From contig JBBPFI010000008.1 in NCBI GenBank assembly GCA_037974965.1, positions 1 to 64,000 on the forward strand: a DNA stretch of 64,000 nucleotides. The letters are read 5' to 3'. The notes under the pieces are model-generated. The model searched no databases, was not told where the DNA came from, and saw only the letters and a list, made by a program, of their open reading frames with translations. Within the stretch, counting starts at the first letter, position 1. Every line of letters starts with the position of its first letter. This document shows positions 1-64,000 of the stretch, piece by piece. This stretch comes from Dacryopinax spathularia (taxonomy: Eukaryota; Basidiomycota; Dacrymycetes; Dacrymycetales; Dacrymycetaceae). The translations under genes and the position numbers were made by a program.

Positions 1-157
1 AACCCTAACCCTAACCCTAACCCTAACCCTAACCCTAACCCTAACCCTAACCCTAACCCTAACCCTAACCCTAACCCTAACCCTAACCCTAACCCTAACC
101 CTAACCCTAACCCTAACCCTAACCCTAACCCTAACCCTACCCCTAACCCTAACCCCT
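1..157. repeat. Telomere repeat array, left chromosome end
   Basis: About 26 tandem copies of AACCCT, read 5' to 3' on the + strand, so the G-rich TTAGGG strand runs outward. The array is perfect to about position 138 and then carries variant units (CTACCC, AACCCCT) before unique sequence starts. The window therefore begins at a true chromosome end. TTAGGG is the telomere repeat of most filamentous fungi. Confidence 0.98.
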
Positions 158-1736
158 AGGCTCCTGCGGGGCGCTACCTTCTGGTCGATGAGGAGGGGTA
201 TATTTCAATGCAGATTGAAGAAGAACGTAACCGTGTTAACCCGCTCTCACATGCCTGGAAAGCGCAACTGCCACAGACGCTATGGTTGATCCCCACCCAA
301 TGTCAAGATCTGTCGGCAGAGATACATGTGGGCTTTCAGGAGCTTTGCAAAGGAGGGGGGAGAGGCACAATGGGCGTGAAATATTGGCCCACATTCGAAC
401 ATCTACGCTTACTGTTCAAGGCCAACATCGACACTGACCTGGATCAGTATATCCTTCTCTGCGCAACACTGCTTTGCAAGATCCACCCTTGATATCGGTA
501 CAGTGTGTCCAATGCCAACGCACCCCTTAGGATGAGGGTGATCCGCAGCATGGTCATGACTGAACCAGAGTGTGCCGCAGGGACAACCCACTTAGGGATT
601 GTGTCTGCCTTGTTCATTACCTGGCATGCTGTATAGTTAGCAGGAGCCACTGGAAGGGAGTATTGGGAATGGCACCAGTACAAGCAGGCATTGCAATACA
701 GCTGGTCCAGGGCTGACATCAGATATTGGGAATCGCAAGGGCTGCTCCAACCTCCCAAGGAGCAGGATACAGGATCAAGTCCGGACAAGAAGGCTGCTGG
801 CAAAGCAAGGCAGGCTGTAATCACGCAGGAGGACTTGCATCCTCTGACAAAACCCTTGCATTCCTCTCACTTGGAGCTGAATGGTCGTTAGAATAGAATC
901 TTGACAGTGATGTTAGGTAGATAGTGTTCAAAAGCCCCAAAAAAGGAATAGATCAAAAAATACAATGTAAATATGTATATACAGCTATGTGTGAGATACA
1001 GCTGTCTTTACAAGGTGTCTGCGGGTGCAAACACATTGCTTGCTAAGAAGTATGGCCCTCATTGGGACTTATTTACATGCTTATTGAGACTTATTTGGGC
1101 TTATTTCCAGACGTGCTCACGCTTATTTGGATTTTTGCAGGAACAGAGGGTGGACTTTATTTGTAGGGCCAAGGATAAGCTGGTGCTTTCCGGTTAAAGC
1201 TATCTTTCACCTGTATCTGTACCCACCAAGGGGCCCTTGTAAAACAACATAAAGCTATTTGAATGGATAGAATACTGCCCATAACTGAAACCTTTGGGCT
1301 AGCCTAGAAATTTGTGGGCTAACCAAGTATTAGATATACTGCAACTCTTATGGGTTAAGCCTAAGGCGTTAAAAATAGGTCAATTTGGTCTACCCCCAAC
1401 CCTAACCTTGGGAGAAACCTATATAGATGCTAAGAAGAGAATCTTATGGTGGTGGGTCACCTTGAGGTCAGACAGGACAATGACTCACACAACATCACCT
1501 TGGGAAGTATAATCCTGAGGAGCTGTGCAAATCCATAAGGCATGAGTTACTAATTAAGGCCTTTAACCTGTGTACTTCCTTGATTAATACCATTGCACCA
1601 GAACCTACCTCTGAAGATATATGTTAGTATTTAGCCATGTTGCTGTCCTCTTGTACTCTAGGTGCTTTTACACTTTCCATGCCTGAGTTGCTGGACAATA
1701 TTGTGTCTTATCTTCCCTTGCATGATATGGTTAGGC
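158..1736. other. Subtelomeric region, no gene recognised
   Basis: About 1.6 kb that is richer in A/T than the rest of the window, especially from about 900 to 1700. Short open frames exist on both strands (the longest is 126 codons at 444-824, minus) but none shows a family motif, splice pattern or credible start. Around 1055-1130 the motif CTTATTT recurs several times in a loose tandem array. A short interstitial telomere-like stretch (AACCCTAACC) lies at about 1398-1407. No subtelomeric RecQ-type helicase gene is visible. The A/T-rich stretch ends sharply near 1737. Confidence 0.6.
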
Positions 1737-2144
1737 AGGCGCCCCTATGGCCGCTCTGCCGCGAGGCAGGCATGATAGCCCTTCGGCACCCCGCATCAGA
1801 GAGGGGGGGGTGGCTGGCTGCCAGGCGGCAGAGACGGTACCGCCGTCACCGCCCTCTGCCGCCAGCTCGGTTTTCCCTGATGATGTCGTTTCACGTAGCC
1901 GGACATCCTTATGTAGAGAACAGAGAGGCAGTACCTTGGACATCCTGAACTAAGTTGCTCCAATCGCAATTTCGTGGTCCTCTCTTGCTGCCGCCAGCCT
2001 CCCGCCCATGCTGGACAGACTAGCGGACACAGTTCGGCCCGAGACACAATGGAACATCGTTGAAATGGGACATGACAATTAAAGCGTGAAGAAGTGCAAT
2101 CATGCATACAAGAATTTGGTGAGGCGGACTTGCCGGGTGCCCCG
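1737..2144. other. GC-rich flank with a hairpin, downstream of PIL1
   Basis: Composition switches abruptly to GC-rich at about 1737. A 10-bp inverted repeat (GGCGGCAGAG at 1824-1833, CTCTGCCGCC at 1854-1863) with a 20-nt loop could form a hairpin. The remainder is probably the 3' flank of the minus-strand gene that ends at 2145. No gene is seen. Confidence 0.45.
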
Positions 2145-4627
2145 TCACGCCTGCCCCAAATCAGTCGGTGCATACTGAGCCTGACCTTGTCCTGTCGAAG
2201 GCGGAACAGGCAGACGTCGTGGACCAGCAGCTGCAGACGGCGACATCGCTGCGTGTTCTGGAACTGCGAACGACGAGAAGGGCGGTGGCACTTCAGACGT
2301 CTGGCCTTGACCGGACTGCGCATCAAATGCGGTTGGCACTTGCTCGTAAGGTGGAGACGGCGGTTCGTCTTGTGCTTCGTCATCCGGAAGTGGCACCCGT
2401 TTGCGGACATGAAGCGGTGCGGTCTCGTTCACAGATTCGGACGACGCTCTGGGCGTGCGCCGGAAAGCCGACGCGGCGATGGTTCGAGGTGCATCAGGTG
2501 AGGTCGCCGTTGCGGTGAGGGAGCGCGACGATGGTGCAGGTGACACGTCAATCCTCGGAGGGGTAGCCAACGGTCGACCGCCAGCCTCATCACCTCCAAG
2601 AGAAGACCGGCCTGCCGCGAGACTTGAGCTTGACCGATTACGGTTCCCGAACATGGCCGGTGCTTGAGGAGGGGCGAGCGGAGCAGTCCCCGCTTCCTTG
2701 CTCGCGTCAGAAGGCAGCACTTCTTCAACTTCTTCGCGAGGCGATTCTCTGGTCGCTGGAACGTTGTTACGCACCCAGAACGCTGCTCTATAGTCAGCAT
2801 AAAGTGACAAGAAGTCCAGAGGAACGCACCATTGTCGCTGTACTCGTAATGGTAGTCATCACGGCTTCGCGTGCGGCGACCTGCGAACCGTGAACCAGTG
2901 GACGTTCCGTTGGGCTCTTGCTCGGCTGGTGCTGCTTGGGCGCTGCTGTCTGTCCATGGGTTGGCCATTGGTGAGCTAGGCTGGGAGTCTTTCCGCAAAT
3001 GTTGATGGCCGACTGATGGTGAGGTAGGTGCAGCGAACGTGGTCTGTGTAGCAGATCCAGGAGGGGTATCCTGCAAGTATGCCAACGAGGAGGGGCGACC
3101 ACCGACTGTTCCAGCGCCAATCAGGTAGTCAGGACTTCTCGAATGCGCGGCCGCAATAGGGAAGGTTGCTGCTGCGGCCGCTCGGCCAGAATCATGTCCA
3201 GATAGCTGACCGAACTCGGAAAATCCAGGGCCGCTTGGAGGAATGCTTAGAGGGCTTGGCTGTCGGTTGGTTACTCCTGGGGACATCCATTCGCTCGTCG
3301 AGGAACTCAGGTCAACAGGTGACGGTAGGCCAACATTTGAAGGAAGATGATGAGGCAGCTCAGGCCGCTGTGGGGAGGCAGGCGAAAGGGGCTCCTCTTG
3401 ATCCGGCGTGTTGACCTGCGGCGCCCCACCACCTTGAGTTTCCTGCTCACTCGCTTCAGGGAGCCCATTATAAGATTGCTGCTGCTGCCAAGTATCGGGA
3501 CGCTTGGGTGGCAGCGTCTCGGCTGGAACCGGATTGAAAGCAACCGAGTTGATGCAACGTGCGGCATGCTCTACCCTCTCGCGGGTCTTATCGAACGCTG
3601 AGTACAAACGTAAGAAGAAGGAGAACGGATGGCTAGGGGACACATACCAGTGTATGGTGCTCGCATCTGTCCTGGGACGGTTGCGTCCAAGGGAATCTCC
3701 TGAATAGACGTTAGCAAGGCCAAGGCATATGCTGCATAGAACATGTGCACACCTCGATCAGATCTTTACCAAGTGTTCCAACAATCTGCCAAGCTTGAGT
3801 TGGTTTCAAGAGGTTTTACTGGAGTGTACCCACAGTAATCTTCTCGGCAAGTTCTGCGAGCCCGCCAAACTTCAGCCCCATCACGTCCTTCGTCGTACGG
3901 CGTTTGAAGTCCATGATAGCAGCCTCCTCGTTATAGATGAACCCATCCAGCTGTGCAATCTCCTGCCGCAAGCTACTCAATAGCTCGGTCTGTTGAGGGA
4001 GTTGCTTGTTCTGAGGAGAACATGAGTTTGCGGCCATGAAGAAGCGGATCACATGCTCACCTCCTGGCCCATTTTGCTCAGTTTCTTCTGTGCCGCCTCA
4101 GCCTTTCCTACGAGATTCCTTCGTCGCTTCTTAGCGTCATCCAAGGCCTCCTCTCTGGAGCGAATGCCCTGATATACAATCAGATCAGATCATCGGGTAT
4201 GGAAAGTCCTTATACCTTGAGCATCGAGCGCATAGCACCTTCATGTTCTGCAAACCGACCGAAGGCGATGGAGGCATGAGATAAGAGATCTCGCGAGCGG
4301 GACAGGACATCCTGGGTTGTCTCTTAAATTTAGGCGGTGGATGAGGATGCGAGCCTGCTCACCCCAAGGTCTGCCCCTTCTCCACCGCCCCAGTGAGTTA
4401 AGGCCTCATTCGCCTTGTCCAAGTCTCCCACCAGCCGTTGTAGGCTATGGTTGCAGTTCAATAGCGCCCAGATGCATTGAGGATCAGGAGGCGTACCTGT
4501 TTATGACGCCCTTCTCTGCGGTGATCCATTCCTGGAGCAGACGGAGATCTTTATTACCAAGAGCCGGTATGGTTGATGTATGCGCGATCTTGGTTTGTAG
4601 ATTGCTGAGCACGCCTAGTCTGCTCAT
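2145..4627 (-). CDS. PIL1: Eisosome component PIL1/LSP1 family protein
   Basis: A BAR-domain protein of eisosomes, the plasma-membrane furrows of fungi. Nine exons can be followed on the minus strand from an ATG at 4625-4627. The family signatures appear in order: IPALGNKDLRLLQEWITAEK in exon 1, then LQRLVGDLDKANEALTHWG, then SRDLLSHASIAFGRFAEHE, then LRQEIAQLDGF and FKRRTTKDVMGLKFGGL, and EIPLDATVPGQMRAPYT before the tail. Introns are about 45-65 nt. The last two exons (about 3598-2145) encode a long Ser/Pro/Gln-rich tail, apparently disordered, which extends well past the PIL1 domain. The junction near 2838-2783 is read as a GTACAG donor to CTATAG acceptor; a nearby alternative donor would shift the tail's frame. 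The family call is firm and the exact tail is less so. Confidence 0.88.
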
Positions 4628-5890
4628 GACTGATTGGATACGATGGCCGTCTGATTTCCCAAGTGAGTTGTGCGAATACAAGTTGGATAGTTAGGGGTTG
4701 ATGCTGAGTTGCAGCCTGACAATAGGACGGCCGAGAGGAGGCTGCATTGCATTACGTCAATCGGGCGTGGCGCCTCACTGCGGGCGGGGTGTAGGGGATC
4801 CTTCGCCGCAGTCCCTTTCCCTCCTTCTACCCCTGTCCACTGCAATGAAAGGACCCACCTCAACTAGACTGTACTAGTTTCAAAGAACTTTCGCAACAAA
4901 TATGTACAGTCTCCGTTCGCTTGCCAAAACCGAAACGTCCTTGCTGTTATCAGACGCCTCTGAAAGCCCCCTTCCTCAACACTCTATACAAGGTGATCCA
5001 GTCGGATTTTATGGTATCGCCATAGAACCTGCCAACCTGGGTTGTCCAGAATTCTCGCTGCAAATGATGGTCGCAGAGCTGCTGACAGAGGTCGGTGATT
5101 CCCTTGATTTGTGCATTCACCGGTCATGTACTTTTCCATGCATTCAGGAAGCAGTACCGCCGGTCCCCGTCGTCATTGCAGAACCCGTTTGATGATTATC
5201 ATTGCCATCCTAATTGAATTGCTTGACTGATTGCGCGATAACCGCATTTATCGGGCAGTCAGATGCACCCCAGATCCGCTGCGGTTCGGCAACCGAGCAG
5301 CCGTATCCATTTTGCCCGCCTCGTGTATGTCAATGTCGGAGAGATGGGCCGACCAGTCAACCATAAGCAAAGCTGTTTCTTTCGCGCTCGTGAACAGGAA
5401 CCACGTAATTCCGTCGTACGATTGGACCTCGCAACTGTATTCGTTGCACATGTATCAGACTGAGATGGTCGCAATTCACATTCCACGAAAAAGTGCCCTG
5501 AAGGAAAGCTGGCAGCTTTGTACTGCGTGGAAAATCCGGCTTAGCTTGGGTGTCTCAGTCGTTGACAAGGCTGTCTGTCCTATCCGAGCCTTTGCCCTGC
5601 CCCTCCTCTCTCTTTGGTGCCGCCTGTCCAGCCTCATTGCACATATGTCAGCCCTCCTTACGTCCGTTTCCCATTCCTGTCTCCCGACCTCCATCCTTGT
5701 CACTGGTTCTATTTCGCCTTGTGCAACCAGTCATTTGCCAGCAGAACGACCATCATCAGAACTCGGCTGAATAGTTGGATCGACCTGTCACGGTCCGCCG
5801 GCTGGGACCTACCCTATATCTGTCTGCTTGGACTTTGGGACAGCCCTCGCTCTCTTACTCGCCTTCCCTTAATCTCGTTCGCCCCCTATC
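4628..5890. other. Divergent intergenic region between PIL1 and the G-alpha gene
   Basis: About 1.26 kb between two divergently transcribed genes, so it should hold both promoters. The part next to the G-alpha gene (about 5575-5890) is rich in pyrimidine runs on the + strand, as is common in fungal 5' leaders. Several short frames exist (for example 4902-5192 and 5231-5770, plus) but none has recognisable motifs. No RNA gene was seen. Confidence 0.5.
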
Positions 5891-7653
5891 ATGTCAGTCC
5901 AGACGAGAAGGGCAGAGCGACCAGCCGAACCTCCATATCGCTCCCCAGATTGCCCCCTCGACCGCGCGTTACTCCCGCCCCCCAATGAGACGCCCGAGCA
6001 ACGAGACGCTCGCTTGGCGCAAGAGTTGGCCGACAAACAGCGAAGTGATGCCATTGATGAGAGACTGAGAGAGGAGGCCGCGGCTGCGAAGAAGCGGAAG
6101 GAGGTTAAGATCCTGTTGCTCGGTGAGTAGCCGTGCTGCATAACCCTCGGAGCCCGGTGGCTCATTCCAACCGCAGGTCAGTCCCAATCCGGCAAGTCAA
6201 CGACGCTGAAGCAGTTCCAACTGTTATGGGCCCCGAATATCGTTCAAGAGCAACGTATATCTTGGCGTCCCATTATCTTCCTGAACCTCGTCGCCTCCAT
6301 TCGAATTATCCTTGATAGTCTCTCGGTTCGGTCTATCCAGGAAGAGGAGACTCGACCGGGGACCGGCAGCAGTACTGTATCTGTGGAGGAAACCTATTCT
6401 CGTTATGCTGAGCTTAAGCTCAAACTCGGTCCCGTACTCCAACTCGAGAACACCTTGCTCGAGATTCTCGGCACACCATCCGAATTCAAAGATCCGAGAT
6501 CGTCTTCCCCGACTTTGCCTGGTGCATCAAGCCGGAAGGGCGACATACTGGTCTGGCCAGAGTGGCAGAAGCACTTGGCCACCCGGAGGGGCACCATCCG
6601 CGGGCCGCCTGTGGGTAATGACATACGGCTGTCTGATCCTGGCAATGCCGCTACGATCATCAGCGCATGTCGGCCCGAACTCCAACGCCTATGGAACGAC
6701 CCGTTCGTCCACTCCGTTATAGCGAAGCGAAAACTCCGTCTGGAGGAGACGTCGGGATTGTATGTCTCGTGGCCATGATTGTCCGCAGCATTGACTCACA
6801 TTTTGCAGTTTTCTGAATGACATTGATCGCATCGCTCGATACGATTATGTGCCAACAGACGGTACGCACACGCTCTAGCCCTGTTGGGGAAACAGCTAAA
6901 AGTCCGTTCAAAGAGGACATACTTCGTGCTAGAGTTCGCACTATGGGCATAACCGAGCATCGATTTACCCCGCCAACAACTGAAAGGGAGGCAACGGACT
7001 GGGTTATATACGATGTTGGTGGCATCAAGAGCCAGGTACGTCTCCAGAAGCTCTGCCTGCTCAATCCAGACTAGAATGTTTTTATTAGCGACATACATGG
7101 GCGCCTTACTTCCAGGAAGCTCAAGCCATCATCTTCCTCGCTCCGATCTCCGCCTTCGACCAGAACCTTGCCGAGGATCGAAAGGTAAATCGGCTGGCCG
7201 ATTCCTTCCAGGAATTCGAGAATATATGCAAGAACGAGCTGCTCAAGAACGCTAGCATCATCCTCTTCCTGAACAAAGCGGATCTCTTGGAGGCGAAGCT
7301 GCAAGCTGGCGTCAGGTTCAGCAAGTATGTCACTCGCTACGGCGACAGGCCGAATGATGACAAGTCCGTTGCAGCATGTGAGCATACCGTCTTTACTGCG
7401 GTAAACCGGCTAATGTCATCGCAGACCTCAAAGGCAAATTCATCGAATCGTATAAACATCATCGCAGCAAGGTCGCACCCAGAGATACCCGCGAACTCTA
7501 TGTGCATGTTACCTCTGTCACTGTACGTCCTCGCAGGCCCGTGCAGCGAAACATACTGACATCTTGTAGGATATCCGCACCACGCGCCAAGTATTCCAGA
7601 ACGTGAAGGACACCATCGTCCGCGACTACCTAAGGAGTACCAGAATGATCTGA
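5891..7653 (+). CDS. Atypical heterotrimeric G-protein alpha subunit
   Basis: A GTP-binding subunit for signalling at the plasma membrane. Seven exons give a protein of roughly 475 residues, longer than the usual 350. G boxes seen: G1 GQSQSGKST (canonical GAGESGKST) split by the first intron; switch I RARVRTMGITE (canonical RTRVKTTGIVE); G3 DVGGIKSQRHTW (canonical DVGGQRSERKKW); G4 FLNKADLL; G5 TSVTD in place of TCATDT. The catalytic Gln of DVGGQ is replaced by Ile, and the P-loop Glu by Gln. The N-terminus (MSVQTRR) lacks the Gly2 needed for myristoylation. The C-terminus ends STRMI rather than the usual GLF/GLY-type receptor-binding tail. The family call is secure. Weak or absent GTP hydrolysis is an inference from the missing Gln. 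Confidence 0.9.
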
Positions 7654-7934
7654 TCACGCTACGAACGTCCCCTGGCGTCAATACACCCCTGTATCCTATT
7701 CCCTTTAAGTTGGGCTAATTGAAGGTGGAGGACAGTGTCCCCGCCAGCTGTGTATGGCTAGTTCTCCTGTTGTTCTGTCATAGGTTGGGATTTAGGCAAT
7801 AATAGACACTTTTCGCGACCATTGTCTCGACACAGCGCGACAATCCAATATGGTGCAATAATACACATTGTACGCAAGTGGTTGACCAATAACAGCAGAA
7901 CGACAGAACATAACCGTGTGGGCCCGTTGACCAA

Positions 7935-9282
7935 CTAGATGAAGTCCGCTGCATGCGGTCTATTGGCAACTCTCGGTGCTTCTGCCTCCTCACCTTCCGG
8001 CACCGCATTAGGGAAGGGTTGAGCATATTTGCTCGACTTTGCCCTGGCCTCTTCCTATCATCGGACGTGGTTAGTATAGGTTACGAATATCAGACGGAGG
8101 ACGTACAGGAGAAATGTCCGGATTTGACCAGATAAGCTTGGCGCCTCCCTTGATATCAGGTGGACGAGCATATTCCGGCTTCTGGACAGGCGCGAAGGTC
8201 GCCGGAGGTGCGGCCTGCGGCGGTGCGGGCGCAGGAGGCAAGCTTCCAGAAGGAGGCAAGCTGCCCGAAGGTGGAGCAGTTCCGACGGGCGGCAGAGGAA
8301 GGCCGGGTACAACGCCGGGCGGTCCGCTTGGTGGTGTGAAGCCAGGTCGTAACAAGCCTGGAGGAGGCATGACGCCAGGTGGGAATGGAACTGGAGGCGT
8401 CCCGTTCAGACCAGGAGGCGGAATGCTATAAAGCAAGTCAGAAAGACGAACCATCCGAAAAGACGGGTTGTACTCACGCTCCAGGAACAGGTGGGAATGG
8501 TGGAATACCCGGGAGTGCACCAGGCACAGGAGGAGCCGGCATTCCTGAAGGAAGCGGGAAGCCTGGCGGAGGTGGCATACCAGGTGGGAAGGGTAGCGGT
8601 GCCCCGAAAGCGACCGGCGCTCCGATAGCAGCAGGTGCGGGCACCCCAGGCGGCACCATCGGTAGGTCACCACCGGACATGAGCGCCTTGTGAGCCACCA
8701 GCATCTGAGCCAGCTCCTGCTGGGTGAGTACGCGCTTGTCGATTTTTGGCCGTTTTGGCGCTGTCGGAGCGGAGGTCGAACCAGGAGCAAGACCGAGCTC
8801 AGCCTCCTTTCGTCGCTTGTAGTCGGCAAGATCCGGTGCAGGAATACCCTCCATACCGAAGATCTCGACGTCGTACCCATCGCGACCAGGAAGAGCGTTT
8901 TCAATCCTGGAGAATTGTTAGGCAAGCAGGATTAAGGAGGTGGTGATTGGTCATACGGGTCAGGTTCTAGCTTGTGTACTTGCTGGACGTGCACGGCAAG
9001 ACCACCAGCGGTGTTCAAGCGACGTGGGCAATGATTGCACTTGAAGTGCTTTGCCTTTTGATGTTGCATCAAGACTATCGAGGTATGTTAGTCATGCAGT
9101 AGCAGGCTGAGGAGAATGTGCATACCCTTGACATCCTCAAAGTCACGCTCGCAGTACCAGCACCATGGCCGGATGATCTGCAATTCTATGAGCACAAACC
9201 CTTCTTGTATGTCGATTCTACTCACTGCGATCCTCTTCTTCTTCTTTTCCTTCTTCTCTGACTTCGTTGCTTTCTTGGGCAT
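7935..9282 (-). CDS. BuGZ/ZNF207-like C2H2 zinc-finger protein with GLEBS motif
   Basis: Related to metazoan BuGZ (ZNF207), which binds the spindle-checkpoint protein Bub3 and microtubules. Six exons on the minus strand from the ATG at 9280-9282. A Lys-rich start ([17 protein letters not shown]) is followed by the two conserved zinc fingers, [26 protein letters not shown] and [20 protein letters not shown], then the family signature [14 protein letters not shown] long Pro/Gly/Ala-rich region follows (about 8840-8120). Near the C-terminus [14 protein letters not shown] followed by [11 protein letters not shown] matches the Bub3-binding GLEBS type. The Pro/Gly-rich part is open in several frames on both strands, so longer alternative frames there are shadows. 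It shares a 246-bp divergent promoter with DUS2 and converges with the G-alpha gene 281 bp away. Confidence 0.87.
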
Positions 9283-9528
9283 TGTGGTCGACGAGGAGAG
9301 GAAGTGCGAGCCACTGAAGTCGACGGTGAGCGCTCCGTTGGATTCCCCGGATGCAAACAGACTCTTGTGCGCCACTCGGACCGAAGACCCCTGCCGATCC
9401 TAAATTTATGGGTTGTCGTCCCTGGCCACTTTGGGCGTTCATTTACTTGTTGCTCTTCGATGCTTCTAAGGGCATCCCCCCGCCCTTTCTTCACACCCCG
9501 CTGCTTTGCTTCGTTTCTCTATAGACCT
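9283..9528. promoter_or_regulatory. Divergent promoter, BuGZ-like / DUS2
   Basis: A 246-bp stretch separates the two start codons of divergently transcribed genes, so both promoters must lie in or overlap it. No specific TATA box or factor site can be named with confidence. The assignment rests on gene orientation only. Confidence 0.5.
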
Positions 9529-10948
9529 ATGTCCCGCCAAGCGCCTTCACGCTCACCTTCACCACCTTCAAAGCGACCTCGGATGGAACAGACTAATGCA
9601 GAAGCTGGACCTTCAGCAGGTCCGTGGACTCGAACGCCCGTCAATTACGGCAAAGGAATGCATCTCGCACCAATGGTTCGGTCGGGAACTCGTACGTTTT
9701 GTGTATCCAAGACTACCTTGAACGAGCTTACGAACAACCTGTAGTACCGACCCGACTACTATCGCTGGAAGCAGGAGCCGAGCTAGTATGGGGACCAGAG
9801 ACTGTTGACCGAGCTGTCATTGGCTGTGAGCGGACCGTCGATCGTAAGTACCCACCATCGCCTGGCCAGACGTTAGCTAAGTATTGCAGCTCGAACGAGC
9901 GTCATCAGCTATGGCAAGGGAGGCAAACCGATCTTCACAATTCACCCTGTCGAGCGCTCTCGCCTCATCTTCCAGCTTGGCTCCTCAAATCCCGAGTTGG
10001 CTGCTCAAGCAGCCAAAATCGTCTGCGACGACGTTGCCGGCATCGACCTGAACTGTGGATGTCCGAAGCATTTCTCCGTCCATGCGGGTATGGGTGCTGG
10101 GCTTTTGAAGAACCCTGACAACCTCTGTGCTATCTTGAAGGCCATTCGTGCTGTTGTACCACCGGAGATGCCTGTCTCGTGCAAGATCCGCATGCTTCCT
10201 TCGCAAGAAGACACCCTGGCTCTCGTACGACAAATAGTGGATACTGGTGCTATCAAGTGCTTGACCGTACACTGTCGGACACCACCAATGCGCGATCGGG
10301 AGCCAGCGATGATCCACCGCCTTGGGGATATCGTCGAAGCAGTCGGCGCGAAGGTGACTGTGGTGGAGAACGGCGACTGCACAGGCTATACGAGCGCGGA
10401 GAAGATACGTCAGGAAACGGGCGTAACGGCTTGCATGATTGCCAGAGCGGCCGAGTCGAATCCTACTTGTTTCTCGCCAGATGGGCCGAAGGATGCGGAG
10501 ACATACCTCATTCCTCGATACGTACGACTCGTGCGTCTTCTCCCTTCATCTCTTCGGCATTTCCCTGCTGACCGTACTTTACTAGGCAAAATACCTGGAC
10601 AACGGCTGGCCTAATACCAGGTTCTGCTTGACTCAGTTCACGTCCTCCCATCCTGTCGTGGGGAAAGAAGGCAGAGCGAAATGGAAAGCCGCTATTGGTT
10701 CGGCACATTCCTATGAGGAACTGAGGCTGCTCTGGGAGAAAGAGCCTGATTTCTTCGAGGGTGGAGAGGAGATTCTGAAGGAGATCGAGCGGTCACTGGC
10801 TGCCAGAGACCGGGAAGCAGTGCCGGCAGTGACTACGTCGGCCTCGGCTGTGGAAGAGGTCGGCAGGCCGGAGAGGACAGAGCGTCCCATGTTGGATGTG
10901 CTCGCTTCAGCCCCGCAGCCGACGCAAGAGATTCAAGCGGTCGTATAG
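9529..10948 (+). CDS. DUS2: tRNA-dihydrouridine(20) synthase DUS2
   Basis: A flavoenzyme that reduces uridine to dihydrouridine in the tRNA D-loop. Four exons from ATG 9529. After a Ser/Pro-rich leader the TIM barrel begins with GMHLAPMVRSGTLPTRLL, followed by the active-site region IDLNCGCPKHFSVHAGMGAG, where CGCPK carries the catalytic Cys. MPVSCKIRMLPSQEDT, KCLTVHCRTPPMRDRE and VVENGDCTGY match the FMN-binding strands of the DUS2 branch. Introns lie at about 9690-9743, 9841-9889 and 10521-10586. The acidic C-terminal tail after about residue 350 is poorly conserved. No double-stranded-RNA-binding domain of the animal type is evident. It ends 107 bp from the convergent SPB4 gene. Confidence 0.93.
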
Positions 10949-11054
10949 CGACTCGCACTTTCGCATACCGAACCAATGTAAGGTTATCCAATGTAGCAAT
11001 TAGACGGTATAGATGCAGCAGTAATATGATACAATGCATATGCAGATAGCCTCA

Positions 11055-13511
11055 TCACAAACCAGCAAACTCTGCCTCGAACTGAGCCTCCGACACCTGG
11101 CCCTTCTTGACCTTCTTCGCCATCCTCTCCTCTCTCTGCAGTTCCGCCCAGTCCTCGCTATCACTACCGTCATCGTCCTCCCCAGCAGGAGCAGTCTTTG
11201 CAGTAGTGATAGGAGCAGCAGCAACAGCCTTCTTCTCCCATTCCTTCTTCCGTTTCTTCTTCTCCCTCCTCAGTTCCCTCACCTCCTTCTGCTTCGTCTT
11301 ATCCGACCAAGCCGCATTCAACTTCTTCTGCTCTATCCTCTCCCGCTTCCTCCGCTCCTTCTCCCCAGCAGACAATTCGTTCTTCCCCTGAGCGAGAGCC
11401 ACCAGCCGCTGCTTCTCCCTCACTTTGTCAGCGTAGGCGTACTCGTCCCAGTTCACGTCTACTTCTGTCCAGATAGAGTTGGCTGGAGTGGGCGATTTGG
11501 CCAGCTCGGGCATCTTGGGGAGTCGAAGGAGGCCGAATGCCGCTGCTACTTCTCGTAGGGGGAGATCTTTGATCTGGAAGATATAGTTCGCTTCGTGTTT
11601 CGAGTAAGCGCGGACGAACGAGACGAATGCTTTGATGGCCTGGGACTGCTGTCAGATTGCCTGTGTATGAGGCAAAAGATATTGTGCGAACCTTATCGTG
11701 CAATACTCGGTCCTGTAGGACAACCTTGCGCATCTCAGCCAGCAACTCTGCAGCTGCCGGATCTGGATGCGTCGCGCTGCTGGAGCTAGGATCTGTGATA
11801 TACGGCTCCTCCTTCAACGGTATCTGTCGCACACCCAGGAAGTCTGCTCGACATCGTCAGCCGGACTTTGTGTAGGGCGCCATGGACGGGTTGCGCCATG
11901 GAAGGGTCGCCACGCACCAACATAATCCTCCTCCCTTCCTTCACAGAGCAGCACAACAGCCGTCCCCTGCTTCCCAGCCCTCGCCGTCCTCCCACACCGA
12001 TGGCTAAACTGCTTCGGGTCCTGCGGCGGGTCATACTGCACCACCACGTCCACATCGGGCAAGTCCAATCCCCTAGCCGCCACGTCCGTACAGAGGAGGA
12101 GGGATGGGTTTTCGGGCGTTGAAGGGTGGGAGACGAATTGCGAGAGGGTGGCGGTGCGTTTTGCGGGTGGGAGGTGGCCGTGAAGGGAGGAGATCGTGAA
12201 TTTTGAGAAGGCGGGGAGCTTGTTGAAGACCTGCTCTGCGTCAGATGAGAGTCGGGAAAGGATAGGAGGTGGGCGTACCTGGTAGAAGTACTCCACGCAT
12301 GCGCAGGTCGAGAAATACGCTATGAACCTCGCCGCGCCCTCCGATCGCCTCTTCTCAAGCACCCTCACAAACTGGACCGTCTTCTCAGCCGGCAAACACC
12401 GAATATACAGATTCCGTAACGTCGCAGGCGTACGCTTGCCCGTATCTGCCGCTTGAGCAGACTCGTTCTCTCTCGGCCGCTTCAGGCCGCGCTTCTTGCT
12501 CTCGACCTTGACGACCACGCGCACTGGGTTCCTTAGCCCAATGCGCACAAGCTCGGAGAGCGCATCGGTCATTGTAGCGCTAAACAACCCCGTCCGGCGC
12601 TGTTTCGGGAGATGGTTGAGGATCCTCGTCAGAGTGTTCGAGAATCCCAGATCCAACAACCTGCCAGCACGCACACACACATATCAGCCATCCCAGAATC
12701 CAAGCCCATATAAGGACGCAAGTGCGCACCGGTCCGCTTCGTCCAGCACGAGCACGTCGAGTTCTTTAACAGAGACGCTGGCCGCGCCTTTGCCGAGGAG
12801 GAACTCCTCGACTCGGCCTGGAGTTCCCACGATTATGTCTGCTCCTGTGGAGAGGAAACGGGCGACGTCTTGCTGCGGTGTGGAGTCTGAGCCCGATACG
12901 AGCAGGAGAGGTGGAGGGTAGGTCGGTGCTGCGGAGTTCGAGGGTTCGGCGGGTTCTGAGTCTGGGGAATCTGAGTCTGAGTCTGAGTCGGTCATGCCTG
13001 GTTGGGAGTTGAGGAAGAGCGAGAAGACCGAGTGGATTTGCGCTGCGAGTTCTCTGCTCAATGTGGTTAGTGAGAGTGTAGTTTGGAAGGTTATTGTGCA
13101 GGGCGCACCTTGTGGGTGAGATGACAAGAGCACCAATCTCGTTCTTCTTCAACGGTGTCTCCCTCCTTATGAGCTTCTCAATGATGGGAATGACGAACGC
13201 GAGCGTCTTTCCCGAGCCTGTGACGGCCTAGCACGTCCTGTCAGCACACCCGTAAGCAGGCGGTCTCAAGCACGCACCTCGACGACGACATCCTTGTGCT
13301 TCATGAACAATGGTATCGTGCTTGCCTGGACTGGTGTCATCTGTGTGAATCCCATTGCCTGCACGACGTCCGCGCTGTGTGGTGCATGACTGTGAGTACG
13401 GTGAAGATTGTGAGGATGTGAGGATGTTGCTTACACCCATGGAGTAAGAGATGGTTGTAGGTTTGACCATTTCCCTGCGAAGGAAGGTGCTGCCTCCAAT
13501 GCTGATGTCAT
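11055..13511 (-). CDS. SPB4: ATP-dependent RNA helicase SPB4 (DEAD-box, 60S ribosome biogenesis)
   Basis: A nucleolar helicase for 60S subunit assembly, orthologous to yeast Spb4 and human DDX55. Eight exons on the minus strand, starting at ATG 13509-13511. Motifs in order: Q motif [14 protein letters not shown], motif I VTGSGKT, motif Ia SPTRELAAQ, TPGR, motif II DEAD (VLDEADR), motif III SAT, ARGLD, and motif [13 protein letters not shown]. The Spb4-specific C-terminal part follows ([13 protein letters not shown]-like segment [14 protein letters not shown] region, [19 protein letters not shown]) and ends in a Lys/Glu-rich tail. An insertion rich in Ser/Asp lies between motif Ia and TPGR. 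The 3' part is strongly biased, so long frames on the opposite strand are shadows. Confidence 0.93.
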
Positions 13512-14325
13512 TGTTGAGGCAGCGATGAATGATGTGTTGTTGCAGGAGGTGTGATGAAGCTCTCTATGAACGAAGAGGGAGAATATTATTGAAGGCGGGC
13601 CCAGACTATCGGCGTTGTGCACCTGAAAATGAACGGGAAGCGAAAAGTGGGATTATTTTGTGGTCGAAATGGAAGGACCCTGACCTTCGACGAAAGGGGT
13701 AACTCGAACCCTCATTGGTCCATTTGGGGGGTGGGCAGCGGGGAAACAGCCTCGGCGATGGAATGTGTCCCTTCTCCGCCTCTCACTTCGTCCAAACACA
13801 CCACACATCTCTTCTCTTCCTCTTCTTCTCCTTACTCCCTCTCATAACAGGGCTACAATACTCACCTTGCTTCCTATCGACACTCCGCAACAGAACGACA
13901 GTCAATATCACCTGCAAACACAGAAAACAGGCACCACCCCTTATACCGCACACGATACGCCACAACCCCCACCATCCCCCGGACCTCGACAACCCCCAGG
14001 ACCCATCGTCGGCCCCGTACCGCCCTGTTCATCAATTGATGGAGTGTCCGCATCCCTGACATACCCCTGAGGGCGATCCACGGCCCACTGCCGGTCATTC
14101 TCTGACCACCCACACGACACTTCTCCTTGAGCCACAGTCCCTTCTTTCATCTCGCCCATGTCATCCCGAGACATATCACAGCGAAACGCACTCCCATCGG
14201 GCAGACTGCTCGATATCCTCACCTATCGACATCGCACAAGTCCCGTCCACGCTCCTGCCACACAGGGCATGACTGTCCAAGCCATGTGAGCCATCTAGCC
14301 ACGCATATACCCCACACGTCTTCTG
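13512..14325. other. Divergent intergenic region, SPB4 / F-box gene
   Basis: About 810 bp between divergent genes, presumably containing both promoters. The segment from about 13765 to 14320 is C/T/A-rich on the + strand and low in G, a composition typical of leader sequences here. Short frames on both strands have no recognisable motif. Confidence 0.45.
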
Positions 14326-15774
14326 ATGACTCCGTGCAGTACACAGCACCTCACCCCACGGACGTTCACGGATGAGCCGACTCCGGTGGAGGAAGCGATG
14401 CTCCTTCACGACGCGCTCTGGGAGCTGAACAGGCAAGTGACCGCCGTCACGCAAGTAAGGGATACGATGCTGCGAGAAGTGCAGCTTCTGCAGCAGACCC
14501 TAGCCGCGCAGAGGAGCGCCTTTCGGCGGATCCCGCCAGAGGTCCTGCTCCAGATCTTCGCGTATGTCGTCGATCAGCCCTTGAACCCCTTTGCGCCTAG
14601 CACGCTCTGCCGCGTCTGCAGGCGCTGGTATGGGCTGGTGATGAACACCCGCGAGCTCTGGACACGAGTGACGTTCGAGCTCCCCTCCCCGCGCAACCGG
14701 AGCGGCCGATACCCACACGCGTTCGCCTCTGCTCGAGCGCACTTGACTCGCTCTGCACCGCTGCCAGTCTCGGCCTACATCGCCTTCCAAGGCCAGCGAC
14801 CAACGGCAGAGGACGCCATCGCCGCGCTCAACGTGCTCAACCCCTACTTCTCGCGCTGCGCAAAGCTCTACGTGTACTACGAGACGCGGGAGCCGATGTA
14901 CGCTACCCTGAGCACGCTGACCCGGTTTCCGGCCGCGACGGCGCTGGAGACGCTTTCCCTTACGGTCGGGTATAGGCTGCAGGAGAGGGACGAGTACGTG
15001 GCGCCGGATCGACCGACGCAGCCGTATAGATTCTTTTCGGGTCACGCGCCGAAGTTAAAGCATGTCGAGATGGATGGGATCTCCATACCTTGGCGACCGG
15101 GGCCCAATCCGATTCTAACAGGGCTGGAAGAACTGCGACTAGCCAAGCAGCCCAAGGAAGAGCGGCCGGCGCTGAAAGACTTCCTGGACATCCTACGCGC
15201 CTCGCCAGACCTGGAACGACTCTGTATCTCCCGCTCCGGGCCAAGATGGGAAGAAGCCCCCCTCGAACCGGTTGAGCTGCCCAAGCTTGCCGTGCTCAGC
15301 CTACTAGACGTCACACCCGAACTGGCACGATGTTTCCTCCCGCATATATGCATGCCCGCGCTCGAAGCGCTCCAACTCTCATTCTTCGACCATCGATCAA
15401 AGCAGAACCTCTCCGCCTCTGGCGTGCTGGACGTACTCCCGCAATCTATCGGGCGAGGACTACGCAGCCTAAGACTGGAGAACGCCACTTTCTCCCCGGA
15501 CTCGCTCGTCTCTTTCCTGCTCGAGAGCGGGAAAGAGTTACGGGAGCTGGTCCTGATCAGCACTTCGGCGAGTGACGACCTGTTTGACGCCCTCTCCCCC
15601 TCGGGGGATCCGATGAGCTGGATAAGCCCGCATCTCGCGAGTGTGTGTTTGGAGAGATGTGAGGGCGTCTCAGAGCGGGCGCTGACGACGTTCTGGAGGC
15701 TGAGGAGGGAAGTGGGCGAACTGAAGAGGATGAGGGTTGTGGATCGGTTGGGAGTGGGGCAGACGTACGCCTAG
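14326..15774 (+). CDS. F-box protein with N-terminal coiled coil and LRR-like repeats
   Basis: A single-exon gene of 482 codons. An N-terminal helical stretch (about residues 22-62) is followed by an F-box-like motif at about 66-110 (IPPEVLLQIFAYVVDQ ... LCRVCRRWYGLVMNTRELWT). A leucine-rich remainder contains repeated patterns of the form LxxLxLxx. This is the common basidiomycete layout, in which the F-box recruits a substrate to an SCF ubiquitin ligase through Skp1. The family is expanded and rarely assigned one-to-one, so no specific substrate or symbol can be given. An in-frame start further downstream is possible because nothing upstream of the F-box is conserved. Confidence 0.82.
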   Translation: MTPCSTQHLTPRTFTDEPTPVEEAMLLHDALWELNRQVTAVTQVRDTMLREVQLLQQTLAAQRSAFRRIPPEVLLQIFAYVVDQPLNPFAPSTLCRVCRRWYGLVMNTRELWTRVTFELPSPRNRSGRYPHAFASARAHLTRSAPLPVSAYIAFQGQRPTAEDAIAALNVLNPYFSRCAKLYVYYETREPMYATLSTLTRFPAATALETLSLTVGYRLQERDEYVAPDRPTQPYRFFSGHAPKLKHVEMDGISIPWRPGPNPILTGLEELRLAKQPKEERPALKDFLDILRASPDLERLCISRSGPRWEEAPLEPVELPKLAVLSLLDVTPELARCFLPHICMPALEALQLSFFDHRSKQNLSASGVLDVLPQSIGRGLRSLRLENATFSPDSLVSFLLESGKELRELVLISTSASDDLFDALSPSGDPMSWISPHLASVCLERCEGVSERALTTFWRLRREVGELKRMRVVDRLGVGQTYA

Positions 15775-16237
15775 GGTGTGCATGAGCTTGAACGTGAGTA
15801 TTGGATGGATGAGGATTGGATGACGCGCAGAAGGGGCGGATTGATGGGGTTTTGGATGGAGGGAACGGTATACACTGTATATTTTTACAATGAACATCAC
15901 GAGCTGCTCTCACGACAAAGAATATACACTATTTATTTACCCCCTGTCCGCTCCCTCTACCCCTCGCTACCACATTTCGCCAGCAACAGGTCGGGCGAGT
16001 GGTGGACACATGGACGCGAGCGAGAGTTACACCACCCAGAACAAGGAGAGGTGAGGAGTGGCGATGCAGAAGCTCGTTTCCTCAAGAGGAGAGAGAGGGC
16101 GACGCGTCTTTTTGCACCCTTCTCGCCTATAGTCCAAAAGTCGCAGCGCGTGCCCTCAGCTGCAGTCACATTCCATTCGCTCGCTCACTTCTTCCTTGAC
16201 TTGCTGCTTTGACTTTGTATTGTTGTGAGAAGAAGAG
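15775..16237. other. Intergenic region between F-box gene and CCT3
   Basis: About 460 bp between two same-strand genes. It must hold the 3' end of the F-box gene and the promoter of CCT3. No gene, RNA or clear regulatory element is seen. Confidence 0.45.
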
Positions 16238-18258
16238 ATGGCTATGTTACCACCGGGCTCGACGCCTGTGTTCGTCATGAGTACGTCTATGACCCTTCAA
16301 TCCTTAGTCGAGAGGAAACTGACTATGATGGGGTAGACGCAGCGCCGGAAAGGCAAAGCGGGCGGAAAGCTCAGACGTCCAACATAACTGCTGCTAAGGT
16401 CCGCCTGCTCCTTGCCAGAAGGAAGATAATGAACTGACTTGGAATGGTAGACCGTCGCCGATGTTATCAGGACATGCTTAGGACCCAAAGCGATGCTCAA
16501 GATGATCCTCGACCCGATGGGCGGTATCCTGTTCGTCCCTCCCTTCCACCCTACACATGAGCATAAGTTTACGTAGATATAGGCTGACAAATGACGGGAA
16601 TGCGATACTACGAGAGATTGATGTTGCCCACCCTGCGGCGAAGAATATGATCGAGCTGAGTCGGACGCAGGATGAGGAGGTTGGGGATGGGACGACTAGT
16701 GTTATCATCCTCGGTGCGTCCCCACCTGCCGTCAAAGTGACGGTGTATGCTAAGCGATCGGTAGCCGGTGAAATCCTTGCTCTGTCACTGCCGCTGCTCG
16801 AACGGAACATCCACCCTGTCGTCATCATCTCCGCTTTCAACCGTGCCCTCAAGGACGCACTGAGCATCATCGAGAGCATTGCTGAGCCGCTCGATACTTC
16901 GTCGGACGAGGCAATGCTGTCGGTTATTAAGACCTCTATCGGGACCAAGTTTGTCAGCCGGTGGTCGAACCTCATGTGCAACCTCGCTCTACAAGCCGTC
17001 AAGACCGTCTGGACAGAAGACGAAGGCGCCAAAACAGTCGACATAAAGCGTTATGCCCGAGTCGAGAAAGTGCCCGGTGGCGAGATCGAGGACAGCAAAG
17101 TCCTGGACGGCGTGATGCTGAACAAAGACGTCACGCACCCTCACATGCGAAGGCGGATCGAGAACCCCAGAATTGTGCTTCTGGATTGTAATCTCGAGTA
17201 TAAGAAGGGAGAGTCGCAGACGAATATGGAGATTACGAAGGAGGCGGATTGGGCGAGGGCGCAGGAGGTCGAGGAGCAGCAGGTGGACTTGATGTGCGAG
17301 AAGATCTTGGCGTTTAAGCCGGATTTGGTGATTACCGAAAAGGGCTGCTCTGGTGCGTGCTCCCCAGACTGGCCGTCGAGGCGCGTAGCTGATCGGTGCC
17401 TGCAGACCGGGCCCAACAAAACTTCATGAAGGCGAACGTTACCGCCCTTCGTCGGGTACGCAAGACCGATAACAACCGTATTGCCCGTGCTGTAGGAGCT
17501 ACCATCATCAACCGAGTGGAGGACCTGCGGGAAGAAGATGTTGGGACAAAGTGTGGTCTGTTCCACATTGAGAAAATCGGTGATGAGTGAGTACATGCCT
17601 TCAGACTATACATCTCTCGTGGCTGACAGCCGTTGAGGTACTTCACCTTCCTGACCAAGTGCAAGGAGCCAAAAGCCTGCACCATCCTCCTGCGCGGTCC
17701 ATCCAAGGACATCCTGAACGAGATCGATCGCAACCTCGCAGACGCCATGTCCGTCGCCCGCAACGTCGTCTTCAACCCCCGTCTCGTCCCCGGCGGCGGC
17801 GCAACCGAAATGGCAATCAGCGTCGAGCTCGCCAACAGGTCAAAAACGATCGAGGGCGTCGAGGGTTGGCCCTATCGGGCAGTGGCGGACGCGATGGAGG
17901 TTATTCCACGCACGTTGGTGCAGAATGCGGGTGGAAATGCGATCAGGGTGCTGACGGAGTTGAGGGCGAAACATGCGAATGGGGAGCATTTGTGGGGGAT
18001 TAATGGCGAGACGGGGAAGATTGAGGATATGAAGAAGTATGGCCTGATGGAGTCGGCGAGCGTCAAGGTACGCACGGCAATATACGCTCTCAGAATTTGG
18101 CTAAGTAGGCGCTTCAGATCCAAACGCTCAAGACGGCCATCGAAGCCGCGCGTGTCCTGCTGCGAGTGGACGACATCGTCCAAGCCAAACGGCAAGACCG
18201 GGAAGGCGGTGGACAACAAGGTCCCCCGCCGGAGGAGATGCAAGGCATGGAGGGCTGA
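16238..18258 (+). CDS. CCT3: Chaperonin-containing TCP-1 subunit gamma (CCT3)
   Basis: A subunit of the cytosolic group II chaperonin TRiC/CCT, which folds actin and tubulin. Eight exons. The start is MAMLPPGSTPVFVM at 16238; an ATG at 16244 is an alternative. Family signatures: TVADVIRTCLGPKAMLKMIL, DPMGGILLTNDGNAILREID, GDGTTSVIIL (the ATPase GDGTT motif), RYARVEKVPGGEIEDS, RRVRKTDNNRIARA, LVPGGGATEMAISVEL and EGWPYRAVADAMEVIPRTL. All spacings match the gamma subunit, including ENPRIVLLDCNLEYKKGES. The protein ends PPPEEMQGMEG. It converges with the next gene, with 79 bp between stops. Confidence 0.95.
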
Positions 18259-18337
18259 GCGTAGTACACTTTTATATGATGAATCTACGGTCGCAACGTA
18301 TTATACAGGCGCTGAATGCGCTAGTCAGAGTCATGAC

Positions 18338-19538
18338 TTATTTCCATTGGCCTGCCATGGGGTCTGTCTCTGGTTCTGCTGCTGCTGCGGGCTCGAGGTC
18401 GGCGCTGCCGACTTCCTTCCCTCCAATGAGTGTCTCTTTTGGTTTGTCGACGGGCTTGAGCTCGCCCTTCCGGAATTTCTCTTGCCTCTTCTCTAGGTCT
18501 GCGACGTAAAATCAGTGTGCTGCGACAGGCAAGGTGTGACGCGCCTACCAAAAGCCCACATAGCAGCCCCAATCCTATTACTAATACTCAACAAGATCCC
18601 CACAAACGGCACAGTCTCAAACAAGGCCGCCGCAAACCCGAAACTGCGATAGTCCCATTTCCTCTCTTCGACGAAAACGGCGATCTGGGCGGGGGTCATC
18701 TTCTTCTGGGCGAAGTAGGGCGCGTGCAGCGTTTTGGCTGTTCCGAATGCGCGGAGGGCGGCGGAGACGAGCATTGAGAGGATGGGGAAGACGGTTATGA
18801 ATGGGAGCATTATCACTGCTTCCCGTCAGCCAACTTACAAACGTCGCAGGAGGTAAGAGGTGTACCTTGTCGAACAGCCATATTCCCCAACCTCGAACTC
18901 GCAAAATTCAAGAGCGAGAACCCCGTCGTCTCAGGCACAGCGGGAGGCTCCTTCAACTCCTCCACATACTCGCCCCAGAACTCGACGGGTTTGTTCCGCG
19001 ACTGGAGGGTGAGGTCGTATGCCCTCGAGCGGGCTAGGCGGAGGTTCCGGTAGAGGAAGAAATGGAGGATGAGGTCGGATTGGGTGGAGAGGACGAGGAG
19101 GGTTGCCCCTTTCCCCACGGGTCAGAGTGAAGGGGGAAGGCGGGGGAAAGGGGGGGGGCTTACAGGTTACGGGTGAGATGTCGAAGGGGAGTCTTAGGCC
19201 GAGGAGGGTGGGGGTTGACATGTTGGCGAATTTTGGCGTCCTGAGACAGCTATGAGATAGGAATCCGCAAGTCTCGGAATTACTGACTTCACTAGGAACC
19301 AGGAGACATAGGTTTTCTGGACCGGCCAGGTAAGGAATGACTAGAATACCCATTAGAATGCATGTTCTGCTCCTCTTGTTGACGCGGCCCTAACCCAGAC
19401 AAAAGCGACGCATGCACCCCTAACAGCGCCATGTTTGCACTTATCCCAAACGGGAGTCCTCACTTTTGGATCAGTCAGCAGCCTGTAGAGCCCTACGATA
19501 CAGTAAGCCGGTGGGAAATCGAGCAGTTCCTGAGGCAT
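18338..19538 (-). CDS. RRT8/LDS-like (EI24-type) multi-pass membrane protein
   Basis: Six exons on the minus strand yield a protein of roughly 340 residues. It runs from MPQELLDFPPAYCIVGLYRL (19538) through DPKVRTPVWDKCKHGAVRG, TWPVQKTYVSWFLVK and LRLPFDISPVTWATLLVLS to LPFITVFPILSMLVSAALRA and the signature FVEERKWDYRSFGFAAALFE ... VGILLSISNRIGAAMWAFDL. The pattern resembles the fungal RRT8/LDS outer-spore-wall and lipid-droplet-associated proteins of the EI24 superfamily. At least four hydrophobic segments are visible. The hydrophilic tail ends MAGQWK. The first exon's start was chosen because no conserved sequence could be followed upstream. Function is inferred only from the family. Confidence 0.7.
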
Positions 19539-19897
19539 TTGATCGAGGATAGAGTTGGTGAAAGAAGGAGGTTACCCGTGCAGCTGCGCGGATTCAACCA
19601 CACTCGTGATTGCAGCGTGTGGACCCTTATGATCTCACCGTTGTGGGCGATTGAGCCACCTGCGTCAGGGACGGACCGACGACGGAAGCATGTGCTGTGT
19701 GGACCCCGCAGCCGGGGCGCGGGTTGACATGCCAATTGGGTGAACGGGTGCATCATCGCATACGCAAAACAAGCTCATATGAACAGGTACAATCTTCTGT
19801 CCCTGAACTACTACGAAGCAGTACACACTTTGGATAAGACCAGCAAGCAGCGAAACGAGTTACAAGCAAGTGTTAAAGGAAAGGAAGGGAGATTTCA
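19539..19897. other. Divergent promoter region, RRT8-like / Lam-type gene
   Basis: A 359-bp stretch between two divergently oriented starts, expected to hold both promoters. No individual element can be named. Confidence 0.45.
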
Positions 19898-22800
19898 ATG
19901 CCTTCGCTGTTCTCACGGTCGAACGCCAATTTGAAGGAGGCAGGCGCAGCATCGGCGTCAGCCGATCTCACAGACTCAGACAACACCGCCTCAGAAGGCC
20001 ATTCACCGCAGACGAACCGGTCTTCCTCGCACAACAACAACACCAGGAAGAACGGGCAGACACCGACAGTGCTCGTTCAGGACGACTCGGACGACGCTCC
20101 TCATCCTCCTCCCAGTCCAGGATCAGCATCGATCGATAACCATCTGGAAAGGGTCACCTCCATCGCTTCCTCCACTTCTGGCCGATCCCTAGGTCGATCA
20201 CCATCCCCATCTCCGTCAACTTCTAGGACATCCCTCAACCCCAACGACGAGTCCCCAGCCAGCACTCTCTCACAAAAGGCATCAAGGAGGTTCTCAAAGA
20301 TTCTACCAGAGTCGATCAAGAAAAAGCTAGACAGTAATTCGGCCGATAACTGGGTAGACGACAATCCTACGCCCATCGCTCAACCTAGTGCTGCTCCTCT
20401 CGCAACAGCGGGCAACACGCTTCGCCCGTCAGCGACGTTCTCTGCGCTCAGCACAACGAGCTCGAGGGAGTCGAGGAGCTCGGGTCGGTCCCGAGCCTCC
20501 TCGGTCTCATCACCACCTACCTCTGGGCCACCACCACCTCTCCCTCCTCGACCCCGCAACGCGTCCATCACTACCCCGGACTCTGCCCACCCGCCTCCGC
20601 TGACCTCCTCAACCAACAGTACCATGTCCGCGACTGAGCTGGTTACGCCCATGAACTCCACCTTATCAGCCCCGCCGTCCGCTTTCAGCGATACGACGCC
20701 CACACCCTCGACGAACGGCTCGCAGATCCCAACTTCGACATCATCGACGAGTATCCAGCTCAGCCGCACGTCATCGCGGCGATCGCAAGGATCTGGAAAG
20801 GAGGGGAAACAATGGCGTCGGCCATCGCAGTCGTCAAGCGGCCAGGGGACGACCAGGAAACGCGGTTCGTCCAATACGTCTAATATGGGCATCGCGGCGC
20901 TTGCCACTTCCAGCCTTAATCTGTCCGCTGGGATGGGCGGCGTTGGTGTTCCTCCTCCCATACCGTCGCCTCCGACAGCGAACTCGACGACAACGGCTCC
21001 CTCGAGCACGGCAGTGTCCTCGCCGACAAACTCGCTACGACCGCCATCATCAAGGCATTACCGTGGCCGATCGTCGTCCATCTCCGGCTCGGAGGACGAC
21101 GAGGATGACCTCTCACCCGACGCACTTAGTATGGAGCTGGAGGACGAGGACATTCCGAGCATCACTGGCTTTGCCGTGGCGAGCATGAAGAGGCAGCAGG
21201 ACTTCCACGACTTGTTCCCGGAGGTTGGGCAGGACGATTATCTTATTGAAGGTGCGTCTCTAGCATCAGAGGGCTAGCATATATTCTGACGTGATGTAGA
21301 TTACGGCTGCGCTTTGCAACGAGAGATACTTATTCAAGGCAGATTGTATATATCCGAAAACCATGTCTGCTTCCACGCCAACATCTTTGGCTGGATCACC
21401 AATGTTTGTGTTCTTCTTTTTGGTCGTGAAAGCTATGCTGACTCAGCTGTGTAGTTCGTTATACCATTCCATTCAATCGTCCAACTTGAAAAGAAAATGA
21501 CCGCATTCGTTATCCCCAACGCCATCGGTATCACCACGACCGACGGCACCAAATACACATTCGCTAGCTTCCTTTCGCGTGACACGACCTTCGACGTAAT
21601 GATGAACATCTGGCGACTCTCGCGCCCGGGCGCAGATAGCGCTGCCAACAGCTATCGGGAAGGCAGTTTCCTCGAGGAGGACGACAGCGACGTCGATTCC
21701 CGCTCGCATCTGAGCAGGTCACATGGTCCCGAGGAGGACCACGTGCAGGTCCCTGCTGGCAACGCGGCGAGCCAGCCGAACGACGTCCTGACCCCCACGC
21801 CGGCAACGACGAAATCGATGGGCAACTCGGGCGCGTCCAGGCCTGGGTCGTCGATGCACCACCACCATCATCCGGGCTCGAAACGGTCCCACTCGTCGCA
21901 TCATAAGCAGCACAAGGCGACCCAATGCGCTTGCTCGCTCAAGGGCGAGCACTACCCGGAAGTATGCATGGACGCCGTCTTCCCTGGCACTCTGGAGAGC
22001 ATCTACAACCTCATGTTCGCGAGCGGGTTCGTCAAGGACTTTATGATCAACGAGCAGGGCTTGCGAGGTGCGCATATATGCTCCTTCCCTCCCCTCGGAA
22101 ACATGTTGACCGAAATTTTCAGATATGCAAATATCCGACTGGATGCCCGAGACGACCGGCTCGCACCTCCTATGCCGGCAGATGACATACATCAAGCCGC
22201 TCAACGCGTCCGTCGGCCCCAAGCAGACGAAATGCGAGCTCAAGGACGAGACGGTCTACGTCGACTTTGATGACTATGTCACTATGCTCACGACGACCCG
22301 GACGCCGGACGTACCGAGCGGAGGGGTGTTTGCGGTCAAGACGCGGACGTGTCTGACTTGGGCTGGGCCGTCTAGTACGAGGGTGCTGGTGACGACCGCG
22401 GTGGAGTGGACGGGGAGGAGCTTTATCAAGTGTGCGTCTGCTAAGCTCTCTAATCTGAGCAATGTCTGACGGGCGTTGTAGCGATCATCGACAAGAGTGC
22501 TATTGACGGTCAGCGAACGTATCACCGTGATCTAGAGAAGGCGATGCGAAAGTACATCGCCGAGCACCGGGGCGAGTTCCTTGCAGAAGGCACCGCAGCA
22601 GACACCGAGCCCGCCTCCCCAGCAGAACCCACCAGCCCAGCGGCCGAAGCGCCATGTCCCCCACCCGAACCATCCGCAAAAGAACGTTCCAGCAGCCGAG
22701 CGAAGATCGACGGTATGCGCGGCCTTCAGTGGGTCCTGGACACCGCTACTGGTGCGGGCAACGTCGCGCGGCAGAGTTTCTGGGGGGCGATCGACCTGAT

Positions 22801-23224
22801 TGGGGATATAATCGAGGATTGGAACTGGACGACGGTGCTCGCGCTGGTGGTGTTCTTCCTTATTGTCAGCAATGTGTGGACGCTCTTGAGCTTGAGGCAA
22901 GCGACTCGGAGAGAGGAGTTGACGAGGTTACGACAAGCGGAGTATGGAAGAGTGTCGGGGTTGTATGGCGCTGGCGCGCTTGTACCCGTACCGGGTGAGG
23001 AGGACAAAGTGGTCGCTGCGAGCGTAGCGACCGAAGCGGTCAAAGTCTTCTTAGAGGAGATGGTGGGCGCGACCCGCCAAGGTCAGGGTCAGGGTCAGAT
23101 AGTCCTCCCTCCGCCGGTCGAGCCAGTATCGGCAAAAGAAGAAGTAGAGACGATCAGGAAGGCGTTGGATGAGATCGAGAAACGGGTTGGGTGGGTGAAG
23201 GAGAGTCTGAAGGAGCTTGACTGA
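19898..23224 (+). CDS. Lam/Aster-type sterol transfer protein (GRAM and VASt domains)
   Basis: Five exons, about 1000 residues. The first about 400 residues are Ser/Pro/Thr-rich and look disordered. A GRAM domain follows (FHDLFPEVGQDDYLIEDYGC ... GRLYISENHVCFHANIFGW ... NAIGITTTDGTKYTFASF). Next is a linker with a His-rich run, then a VASt (START-like) domain (YPEVCMDAVFPGTLESIYN ... DWMPETTGS ... LCRQMTYIKPLN ... VLVTTAVEWTGRSFIK). One transmembrane segment (VLALVVFFLIVSNVWTLLSL) precedes a short coiled C-terminal tail. This is the layout of yeast Lam1-6/Ysp2 and animal GRAMD1, which move sterol between plasma membrane and ER at contact sites. Introns lie at about 21253, 21400, 22070 and 22431. 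The yeast paralogue it corresponds to cannot be settled. Confidence 0.9.
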
Positions 23225-23403
23225 GGGATACTTCGTTCGTTCGTTCGTTTGTGGTGTTGCATGCGTTACCCGTTCTTGCGGTCGCACTAGTGTATATGTT
23301 TGTACGAGTAGAAACATAATGATGATGGGCGCTTGTTTGCTGTCCTATGCTGGTCCCTGACGGGCGCTCTCCGAATTCGCATCCCCCTCCCTCGACCTTC
23401 GCC
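23225..23403. other. Short intergenic region with TTCG microsatellite
   Basis: A 179-bp gap between same-strand genes. A (TTCG)n run occupies about 23231-23248, probably in the 3' flank of the Lam-type gene. Confidence 0.5.
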
Positions 23404-26400
23404 ATGAGCGCGTCTACAGACATCTATACCCAGCTAAGGGAAACGCGAGAGCAGCTCTCTGCTCCTGTGCCGGATATCGATGCCCTCCTCCGACTCCTCT
23501 GCCTTCCGCTAGACCTGCTAGACCTGCTAGACGACAGTCTGCAACGCTACTCCTCCCCCACCCGCCTACCACCAAACGTCAAGACCACCATCCTCCTCAA
23601 ATGGATCCCCTCGTTCCAGAGCACGATCCTAGAACACGTCGTCCTAAACTGGTACGACGCCCTACAACAAGACGGCTACCTAGAACGCACACTCGTGCAG
23701 TACTTCGTCCCCGCCTCCCCCTCCGTACAAGCGGCTATTGTAGCTAGCTCGGCCTATGACGTCCTCCTACATGCCCTCTCCCGACATGGGCCAGACAAGC
23801 AATACCATACCCTCCCAGACCTAACGCTCGATTTCATCCTAGACACGCTGGCTCGACTGTCCGAGCAATACTCGGTCGATCGGCTGCATACCGGCATCTT
23901 TGGCGGTGGGCTGCTGGGGGAAGATGAGAGGGAGTTGATGTGGGACGATTGTGTGAGGAATTTGGTGGGTGTGCCGACGAGGGTTGCGAATTATTTGGGT
24001 GGGAGAAAGGGGAGGAGGGTGCCGGAGGGGTTGGAGGGGGGGTGCGCACGCTCTTGCTTCGGCTGCGATATGGGCTAACGTTGTGGGTAGGGCGTATTTT
24101 GACCGGCTGAGTAGGAGTACCGAGAGATTGATATCCCAGACGTCGAAGTCGTCCCTTTCACGTATGTTTCGCTATTCCACATGCGAGCGGGTGTGCTAAA
24201 CATGATGCAGAACGGGAAATGACAACGTCCATCGAGTCCATCTCCCTGCTTCTGCAGAAACTCCTGCGCATCGGCCTCTTTCCCTCGGACTGCAAGACCC
24301 AACCATACTCTTTCTTCGGGTCAACACTTTCCGAGCTAAAACGAAGACTTTTGGTGCCTCCAGACTCGGAGCAGGCAGCTTCGACGCTGTCGTATTCGTT
24401 CTTCTGGCAGAGACTTCTGGGGACTCTAACGACTATGGATACCCAGCGGGTCTTGCGCTCCTTTCTCTCCTGCTTGGACATCCCTTCTACTGTCTCTGGC
24501 TCGGACGCTACTAAGCGGACGATCAAGAGGCTGGCATACCTGCTCTACCGGATGTTCGGCAGCCTCTCGCCAATAGCCGGAACGGGAAAGGAGCGCTGGG
24601 ATACCGTCGTTGGCCTGGCAGTCTCTTCGACACACGCAAGCTGCAATGTTGGACTCGCTCGGATCGTAGTATGCTGGGCGAGCGGGCTGCTGAATAGTGC
24701 AGTGGTGGACGGAAGGGGTATGTGGTACCATGTGCGGTGCATTGAGCTGCTAACGCTGATTGCTTGCAGCTGTTATGACTCTCGCTCAGGCCGTGCTTGA
24801 GGTCTGGACTGACCCGACTTTTATCAAGCATTCTCTTCGAGCACAACATGAATGTATGCCGGGCCATTGCTTCCCACTGTGGTGTTACTGACTCGTTGGG
24901 TAGACATGACCTCCCTCCTCCTCCTAGCGGTCTCATACCTCCCTCCTGCCTCAGAGGAGCTAGTATCCCTCTCACGAAACGTCAACTTCATCCAAGCCGT
25001 AACGACCTACATGGAACACCCCGACCCCGCCATCCGCAGACTAGGGCTGCTCGCGGCAGAAGTGTTGAGCGCAGCCGCCTCGACAAACGGCAAATCTCTC
25101 AATTTTGGCGCAGAAGTATGGGATGGCGTGGGCGAGGGGAGGGAGTTTTGTCGAGAGCTACGCAGTCTGCTTGCGGCGCGGGATGGAGACGCCGAGTTGG
25201 TCTTGGAAACCCGAACAAAAGAGCCTACCGTGGAAAGCAGCAGCGCCCGCCCGCCCATTCCAGTCAAGGAGACACCGAGCGTCTCGAAGGCCAATAGAAG
25301 TCCGGACTGGGACTCGGATGACGACTCACTAGTCGGATACGATTCCCCGGATGATGGATCTCGACCGCCTTCACCAACACAAGAAGAGCTGGACGAGATT
25401 GAGAAGGACCCGACGCTGAACAACCCCAAGAAGAAGCGAACCGCGAAACCGGTTTATCTGGCGGATTTGGGAGCCATGTTCCAGGACTCGAAAGATCCGG
25501 ACAAGCTCGAGGTCGCTTTGTCGTCGGCTGAGGAGCTGATCAGGAGGAAGAAGAATTATGGGACTGAGCTAGGCAGGTCCTCCGTTTTTTGTTGCGGGGT
25601 GTGGCGCTGACGGTCTGATAGAGGAGAATGCTGTCAATCTTGTCCATGCTGCGGTTGGCTTGCAGGACGACTTCAGTCTACCAGGGTTTGATGAGAAGAG
25701 GCAAGCGATGCTTAATGCGCTGATCGCGTGCTGTCCACAAAAGGCTGCCCCGTGGGTGTTTCCTGAGCATGTTTTACGGATTATACTGACACCCATGAAA
25801 GTGCGATCATCGAGCAATTCTTCAACCATCAATATTCGGTGGCACAGCGTTCTGCCATGTTGACAGCACTTGCGCAAGGAGCCCGTGAATTGGCAGGTCT
25901 GGGTGAGCCTCCGAAAGCCATCGCCTTCCCGTCAAAGCAACTCCCAGCCGCGAAACACGCCAAGCTACTCGCCCTCGGCAATGGAACAACGGTGATGCAT
26001 CAGACCATTGAGGGGATAGCAAATCTGGTCATTGACAAGCAAGCCAGCAACGCTGAAACCCAAGTACCTGCAATCGCGCGAGAAAGGCAGCTGCGCGTGC
26101 GGAAAACGAACAGACCGGTGATGGACGTCAATGCACCATTGGCTCGTCCTACTGCCACGAGCTTCAAGGAGGTGGCAGCGGAGTACTTCATCATGCCCTT
26201 CGTCAATCGCTTTTGGCAGTATCTCCGGGACGAGCAAGCACGGGAGGAACGGACTGCTTACTCTTCCAGTCGCTATCGAGGCGCTGGTAGCGGCATGATC
26301 CTTAGTCCTCTCATGCTGGGACAGTTTTTGGCCACGCTAGGTGTTCTCGTGGATGCTGCTCGGTTCGCACCGACGTACCTCGCCATAATCGCTCCAGAAG

Positions 26401-26756
26401 TTCTGGAATTGGCAGTCACCCTGGGCAGTCGGATGGTTACCGCTGCCCAACCCGCTGACGCTCAGGCCAAGCAGCAAGCGGACGCAGTGGCATACGCCGC
26501 TCAAGTGGCCTTGATCATTCTCGATACCTCTAGCGAATTGGACGGAGGTCGGACGCTCGCTATGGAACACGCTCAGCTGGTATTCGGAGTTGGAGAATGG
26601 GCAAAGGCGATATTCGAGAATGAGGAGAAGGGTGTGCGACTGGAGGGCGCCGGGAGTGTGGGAGGGAGTAACCTGGAACGTATTTCTGCTTCTCTACTTC
26701 TTAAGGTCCATAATATTCTCGATAAGTGGCGAGGATCCATGATATCGGGAATGTAA
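23404..26756 (+). CDS. TEL2: Telomere length regulation protein TEL2 (TTT complex)
   Basis: The TELO2/Tel2 subunit of the Tel2-Tti1-Tti2 co-chaperone, which stabilises PIKK kinases such as TOR, ATM/Tel1 and ATR/Mec1. Seven exons from ATG 23404, about 970 residues. It is an alpha-solenoid with few local motifs. The diagnostic conserved Tel2 region is clear: KPVYLADLGAMFQDSKDPDK, then EELIRRKKNYGTELEENAVN and FDEKRQAMLNALIACCPQKA, continuing as SVAQRSAMLTALAQGARELA. An acidic linker (about 25310-25430; SDDDSLVGYDSPDDGSRPPS) precedes this region, where CK2-type sites occur in other Tel2 proteins. The intron at about 25575-25620 uses a GC donor (GCAGGT ... ATAG), which is the only way to keep the conserved frame. 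Closeness to a telomere is probably coincidental. Confidence 0.88.
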
Positions 26757-26995
26757 CTTCGTTGTCGCCACATGGCGTATTCTCAGAGGGCTGGGATCTT
26801 CTCTCGTATTACGTGAACGTCTTGAATGTCCTCGCAACGGGATCCCTTGTTAGGCTAGGCGGAAAGTGATTTGCGGGTACATCTCAGAAGTTCGGTGATA
26901 CCGGAAGGAAAGATTGTCTAGAATACACCACAGATAACGCAGACAGAATACAACAGATCGCGGCGGAAAAGAAGCACGTTCGGCGGGTGCGATGC
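26757..26995. other. Short convergent intergenic region
   Basis: A 239-bp gap between the convergent TEL2 and ATG101 genes. Nothing is seen beyond presumed 3' ends. Confidence 0.4.
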
Positions 26996-27788
26996 CTAAC
27001 GTGCATATCTACCCCCTACTGCGGGTGTACTCCTAGGATCAGCAGCTGGAACCCGGTTGACGGTGATGGATATCGGGAAAGGCGCGAGCGTTTGCGCCTG
27101 GATGGGTGGTACCGCGTCGCGCTTCTCGTCCACGTGTTCCAGAACACGTTGCATGCAGCGCTGAAGGTATGTTCGGGTGATCGAGTTTGCAGAACCGGTG
27201 CCGTGAGCAGGATCTGGCTTGTTCGCTAGTTGTGCCTCGACGATCCTGCGATGCTGTTCAGTAAATGACCTGCGAGGCTCAGTATTATTCTGACCACTTC
27301 TCCCAGGGTATCTCTTCTTCATCACTCCTGCCAAACCAGCTCTTCTTCGTTCTCTTCTCCGAGAAGACGATGACCATCTACGCAACAATTAACAGCAGGA
27401 AATCGTTATCTGTCCCAGAACATACCTCTGCTCGCGAGTTAGCTGATGATTCTAGAGCTCGCCAGAATGCGTCGATCTTGATATTTACGAGATTGTCGAT
27501 CTCTTGATCGTCCACAGCAGGCTATGCAATGACTCGTCATTGGCGCTTATTCGCGAAATGGGCATAAGATTGCGAACCAGTGTAAGGTCGAATATCTCTG
27601 TTGTTTTCGGCTTGATACAGCCAAATAACCGGTGAAACAGAATGAGATGTAACAGAGCCCGTAATGCGTCTTTTCCAGCGGGTCTTTCTACCACCTAGGC
27701 ACAAGTATTCCTGAATAGAGCACAGCATGGCTGATAGTCGCCCACGTACGATCTCGAGGTTGACGGTCATAGGACTATTCGGCTCCAT
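26996..27788 (-). CDS. ATG101: Autophagy protein ATG101
   Basis: A HORMA-fold partner of Atg13 in the Atg1/ULK1 initiation complex. Five short exons on the minus strand, read as MEPNSPMTVNLEI, then VVERPAGKDALRALLHLILF HRLFGCIKPKT, then VDDQEIDNLVNIKIDAFWRA, then MVIVFSEKRTKKSWFGRSDE with EEIPWEKW, then IVEAQL to the end. FHRLFG, KKSWFG (the WF-finger region) and EEIPWEKW are the family hallmarks. Donor GTACGT and acceptor CCTAG join exons 1 and 2. The junction after EKW is a 49-nt intron giving WIVEA. The last exon includes VLEHVDEKRDAVPPI, the usual Atg101 helix. None of the exons forms a long frame alone, so the gene is easy to miss. The C-terminal end after PISITVN is unsupported. Confidence 0.82.
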
Positions 27789-27971
27789 TGCATGGAAAGA
27801 CAGTAGAGAGAACCACAGCAGGCCAGATCGGGATGTAGGGGCCGCGCGTCAAAGAAAGGCGGAGGTGCGGAAGACAGGCGGAATTCAGTGCGTTTCGGGG
27901 TCCTTGCCCGCTAAACAGGGCGACCTGATGAGAGACCCCAAGATCAGTGTATCCTCCTCCAGCAAACCATC
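27789..27971. promoter_or_regulatory. Divergent promoter, ATG101 / first Zn2Cys6 gene
   Basis: Only 183 bp separate the start codons of ATG101 (-) and the first Zn2Cys6 gene (+). The region must therefore contain overlapping promoters. This is inferred from orientation; no motif is claimed. Confidence 0.45.
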
Positions 27972-29284
27972 ATGTCCACCTTGACGACAACGGCAGCCAG
28001 CAATGAGAAGGCTAGAAACTCCGAGGTGGACGAGCAGGACAATGGAGAGAGTAGCCCGGAGACGGGGAGCGAGCGAGGGACGGAGGCCGGGACGACAAAG
28101 GGTGGGGAGAAAGACGACGGAGAGGCGGCATCGGGCGGTGAGATGCCTCCTTTTCTCCCGTCGACGCGGAGACTGACGGGGTTATTTGCTCACGATCACA
28201 GCACCAAACCATCACCAACAACCTTCAGTCACCTATGGGCAGCAGGCTGAAGATGCAAGGCGGGCATATGCGCAATATGCTGCACAATTTGGACCACCTC
28301 CTCAGCATCTGGCAGCACATCCCGGGCTAGCACCACCACCGTGGGCATATCCACCACCAGGAGGAGCGTACTACCATCCGGCAGCGTATATTCCAGTCGG
28401 CCCAGATGGAAAGCCGGTCTTTCCAGGCTACTTTGTCGGTGCGGTACCTCCTGGCGCTTTGCCACCTCATGGAAGCGCTTTGCCGCCTCATGGTGGGATG
28501 ATCCCCTATCCTCCTATGGGCTACGCTTTCCCTCAAGCTGGAGCTGCAAGCCAACCGGCCGAGAACCCTCCTCGCAAACCCGTGCCTCCTAAGATCCTTA
28601 TTGCCTGCGATTTCTGGTATGTAACATTCGCAATATATGTAAGGTGTCGGGAATGACCATCTACGCAGCCGGCACCGGAAACTACGATGTACTGGAGAGA
28701 GGCCGACGTGCTCTGTCTGCGAGCGATCCGGGCAGCAATGCGTTTACGACTCCCGAAGGAAGACGAGAGGTCCGGGAAAGAAGTCTCTCATGGCGCTGGG
28801 GATACCGGTAACCCTTGGAAAGCCGAAGAAACGACGTTCTAAGGCGAAAGGCAAGGCGAACGATGCTCAGGACTCTGCTGCAGCTGCCGCGCCTCCAGAC
28901 TTCTCGCGATTGGGAGAAGCTGCGCCTGGTCGCCCTCTCCTCATGCCCATGCCACCTGCTTCGTCTTCTGGGGCGCCTTCGGAAAGCAGCGCATTGACGG
29001 CCGCGGCCATTCTGAACGCTCTTCCAGCTCTGCAGGCTGCATTCGGACATGAGGATGGACACCCCTATCCGGATCTCTATTCGTCGATGCAATCTCCCCC
29101 AATGCCGGCGCCTCCTCCGCCAGAGCCTGCCGCGTCTAGCTCACCGTCGCAACCACCTCCTACTTCTCCGACTGCTGCGGCGCTGAAGACGCCGTCACCC
29201 AAGTCAAGGAAGAGAAAGGCAGCGGCGAACTCTCCGCCGTCTCCATTGAAGACTCGCAAGCGCGCGCGCAAGACTGGTTCTTGA
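27972..29284 (+). CDS. Zn2Cys6 binuclear-cluster protein A (single cluster, Pro-rich)
   Basis: Three exons. An acidic/Thr start (MSTLTTTAASNEKARN) is joined to a Pro/Gly/Tyr-rich region (APNHHQQPSV ... PPGGAYYHPAAYIPVG). The zinc cluster is ACDFCRHRKLRCTGERPTCS followed by VCERSGQQCVYD, fitting C-x2-C-x6-C-x5/6-C-x2-C-x6-C. The intron (GTATGT ... CGCAG, about 28619-28667) splits the codon of the second Cys (TG|C). Downstream is a basic patch KKRRSKAKGKA and a Pro-rich tail with a nuclear-localisation-like end (RKRKAAANSPPSPLKTRKRA). No fungal_trans (middle homology) domain is present. A DNA-binding regulator is the likely role; the target is unknown. It is related to the two genes that follow. 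Confidence 0.85.
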
Positions 29285-29725
29285 TATCGAGTTGTTTATA
29301 TATCAGGTCAGCAAGTTGACTACCACATTCCCACGGCTGCCCAAGGTCGTGATCGGTCAGCCTGGCATGCTGACCCAAGGCTATTGATATCCTGCTGAAT
29401 TGCAGCATTTGCATATCCCATTTCAATTCGTCTTTCTGTAATACCTTCTGCGTCGAATGCCTATGTGGAGTGGTAGCGCGATAACGGTCTGATCTGTGCT
29501 AGTGAATCGCTGGTAAACAACGAAACGCGTATTGGCGTTGTCTTGTGCGATGACTTGAGGGGACGCGAGGACAGCCACACGTGATGTGTCGTATGAAAAC
29601 AAATCGTTCGGGGTCCCTGTCTGTGCAACGCCACCCAAGCCGTCGCTCTGCCACTCACCGTCCCTCAACGCCCGCCCTTTGGCCATCAATCATCCCTCTG
29701 TTCAACTTCCCTTCCTTTTCACTAA
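29285..29725. other. Intergenic region between Zn2Cys6 genes A and B
   Basis: About 440 bp between same-strand genes, containing the 3' flank of A and the promoter of B. C-rich runs (about 29630-29715) precede the B start. No gene is seen. Confidence 0.4.
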
Positions 29726-30852
29726 ATGGCACCCAAACGCAAAGCGGCCGCACGTAAAGAGGCTGTCGCTGCGCCTGTCGACCCGTCGTTGCGTGAGGAC
29801 GGTGCGGAGGAAACATCGCCACCGGGAGCGCATGAGCAAGCTGCCGTTCAAGGTGCGGAGGAGGACTATGACCGTGGTTGCTTCCTTGCTCACCTTGCAT
29901 CCGTATCCGTAGACAATCCTCCTCCGCCTCCTCTTCCGTATCCACTTCCGACAGCTCAAGAGCACGACGGAAAGAGCCCAGCACCGGCTGAACAACCTCA
30001 ACCTTCTGCGTTACCTGCACCTCCTCCTCCGGGTTACTATGGCTTGCCCTACCCTCCTTGGGGCTTCCAGCCAATGGCTTTCCCCGGCGCAGTACCGGGA
30101 ATGCCATTCCCACCTCCGCCTCCGGGATACCAGCTTCCGCCCTACCTGACGAGCGGGCAGATTCCGGGCATGCCAGCGTTCATCTACGGACCTGCACCTG
30201 TACCTGTCCCGCCTCCCAAGGCTGACTCAGCCGCATCTGAGGAAGGTGACGACGGGTATTCGGAGGCAGAGGAGCAAGGCTCGAAAGGCGGTGATGATCA
30301 GGATTATGAGCCGGAGAAGAAGAAGTCGAGAAAGTCTAGAGCTACGATCCCTCTGGATCCTGATCATACTCCCCGGAAGGCGAACATCGCCTGTCACTAT
30401 TGGTGCGCACATTTTCGTTTCTCTTCTCTCCCAGAAATGTACTGACTCAGCCTACAGCCGCAAACGCAAGATCAAGTGCGACGAAACTAGGCCATCTTGC
30501 CTGTCTTGCGTGAAATTGGGTCAAGAGTGCATATACGATGAGGTCCGCCGCTTCCGAGGCAAGGCGAGGTCAACCATCGCCAAAGAGAAGAAGTCTGCGA
30601 GGATGTCCGCTCGGCACAAGGCCAATTCGTACGCCAAGGACGTGCCGCAGATGAGATTCACCGCTACCGTTCCTATGCCTGGTGATCCACCTATCCAAGA
30701 CGTATGTCGATACTTTATGCTGTCGATGGGGGATGACTAATACTCGTTGATAGGTACTCAACTTTGCAGCTCTTGGACAAGTTCCTCCGGGCAATATGCC
30801 CAAGTTCATGTTTTGGAATGCGCCTCCCAACGTCGGTGCTCCTTCATCCTAG
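29726..30852 (+). CDS. Zn2Cys6 binuclear-cluster protein B (single cluster, Pro-rich)
   Basis: Starts MAPKRKAAARKEA, followed by a Pro/Gly/Tyr-rich region (PPPPGYYGLPYPPWGFQP) and an acidic/Lys stretch, then the cluster ACHYCRKRKIKCDETRPSCL followed by SCVKLGQECIYD. The intron (GTGCGC ... TACAG, about 30402-30457) lies within the second Cys codon, exactly as in gene A. A further intron (about 30700-30753) precedes the end APPNVGAPSS. An optional 60-nt intron at about 29852-29911 (GTGCGG ... CCGTAG) keeps the frame either way, so exon 1 may be one or two exons. There is no middle-homology domain. The order of domains and intron position shows common descent with genes A and C. Confidence 0.84.
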
Positions 30853-31397
30853 ACGCGTTTAGATTTTGTTGCGTGCGGGTATGCTGGTCTTTGAACATCT
30901 GCGATACACGCGCTATAGTGCGATTTTCTCTTCTCTGTATTCATCATTTCCGTTCTGGCGGATGTATTAGCGTTCCCTCTTTTTCTGCGATATCTTGTAG
31001 CCTCTTCGTATTATTCGAACATATTATCCATACCGCGAAACCGTTGTCGGACATCTTGATCCTGGATGAGCGCATGCTAAACCCGAAGCGATGGTTTCCG
31101 CGGCCAGGGGTCTATTGTGTACTATTACTCCGGTGGAGTTGCCTGTTTCTGATCATCTTCGGATGAACCACCTGTGCAGCGTTTCATACGGTCCCCGGCT
31201 GAGAGCCTTAACTCCGGTCGTTGATGATTACGTAGAGATGAAGCGAGGATAGCTTTGTATTTACCGCAAGCAGCAAGTCTCGGAAGCCGCGCTGCCCTCG
31301 GAACAAGGGGTTTTTGCGTGCATTCTTCCTTGACGGCGTTCCATCACCTTGTTGCTTCCGCTCAACCTCCTGTCGCCGTGCCAGCAGCCCTCTTTCC
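30853..31397. other. Intergenic region between Zn2Cys6 gene B and the IMPACT-like gene
   Basis: About 545 bp, T-rich on the + strand from about 30860 to 31060. It should hold the 3' end of gene B and the promoter of the next gene. No coding or RNA feature is supported. Confidence 0.4.
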
Positions 31398-32633
31398 ATG
31401 TCAAAACCGGCAACTGGCAAGCGACGGGCTTCTGGGTCACCCTCCGAAGATGCTCCAGCGAGCAAAAGGAGGGGCGATGGTGAACGGGCTCGAGAACGAG
31501 GGTCGGCTTCTGACAAAGGAATCGCTCCTATCTTTCGGCCGCCTCCGGAGCCGATCCATGTTTCCTCCTCAATCGAAGACCGGCAATCGACCTTCGTCGG
31601 CCGGATATACCGCATCACCTCTGTTAAAGATGCCGAGTACATCCTTGCCAACTTGAACAACGACGCGGACCACAATATGGCTGCCTGGCGGGTGCTCTCG
31701 CTCAAACCTGGTCGAACGGGCCTGGCGGGTCCAGACGACTTTCGGGTCGAGTCTGCCAGCAGGGACGATGGCGAACAATGGGGCGGGAAGCGGATCCTCG
31801 GAATTATGGAGAAAGAGGGTGTATCTGACGCGCTCGTCGTCGTCTCCAGATGGTAGGTGGCTGGCACACAGCTTTGGGTCTCCCTGTTTGATTTCAGCCG
31901 TGCTTCAACACTGCGTTTGCTCATTGCTGGTGATCCGGCGGGATGCTCGGAGGAAGGAGCAGAACTGATTTTCCGTCCTACGGCGAACATGCCGTCATTG
32001 CCTCGCTGCGATTGGCTGGCATGTTCACCGCTCTTTCTCCCTCGCTCGCTTCTCCTCGTTGACAGCAAGCATACTGACGCGCACATTCTCGCTGTGATGC
32101 TCAGGTACGGCGGTGTGCTTCTCGGACCTGTGCGGTTCACGCACATCGAGAACTGTGCGCGGGAAGTATGCCAATTCTTCAAATCGTACGAGGAGGTCGA
32201 AGAGCTCGTTGCGCGGCTGACGGCGCTGGATGACGAACTCGCGGCACTGCGGGCCCAGCTGGCGGAAAGATCGGCGAGATCTGAGGAGGCACCGATCAGC
32301 GGTAATAACAGCGACGATAACAGCAACAGCAACAGCAACAGTACTGCTACCCCTGCGGTTGGCGGAGAAACCACATCTCCGGCAACCGCAGGGGACGCAT
32401 CAGCATCAGCATCAGCTCCGAAGCCCAAGCAGCCATCACCGCTTGATGCGGTCGGAAGTAGTCAGACTGCCGTCCATGCGAGCTCGTCCCCTGCGAAGCC
32501 GCCTCCGTCGTACGACCGACTGCTCAAGGCGAAGCCGCCTGACGTTGGGACTGCTCAGCGGCTGGTGAAGGCACGGGAGAAGGCGGTCTCGAGCGTGAAG
32601 GCGCTTCTCGGCCGCGGAGGCGCCGCGGCTTAG
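31398..32633 (+). CDS. IMPACT/YIH1-like protein (UPF0029 domain)
   Basis: Two exons. The conserved UPF0029/Impact domain reads DRQSTFVGRIYRITSVKDAE ... ADHNMAAWRV ... DDGEQWGGKRILGIME ... SDALVVVSRWYGGVLLGPVR and FTHIENCAREV. Yeast Yih1 and mammalian IMPACT inhibit Gcn2 activation by binding Gcn1 through an N-terminal RWD domain. Here only a short Lys/Arg/Ser-rich leader precedes the Impact domain, with no RWD, so the Gcn1 role cannot be assumed. The C-terminal part is a predicted coiled coil, an Asn/Ser-repeat and Ala/Pro-rich tail. The intron (31853-32104) splits the W codon of SRWYGG and is 252 nt, about five times the local norm; its 3' portion from 31857 is open in frame with exon 2. Confidence 0.85.
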
Positions 32634-34798
32634 GGCGCCGACTTCCTTCCTCCGCTGGGAGAGAGAAGTTGGGGAAGACTTGTCGGGGGGCTAACAGTAA
32701 GTGCGGGATATGTACAATCAAATCAGCGTTGGGCTGGTTGGTCTGGCAAGGGGTGCTGGGGCACCGAGCGTGTACCGCCGGTCAGTAGGAATTCTTCCGA
32801 CTTCCGCGCTTTACCTGTTCGAGCACGTCGCCGAGCTGCGGAGAATGTGCTGGCACGCAGGAAGCACGATGCACGGGCCATCATCTGTGCGATCGGGCTT
32901 CCTCGCCCGCATGGCTCTATCCGCAGAAGCTGGGGTCAGTTGTGTGGATCCAGTAATGCGGCTGATTGGCATGCCACCGCGAGAATGTGGGATTGCGCCG
33001 GCGGTATGCGCGGTAGGATGGATGTTGAAGATGGACGAACATAATGTAATGTGACATCAGAGTCTAGCTCAGGGTTCGACCTGTTTCCTTTCTCTTTCTG
33101 TTCTATGAAGAACTGGGACCCTCTGCACGCACTGGATTGGTCTGCGACGGATGATGCGGTTCACGGTGCCTGTTGCAGATGGGAGAAGATGGTCCGACGC
33201 ACCGGCATGTTTCTCCCCGGAAGTACTGGACCCAACATTCGGGTCATGTCCACCTGGCCAGGTGCAAACAGCAGCAGGAGCTGTCACTCCCATTCCGGGA
33301 AACAGCGAAGCGAGTTATTCCGAAGCGAGGAGCTCCGAGCCGAGAGAGGGGGGAGGGCAAGGATCAGGGGGGAAGCGAAGCGAGGTGCGACGGTTGTTTG
33401 CGCGAGAGACACGGAGCCGGAGCCGGAGGAAGAAGCGCGGCGGACCCGGTGACCTGCCAGCGGGGCGGATTAACTGACTTTTTCGGGGGTGGATTCAATG
33501 CGCAGGGGCGTGACCCATCTCGACGGAGCCGATCGGAGGTGTGGGTTTGTCAGATTTTGCATTCTAGACCGCTTGGTAGGCGGTGATGATCAGAACGAAC
33601 GAACGGAGGACGGCGGAGAAAAGAGTGATGATGATGATTGTATTTTTCTGATGATGGGTTCTATTAGTCTGCAGCTGCAGTCCGGTTGGAGACGGTGGTT
33701 GCGAGGGCCGTGGATTGGGTGGGAATATCGTGAGTGCCGTTGTGGGCTGGACTGCGATGCACCGCCGCTGGTAGCATATGAAACACGGGAGCAGACATCT
33801 GCCGGCGGCGCCCCGGACGGGAGCAGAGATGGGCTGAGCCCCGGTGGGTGGGTTGTTTAACGGAAGCAAAAGAAGCGAGCGTGGCAAAAAGGGGACGAAG
33901 GGCGGGATTGAAGGAGCAACATTTGAGCTGGCAGACCCCCGCATCGGTGGAACGGGAGCGGGTGAGCCACGCACGTACGCAAGGGTAGGGTCACACCCTT
34001 CGAGCCCTTCGAGCCTGGCCCAATTTCATCCAGCGGTCGTTTCCCCGTTCATAACCCAACCTCAGCTTGTCTCTTTCATCACCCACTCACTTGTGAGGCG
34101 CAACCAGAGCCATATGAGCTCACCCCGTCCACCCCGATCGTCGCTTCACGCGAGCCCGTGACCCAGTTCACCACAAAAACACGTCAGCCAGAAACGAGAC
34201 AACACTCAACCTCGTCCGTCCCTGTGTCTCCCACCTCGCCTTCCGCCTCCGCCGCTCGGCACATACTCAACCTCACCTGCGTAGTCCCTCCGAGAACGCA
34301 CTCGCAACCACCGGGGCCGACCGGGGTAACCGAGTCTGACAAGTTGCTTGTTCCTGCAAAAGCATACATACATCTACCCCGGCCGGGTTGAAAGAGAGGA
34401 GAGGAGGAGGAAGAAACCCTTAGCCCCGACCTCGGCTCACCTCGCTTCCGCCCGAGGTATTAACAACCCCAGCACCGCCCAGACCAACAACACCAACACA
34501 ACACATAACCACACTTTGACCCCCCTCTCGTCTCACGACCGAGCACACACTCGCACCAACAACCGCATTCATCCTTCTTCGCTTCGGAATACAAAAGGTG
34601 TGCTGGCCATCTATCAACTCAATTCCCTCAACACACGTACACCGTTGCTTCTCCCCCTCTCTCCCCACGCGCCTCGAACTCCATTTATTCCCGAGCACAC
34701 CGCGTCTTCCCCCCCTCCGTCGCCTCCCTTTCCCCTTTCTTTCACCCACCACCTTGTTTACCAAATCCCGTCAATTTCAACATACTGACTGAACCCTT
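32634..34798. other. Long intergenic region upstream of the triple-cluster gene
   Basis: About 2.2 kb, the longest gap between host genes. From about 34010 to 34795 it is strongly C/T/A-rich on the + strand, like a long pyrimidine-rich leader or promoter. Purine-rich stretches occur at 33330-33440. Frames of 60-146 codons exist but show no motif and no splice continuity. A long, regulated promoter for the downstream Zn2Cys6 gene is a plausible reading. Confidence 0.45.
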
Positions 34799-36966
34799 AT
34801 GGAGACCACCTCCGCGACAAAGCAAGGGGTCGACCCTACCTCATCCTCACGCGACACTCTCCCTTCCCCCACCAACCAGTCCGCCAAACCGATGGCCGCT
34901 GTCCACCAACGACCACACGCGCAGGGTGCGTCTCCCTATTTCTGCGCATACATGCTGTGCAGGCTGATGACTCTTCATTCCTCTTTCGCTGCGCATAGAC
35001 ATGCCAGCTCCTCCCTTGCCTAACCTGCCTGGCAACCCGCCGATGGACGTCGACCCTGCGCTTGCAGGGAACGGCTTCAACGCCGGTCTGAAACGCAAGC
35101 TGGACGAACCCCCAGCTGAAGAGCGGGGTGCGCCAGCGCCGCGCTTGAGCATGGCCCAGGACGGTCCTCAGACGGGTCCGACCACGAATGGACCAACGAA
35201 TGGACCGCCAGGGCCGCCGCACCACGAGCAGCCGCATGCGGGGATGCCAGGTCCGAATCCAGGCTTCGCGCATGGAGGTCCGAGGACACCTGTCCAACAC
35301 TCACCCCTGCAGGAAGCGTTCGACACTCCTGGGTCGGATGGCAGTCGACCTCTGCAGATCGAGACGTCTGGCAGGAAGGTGACGATCGCGTGCGAGAACT
35401 GGTGAGCATATATCTGCATTCTGCCAGCTACATGTATGCTAATTCTGCATTCAGTCGTCAGCGCAAGACTCGCTGTGATGGCGGGATCCCCTGCGGGCGG
35501 TGTGTGCGCTCGCAGAGCGTATGCCAATACGACACCGAGCGCCGCCGACGAGGTCCTCACGCCGGGTCCCGACGCGGCAAAACAGGCCCGTACAGCCTCG
35601 AAGACTTCCTAGAATCGAACGTCCGGAAGGCGCAGGCGGAGAGCTCGGCCAGCAGAGCGGCGAACCGCCAGCAGAGGCAGTACTCGGACCAGTCCCCTGA
35701 GGCTTCCTTCGCTTCCGCGCCGCCCGGGAGCGGTGCTTTCCCGCCTCCATCGCCAACAAAATCGCTCAAGTCGGCAAAAGGCGCCTCGGCCAGCGAGAAC
35801 GAAGCCGGGCCCGGCACGGGCAAAAAAGTGACATTCGCCTGCCAGGGCTGGTGAGTACCCGTTCCTTCTTTTCCCTTGCTTCCAGCGCCAGAACCCTGAG
35901 CTAATGCGGTTTCTACAGTCGCCAACGAAAAACCCGGTGCGATGGATGCACGCCGTGCGCGAGCTGTGCACGTTTGAAAGCCGAGTGCGTCTACGACACC
36001 GAGCGGAAACGGCGCGGGCCGCGCGTTGGCTACCGCCGTGGCGGCAAAGCCGAAGCCGTCGCAGCGGCGATCGTCCTGACGAGCTCCGAGCCGAACATGG
36101 CGGTTCCGTACGCTGCTGCCGCTGCCAGCAAACAGCCGCAGGGTGAGCCAGTCCTGTGGGCACAGGCGGAGGAGCTCCGCCCGCTTTCTCCCGAGCCGCC
36201 TCCTCCTACTCAGTTTGTGCCCGGCCCGTCGCTCGCCAACCTCGTGGATGCACATAGGACAGCTCAGGTGCCTCCGCCCGTGCCTGTGCCCGCGCCTCCT
36301 CCGACGGCGGACAAGAAGCCGGAGCCGAACGAGGATGAGCTACAGGGCGAGACGGACTACGAGGGGGATGAGTCTACGGACGAAGCGCATGTGGAGGGCT
36401 CGTTGCACGACCCGAATGTCCCTCGCGCACCGGGTGACGACAGACCCAGGCGCACCGTCGGGTCTTGCACCATGTGGTATGTCCACCGCCTCCGTCCAAA
36501 CAAAGGACTGCCACTAACAATCACCGCAGCCGAGTCAGGAAGGTCAAGTGCGACCGAGTCCACCCTCAGTGCGGCAGCTGCGCCCAGCACGGCCAGACAT
36601 GCAGGTACGAGATGCCGCCCAAGCGGCGCAAGCGTCCCCTGGTGGAGGATCCGACTCCCGGCGCACCCCCGCCGCCTCCTCCGCCGGGCATGCAGATCCC
36701 CCCCTCAGCCGGGAACGGGCCGGAGTCGACCATGGACCAGTGGGTGAACAACCAAGATGGTACGCATCGATCCTCTTGATCCTTACGTCTTTCCTGACTA
36801 AATGATGGATCATGATTCAGGTCCGCACGCTAACGGTCCCCCGCCCGTTGGTCCACCCCTCCCACCTCCGGGGATGATGCCGCTCCCTCCGCCCATGGGC
36901 CACCCGGGCGTCCCAGCCCCCGCAGGCCCAGTCGGCTCCCCTCCAGCGCCAACAGCAGCGCCCTAA
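34799..36966 (+). CDS. Zn2Cys6 protein C with three zinc clusters
   Basis: Six exons, about 560 residues, Pro/Gly-rich between clusters. Three complete Zn2Cys6 clusters: IACENCRQRKTRCDGGIPCG + RCVRSQSVCQYD; FACQGCRQRKTRCDGCTPCA + SCARLKAECVYD; SCTMCRVRKVKCDRVHPQCG + SCAQHGQTCRYE. Each is split by an intron inside the second Cys codon (about 35402-35454, 35850-35919, 36477-36530), as in neighbouring genes A and B. Clusters 1 and 2 are both followed by YDTER(R/K)RRGP, so they arose by internal duplication. The first intron (about 34926-34999) joins PHAQ to DMPAPPLP; the last (about 36759-36820) leads to the Pro-rich end (stop 36964-36966). No middle-homology domain is seen. It is probably nuclear and DNA-binding; whether all three clusters contact DNA is unknown. 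Confidence 0.87.
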
Positions 36967-38134
36967 AATGTCTAATCATTAGACAGCCTGTCTCACTAGC
37001 TCGTACGGTAAGTAACGCCCCTTGGTCCCTCCCTCTTGTCCTCCTTGGTTCAGGTTCTGCGCTCTCAAATCTTGTATATATTCTCCTTTTGTTCCTTTGG
37101 ACACTCGTCGTTACCCTTCCCCCCTTGTTTTGTTCTGTGTTTCCTGGTTTGGGCCCGACTTGTTTCTTTCTCACTTGCTTGACGAGAGAGGCACTCATTA
37201 GTGTCTCTGCTCCCCTCTGCCTTCCCTTTCCGCCTGCTCCAGCATGCCAAACACCAAAAATGCGCGTGCGAGTTTAGGGCTAGTTTGTACCAGTAGCATC
37301 CTCCTTTTCTCTCTCATCTGATCTCATATCCCGTCCTGCTTGCCTGCCAATTCTTGTGGTTGGTTGGTTGGTTGTGTAGGGCAGGGCTCATGTCTCGTTA
37401 GTCCTGGTTGGTAGTGCGTAGTTGAAAGGAGTTGAGAGTAGTTGAGACTAGCCGCGCAAGAAGGGGTTGTAGAAGTGACAAGTCCTAAAAGTTCAATACG
37501 AATGACCGAATGTGTGCGGTATCTTGTCCCTTCTCCTCCTTTCTCTCTACTACCTACCTTCTCACCCCTCTGTCTTCTCCTCCCTTCCTCCCTCTGCTCC
37601 CCTCCCCTCCCTCCTCTCCCTCTCCACTCCTTCCAGCTGGCTGTCCCCGCCCTCGCAGGCGCCGACCCGACCCGTCAGTGATCCGACCCGCAACCCCGCC
37701 CGCGGAACTTGCCCACCAAGGTACGAGGAAGTGTGGCAGTGCACCCTCGGCTCCGAGCGGAGTATCCATGATTGATAAGGGGACGTCATCCCCCCCCTCC
37801 CCAGTCCCTTCGAGTGCCTTCCATTGGGCGCATACACACCGCCAGGAGTGAGCCCCCGCGCGGACATACGCTCACTCACTCACTCACTCACCCACCCACG
37901 TCGGGAAGGCATCACAGCATTCCATATCATCGTCAACCATCAACCGTCATCCGTCATCCGTGGTCATATCATACTGCAGCTTACTCCATACCACCTCTCT
38001 CGACTTTCCACTTCTCTTCTCGCTCGCTCGCTCGCTCGCTTCGTTATCTGTTAACGATACCGCATCCGTGTACGACTTGACTTGAAGCTGTTACTTACTA
38101 GCACGGACGAGTATAAGTATCAGTGAGGGCTAAG
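36967..38134. other. Intergenic region with microsatellites, upstream of DSK2
   Basis: About 1.17 kb. It contains (GGTT)n at about 37358-37373, (CTCA)n at about 37868-37890 and (CGCT)n at about 38018-38041, plus a long pyrimidine tract at 37525-37640. It presumably includes the DSK2 promoter and leader. No gene is seen. Confidence 0.5.
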
Positions 38135-39699
38135 ATGTCGGACTCTGCTCAGGAACAGGAACAGGAGATTTCGATTAATGTTAAAGGTACGTCTCTCTCC
38201 TCCCCGAGTCTGACTCCCTCCCATCCATGGCCTCAGGATGAGGAGCGGAGAATGGAGGAGAACCGATGCTGACGTTCTCGCTCTCTCTTTTTCGCGCTCG
38301 CTATGCTCGCTCACTCACAGGCCCCAACGAACTCAAACTCCCCATCACGATCTCCCTCTCCAAAACCGTGCTCGAACTCAAAGAAGCCATCGCGGCCGCC
38401 TCATCCGTCCCCGCAGCCCAACAACGGCTCATCTATTCCGGCCGTGTCCTGAAAGACGACGACCCCCTGTCGCACTACAAGCTCGCGTCGGGGCATACGG
38501 TGCATATGGTCAAGTCGCCCGTGCGGAGGGACGATGGCTCTGGGTCCGGCAGCTCTGGGGCTGCGGGAGCGGGAGCGGGGGTAGGAGGGGGGAGACAGCA
38601 GTTGCCGACGATGCAGACGGGGCAGAACCCGAGTGATCCGCTTACGCTTTTGAATGGACCGGCGGGGCATGGGTTGATGGCGGGTTTCAATCCGTTCGCG
38701 GGGATGGGCGTGAACCCGAATGATCCTAATATGGTGCGTGGGACGTCTTCTCTGGATGAAAATATGGACAAATGCTCATATATGCACCCTTCTTGCCCAG
38801 ATGGCCAACATGCTCGACTCGCCCGAGTTCCTCCAACAAATGTCCCACCTCATGTCCAACCCCCAAATCCTCGACCAAATCATCGCCTCCAACCCCCAAC
38901 TGCAAGCGATGGGCCCGCAAGTCCGCGAGCTCTTCCAGTCCGAGCAGTTCAGGCAGATGATGAGCAATCCCGAGGCGATCAGGCAGATGATCCAGATGCA
39001 GAGGATGTTGCAGGGCGCTGGTGGGCTCGGGGGGATGGGCGGACTTGGTGGGTTGGGGGGTATGGGAGGGATGGGGGGGATGGGAGGTTTCCCGGGGATG
39101 TTCGGTGCGCCTGGTGCTGGGGCGGGAGGGGGCGTGCCCTTCCCTCCTCCTGGGGCGTTCGGCACTCCTGCGCCTAACGCAGCTGGTACGACCGGAGCAA
39201 CCCCCGGCTCTCCTCCTGCAGCTGGTACGACAGGCACCACCCCAGCCACAGGAACTGGCACAGGAGCAACCCCAGGCTCGCCCCAAGCAGGCGGAGCAGG
39301 AGCAGGAGCAGTCCCGCCCTTCAACCCCTTCGGCGTGTACGGCATGCCCAACCCAGACCTGCTCAACTTCCTTGGCGGAGGCGGGATGGGCGGTGTGGGC
39401 GGGATGCCCGGCGGACTTCCAGGGTTGGGCGCGTTCGGTGTGCCGCCTGTCGTGCCGGCTGATACGAGACCTCCTGAGCAGCGATATGAAGTACGTCCTT
39501 CTCTCCCTTCCTCCTTCTCGCCCTTCTTTCTCGAAAATGTTGAAGATCCAAATACTGACCGCGCTCGTAGACCCAGCTCGCCCAGCTCGCCCAGATGGGG
39601 TTCACCAACGTCCAGCAGAACATACGCGCTCTGATGGCTTCGGGCGGGAACGTCAACGCCGCAGTAGAGTACATACTGAGCGGTGGGGGGCTGATGTGA
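38135..39699 (+). CDS. DSK2: Ubiquilin family protein DSK2
   Basis: A shuttle protein that carries ubiquitinated clients to the proteasome. Four exons, about 425 residues. The N-terminal ubiquitin-like domain (about residues 14-85) reads [20 protein letters not shown] ... [21 protein letters not shown] central STI1-type region follows ([20 protein letters not shown] with [20 protein letters not shown] and [18 protein letters not shown]). Then come a Gly/Met repeat (GGMGGLGG units, about 39020-39085) and a Gly/Ala/Thr/Pro linker. The C-terminal UBA domain is [20 protein letters not shown] + [18 protein letters not shown]. Introns are at about 38188-38320, 38734-38800 and 39491-39570. The start context and the UBL alignment support ATG 38135. 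Confidence 0.94.
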
Positions 39700-40119
39700 T
39701 CCCTTTCATACACACTCTATGGCTGTCGGTCATTTCCGGTGCGATGAGCGTGTGTGTATGTGCTGTTAGGATGGGATGTGGGATGTGGGATGATGGGGAG
39801 GAAGGTGGAGGGTGTGCTGCTTTTACATGTGTAATGATGTACTAGTAGAGCTGGAGATGGTGTGTTGACGAAATGAAATCCGCATAGACAAGGACATCCG
39901 CTCGGCGACCTTTTGAATCCTTGTTCCCGAAAGTGAAGAAAGAGCGCCGCCCACAACCTGCTCCTTCGCTGCAAGTTTAACATGCACACAGGACTGACTC
40001 ACGATTGCCAACACAGGCAAATTGCTTTTCTAGTGGTTTTCTCATTCCAAATAACACGAAACACACTTCTTAAACGAACACCACATCTATATTTAGGGCC
40101 AAAGACCGGTACGAGACGC
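39700..40119. other. Convergent intergenic region, DSK2 / INO1
   Basis: About 420 bp between convergent stops. Nothing beyond presumed 3' ends can be supported. Confidence 0.4.
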
Positions 40120-41885
40120 TCACCACGTCCTGGTCTCGAGCAGCAAATCGCCAGAGTTGTCCAGCCCCAAGCAGGCCTTGAGGAACTGCTCCAGCGCGGC
40201 GCGCTGCCTCGAGAGGGCGTTGACGACGCTACACATCCAACCATCAGTGTCAACCATAAAAAGAGCTAGAGAGAGAGGCTCACTCAGTACCGGGCTTGAC
40301 AAGCGGCGCCTTGAGCATATAGCTCAACAGCGACAGAACCGAATAAAGAGGCTGGAAGTCCTCCTCCCCCTTCGTGCGGTACTGCACCCTCGTCAACAGT
40401 TCCGCGAGCAGACACAAGTCCAAAATCAGTGGAGTAGCGAGCAACGAGTCCTCGCATTCGTTTATGATGCTTATCGTGCTCCTCCCGCCCATCAGGATAC
40501 GCGAGTAGTATTCGTCCAGCGCGCGCTTGGAGTCGCCCACGGCGGGGACGTACTTGATCACGATGATGTGGTCGGGGTGCTCGGGCTTTGCTTTGGGGTC
40601 GCCGGTCTCCTTGGCCATTTGCGCGGCGGGCTTGTACAGGAGATGGTTCGCAGCGACCATATCGTCCACGACGGACGACTTGGAGATCTCCTTGCTCTTG
40701 AACTGCGGCTCGGCGGACAGGTTGTACCCGTCGTTATTGCCCAAGTGGTTGTAGCTCGCGATGCTGAGCGGCTTGATACCGGCATTAACGAGGAACTCGG
40801 CGAGCACGGACTTCATCTTCGTCTGGCCGGACTTGAGGTCGTCACCCGCAATAAAGGCGCGGCGGGACTCGGCGAGCTGGATCAAGCCGGGAACGAACGT
40901 GTTCTGCGGAGCGCCGTTGATGTACGGCACGCCCTCGAGCACGGCCGCGACGCCGAACAGTGTGCTGGGCGAGACTTCGGGGTGGCTCCCGTCGATGCTC
41001 GCGAGCAGGGCCTCCTTCGTATCGTTCACACCGGGGATGATCGCGCTGTACCGCTCGGTGTTCGCGCTCCAGAAAACGACGACTTGGTCGAGCGCGTTGT
41101 CCGCCTTGAACTTGCGGATATCGGCGCGGATGTGATCGAGGTGGTCGCGCTTGCTCAGGCCGTCGACGACGTTGTCCGCCCGCGCACCCTGGTTAGCAGC
41201 GATGAAGCTCGGGTAGTAGACACTAGGAAGAGGCTGGATCTTGGCCATGTAGGGAACGAGCTGGCGCTGCAAGTCGTATGGCAGCACTTCGGCACGGCGC
41301 ATCGCTTCGTCCAGAGGAGCGCGGGAGATATCCCACCCACCAACAACGATATCGTTAGGGTGCACCATGGGCAGGAGGTCGCACACGGGCAGGTGGACGT
41401 CCTTGCCTGTGGAAGGGTCGGTGCCCATGCGCACGGTCGAGGCGCGAAGGACGCTCCCGACGTAGTCGGGGACTTGCAGGCCTTCCTTAGTGTGCCAGGT
41501 GATATGGTGCTTGTTCGCCAGGATGGTAGCAGCAAACGTGCTCCCGTTGTTGCCCCCAAGGCCGATGATCATTACGCTAGCCAGGCGTCAGCCATGTTTT
41601 CAGACAGACAGAGAGGGCGACAACTCACCCAAGCTTGGGCACCTTCCTCTGCGTGCGGAACTCAAACTCCTCGCTCGTCGGTTTGACGCGCACATTCCCT
41701 CCCTCCTTCGTGACGTGCGCACCGCGGTAAGTGAACTTGGCGGTGATGTGCTCGTCCGTGTAGGCCGTACGGTCCGAGTCGACCAGGACGACCGTCTCCC
41801 TCCTCTCTGCGGTAGGATGGACCGGTGCCTCTTGAGGGACGTACGGCCCCGTGGGGGCAGTAGCGTCCGTTGCGTGCGGTGCCAT
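40120..41885 (-). CDS. INO1: Inositol-3-phosphate synthase INO1
   Basis: Converts glucose-6-phosphate to inositol-3-phosphate with NAD, the committed step of inositol synthesis, in the cytosol. Three exons on the minus strand: 41885-41626, about 41575-40285, and about 40231-40120; roughly 550 residues. The NAD-binding [20 protein letters not shown] and the family blocks [86 protein letters not shown] and [19 protein letters not shown] are all present. The last exon supplies the conserved end (LLLETRTW). A 509-codon frame on the opposite strand is an antisense shadow of this gene. Confidence 0.96.
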
Positions 41886-42426
41886 CTTTCTCTCTTTATT
41901 TGTATTGGTTTGTGTAGGATGTGGAATAAGGCAGGTGTGTTGTGAAGCGGTTGTTAATGGTGGTGTATGGGTCTTCCCGCAGGGGAAGTATGCCTTATTC
42001 CTCTATGTGTGTTATGGCACGAGTATAGTCCGTTTCCGAACATTCACTGCGTTGTGAGCAGCAGTTGTGAAGGTAGAAATATAAGCGATTTCAAGGAAGA
42101 TATGAGATGGTGGTTGTAATGAAGAAGGAGAGGCAGAGGGGGGAGACGGCGGCGGGGGAGAAGTTGGATTACTGCGGATGGAAAGTGGGCGGAAGTTCGG
42201 CGTGGCGGAATTGTCTTTGATTGGCTCATCGAATCGGCATAAATTCATTCCGCCCCCAGGAACAACACAAATATCAAATCAAACATGACACCATCACTCC
42301 TTCGTTCATTTTATTCGCCGGGTCGCCGTAACAGTCGCACCGTCAGGACGACAACATCTTTTGGCGATGTTGCGATAATGACCAGAGAAGTAATCGATGT
42401 CATCGCTCGTTCATTTGACAGGTTGT
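41886..42426. other. INO1 upstream region
   Basis: About 540 bp upstream of INO1, containing its promoter. G/A-rich runs (about 42118-42165) are visible. The inositol-response element of yeast INO1 is not recognised. Confidence 0.4.
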
Positions 42427-42761
42427 CTATCTGACAGGCATCCAGAAGCGCCACAAGTTCAGGCTAGAAGCGTCAAGCCATTCCTTCTTGACAAGCGCCC
42501 TCAAAGGAAGCGGGGCAACGGCCACGTCATCTTTGACCGTTTTGGACGTTTATCTTTACTTCCTCAGGCTGTGGCATCCACGTTGCCGAACGCCAAGTCT
42601 TGGACGAGACCCAAATACCGCTTCATCTCGCCGAGTTCGACGTGGGCAACGTATGTGCCGCTTCGCTCACCCAACCTGTTTTCGGACGCTTCACATTGCT
42701 TGGCAGCTAAATAGAAATGATCCGAGTGCAGGTGTGGCGTTGAAGATGCTAGATCGGGCAC
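42427..42761 (-). other. Possible unrecognised gene fragment
   Basis: Two minus-strand frames look protein-like: one at about 42761-42570 containing SGTYVAHVELGEMKRYLGLV and one ending at 42427 containing APLPLRALVKKEWLDASSLN then LWRFWMPVR. Donor (AAC|GTGGAT) and acceptor (CAAAG) signals between them do not give a consistent reading phase, and no start could be placed upstream. It may be the 3' end of a small gene, a decayed gene or chance. No family is recognised. Confidence 0.25.
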
Positions 42762-43220
42762 GATGGACTTCTGTCTCTATCCTGTGCTGATAATATCGGC
42801 CAAGCGCCGTTTCCTGCTAAAGCACAACACGTTGATTGGCGGAGTGAACATCGCCTGCGCCCACCTCCTGGTCTAGGCTGGCTTGTCCCACCTGTCACAA
42901 CCCCAAGCCAACTCCTGCCCGATTCCGCACATGTATGTATCATTCAGCGGCTGAGAGGACATCGGGTCTTCGTCACATCTTCCCCGCACCCAGTACTCGC
43001 CAGGAATGGATTGCTGACGTCCGACAGCAACCATTGCCAGGCTACAGAAGAGAGTACGGCTACGGAGCTGGACCAGAACAAGCCGTGCAGCCTGCCCTGT
43101 CGTCGGATACGTGCGTCAGTCCTCGAGACTTCTGATCAACGTTGTCCCTCGAAGGGCAGGACATCCTCTTCACTATATTCATTGCCTTGGGCTATACATT
43201 CGGACCATCGGATATCAGCC
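42762..43220. other. Intergenic region downstream of RidA
   Basis: About 460 bp with no supported gene. It is the 3' flank of the minus-strand RidA gene and possibly the upstream part of the uncertain feature at 42427-42761. Confidence 0.35.
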
Positions 43221-43807
43221 CTAGGCAGGCAAAGCCGTACATTCCATCTCGACAAGCGCATCAAACGGCAACTGTGCCACACCCACACAACTCCTAGCCG
43301 GCACTTGCTTGAAATACTGTCCAATGTTCATCAGCATCAGCCTCCCGTCTGCCAACTCTCGGGTCGCGGTGGAAGACTTAAGACTTACAGTAGCGTACAC
43401 CTCGTTCATCGGTCCGAAATCGCGTTTCATATTGCTGAGATAGACGTTGACTTTGACGACTTTCTCGAGTGAGCTTCCCGCTGCGGCGAGGACTTTGCTC
43501 ATGTTGTCCAGCAGGAGTTTCTTCCCTTTGTCAGCTACGTATTCCCCTAAAGCTGACCATGGGAGGAGGTCGGCTTACCGTCTGCGCCTGTACGCCCTCG
43601 GGAAGCTTGAAATCATTATCGCATCCTATGCTCCCGCTGCAGAAGATAAGCTTCGTGCTCGGGTCTTGGGTTGCGTGACCTGGCCCATCCGTCGTTAGTT
43701 CAGAGGCGGAGGGGTTATGGTGTGAAACAGTTGAGTCGTGGCGTACAGAATACGGGAAGCGTCGGCACGGCATCAGGCGCGTAGATGACCCGTTTCTCAG
43801 TAGACAT
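43221..43807 (-). CDS. RidA/YjgF/Mmf1 family enamine deaminase
   Basis: A small RidA protein (about 128 residues) that hydrolyses reactive enamine/imine intermediates released by PLP enzymes. Four exons on the minus strand: MSTEKRVIYAPDAVPTLP; GHATQDPSTKLIFCSGSIGC with DNDFKLPEGVQAQT; then LLLDNMSKVLAAAGSSLEKV with VKVNVYLSNMKRDFGPMNEV; and YFKQVPARSCVGVAQLPFDA with LVEMECTALPA. The signature PARSCVxVxxLPxxxxVEME, with the substrate-binding Arg, is intact. A mitochondrial targeting peptide is not evident. The start codon (43805-43807) lies only about 160 bp from the left end of the large mobile element, whose insertion may have separated part of the promoter. Confidence 0.9.
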
Positions 43808-43959
43808 CTTTTCACAGCGGCAGATATGCACAGTAAAAAGGAGATGATAATAAACTTGCTTGAAGGAGCGCAGTGCTCCCAGGTCGAAGACAAGGACGCT
43901 GATGGAGGACCCGATAAGAGATCGGGTCCCGATCTTCACCGCGGTCCGCGCCGCGGGAG

Positions 43960-43966
43960 TGCGGAG
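43960..43966. repeat. Left target-site duplication (TGCGGAG)
   Basis: TGCGGAG directly abuts the left inverted repeat and is repeated exactly at 60612-60618, directly after the right inverted repeat. Including the first T of the element on the left and the base after the right copy, the match is 8 bp. It is the expected footprint of insertion. Confidence 0.85.
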
Positions 43967-43998
43967 TATGACGGGACAAATGGGACAAAACCCTGAGC
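43967..43998 (+). repeat. Left terminal inverted repeat of the large element
   Basis: A 32-bp terminal repeat beginning TATGACGGGACA and ending CCCTGAGC. It matches the reverse complement of 60580-60611 at 30 of 32 positions; the mismatches are the 13th and 16th bases. Confidence 0.9.
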
Positions 43999-45090
43999 AG
44001 CGATGCAACCGCTGTCGCAGCCTTCTCATCCTTCGTCGTACCTTCGGCACGCGCTCCCAGCTCTCTGGATTCCCTCCCAGCGTCCCCCGCTCTTGCCGCA
44101 CTCGCCGATCGCTTAGTTTGCTCACATACTTCCCGTTCCACTTGGCAAGCATTCCCCCCCACCGCGGCTGATGCGGAACCCATCCTTCGCTTTTCCTTCA
44201 ACACGATTGCTGCGATATCCGACCTGGACCAATGCTATATCCCCGTATTCAGATTACACTCCCCATCGCCTCCCAGACGCAGTCACAATTTGCGCTGAGA
44301 AGCCCGGCAGTCCGTGCCGAGCTTACCAATTGTAGATTACGAGTTAATCGAAGGAATAGAATACAAATTGGGCCCGAGGGAATCGTCCGATTCGCGTGGA
44401 CCTGCGTTAGAGGTCCCTTGATCGCTTCCGTATCTTAAATCGGGATCTTGATCTTGTGTTTCCTTCGATTCCTACGTACGTAGTTGACAGTCATATCCCC
44501 TACCAAACCACCTCAACTCTTTCTTGAAGGTCCTGCTCATTATTGACACAGTATCTGGCTCATGTCTCTTGGGAAGCGTGGAGCACGAAGGGCTCGATGG
44601 CGCATAATTGTGAACCAGCTGTACCTCTGCACCCGCCGTCATCTCTTGATCATCTCTAATATCTGGCGGCCGGCCCAGTCCGCTATTCCTCGACATACCA
44701 TCACCGCTTTCCGCCCTTGGACCTTTCACATGGATGCTCTATCGCTACCAGTATCCGCTGCCCTGGAACGCGGTATGTTTACGCGTTTTATGGGCAACGG
44801 CAGAAATTGACCTTCCCCCCACTTTTTCGCCAGAGCACTAGTGACCTGGCACCCCCTCCTTCAGGTCACCTCCACGCCTCTCTTCAATGCTCTGACCTTG
44901 AGCATTGGTTTCTTGTCCCATCTCCTTGGAGCGCGCCAGTTTTACTTTCGCCTATCCCATTCCCCTGCGTCGTTCAGGTGAGAGGATCCCTTCGACTCCT
45001 TCGATTCCTGCAGAGACCTGATAGTACGGTTGTGCACTTCCATTCTCAACCTGTGCGTCAGGTTCAATACATTATCTTCTGCAGTAATCG
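43999..45090. other. Left subterminal region of the element
   Basis: About 1.1 kb between the left terminal repeat and the first internal gene. It should contain that gene's promoter. Short frames are present without motifs. The phrase TTCGACTCCTTCGATTCC (about 44983-45008) is an instance of the element's recurrent GAAGGAGTCGAAGGA-type repeat. Confidence 0.45.
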
Positions 45091-48000
45091 ATGCCGCCAA
45101 CCCAAGATACCAGCACACAACCTGGCTTCGCTCCGGTTGCAACCTTCTCCACCATCCCTGGCACCCCGCTCGTGCAGAATGGGTTCCTCAGTCAATTGCA
45201 AACACACAAACACGCCAATGTCAATACGAACCGACTGGAGGCTTCCGCGCGTCATCCCCCCACCATGCAGACGCACATTCGTCGTTCAAGCCGCATGCGT
45301 GGACGTGGTGGTGGTAATCCTCCTTCGGACAGCCCCCGAGGTCCGCCAAGGGGCTTCCAAGAGCCTCCGGTGGCTCGAAGGGACAGCATTCCTTCGACTC
45401 GTGTAACTTCTGGGGCTAGGAGGGGGCTCACTAGTCGCTCCCAGCGCGCAGCCCCGATTAAGATCGTCGTTCTACCCTGCCCGGTATGTCAACAACCACC
45501 TCCAGCAATCTGTATTAATCATGATTTAGCTCGGTGGCATTCCGGAGGTCTTCCCTCTTACTGATGCGGACGGCACAAGACCATTCGGAGGACTAGACCA
45601 ACAGGCTCTTTCTGTCCTGTTGACCCGATTTGGAACCGTTGGGCTTATCCACGAAGTCGATCCGGCAACTACCACCCTTCAAGAACTCAGCGACCGGTTG
45701 ATTGCCCACCTGGACTCGCACGGCCTCTGCTTTCCTCCCCCGTCGTCAAGCAGCACTGATGCATCTCCTCTAGTATCGTTGTCTGTCTCAGAAGCACCCT
45801 TGTTCCAGTTCGTTCGGCCTCGCAATCAGACTCACGTACCCCCGGGACCTTACGCGCCAGTCGTACTCCAGCCCGAGCAGGCTATCTTACCCCAGCTCAA
45901 GAGCTTGTATCGATCTTGGAGGGAGGCAGGGAGCGGTGAAGGGCGTGCATTCCTGGTATTCGTCAGTGCGTCAGCGCCATACGTTCTTTCTGGATATTGC
46001 TTATGTTGTGACTGCGTAAGCACCCCGGTTTGGCGGAATCCCGGGTTATCTTCCCCAGGCGCTGCTAAGAGGCGCTGGCAAGCATCTTTGCTTTATACGA
46101 TGGGCGCTCCACCGAGTGTCGCATAGTGACCCCGCACATGGCCATCTGTCCGACTCCTGCCTCGGTCCTAGCTGCGTTGTGCCTCGCCTTGCCGACCTGC
46201 TAGTCCCGTCTGCTCAACCTCGGCCAGCTTCTCCTGTACATCCCCCCACAATCAACGACGACGTACGCCAGCTGCGCAGTCCTTCACCTGACCGGCCTCT
46301 CGCACCGGGAACGGGTGAAACGCCCGATTTGTTCCATACAACTCGTCACTCACCCAGTCGCTCGCCCAGTCGCTCGTCTCCCCTACCTACCGTCGAGGAA
46401 GCTTCCATCCTTACACCCCGTAACCGATCCCGCCCTCCCGCTTCTCCATCCGTGGCAAGAAGGCCCGAAGGACTAGCCATTGATCGTGGTGTTGGTGTCA
46501 ATGCTGATGACGATGTCATCAGAAACACCTCTCCCAGGAGGCAACTGACTCCTTCGACCCCTTCGACTCAATCGGCGCCTCAAAATGCGCAACAACAACC
46601 CACTCCTCAACCTTCCGCAAGCAATGTCACTCGAGCTCGACTCACACAATTGCGTGGACGCGAAGGACTCGAAGGAACGGCTGGAAGCGAGGGACACGGA
46701 GGTGAGTTGGGGACGCCACGATTAGGTATTCGATCACCCAACATTCTAGCCGCTTCTCACCGCTCTTCGCGACCTCGTGCTTCACCTTCTCCACCCCTCG
46801 TTGACGATCGCAGGGTACAACAGAGGCGAGGCAGTGCTGGGAACCCAATCGACCTAACAGGGGGACTGACATTTGGTTTTGGCGAATTCTCTGTCGATTC
46901 GATTCCAGTCGGTGCGTCATACTGCACCTCGCGCATTCACAACCTCCTTGCTAACATTGATTTGCTCCAATCAGCTTGGTCTCCGCCCAATGTACATACC
47001 GATTCCTTCCGCAGTCGCTGCTTGAGCTGGGCTCGGGAAGCTACGGCCCATATCGATGCTCCCCCCTATGGGCAGGACCAGCCGTTCGAATCCTACACCT
47101 ATCCGGGCCATCCCACCTCATTCACCGAGCCAGCGTTCCTTTCATTAGCTGGGAAGCTTGCTTCCTCATTCTGGTTCATGCTCGCCGCCGCCTTTCCATG
47201 TCCTCGATCACACCAGCCCGACCCGACCGAGGAGGCTGTAGAAGACTTCCGCCAATTTTGCATCTCTCTGACTCCTGAACACTTCCGCGTTGAGATGTAC
47301 GTTCTTTCTCTAAACTGTGAATATCATATTTAAGTCCTTGGTAGATTTGCTCCCCCTCCTTCGCCTCACTCGACTCGATCGATTGTCACCTTCGGCAGTG
47401 GTCCCACGAGGGTCACCTTCCATATGGTACTAACTCAATACGTGGCCCGGAAGCCTCGCGCTTTCTCTACTACAATCGACGGCTTCGTCGCTCTCAATCC
47501 CCCAGAGGGATACCACTACACGGATGAGCTGTTCTGGCTTGGTATGGGCATCCTCGCCATTCTTTGGATTGTGTTCGGCAATACTGCACCCTTCAACCTA
47601 TCCCCATTCCTCCTGTACGTTGCTGGTTCAGACGATCCCGATGTCGCGCTCGAGTTCTGTTACGATTGCAAGTTTATACGTACCTTCGCCCCTCAGGCTG
47701 CCGATTATCTGGAGTCGTGGGATTCGTTGGCTCGCATACACGTGGTAGATGCCACAGAGGCGCAGAAGCTTTCGCGGCGTGCTCCCAAGCATTTGATGGC
47801 GGATATGCAGCACTACATGGAAGCATTGGACGTGGTGGGTCTCAGCACTCCTCCCGATACTCATGTCTAATGACCCCTCTGACAGCCGATCATTCCTGAG
47901 AATATTTCCAGCTGGAGAATGTCGTCCACGTCTCACAAAAGCATTCGGAAGAGACTTGCACACCTTCTTCTTTTTGGATATGCGGATTTTAGCCTGGTGG

Positions 48001-48512
48001 TTCCCCAAGTGGTCGCGTTCAAGACTGGCTTGGGCTACATGGAGCGGTTGCGAAACGTATGTCCCGCACCATAATATTTTCACGAGATCGCGCTGATTAC
48101 TCACTAGTATCTGGTCCGCAATGCATTCCCTGACTTCCGATCCTTGGTTTATGTCCTATACCAAGACATAACTTTGCAGCCAGACACTTACCTTTTACAG
48201 CGCATTCGGTGGAGGCAACCCCAACTAGGTGTTCCGCAGCAGGCATGGGGAGAGGTCAAGTGAGCGCTCTCCAGATTCATCGTACGGCAAGGACTCCCCG
48301 TTCTCACCTCTTCACCCGGGTCGGACGGTCTACGAGCAGTATACGCCACACTGCACCATACAGGGATGCTACCAGGGCTAGCATCGCCCGCAATGCAGCG
48401 CCCACACATACGGAGAATCCTCCTGAACGTCACAGTCCTGGGGCTTGAGCAACCTCCAGCCACGATGGACATCCAGGCATGTTCTCACCTTCCTGCGCGT
48501 CTACAATGCTGA
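45091..48512 (+). CDS. Element-encoded multi-exon gene, HECT-like C-terminal region
   Basis: A Ser/Pro/Arg-rich N-terminal part (MPPTQDTSTQPGFAPVATFS) is followed by a conserved-looking block (GGIPEVFPLTDADGTRPFGG then LDQQALSVLLTRFGTVGLIH). A long low-complexity middle runs to about 46900, then a block around WSPPNVHTDSFRSRCLSWAR. The C-terminal half, after a 50-nt intron at about 47298-47341, reads SGPTRVTFHMVLTQYVARKP, YHYTDELFWLGMGILAILWI then NLSPFLLYVAG, FSLVVPQVVAFKTGLGYMER and FIVRQGLPVLTSS. Spacing and pattern resemble the N- and C-lobes of HECT ubiquitin ligases carried by eukaryotic mobile elements. The catalytic-Cys region cannot be identified with confidence. The exon boundaries near 46000-46120 and the possibility of two genes are unresolved. 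Confidence 0.45.
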
Positions 48513-49595
48513 GCCAAGCCTCTAGATTGAGATCAAGCCTCACATGATAACCCTGCCTAGGCAGCACGCCCCTCAAGCGAGTACAGAAACACTTATTAGG
48601 GCAAAAGTATGCAGCAATGTACTGGTCATCGAGTATGGCACCACTCTGCATGCACTCGCCGGAGCGGATGACCACGGCCTGGAGTTCGACCGCGCTATCC
48701 TGGCTTGCTTACTTACCTCTGGTTCCAACTTTAATACAATATGATATCTATTGTCTAGTAATATATATGCGTTATTGCCTTCGACGACGATTGACACAGA
48801 TCGGTATGCTCGCGCCTTTGCCGGCGTTCCCCATGCTCCCTACTTTCCACGCCCTTCGAGCACGCCGACTCGCTCGAATGCCATTGTTGCCACTCACACT
48901 TCGACCCATACTCGTCCTTCCGCTCGAAGGAGTCGAAGGAACCCGTCTATTGCTACCACTCCTACTCCAACCCAGTTTCACCTCGTCCCCGGGTCAAGAA
49001 GATCTCGGTCCGCGCCTACAGCTGATACTTGTCCTCCAACCGGTTCGACACCTTCGAGTCCTTCGACCCCGTCTATTGCTGCCACTTGCACTCCATCCCA
49101 TCCCACCCATGAATTTCAGTAACTCACAGCACGACAGCCGCTCTCGGATCGCCGTTCGGGTTTTTCGTCCCAGCCTCTCGACTTTCTCTCCTCAACCCCT
49201 TCGTCCCTTGCCCTGCCAGCACCTGGAGGTTGAGGTAAAGGTGAACAGCGAGTGCAGGTGGAGTAGAGCTGAGATGAGGAAGATGAATGTGGAAAGTGAG
49301 TACCAGCAGGAGCTGGTGAAGAGGATCAAAGGAGATGGGACATGGGTCCACTCGGGGAAGAGGAGGAGTGGAAGGAGACGACGTCCATGATGCAGTGTCA
49401 TGGCAGGCTGCAGCTCATCCGATGAATGTCGTTATGGCCTTGATTCAGCTGGAGATAAGCTCAATGACTCCATAAATGCTCTACCCGAGCCTGCCAGCTA
49501 CGCAATGCGTTCGCTCAAGGATGTGGACATGGACTTCAACTCCAACCCGAGCTTGTCCTTCGAGCCGATGAACTACGATGAACGCCAAACCATCC
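48513..49595. repeat. Degenerate GAAGGA/GTCTATTGC minisatellite region
   Basis: Contains scattered units combining TCGAAGGA(GTCGAAGGA) or its complement with GTCTATTGCTRCCACT (for example about 48930-48960 and 49045-49085). Frames on both strands are open because of this periodicity, so no gene is called, although a 257-codon plus frame spans 48617-49390. At 49455-49600 lies a diverged copy of the first exon of the gene that follows, encoding INALPEPASYAMRSLKDVDM. Confidence 0.5.
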
Positions 49596-50377
49596 ATGGC
49601 TACGCACCTCCTGTCATTGGTACGTTCAGCTCAACTGATCTAACCAGTTCTAATACCTACTTTCGATTGTAGGAGAGCCATTACCCAGCTGCAGACATGC
49701 ACAACAACCCCATGAATGCTCTATCCGAGGCTCCCAGCCACGCAACGCGTTCGCCCAAGGACGTGGACGTGGACTTCAACTCCAACCCGAGCTCGTCCTC
49801 CGAGCCGAGGAACTCCGACGAACGCCAAACCATCCATTGCTACCACCTCCACTGCAACCCGTCTTCACTCTTAGAGTCAAAGGACTCGAAGGTGTCGAAG
49901 GGACCTGTCTATTGCTGCCATTCATACACCAACCTATCCTGGTCCTGCGAGCCGAATGACTTGGAGGGACACCACGCCATCCATTGCTACCACTCGTCCT
50001 TGAACCCAGCATCGTCCTCCGAGCCGAAGGAATGGAAGGACTCACGAGAGTGGCAGGAGCAGAAGGAGGGGAAGGGGCGGAAGGAGTCGAAGGAGTCGAA
50101 GGAACCCGTCCAGCCCTGCCTCACCCTACCTCCCATGCTCCAACACATCATCGTCCGGCAAGGCGACGGGCCGAGAGGGGCACCGACCTGTCCTTTGCCA
50201 CCCCCCTACACCAACCTTCAGGTCATCTTTGGAGCGGCCGGACTAGGAGATACGCCAAAATATCCCTTCCTACCACTTGTACTTGAACCCAGTCTCATCT
50301 TTCGAGTCAAGGAACCAGAGGAGTCGGAGGAGTCGAAGATGGCTATCACTTGGACTCCATCCTCATATCCCTGGTAG
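49596..50377 (+). CDS. Repeat protein, forward copy of inverted gene pair
   Basis: ATG at 49596 (MATHLLSL), an intron of about 54 nt (GTACGTTC ... TTGTAG, about 49620-49673), then ESHYPAADMHNNPMNALSEA and a Ser/His/Cys-rich repeat protein with units such as GPVYCCHSYTNLSWSCEPND. From 49600 to about 50030 it is almost identical to the reverse complement of 57955-58380. After that the two copies differ completely: this one continues into KEWKDSREWQEQKEGKGRKE and ends PSSYPW. Function is unknown; the second reading frame is also open over much of the repeat. It could be a truncated, chimeric copy. Confidence 0.45.
49600..50030 (+). repeat. Left arm of internal inverted repeat
   Basis: About 430 bp, nearly identical to the reverse complement of 57955-58380 with only scattered single-base differences. 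The arm includes the start region, intron and repeat-coding part of a gene. About 7.9 kb lie between the arms. Confidence 0.85.
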
Positions 50378-50988
50378 TTGCATGGCTTGTTCATGTATCA
50401 TATAGCGATAATAGTCATGGATAATCCAACAATGAGTCTCACGCATTCTCACCCTTAGAGTCGCAGGACATGAGAGTAGTCGAAGGGGCGCGTCTAATGC
50501 TGCAGCTCGTCCTCCAGCCCGTCCTTACTCTTAGAGTCAAAGGACTCGAAGGTGTCGAAGGGACCTGTCTATTGCTGCCATTCATACACCAACCTATCCT
50601 GGTCCTGCGAGCCGAATGACTCGGAGGGACACCACACCATCCATTGCTATCACTTGTGCTTCAACTCACTCATCGTTAGATCGTGTTTGTATATGCACGG
50701 TCCCTTATCGCAACAACAGTCATGGATTAGCAACAATGAGTGACTACTTCATACAGGTACAGCAAGCGGTGTTCGTACGTCAAGGAAAAGCAAGAGGCCA
50801 CAGCAGGATAAGGTAGCGCGGCGGAGAAAAAGAGAGAGTCCATACTTCATTCCAATGCAACATTCGTAGGAGTCGTGTGTTTCGACGGAGGTACAGGATC
50901 GCCAAGCTGAGAGACACTTAGGGCAAGAGCAAGTTGGAGCACGGCGAACAAGCTGAGGACGGCTGCACCCGGTGGAGCGGTACGAGCT
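50378..50988. repeat. Partial third copy of the repeat-gene segment and flank
   Basis: 50519-50655 is a direct, nearly identical copy of 49858-49995 (the part encoding SKDSKVSKGPVYCCHSYTNL). The surrounding sequence has short related fragments (AGAGTCG units at 50455-50500). 50750-50988 is the 3' flank of the minus-strand gene that follows. No complete gene is seen. Confidence 0.6.
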
Positions 50989-52707
50989 CTAAAGGTATTG
51001 GTCCTGTACAACACATTAGCGTAGGCGGAGCCGCATAATCTATTGTCTCACCGCATCCACAAAGCCTATAGCATTGTCATTGCTCGCCCTGAACGCCTTC
51101 AAGGCAGCTTCGAGTAGGCCGGCCAAACTGTCACTGAGATCGCGGTGGTAGATGCCGTTGCGGGTGACCAGGGCGTGGGCAAAATTCAGGCGGTAGTCCG
51201 GACTAACGCCTCCCCTGCGCAGCCTTTTCAACACCTCCTTGCCCAGGTCTTCGACAGCTTCAGGTTCTGGTCCATTCGACTTACGAGGCGCGATATCAGG
51301 CATGAACTAGAGTACGGATTAGCCTTCGAAATCTTCATTCGATCAGGGCTGCTTACGTTGGGCTGAGCCGCTTTGGCAGCCTTGATACAGCGATCCGCAA
51401 ACTCGACAACTCCCGTAGCAGCTGTTCTCAAGTCATTGTCAAATAGACGATAGTCTCCAAAGAGATCGCTGAGGAACTCGAGCCTCGTCTCATAAGAGAC
51501 TGAGGGGTCCGCCAGCCTCTTATGCAGCTCGTCTTCCAGATCGTCCATCTCGTACTTGCTGTAAGACCTCACGGCCTGCTCCGCTGGCTTCTCGTGGTCG
51601 CTCGAGTCCTTGTCGGAGTCCTGGACACGGCGATCAGTAAGCTATCAGCTCGCCGAGAGGTGACACTCACATCGACCGGCGTATTGTTGGGGGTGCCGTT
51701 GTTGGTCTTACGGCGCTGTGGAAAGGCGGGCAAAGGTTAGTCACTTGTATCCTGACGCAGACTTGGTTTGACGCGCCTTCCTCCCCTTGTCCTTCGAGCG
51801 ACTCGAATGGTTCGAATTCTTACGCTTTTGGCCATTCGATTTCTGGTTCTTCGCCTTGCGCTTGCTGTGCTTCTTCTTGTTCTTCGATGTGGAATGGGAG
51901 CGGTGAGACTTGTTCTTGCTATTCTTACAAGACTGGCGCATGGCCTCGCGCTCCTCAGCTTCGCGATCCAACCTTTCAGAGAGCTCCGCCGCCTCTCGGG
52001 CAAGTTTCTTGGCTTCGGCGAGACTGGCAGTGTTGAACTGTACAGGCTTTCCCACCATCAGCGGCGCATAACGGTCGGGGGAGACTTGGGGCTTCAGGTT
52101 GTCGGGGTAGCGATATTTGCCGGTGATGGGGATGCCCTGACGTCTGGCTCGTCTAGCGGTGACTTGATCGGCGTATTCTATCAGGCGGCTCAGTATATGC
52201 GCCCGTGTTGTCTCGACTTGAAGGCATGACTCACCAAAGTGACCGCACTTGCAGTCATGGTCGTTCGCAAATGCGCAGCCTGCGCATATACGTAAGTTTT
52301 CTCACTGCAAAAGCAATAGAAAGAGACGTACGGAACAGGGTACGGCCATCGCGACAGGTCACCACACTTGCGATGCGCAGGTGTCGGCAGACCTCGTTCA
52401 TCTCCCCGCGGCGCTTGGAGCGCAAGAAGGTACCTTGGAACTCATAGACCGTGAGCGTCCTGGGTCCAGAGGAGGCGTGCGGTTCCAGCTCATCTTCGCC
52501 TTCATCGTCCGATGAGTCGGAGGAGTTGAAGGAGTCGAAGGAGTCCGACGAGTCGGACGAGTCGGACGAGTCCCTCGATGAGACAGAGCTGTCCCACCCT
52601 TCGTCTTCGCTGCCGCTGACCGACTCGCCTTCGGAGTCTTGATCGCTTTGCTCTTCGTTAAGGTCATCCGGCTCGGCGAACCTAATATGTTTCTGGGCGC
52701 GGGCCAT
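50989..52707 (-). CDS. Element-encoded Ser/Asp- and Lys-rich multi-exon gene
   Basis: Starts MARAQKHIRFAEPDDLNEEQ (52707). A long acidic Ser/Asp tract (about 52640-52500) leads to TVYEFQGTFLRSKRRGEMNE, then a short Cys/His segment spliced as CAFANDHDCKCGHF. Next is a Lys/Ser/His-rich basic region (about 51930-51780) and two helical blocks: MDDLEDELHKRLADPSVSYE and APRKSNGPEPEAVEDLGKEV then LKRLRRGGVSPDYRLNFAHA. The last exon is tiny (DQYL, stop 50989-50991). At least six introns are indicated; the junction near 51745 could not be settled. No family is recognised. The acidic, Cys/His and basic parts suggest a nucleic-acid or chromatin-associated role, which is speculation. Confidence 0.6.
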
Positions 52708-53378
52708 GCTCGATCCAAGTTGGCGAAGGCTGCGAGCGGCTATTAGGGATCGGGATAGGGGCGTGGGTAGTCGGAGAAGTGGAGTTCAAGGGGCAAGATG
52801 TATGCTGTGGAATGAGGGAGTGATAGTTGATGGTGATGGTAGTGGAAGAAGAAGAGAGGGAGGTGCAAGGAGGCTGCAAGCACGCGTTTATGTATGCGCA
52901 AGGTTCGGATACCGCCCCGCGGAGCTAACTCTGCGGTAGAGTCATAGTTCTGTGACTGTCACGCTTGCCAATGACTCACGGGGTTTCGAGGTAGGGAAGA
53001 GGACACAGACTGTCATCCCGGAGTCGCCAACTACGCCGACCCGAGCGCATACAAAGAGAGAGTGTGTCGTTCTCGTGCTTGCTGGTCCTACAAGTCTGCA
53101 TGTCCGTGCGCGAATGCGAAGCATACGACTCCCTTGAGTCCTTCGCGTCCATCGTGTCGCAAGATCTGTTCTACAAAGGGCTGTCAACAGGTGTTTTTGT
53201 GGCGTGCATTTACGTGGCGTACCGGGATAAGCTTGTATGCGCTTGAGCTCACTTGCCGAGGAAAGTAGAGAATCACGAGGCGAAGGAATGGAACGAGGAA
53301 ATGGATGGGAATGAGGGATCATATTCAACGCCGACTAGATACAGGTAGTGTCTTACATAGCCGTAGTCGCCAGACAAC
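52708..53378. other. Intergenic region inside the element
   Basis: About 670 bp between two same-strand genes of the element, probably including the promoter of the gene ending at 50989. A 128-codon minus frame (52942-53328) has no motif or good coding signal. Confidence 0.4.
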
Positions 53379-55535
53379 TCATTCGAGGCTCGTCCCTCCC
53401 AAATCCGGAGTGAGCTGCTTAATGAGATTGAGTACAGCTGTGAGCCTCCACGTTCCTGCAAGCGTAGCGATCACTCCAGGAGGAGTTCCTTCGCATATAT
53501 TGACTCGCTCGACCTCCGTGCGCGCCAGGCAGTATCCCACTACCCCAAGGACCTGTAATTTGGTCCGCCCAGCTCCAGAGGCATACTCAGGGAGGTGCCA
53601 TTGACGGACCCGCTCGAAGTACCATTCTTGATGTGCCGCCCAGAAGGTAGATAGCTTGCTCAACTTGCCTCGATGTGCACCAATGGTTCGACGGGCCACT
53701 CCTCCTCCTCGACTATGAGAGGTGAACCACGCGACTAGATCGTCTGACGTGATCCGACCATCCCAATCTTCAGCCTGAGGGACGTAATATACATCGTTCT
53801 CCAGCGCGAAAGGCATACCCAAGAATGCCGCAACTTCATTGAACAGCTGAGTTCTTCTTACGAACCAAGCTACCGAACTCATCGCCAGGATTCCATGATG
53901 TGGCGAGCTCGGTGATACGGAGAGGAGTGCATCTGTCGCAGGAAACTGGTTTGAAAGATAGGCTGAGATCCGCGCATGGCGCGGATCGCTAACAGCCTCC
54001 CGCACGATCGCTCCGTGAGGTCGTCGAGATTGACCCAAGCGCCGGCCAGCCTGCCGTGAACTGGGTGTCGAAGGGCCCGGCAGCTCGCCACGTACAGCTT
54101 GACCATTTCTTCGATGAGCCCCAGCAGTTTGACAACGCTGGGGGCTTGAGATTGGAGAGGGACTTGCAGGAGTCGAATGACGCGGCGGAGACGCGGTTGA
54201 GTGGCGATCCGGCGACTCAGTCGCGCGGTGACGAATGGGCGAGGAAGGCGGAGTACGAGGGATCAAGGTAGGCATGGACCGTTCCAGTCGGCGAGAGCAG
54301 TCAGCTAAAGCGACAAGATAGAGGACAAACACCCGACCCTCGTAGTGCCTGGGGTCAACGTATGACGGAAGCTGCCCCTTCAGCTCAAGCGATCTATTGG
54401 CCAGGTGATCCATCTCCTCCAACGTCTCCCCCGAGTCCGTCGGCTCCTCTGAGATGAACCGATCGAGAATCCCCAGAATACGATGGCCGGGCTGGCTAGT
54501 GAAGGCGTCCGGCCCGTACCTCTCGGAGGAGGGTACACGAGAGGTGGCAACAGCGTAACCGCTGTATTGGGATGTGCAGAACCGACTGAGACTGTGCGGT
54601 TCGTCATCCGCCTTGCTGCCAAAGATGCGCGGGATGAGCACGTCCGCCGAGTCTTCATGACTATAAGGCGATGGAATCATCGCACGGCCAAATACTGTGC
54701 CATCCCTCCGATTGCCCACAAAAACGATAACGAATACTGAGAACCAGTTGTCGTCCCTCTCCTCTGTGTCAGGCGAGGATGGGATGGGAAAGGATGGACT
54801 AGAGTAGAGCGGACTCCGTGTCATATGCCGGCCAAGCTGGTTCGAAGGCGGCGAAGATGATGAGGGTGACAGGACGCGTGGGGTGGGAGCTGGAGGGGAG
54901 GAGTGGTTGGAATGGTTGGAAGTGGAGTCGTCGGAGTAGTCCTCTGCTACTGCAGTGCCGCCCATAGTAGGTTCCTGTCGTCCGGGACTGCGAAGCAGTT
55001 CGGCCCTTCCTGCTCGAGCACGAGCTTGGAGCACGAGTGCACCAATCGTCCTGAGCAAAGGTAACTGAGTATGTCTTGGGACGGATGAGGCGATGACCAC
55101 GTACACATTGGATATCGAATATGATTCCCCCACAGGGACATCACCAGCGAAAGTCCTATCGTCTCCCTCGACTCCATCGATTTGGGACATTCCGACTGAG
55201 ATTGATATAGCTTCAGGCTGTTGAGGAAGGACCGAGTGAGTCGAAGGCGACGAAGGGTGCCTCGTTGTCGATACGGCAGATGCAGACCAAACATAGTTTA
55301 GCAGATCGGCCTGCTCGCCAGCTTCACTGCCCAAGAGTGGCTGATCGATTGTGTAACGTTGATGAGCAGACAGGGAGGTCGCAATTGGTGGAGAGGGTTG
55401 TATCGCATTCACGTTGGAAGAACAATACGGTGATGAACGGTCGTCCAGGGTCCTAAGGTACGACAGCCCCGGATGCGACAATGTACTAATATTTTCAAAA
55501 GAAGTGGAATTTGGTATAGCTACAGGCATAAACAC
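53379..55535 (-). CDS. Element-encoded 718-residue protein next to the integrase
   Basis: One open frame from MFMPVAIPNSTSFENI to a stop at 53379. The N-terminal two thirds are Ser/Pro/Thr/Arg-rich and low in complexity (for example STASPPRHSTPASPSPISSP). The C-terminal third, from about residue 560, looks folded: SSVAWFVRRTQLFNEVAAFL, YYVPQAEDWDGRITSDDLVA, RRTIGAHRGKLSKLSTFWAA, and LQVLGVVGYCLARTEVERVN. The start lies 23 bp after the end of the integrase frame and on the same strand, suggesting coupled expression or a shared transcript. No family is recognised. Whether the low-complexity portion contains introns is unclear. Confidence 0.6.
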   Translation of the reverse strand: MFMPVAIPNSTSFENISTLSHPGLSYLRTLDDRSSPYCSSNVNAIQPSPPIATSLSAHQRYTIDQPLLGSEAGEQADLLNYVWSASAVSTTRHPSSPSTHSVLPQQPEAISISVGMSQIDGVEGDDRTFAGDVPVGESYSISNVYVVIASSVPRHTQLPLLRTIGALVLQARARAGRAELLRSPGRQEPTMGGTAVAEDYSDDSTSNHSNHSSPPAPTPRVLSPSSSSPPSNQLGRHMTRSPLYSSPSFPIPSSPDTEERDDNWFSVFVIVFVGNRRDGTVFGRAMIPSPYSHEDSADVLIPRIFGSKADDEPHSLSRFCTSQYSGYAVATSRVPSSERYGPDAFTSQPGHRILGILDRFISEEPTDSGETLEEMDHLANRSLELKGQLPSYVDPRHYEGRVFVLYLVALADCSRRLERSMPTLIPRTPPSSPIRHRATESPDRHSTASPPRHSTPASPSPISSPQRCQTAGAHRRNGQAVRGELPGPSTPSSRQAGRRLGQSRRPHGAIVREAVSDPRHARISAYLSNQFPATDALLSVSPSSPHHGILAMSSVAWFVRRTQLFNEVAAFLGMPFALENDVYYVPQAEDWDGRITSDDLVAWFTSHSRGGGVARRTIGAHRGKLSKLSTFWAAHQEWYFERVRQWHLPEYASGAGRTKLQVLGVVGYCLARTEVERVNICEGTPPGVIATLAGTWRLTAVLNLIKQLTPDLGGTSLE

Positions 55536-55557
55536 GGCCTAAAAGTCGTATCTGAGG

Positions 55558-57347
55558 CTAAGTCAGCCCGGCGCAATACTGCAATGCCCACCTCCATCTC
55601 TCCGTGAGCATAATGGGGTCACACTGCTCTGAGTAGGGCTGCACCTCCTCGAGGAGTTGACGAAGCTGGTCAGGCGCGAGGGGACAGTTTGGGACGGGGG
55701 AATCGATGGACGATAAGGGAGAAGGCACTTGATCCATGTTTTGGATCTGTGTACGGAATCCTCGAAGAGGAGGGTGCAGATTGTCCTCGTCGTGGCGTCC
55801 TTCCATCGAATCCCTCGCGTCAGAGATTTCCGCGCCGTAGAGCTCTGGGTTGCGATGATATTCTGTGTCATCGAACGCTGCCAGCTGGATCCCTCTTGCC
55901 CCGTGCTGAACGCAGCCGTCGAGAAAGGCAAATACTGGGCGCTGATTGCCTTCCTCAAGCTCCATCGTGTGGTAATTCCACTCGTTTTGGAAGGCGACGG
56001 CGTCGTCATTGAGATCCGGTAGGTACAGCAGATGCAGCAACCAAATATGATCTTGATTCAGGCGATTGAGACCGTGGTAGTCTTGGAGTGTGTGGAAGAA
56101 CTCGTACCACTTCCTCCCGAAGGAATTGGTGACATCGACCCACATCCGCTCGATCCGTGTGTTGTGGACGCTTTTCCCCCATATATACGAGGCGCGAGAG
56201 GCACCTCTGTTCCGCAACATCCACTCGGCCACTCTAACGTTCTCCCCGCCATGGTCCCCTCGTACTCGGGAAGGGGTCCCAAACTTCTCAACCCCTTCCA
56301 GGAACACCGACAAGACTGCATCGGCGGAATTAGTCGCATTCACCCTAATCGCGGTGATACAGCGGGAGAAGCCATCCACGAACGCATGGATGTAGAGACG
56401 GAAGTCGACCAGTCCATGTTGACCGTCATGGTGCCAGAGAGAATTTGGCCCCGCCACTCGATACTTTCGACGGCGGATGCTGCGACGGTCAAACTGGCGA
56501 GGAATCGGATCAATTCGCCTTAATGCGGAAGAGAGCAGTCGCAAGGGGATGTTGAGCCCTTGAGCAACGAGGTGGCCATTGAGCATACGACGGCCATTGT
56601 CCGGAAATCGCCGCCGCCAATCCCTCACTATCACGTCCAGCTCAGCCTCAGACATGGGAACCGATCGTTTCTGTCTGCCAGCCCATTCGCGGTGGCTTGA
56701 TCCGTCTGGTCCAGAGACAAGCCGGACTATGGGCAAGCCAGGAGTCCGTAGTCCTTGTTCGAGCAGTCTCCGCCTTACTGTGCGGGAGGAGACACCTAGT
56801 TTTCATGCTATGGCGGAAGTCGACGTCAAGTGCGCGGTTTCTTGCAGATACGCTTGATTGATGCAGACCCGCGGCCGGCCTGCTCCTCCTGTTGACTCGA
56901 AAGTAATGATTCGAGGCACTTGCCGGGCAATGTTGTCGGTCGTGCGAGCCAGGGCAATATCCATGTGAGACAGAATATCTCTGATGTCATGTTCCAGAGC
57001 AGAAACATGGCTTGATGGGAAGAGCGGGAATAGCTGATGCACTGTATGTCAGACGTGTTTTGCTGCGTACTTTTGACTCGTACCTGTCTTGCTGATTCCC
57101 AGAATTGCACGACTTGGGCACGAGTCTCTACCAGACTGTCGCGATGGGAGACGTCAATGCGAAGGCTGGTTACTACCCTTTGCTGAAGCGCAGCGTAGTG
57201 CTCAGCAACGATGGTTGCTGCCAATTCCGGTTGCTCCAACAAGGCAGGCACATTGAAGGTGGGCATGGCCGAGGTGCCTGAGCAGGTGAGCGATGAGAAG
57301 ACGAAGGGCACCACGGGGTCGAGTGGCGCAGAATTTTGGGCATTCAA
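55558..57347 (-). CDS. Integrase with rve (RNase H-like) catalytic core
   Basis: The main frame (56736-55558) contains an integrase core: LWHHDGQHGLVDFRLYIHAF, then VEKFGTPSRVRGDHGGENVR, then GKSVHNTRIERMWVDVTNSF, giving a D, D, E triad with about 34 residues between the second Asp and the Glu. LLHLLYLPDLNDDAVAFQNE + WNYHTMELEEGNQRPVFAFL follow, as in integrase-core genes scattered through fungal and animal genomes. The upstream part (to about 57347) includes a helix-turn-helix-like stretch (GVSSRTVRRRLLEQG) and an N-terminal region beginning MNAQNSAPLDPVVP, and is probably spliced. The protein is the presumed recombinase of the 16.6-kb element. It looks mostly whole. The relation to retroviral-type, Ginger or other integrases is not resolved here. 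Confidence 0.7.
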
Positions 57348-57466
57348 TCAGATAACCGGGCGGAATCAGCCGATCATGGTTATCATTACGGAAAACGGCA
57401 TAGTGAGTTACAAACGAGTGCTGTTCTGACATTCAAGAGAAGAAAAGGAAACAGTTTGGGCGGGTA

Positions 57467-58382
57467 TCACAAATGGCAATGCCCGAAATAAAGCCTGTAC
57501 AGCCGTTCATACAACGCCTCCACATAATCAACCTGCTTCTCGAAGACAGCGGCGACATCGAGCACCGCCTTCGCCATCTTGTGACCGTACAGCTGAGCCC
57601 GCTCACGTCGCGCAGCCCTGCGCATTTCTGCTTCCGTCACCCTCCTCTCCTCTTCCTCCTTATCGGTTGCGGAGACGACTTGAGCAGGGTGTTGCAGCAT
57701 ATATGGCCCAACACAGCGAACAATGATGTTCGCAAGTGCATGGATCTGCTCGATACTCTCGCCACCACCGTCTGCCTTGAAAAGCAGGACGTTATCCGGG
57801 AGTGTATGATCCGGATTGAGGTTCTCGCCAGGGTCGAGTGCCCCAGTGTCATACTTCTTCTCGGGAGATGAGGATGGGTATGAGCACGAGTGGTAGCAAT
57901 AGACGGGTTCCTTCGACTCCTTCGACTCCTTCGACTCCTTCGAGTCCTTCGACTCGAAGGACGATGCTGGGTTCGAGGACGAATGGTAGCAATGGATGGC
58001 GTGGTGTCCCTCCGAGTCATTCGGCTCGCAGGACCAGGATAGGTTGGTGTATGAATGGCAGCAATAGACAGGTCCCTTCGACACCTTCGAGTCCTTTGAC
58101 TCTAAGAGTGAAGACGGGTTGCAGTGGAGGTGGTAGCAATGGATGGTTTGGCGTTCGTCGGAGTTCCTCGGCTCGGAGGACGAGCTCGGGTTGGAGTTGA
58201 AGTCCACGTCCACGTCCTTGGGCGAACGCGTTGCGTGGCTGGGAGCCTCGGATAGAGCATTCATGGGGTTGTTGTGCATGTCTGCAGCTGGGTAATGGCT
58301 CTCCTACAATCGAAAGAGTAGGTATTAGAACTGGTTAGATCAGTTGAGCTGAACGTACCGATGACAGGAGGTGCGTAGGCAT
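57467..58382 (-). CDS. Repeat protein, reverse copy of inverted gene pair
   Basis: ATG at 58380-58382 (MPTHLLSS), an intron of about 56 nt, then ESHYPAADMHNNPMNALSEA. The repeat part has units like GPVYCCHSYTNLSWSCEPND + SEGHHAIHCYHSSSNPASS and a run of SKE repeats (about 57903-57955). After the repeat it reads DNVLLFKADGGGESIEQIHA, then a charged helical stretch KEEEERRVTEAEMRRAARRE and VDYVEALYERLYRLYFGHCH. The first half is shared with the forward copy at 49596. The unique, folded-looking second half suggests this is the original copy. Function is unknown. Confidence 0.6.
57955..58380 (-). repeat. Right arm of internal inverted repeat
   Basis: Reverse-complement partner of 49600-50030. 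Similarity stops within a few bases of the start codon on one side and at the SKE-coding repeat on the other. Confidence 0.85.
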
Positions 58383-58863
58383 GGGGGGGATGGTGAGAGA
58401 TGAGTGTTCAGGTGTAAGCTGGGCAATAGATCCCGAAACACCCCTGTCCTCCTTCCATGGAGCCAGCCGCATGGCTAAACCAATTAGATAAGCAGCTCAG
58501 GTCTTCACGTGCATGTGACGTTCCGGTATCAGGGTCTCCAAGAAAGTATGACATATATGGTAAAGGCATCTTTGAGCTTCCAAGACTCACAGTTCGGATA
58601 GAAGTTTGCTGTTGGAATAGCACAGACAGTAACACAGAGAGAAACATCAGCTTTGGGAATCAGGTCTAAGCCAGAAGTCACAGGAGTCGAACGATTCCTG
58701 GGAGACGTGGGAAACGGATCGACGGCCATGTCATTTAGGGAATGGGTGCTCAAGCAGTACAAAGAGCGGTAAGGGAATCTCAGCGGCGATACTCAGTGCA
58801 GGGAATACAGAGACCATGATGTACGTAGGAGACTGCAGAGAAGGCAGGAGAGGAATGAAAAAA
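58383..58863. other. Intergenic region inside the element
   Basis: About 480 bp between two minus-strand genes, probably the promoter of the repeat-protein gene. Frames in both directions (58408-58647 and others) carry no motif. Confidence 0.4.
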
Positions 58864-59767
58864 CTACTTGGAGGCTGAAGCCGTCGCATTTCCTAGGACG
58901 CCGGTCATGGCAGCGTTGTTGTTGACCGACTGATGGCGAGTCAGGTCCACGAGCTTCCAGATGCCTACCCCGATCTATCAGTGACGCCTAACAGCGTACA
59001 GTAGATGCTTACCAAGACCCATTCCAGTCAGCACGAGGAGTAGAACGATGGTCAAGATGATGGCACGGCACGTTTTGCCTGCCTTGACCGGATCGCACTC
59101 GTATCCGAGATCCTCTAAGCAAGTCCCGACGCTCCAGCAGCAAACTTGACACTTCTCGAGGCAACATTCTCCACAGCCATCCCAGCAATCGCCAACAGAG
59201 GTGCACATCTTGACGCAGCGCTTCGCATGACCGCGGGTCGTCTCACGAACTCGGGCGTGACGCAAGCGTGCGTACTCAGCCCTTTCCTCGGGTGTCATGT
59301 TGGCGGACCTCGCCCTACTCGATCTGTTCCTGCGACCACCGCGCCTGGAGGTCGTCATCTCGATGGATGATGCAGGTTCGGTGGCCACGGTGGCCACAGT
59401 GGGGATGGCGTCCTGGTTGCTAGTCAGTTTGTACCAACAGGACGAGCAGGGTAGTCATGCGCACCATCGAGTCCCTCGCAGCCCCCGAATCCCTCGTGCC
59501 CAATCCAGCACGCTGCAAGTTTCCCTCCGTAAGATCTTCCCCGTAATCACTCTCGTCGCTGTCGTCGTTCCCGAGGATGTAGTTGGGCTCGGAGGGTTCG
59601 TTTAAATCGTCGGCGTCGGAGGAGCGAAGGAGGCCCTCCTCCATTGACGTGGAGACGTGGTTGCCGGCGTTGGTGTCCGAATTCCGCTGCCGCTTGAACA
59701 CCAGGCGTTGGATGTTGGACCAGGAGTACTTATGGCGGGGCCGACGATCCGGAGTGGGTGAGGACAT
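58864..59767 (-). CDS. Cysteine-rich single-pass membrane protein of the element
   Basis: Three exons. MSSPTPDRRPRHKYSWSN and an acidic stretch are spliced (GTGCGC ... ACCAG) to MDAIPTVATVATEPASS, then RRGGRRNRSSRARSA. A cysteine-dense segment follows (CVKMCTSVGDCWDGCGECCL with EKCQVCCWSVGTCLEDLGYE; about 14 Cys within 55 residues). Next comes one hydrophobic helix (AIILTIVLLLVLTGMGLGIW), completed by the third exon after a short intron, and a tail ending GNATASASK. There is no cleavable signal peptide, so a type II or tail-anchored topology is plausible. No family is recognised. A membrane protein is unusual cargo for a plain DNA transposon. Confidence 0.6.
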
Positions 59768-60579
59768 GTTTAGAAGTCGAGGTCGGATGAGAGGAAAGAG
59801 GCAGAGACGAGAGAGATAGGGGACTTGGATGCGCTGGCGCGCCCTGCCGGATGTAAGCCGGAAGCAAAAGCACGTGTTGCTCGGTCCCTATGTGGATGCT
59901 GGCTGACGATCGGGGGGCGACAAGGAAAAGGACAAAATATATTAACAATAGTTTTCATTGTTCGAATATTTATGTTAATTACGTTTACAAATGGTCTATC
60001 TAGGTTATAAAGTAAGAGATTGAGGTAGATATCATACCTCAAGTGTCCTCCTCGGCGAGGACAGCCAACGGCGAAGGGACGATGGCAACGACTTGGCTTC
60101 CAGGGAATCCTTCGAATCATAGGAATCGAAGGGAAGCCGGAAGTCTTCTGCCCGAGTAGATTTCCCCCAAATTCCTGTGTATCATCAGCGGACGCCGACG
60201 GCTGGCCGACAGAAGCAGGCGGACCCCAGATACACCACTAGTGCATTGTTAGCGGATGGCGAGGGCAGTGAGTAGATGACTAACCTATGTCCTTGCTTGT
60301 CCGAGAACTCGAGGGCAGCGCGTTATTCCAAAGCGGCGCGAATGAGCTGGAGCGAGCCAGCGTTACCAAAAAAGCAAGGTGAGGAAGTGCTGAGGAAACA
60401 CTCCCGTCAATCGATTCGAGTGCAAGTCGAGTGCTTCGTTCGAGTGCTGCTGGAGTGATTGCCGGGTGAATTGGGAAAGATGGGAATGCGGGGAATGCAG
60501 GGCGAGTGCGCAGAAGTCAGGGATGGTAGATCGACGGGGGAAGGGGGCAGCCGAGTGATCCGCGAATGCGGGACATCCC
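59768..60579. other. Right subterminal region of the element, with AT-rich patch
   Basis: About 810 bp. An AT-rich patch at about 59932-60010 stands out against the GC-rich surroundings. The palindrome GCGGGACATCCCGC lies at 60569-60582, partly overlapping the right terminal repeat. The stretch includes the promoter of the membrane-protein gene. No gene is seen. Confidence 0.5.
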
Positions 60580-60611
60580 GCTCAGGGTTTTGTCCGATAT
60601 GTCCCGTCATA
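60580..60611 (-). repeat. Right terminal inverted repeat of the large element
   Basis: Reverse complement begins TATGACGGGACA and ends CCCTGAGC, matching 43967-43998 at 30 of 32 bases. Confidence 0.9.
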
Positions 60612-60618
60612 TGCGGAG
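60612..60618. repeat. Right target-site duplication (TGCGGAG)
   Basis: Exact copy of 43960-43966, immediately outside the right terminal repeat. Confidence 0.85.
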
Positions 60619-60682
60619 TCATCATCGCTGCTCGTCGGAACCCATGTCTTGACTCATCCCGTCACCAAACAGCCTGCAAGAT

Positions 60683-61314
60683 ATGGTGGACCTCCGGGTC
60701 GATAAGATGGTTCTCAATATCTCCCTTTCGGGCAGCCGCTTAGAAAGGGCGGCCGCTGTTTTGGCATCATTGTTATCCGGATCTGAATCTTCGACATCGA
60801 TACCGCCGGCAGAGGAAACAAAATGGGAAGATGCGGAGGAGGCGAGCGGCGAAGAGGCTGAGGACCATGCGGACGACGGCGAGAACGACGACGACGCCGA
60901 CGAAGTGGATAGGAGCGAGGAAGGTGAGGCCGATGAGGAGGAAAGTGAAGAAAATCAGGACGACATGGTGAGGATCAGACTAGCCCAGTTGTACGAGGCC
61001 GTGGACTGACGGAGGAGCAGGTGCAATGGCGCGACCAATGTCCAGAGCTGGAGTGGATATCTGCACAGCTCGACGAAATGATGAACAAGTTCGAAGAAGA
61101 GATCAGCGAGCTCGAAGCAAAGTTCAAGAACTGCAGGAGGACGCTCGACAAAATGGACAATATGTGCAGCAGGCTCGAACATCGCCTAGGGTGGCTTTCA
61201 CCATCCCACGACGCAATATCTTACATCTTCTCTGCTGCGAGTACCTCCCGCTCCTCTTCTACCGGGGTTGATGATTTCGAACTTGCTATGGGCAGAGGAG
61301 AGGCGGACTACTAA
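60683..61314 (+). CDS. Small acidic coiled-coil protein, unrecognised
   Basis: Two exons, 60683-60967 and 61021-61314, joined by a 53-nt intron (GTGAGG ... GAGCAG) that links ENQDDM to VQWRDQCPELEW. The protein is about 192 residues: a basic start (MVDLRVDKMVLNISLSGSRL), a long Glu/Asp tract, then a heptad-like helix (ISAQLDEMMNKFEEEISELE + AKFKNCRRTLDKMDNMCSRL) and a tail ending GRGEADY. The helical block has the look of a small conserved coiled-coil subunit, but no family could be named. Without the inserted element it would start about 225 bp from RidA in divergent orientation. Confidence 0.6.
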
Positions 61315-61772
61315 ACTGCGTATGCGAGCCTTGGCGAAGGATTTGACATTTTCCCGCCTGGAGGGTATGTCGACATGGGAGCTGTGACTCCTGTTGGGGC
61401 GTGAAGTCATTCTAGGCTCTCTCAGAGAGCTCATATACGACTGCGCTGCCCATATCCGCGCATGAGAGGACAAGGATTGTTCCTTGGCAGTACTACGAGG
61501 AACTTGTAGGCGATCCGGATGAGAGCCACTCGTCATATGATGATGCGTCGATGTATAGATCCCTACCATAGAGAGCCGTTTTTATGTGGCCGGTTGAAGT
61601 CCAAGGAAACCGATGCAACGTAGGACAGCACGAACCCATAAGTCAATAACCAAATCATTATGATCGTTCAAGCACACCTGACGGGCGCTCATTCCTTCCA
61701 TACATTCCGGAGTTAATTCGGAGCCGAACGCTAATAAGTAAGACCTGAGATCGACGCGACGCGCGCCTAAAG
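61315..61772. other. Intergenic region
   Basis: About 460 bp between two plus-strand genes. No coding or RNA feature is supported. Confidence 0.4.
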
Positions 61773-62970
61773 ATGGCTCTTCTCCTGACGTCACTCGTCG
61801 CCCTCCTCGCAGTATCCTTCGGCGCTCTCTTGGCTGGTCCTCATCTTCACGTCTCGGAGATGGCGCCTCAGGCATTACAAACTGCGTATGATTATACGGT
61901 CGAGACAGTGCACTATCTCAAGTACGTGCCATCTACCTTTTTCCCGGTTCTCTTTGGATGTTCTTTAGGTTTATTATGAAGGATGATCGCGCCAGTGGCT
62001 GACCGGGAATACAGTGATGGGGAGATGCACTATGGGAAAGATTACTCAACATTGAGACATACCAGGCCTTTCATCTACTATGCGGGAACGCGAACAGTCG
62101 TACCGATCTCCGTATTCGGGAAAGAACCGTTGCCGGAGGATCGGAAGGTGTTCTTGCAGAAACGAGGATACCGAACGGGTTTGCTGTGAGCCTGCATTTT
62201 CGGGTACATGTGGACGGAGCTGAATATGTGCGCCAGAGGCTGGACACTCGGCAGCCTACTGGGAGGCGCGCATCTGCCCGGGTGGGACGTCACTCCCGAG
62301 AAACACGATTCCTGGGCGACCACGACCGTCATCTCCCGCAAGCAACAAGAACAGTACGACAAAGACATTTCCCGTCTGTTCGACCCCCAATCCGCTCCCG
62401 GTCAGAAACTCCAGCAAACTATGCTCGTCCACATCCCCGTCGCGAGCGGAGACGGCTACTTCCGGCTGAGGGTCACGACCCGGAAGAGCGAGGACCTGGC
62501 CGTTACGGGTGTGTTTAGGGTCGGGAGCTTGACTTGGTCTAGTGCGCAGCCGAGAGGTGCGAGCCCGATCGGGATCATCCCTGAGCTTGGGGTGAAGGCT
62601 GCTTTCCTAGCTGCTAAGACGGCGGGCAAGTCACTTCCTCGATTACCCTATGAACATCCACTGATGCAGCTATTCCTTTGCAGCGTGGACCGCCTTCTAC
62701 GCCGCCTTCCCATTCCTCAAAATAGCCGAATGGCTCCCCGGCGTCCCCGGCCACCGCTGGATGTCCTACGCCTACCGCCTGGCCGGAGGAGAGGCAAAGC
62801 GGCAGGAGCTGGACGAGCGATATCGCGTGACGGAGAGGTTTAGGGACGCGAATGACCGGGTGCAGAAGACGGTGCCGTTTGGTGCTGTCGGGGTTAGGAC
62901 TGACGCGGATCTGGAGAAGGATCGAGAGATGGGAAGGGGCGGTGTGTGGTTCGATAGGAGAGAGCGGTAG
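61773..62970 (+). CDS. Unrecognised membrane-associated protein
   Basis: Four exons, about 310 residues. A hydrophobic start (MALLLTSLVALLAVSFGALL, a signal peptide or anchor) is joined to TVETVHYLN|DGEMHYGKD, then RPFIYYAGTRTVVPISVFG, YRTGLLGWTLGSLLGGAHLP (second intron removed), WATTTVISRKQQEQYDKDIS, GDGYFRLRVTTRKSEDLAV and, after the last intron, AWTAFYAAFPFLKIAEWLPG. The tail is charged and ends GGVWFDRRER. The last intron (about 62628-62684) uses a GC donor, GCAAGT, with a CAG acceptor. The consistent splicing and even composition argue for a real conserved gene. An ER or mitochondrial membrane location is possible but not shown. Confidence 0.7.
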
Positions 62971-64000
62971 GCTGCTGCGATGGTTGAACGATGAGTTCAC
63001 ATTGCCGCTGCATTGGCCGTGCCGTCGAGGCCTCGTGTGCCCTGCATGGTTCGTGGTCATGACGCCTTCCCTGTACGGAAAGGGCGGAAACAATGACGCA
63101 TATCGAGATACCACAATGTGCTCGTAGTCCGTTCCGAGGAGTTGACACATATCGGCCGATGTTTCACGACGCGCTTCTGATGGTACATTATCCTGGCCTA
63201 ATGCAGCTCATTTTCCGTGGGAATCTGTGGACGGGAAGCACCCCCGATGCTTGGAAGAAGGGCACCAACCGAGCGCAATACATCTCAACCCCACCTTTCC
63301 CAAAAAGGCAACAGCCGATCCTACGTCGACGCGCTTCCACAGTAGGCTTCTTTGCCGAGCCCATCAGCCGTACTCACCGAGTGCGGTCCATCACGGCCTT
63401 TTCTCATCCTCGGCCCTCGGGAAGTCCGGTCGCTCCGGGTGGTGTATCACGAGTAGATGACGCCCGGCAAAGAACTACAAATCGTTACGTAGCCAGCAGG
63501 GATGCGAATGGACCGCTCGCTGGCTCGGCCCGAACCGCCTGAGCTGGGATCAGTCCGTGCCTTCGCTGCGGTCGGTTGGGCCGCTTAATGCATCCGAACG
63601 GGTCGGAGTTGGGTTTCCAAGCAACAGGACGTGTGTTGGACATCGCATGTTGATGAGGTGGTGCTAACGTGATCGGGCCCTCCTTGACGGTCGGAATTTG
63701 GAATACAGAGCGCTCTATTGTAATCAGGCAGTGGTCACTAGTAACAGCGGTGTGTGTTCTGGATTTTACACACACTCTATTCTCGGGAATAGTCATATGA
63801 TTGAAAGGCCTTGAAAAGTAGCGTCATGAGACATGAGAGAATCGTGATGTTTACAACGAGGCTACCAGTAGCAGAATTCCTACGGCGCCGGTCAACTCAT
63901 GTGGCAACTCCATGCCACATCCGCACCTTCCACTCAGCTTGTATCATTCGCCCACTGACCCTGGCCCGTGAAGATGCCATTGGCTGCACTCAACCCAGGG
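62971..64000. other. Region without recognised gene at the window edge
   Basis: About 1.03 kb. Frames up to 149 codons (63093-63542, plus) and 103 codons (63485-63796, minus) have no motif, and no splice chain could be built. A gene continuing past the window edge cannot be excluded. Confidence 0.4.

Follow-up and report, generated by a model that had tools for sequence, protein, structure and literature searches.

Introduction

To our knowledge, the giant transposons with gene cargo described in fungi are chiefly the Starships of Pezizomycotina. Excerpted accounts of Starships give them a tyrosine recombinase and place them in that group (PMC12289983, PMC12134995). The excerpted description of Ginger1/2 and IS3EU elements reports target-site duplications of 4–5 bp for the former and usually 6 bp for the latter (PMC10045372). 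Among fungi, Styx of Zymoseptoria is 7,927 bp long, makes 6-bp duplications and carries the accessory genes GATA, CCHC and DUF3577 (PMC10853768, in part), and the TET+ IS3EU elements of rusts and Tuber have terminal inverted repeats (TIRs) of more than 30 bp, ends of the form TAYGG..CCRTA and 6-bp duplications (PMC12730594, in part). Here we report on a family of elements of Dacryopinax spathularia, very probably giant IS3EU-like class II DNA transposons, one copy of which (E1) lies in the window, the stretch of 64,000 nucleotides that was analysed (assembly GCA_037974965.1, contig JBBPFI010000008.1, positions 1 to 64,000).

Structure of the element

E1 is a DNA transposon of 16,645 bp (window positions 43967-60611; Table 1). 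Its inverted ends of 32 bp agree at 30 positions and are the only matches to the E1 TIR in the window at up to three mismatches (0 of 100 shuffles gave any match). The first-pass annotation had proposed a mobile element with clear ends and a 7-bp duplication beside a RidA gene; the ends and the exact duplication TGCGGAG were confirmed, and the neighbouring gene does encode a RidA protein (PF01042, E=2.8e-19). In-frame stops are present in the transposase gene C (56803-56805) and, once, in gene G (48261-48263), and E1 is probably unable to move alone. Because its integrase protein differs by 25% from that of E2, a second copy in the genome, E1 itself is an old copy.

Table 1. Features of E1 (window positions) and unpaired end matches elsewhere in the genome.
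Feature	Position	Strand	Remarks
Target-site duplication TGCGGAG, left copy	43960..43966	.	exact match to right copy
TIR distal to transposase, AAATGGG variant	43967..43998	+	distal end of E2 is the same variant
Gene G, annotated as HECT-like	45091..48744	+	7 exons modelled by eye, E2 alignment
Gene G, exons 1-4	45091-45483, 45530-46015, 46059-47296, 47345-47834	+	
Gene G, exons 5-7	47886-48056, 48108-48476, 48526-48744	+	
Duplicate of gene B sequence, inverted, partly repeated	49437..50683	.	repeat families D2, D4, D5, D7; inverted repeats I1-I5
Gene E/F, Ser/Asp-rich N-terminus, Cys-containing segment, Lys-rich middle	50988..52707	-	several short introns; one gene by eye
Gene D, partner ORF, 719 codons stop to stop	53379..55538	-	conserved domain residues ~262-712
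Gene C, integrase-type transposase, HTH-like N-terminus and rva_4 core	55558..57266	-	two exons by eye
Gene B, repeat-rich Ser/Pro/His protein	57467..58279	-	overlaps one arm of the 408-nt inverted duplication
Gene A, Cys-rich, hydrophobic segment near C-terminus	58864..59767	-	several exons by eye
TIR proximal to transposase, TATATCGG variant	60580..60611	-	repeat search, TIR match
Target-site duplication TGCGGAG, right copy	60612..60618	.	exact match to left copy
Unpaired end matches, first part	C1:1046414, C1:2031757, C1:2167542, C2:708393, C3:779283, C4:2031133		
Unpaired end matches, rest	C6:1137790, C10:980367, C11:977420, C13:305475, C18:688012		

Related elements in the genome

The 29.2-Mb genome contains 14 complete large elements of 12.3-46.9 kb, E1 among them, and 18 short elements with such ends were also delimited. 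Exact duplications flank 29 of the 32 end pairs (15 of 7 bp, 12 of 6 bp and 2 of 8 bp), compared with one exact 6-8-bp match in 992 cross-pairings of ends; for the large elements the lengths are 7 bp in nine, 6 bp in three and 8 bp in one, with none exact in the last. The pairs without an exact duplication are E5, where 6 of 7 letters agree, C4:102761-105246 and C5:827560-828006. A second copy of the E1-type ends, sought in the genome as the first-pass annotation had advised, was found in E2 (C3:2226096-2242329; 16,234 bp), which has its own 7-bp duplication, GAAAGAG. Two members of 39 kb, E7 (C4:504769-543886, duplication CGCCCAG) and E8 (C11:390130-429073, duplication CAGGCGC), occupy separate sites, each with a 7-bp duplication of its own, yet are 99.8-99.9% identical (8 mismatches over a sample of 5,816 bp); a giant member has therefore moved recently.

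The end motif was found at 30 genome places as TATGACGGGACANNTNGGACAAAA (up to three mismatches; 0 for the reversed pattern), at 72 places as TATGANGN(9)GGACAAAA (up to one mismatch; 1 for the reversed pattern) and at 48 places as TATGAN(11)GGACAAA (exact; 0 for the control). The 32 inverted pairs account for 61 of the 72 matches to the second pattern, and 11 are unpaired (Table 1). All 14 large elements start with TATGA and end with TCATA, partly by construction, TATGA being in the search pattern; the limits of E1 were set without this motif, and the terminal letters directly adjoin the duplications. The predicted stretch held one candidate partner end each for E12 and E13 and three for E14, for which the best end match, also with a duplication, was taken.

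Gene content

The annotated rve-type integrase is borne out by the product of gene C, which matches PF24764 rva_4 (E=3.3e-57) and PF00665 (E=1.9e-9) in Pfam, and an integrase is present in all 14 large elements. The NCBIfam models for IS481 (E=4.7e-14) and IS3 (E=2.1e-4) match it below their curated cut-offs, and both also match the E8 integrase and the three fungal homologues tried (3/3). Residues D126, D183 and E218 are invariant in an alignment of 16 integrase sequences, and the translation upstream of the E1 integrase core (exon model by eye) contains one Cys, so that there is no HHCC zinc domain. By its rva_4 match the gene C product is an integrase-fold protein, and it is similar to bacterial IS481/IS3. 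A midpoint-rooted tree was built from 20 of the ~24 integrase loci in the genome together with 19 of the 120 homologues listed, and carries a long-branch warning for C8d, P0100 and P0096. In it the integrases of the large elements form one group (100/98) that includes neither the 19 fungal homologues nor five further rva_4 loci from this genome.

Integrase, D and G occur together in 13 of the 14 large elements; E11 has the integrase, with no match to D or G at E<=1e-5. At C1, where one end only was found, integrase and G are present without a match to D. The 718-residue partner of the first-pass annotation corresponds to gene D, whose place in the gene order, like those of the annotated Cys-rich and Ser/Asp-rich proteins, is kept between E1 and E2. 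Their pN/pS is well below 1, and 14 gene blocks compared between the two copies gave values of 0.13-0.51. In the genome, G was detected solely in elements of this kind, and so, with one exception, was D. No homologue of D was found outside this genome, and one was found for G (38%). One of 12 D members shows a weak Pfam match to Phage_int_SAM_1 (E=0.033).

Gene G has introns of 43-51 bp (exon model by eye) and is oriented opposite to the transposase in seven shorter elements. Its annotation as HECT-like lacks sequence support: Pfam and a PDB profile search gave no HECT match, and it did not align with five HECT domains of the same genome (hhalign probability 0.1). The fold is predicted with low confidence (pLDDT 38), and all of the sequences aligned (9 of 9) retain a Cys, in a V-C-[FS] motif, close to the C-terminal end.

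Classification and movement

The first-pass annotation recognised no obvious known class, which was wrong because IS3EU appears, on comparison with published descriptions, to be the closest described class. The elements resemble IS3EU/GingerRoot, as excerpted, in their TA..TA termini, TIRs, IS3/IS481-related DDE transposase without HHCC and 6-bp duplications, here in 12 of 32 pairs; they are set apart from described IS3EU by size (12.3-46.9 kb in large members), by the usual 7-bp duplication (9 of 14) and by the gene set, D and G being absent from that excerpt (PMC10045372). Styx, according to the part consulted, is likewise fungal and IS3EU-like, with several genes beyond the transposase and degenerate copies that move too, but has its smaller size, 6-bp duplications and other accessory genes (PMC10853768). 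The TET+ IS3EU elements, again in part, share the fungal host, TIRs of more than 30 bp, 6-bp duplications and a gene opposite to the transposase, an alpha-kinase there and G in our seven shorter elements, but no Pfam match to TET/JBP or alpha-kinase was obtained here in the ORFs of E1 and of 22 kb of E8 (PMC12730594).

As giant IS3EU-like transposons, these elements would move by cut and paste: the gene C product, an integrase-fold DDE transposase, would recognise ends close to TATGAN(11)GGACAAAA, free the element and join it to target DNA at staggered cuts of usually 7 bp (6-8). Short elements that retain such ends alone may have been moved in trans. D and G, and in the shorter group also A and E/F, belong to the element itself and probably assist its transposition or help it to evade silencing. 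A bacterial insertion-sequence-type DDE integrase appears to mobilise units of 39 kb or more with a recurrent orphan gene set kept by selection, and both transposase handling of long DNA and the role of the extra genes can now be tested. The ends and the duplication rule provide a search key for such elements in other genomes, where rva_4 genes are mostly annotated as hypothetical proteins.

Less probably, the family could represent a superfamily-level lineage, so far undescribed, of giant transposons (12-47 kb) that are driven by an integrase, share a core of transposase, D and G and include 39-kb units moving recently. In basidiomycetes such a lineage would parallel the Starships of Ascomycota, with an IS481/IS3-type enzyme as its basis. 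A separate new superfamily of the same anatomy and mechanism, rather than a lineage within IS3EU/GingerRoot, would fit the commonest duplication length of 7 bp, the orphan genes D and G, the sizes of up to 46.9 kb and the separate grouping of the integrases from the 19 fungal homologues in the tree; we consider it rather unlikely, as the TA..TA termini, the IS481/IS3-like transposase without HHCC and the 6-bp duplications in 12 of 32 pairs agree with described IS3EU.

The view that the element is not a Polinton, Ginger or Starship stands by the features tested (PolB, duplication length and captain domain). Duplications are 6-8 bp in 29 of 32 pairs, in contrast to 4-5 bp in Ginger1/2 as excerpted (PMC10045372). 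Starships, in the accounts consulted, are likewise giant fungal transposons with many genes, but use a tyrosine recombinase in place of an integrase-type DDE transposase and TIRs (PMC12289983, PMC12134995), and no Pfam captain domain of that type was detected among 10 ORFs of E1 and 9 ORFs in 22 kb of E8. An integrated element of virus-like nature, whether a Polinton/Maverick or another type, in which D or G would encode a capsid not recognised as such, would accommodate the rve-type integrase, the TIRs, the size of 12-47 kb and the recurrent orphan gene set, but is highly improbable; protein-primed PolB was not found in the elements, the sole genome match being C19:27816-29084. That unrelated genes came to lie between a dispersed motif by chance or segmental duplication has a negligible probability: the end motif is indeed present many times in the genome, but 61 of 72 matches to TATGANGN(9)GGACAAAA fall within the 32 inverted pairs, duplications occur in 29 of 32 pairs versus 1 of 992 controls, and the genes enclosed by the ends are repeatedly the same.

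Remaining genes

Gene A was found only in six large elements and gene E/F only in seven. The inverted gene pair of the first-pass annotation proved to be an inverted duplication of 408 nt (96%) around gene B, with arms at 49660-50067 and 57909-58316.

A mobile element of 16.6 kb with 32-bp terminal inverted repeats and a 7-bp duplication (TGCGGAG) had been proposed in the first-pass annotation, and its ends were confirmed. The element (E1) is 16,645 bp long, its arms (43967-43998, + strand; 60580-60611, - strand) are identical at 30 of 32 positions, and an exact TGCGGAG directly adjoins both ends; the window contained no other match at up to 3 mismatches, and 100 shuffles yielded none. Its G + C content is 0.550 vs 0.563 in window positions 156-43959.

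The genome (29,246,034 bases, 24 contigs), in which the window is C8:1-64000, was searched for further copies of the ends in inverted pairs. The full 32-bp pattern occurs in four places, namely both ends of E1 and both ends of a second element of 16,234 bp, E2, flanked by a different 7-bp duplication, GAAAGAG. Since E1 and E2 share the same two arm mismatches (TATATCGG in the transposase-near arm, AAATGGG in the far arm), these differences seem to mark old left/right identities and not to result from decay. Looser end patterns matched 30, 72 and 48 places, against 0, 1 and 0 for the reversed controls. The 72 matches comprised 61 within 32 pairs (for three, the partner end was located only in a later targeted end search) and 11 that were unpaired. 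Fourteen complete large elements of 12,317-46,933 bp, including E1, were delimited; the boundaries of E3-E14 were set from the ends and the interiors read in part, and the far ends of E12, E13 and E14 were found in stretches of 2.2, 4.6 and 4.2 kb picked from the position of gene G (previously 'HECT-like'). The 18 short end pairs span 435-612 bp in 17 cases and 2,486 bp in one.

Positions of the complete large elements in the Dacryopinax spathularia genome (C, contig)
Element	Position	Type
E1	window 43967-60611	large element
E2	C3:2226096-2242329	large element
E3	C2:1060897-1075854	large element
E4	C5:658770-673846	large element
E5	C8:686671-698987	large element
E6	C8:1024607-1040063	large element
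E7	C4:504769-543886	large element
E8	C11:390130-429073	large element
E9	C14:324741-356475	large element
E10	C8:714292-749571	large element
E11	C7:1517361-1552948	large element
E12	C3:749859-766710	large element
E13	C6:1398488-1445420	large element
E14	C8:1635234-1666875	large element

Exact duplications flank 29 of the 32 pairs, and the 7-8 bp initially suggested was close: 7 bp is the commonest length (15 pairs), 8 bp occurs in two, and 6 bp is also common (12 pairs). The large elements have 7 bp (9), 6 bp (3), 8 bp (1) or an imperfect duplication (E5, 6 of 7 letters), and the short ones 7 bp (6), 6 bp (9), 8 bp (1) or none (2). When left flanks were paired with right flanks from other elements as a control, 1 of 992 combinations matched.

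E7 and E8, which are on separate contigs and flanked by 7-bp duplications of different sequence, are 99.94% identical over 1,601 bp and 99.83% over 4,215 bp compared, which indicates that a giant element moved recently. The short elements include four families with copies at different sites that are 94-97% identical (other copy pairs, 76-90%), most with their own duplications; as the ends of one (C4:1461493-1462104) also match those of E9 (92.5-95% over 40 bp), we read the short elements as having moved in trans. E1 and E2 are old relatives, their integrase proteins being 75% identical.

The rve-type integrase reported earlier was recovered in gene C (ORF 55558-56802, - strand), which matches PF24764 rva_4 (3.3e-57) and PF00665 rve (1.9e-9). 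Its NCBIfam matches to IS481 (4.7e-14) and IS3 (2.1e-4) are both under the curated cut-offs, and the integrase of E8 and three homologues from fungi gave the same result. Joining an upstream exon by eye supplies an N-terminus with a helix-turn-helix-like stretch and, as read from the sequence, a single Cys, and thus no HHCC domain. All 16 aligned sequences have D126, D183 and E218, whose spacing suggests the catalytic triad. A protein database search returned 378 proteins at E<=1e-10; the best 120 are mostly from Agaricomycetes where named and mostly annotated as hypothetical or integrase-domain proteins, the top-scoring one being 46% identical.

In the tree, the integrases of E1-E14 and of an incomplete element on C1 (integrase and G, one end found) fall on one side of a branch (support 100/98), outside which are five of about nine other rva_4 loci of the genome and 19 fungal homologues. 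Element size tracks the subgroups: E1-E6 with E12 (95/92; 12.3-16.9 kb), E7, E8 and the C1 copy (100/100; E7 and E8, 39 kb), and E9-E11, E13 and E14 (92/86, not starred; 31.6-46.9 kb). Two pairs of other rva_4 loci look nearly alike, with the same identities and frame lengths: C12:250904-251992 and C7:1340344-1341432 (also in the tree), and C8:1597835-1598902 and C8:1074037-1075104. Both pairs, outside the TATGA group, possibly represent another transposon family with other ends.

IS3EU elements as described end in TA..TA, usually duplicate 6 bp and are unseparated from IS481EU in a published tree (PMC10045372); fungal IS3EU with TET/JBP genes end in TAYGG..CCRTA (PMC12730594). The elements reported here fit these features, with 6-bp duplications in 12 of the 32 pairs; their prevailing 7-bp length, their size and their genes are not mentioned in the consulted parts of these descriptions. 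There is good support for the elements working in the manner of an IS3EU/IS481-type transposon; that they belong to IS3EU is likely but not proven. Our search of openly accessible papers found no published report of such giant elements. Protein-primed DNA polymerase B has a single genome match (C19:27816-29084, E=5.5e-82), perhaps mitochondrial or linear plasmid sequence.

Gene D, a 719-codon ORF, has 16 genome matches, 15 in large elements and one at C13:494844, and no database homologue at E<=0.001 (8,000 candidates scored). All 53 matches of gene G (41 of 55 first-look candidates scored) lie in large elements or the C1 copy; outside the genome, one homologue was found, in Dacryopinax primogenitus (38%; 7,999 candidates scored). 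At E<=1e-5, E11 is the sole large element with neither D nor G. G is positioned close to the far end in the seven shorter elements (E1-E6, E12) and is read from the strand opposite to the integrase; D adjoins the integrase, on the integrase strand in all of them except E12, where it is on the opposite strand. In E7 and E8, all three genes share one strand and G occupies the end that is upstream of the integrase. At E<=1e-3, the Cys-rich gene A occurs only in E1-E4, E6 and E12, and the Ser/Asp-Lys-rich gene E only in E1-E6 and E12. Between E1 and E2, pN/pS is 0.13-0.51 in 14 gene blocks, which are open frames that may include some intron; most are close to saturation at synonymous sites. From these ratios we conclude that the element genes have been kept by selection. 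Three ORFs of E8, L038:4477-5814 (446 aa), L038:7516-8907 (464 aa) and L039:3135-4250 (372 aa), have a short P-G-W motif in common (it reads PPGW in the latter two, paralogue-like by eye), had no match in a Pfam scan and are cargo of this 39-kb element.

E1 is probably non-autonomous. A stop interrupts its transposase frame at 56803-56805, where E2 is open, and another interrupts gene G at 48261-48263; the integrase match contains one stop in E2 and none in E3, E4, E6, E7, E8 and the C1 copy. E1 also contains a 408-nt inverted duplication (49660-50067 and 57909-58316, 96% identical), with additional diverged copies around 49437-50683, which appears to be an internal duplication or conversion of sequence of the repeat-rich gene B. 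The element is located upstream of a RidA-family gene (PF01042, - strand). Window positions 1-155 consist of 25.8 copies of AACCCT and look like a telomere, which would place E1 44-61 kb from a chromosome end. Between adjacent 1-kb blocks in window 33001-35000, GC skew swings sharply from +0.256 to -0.394.
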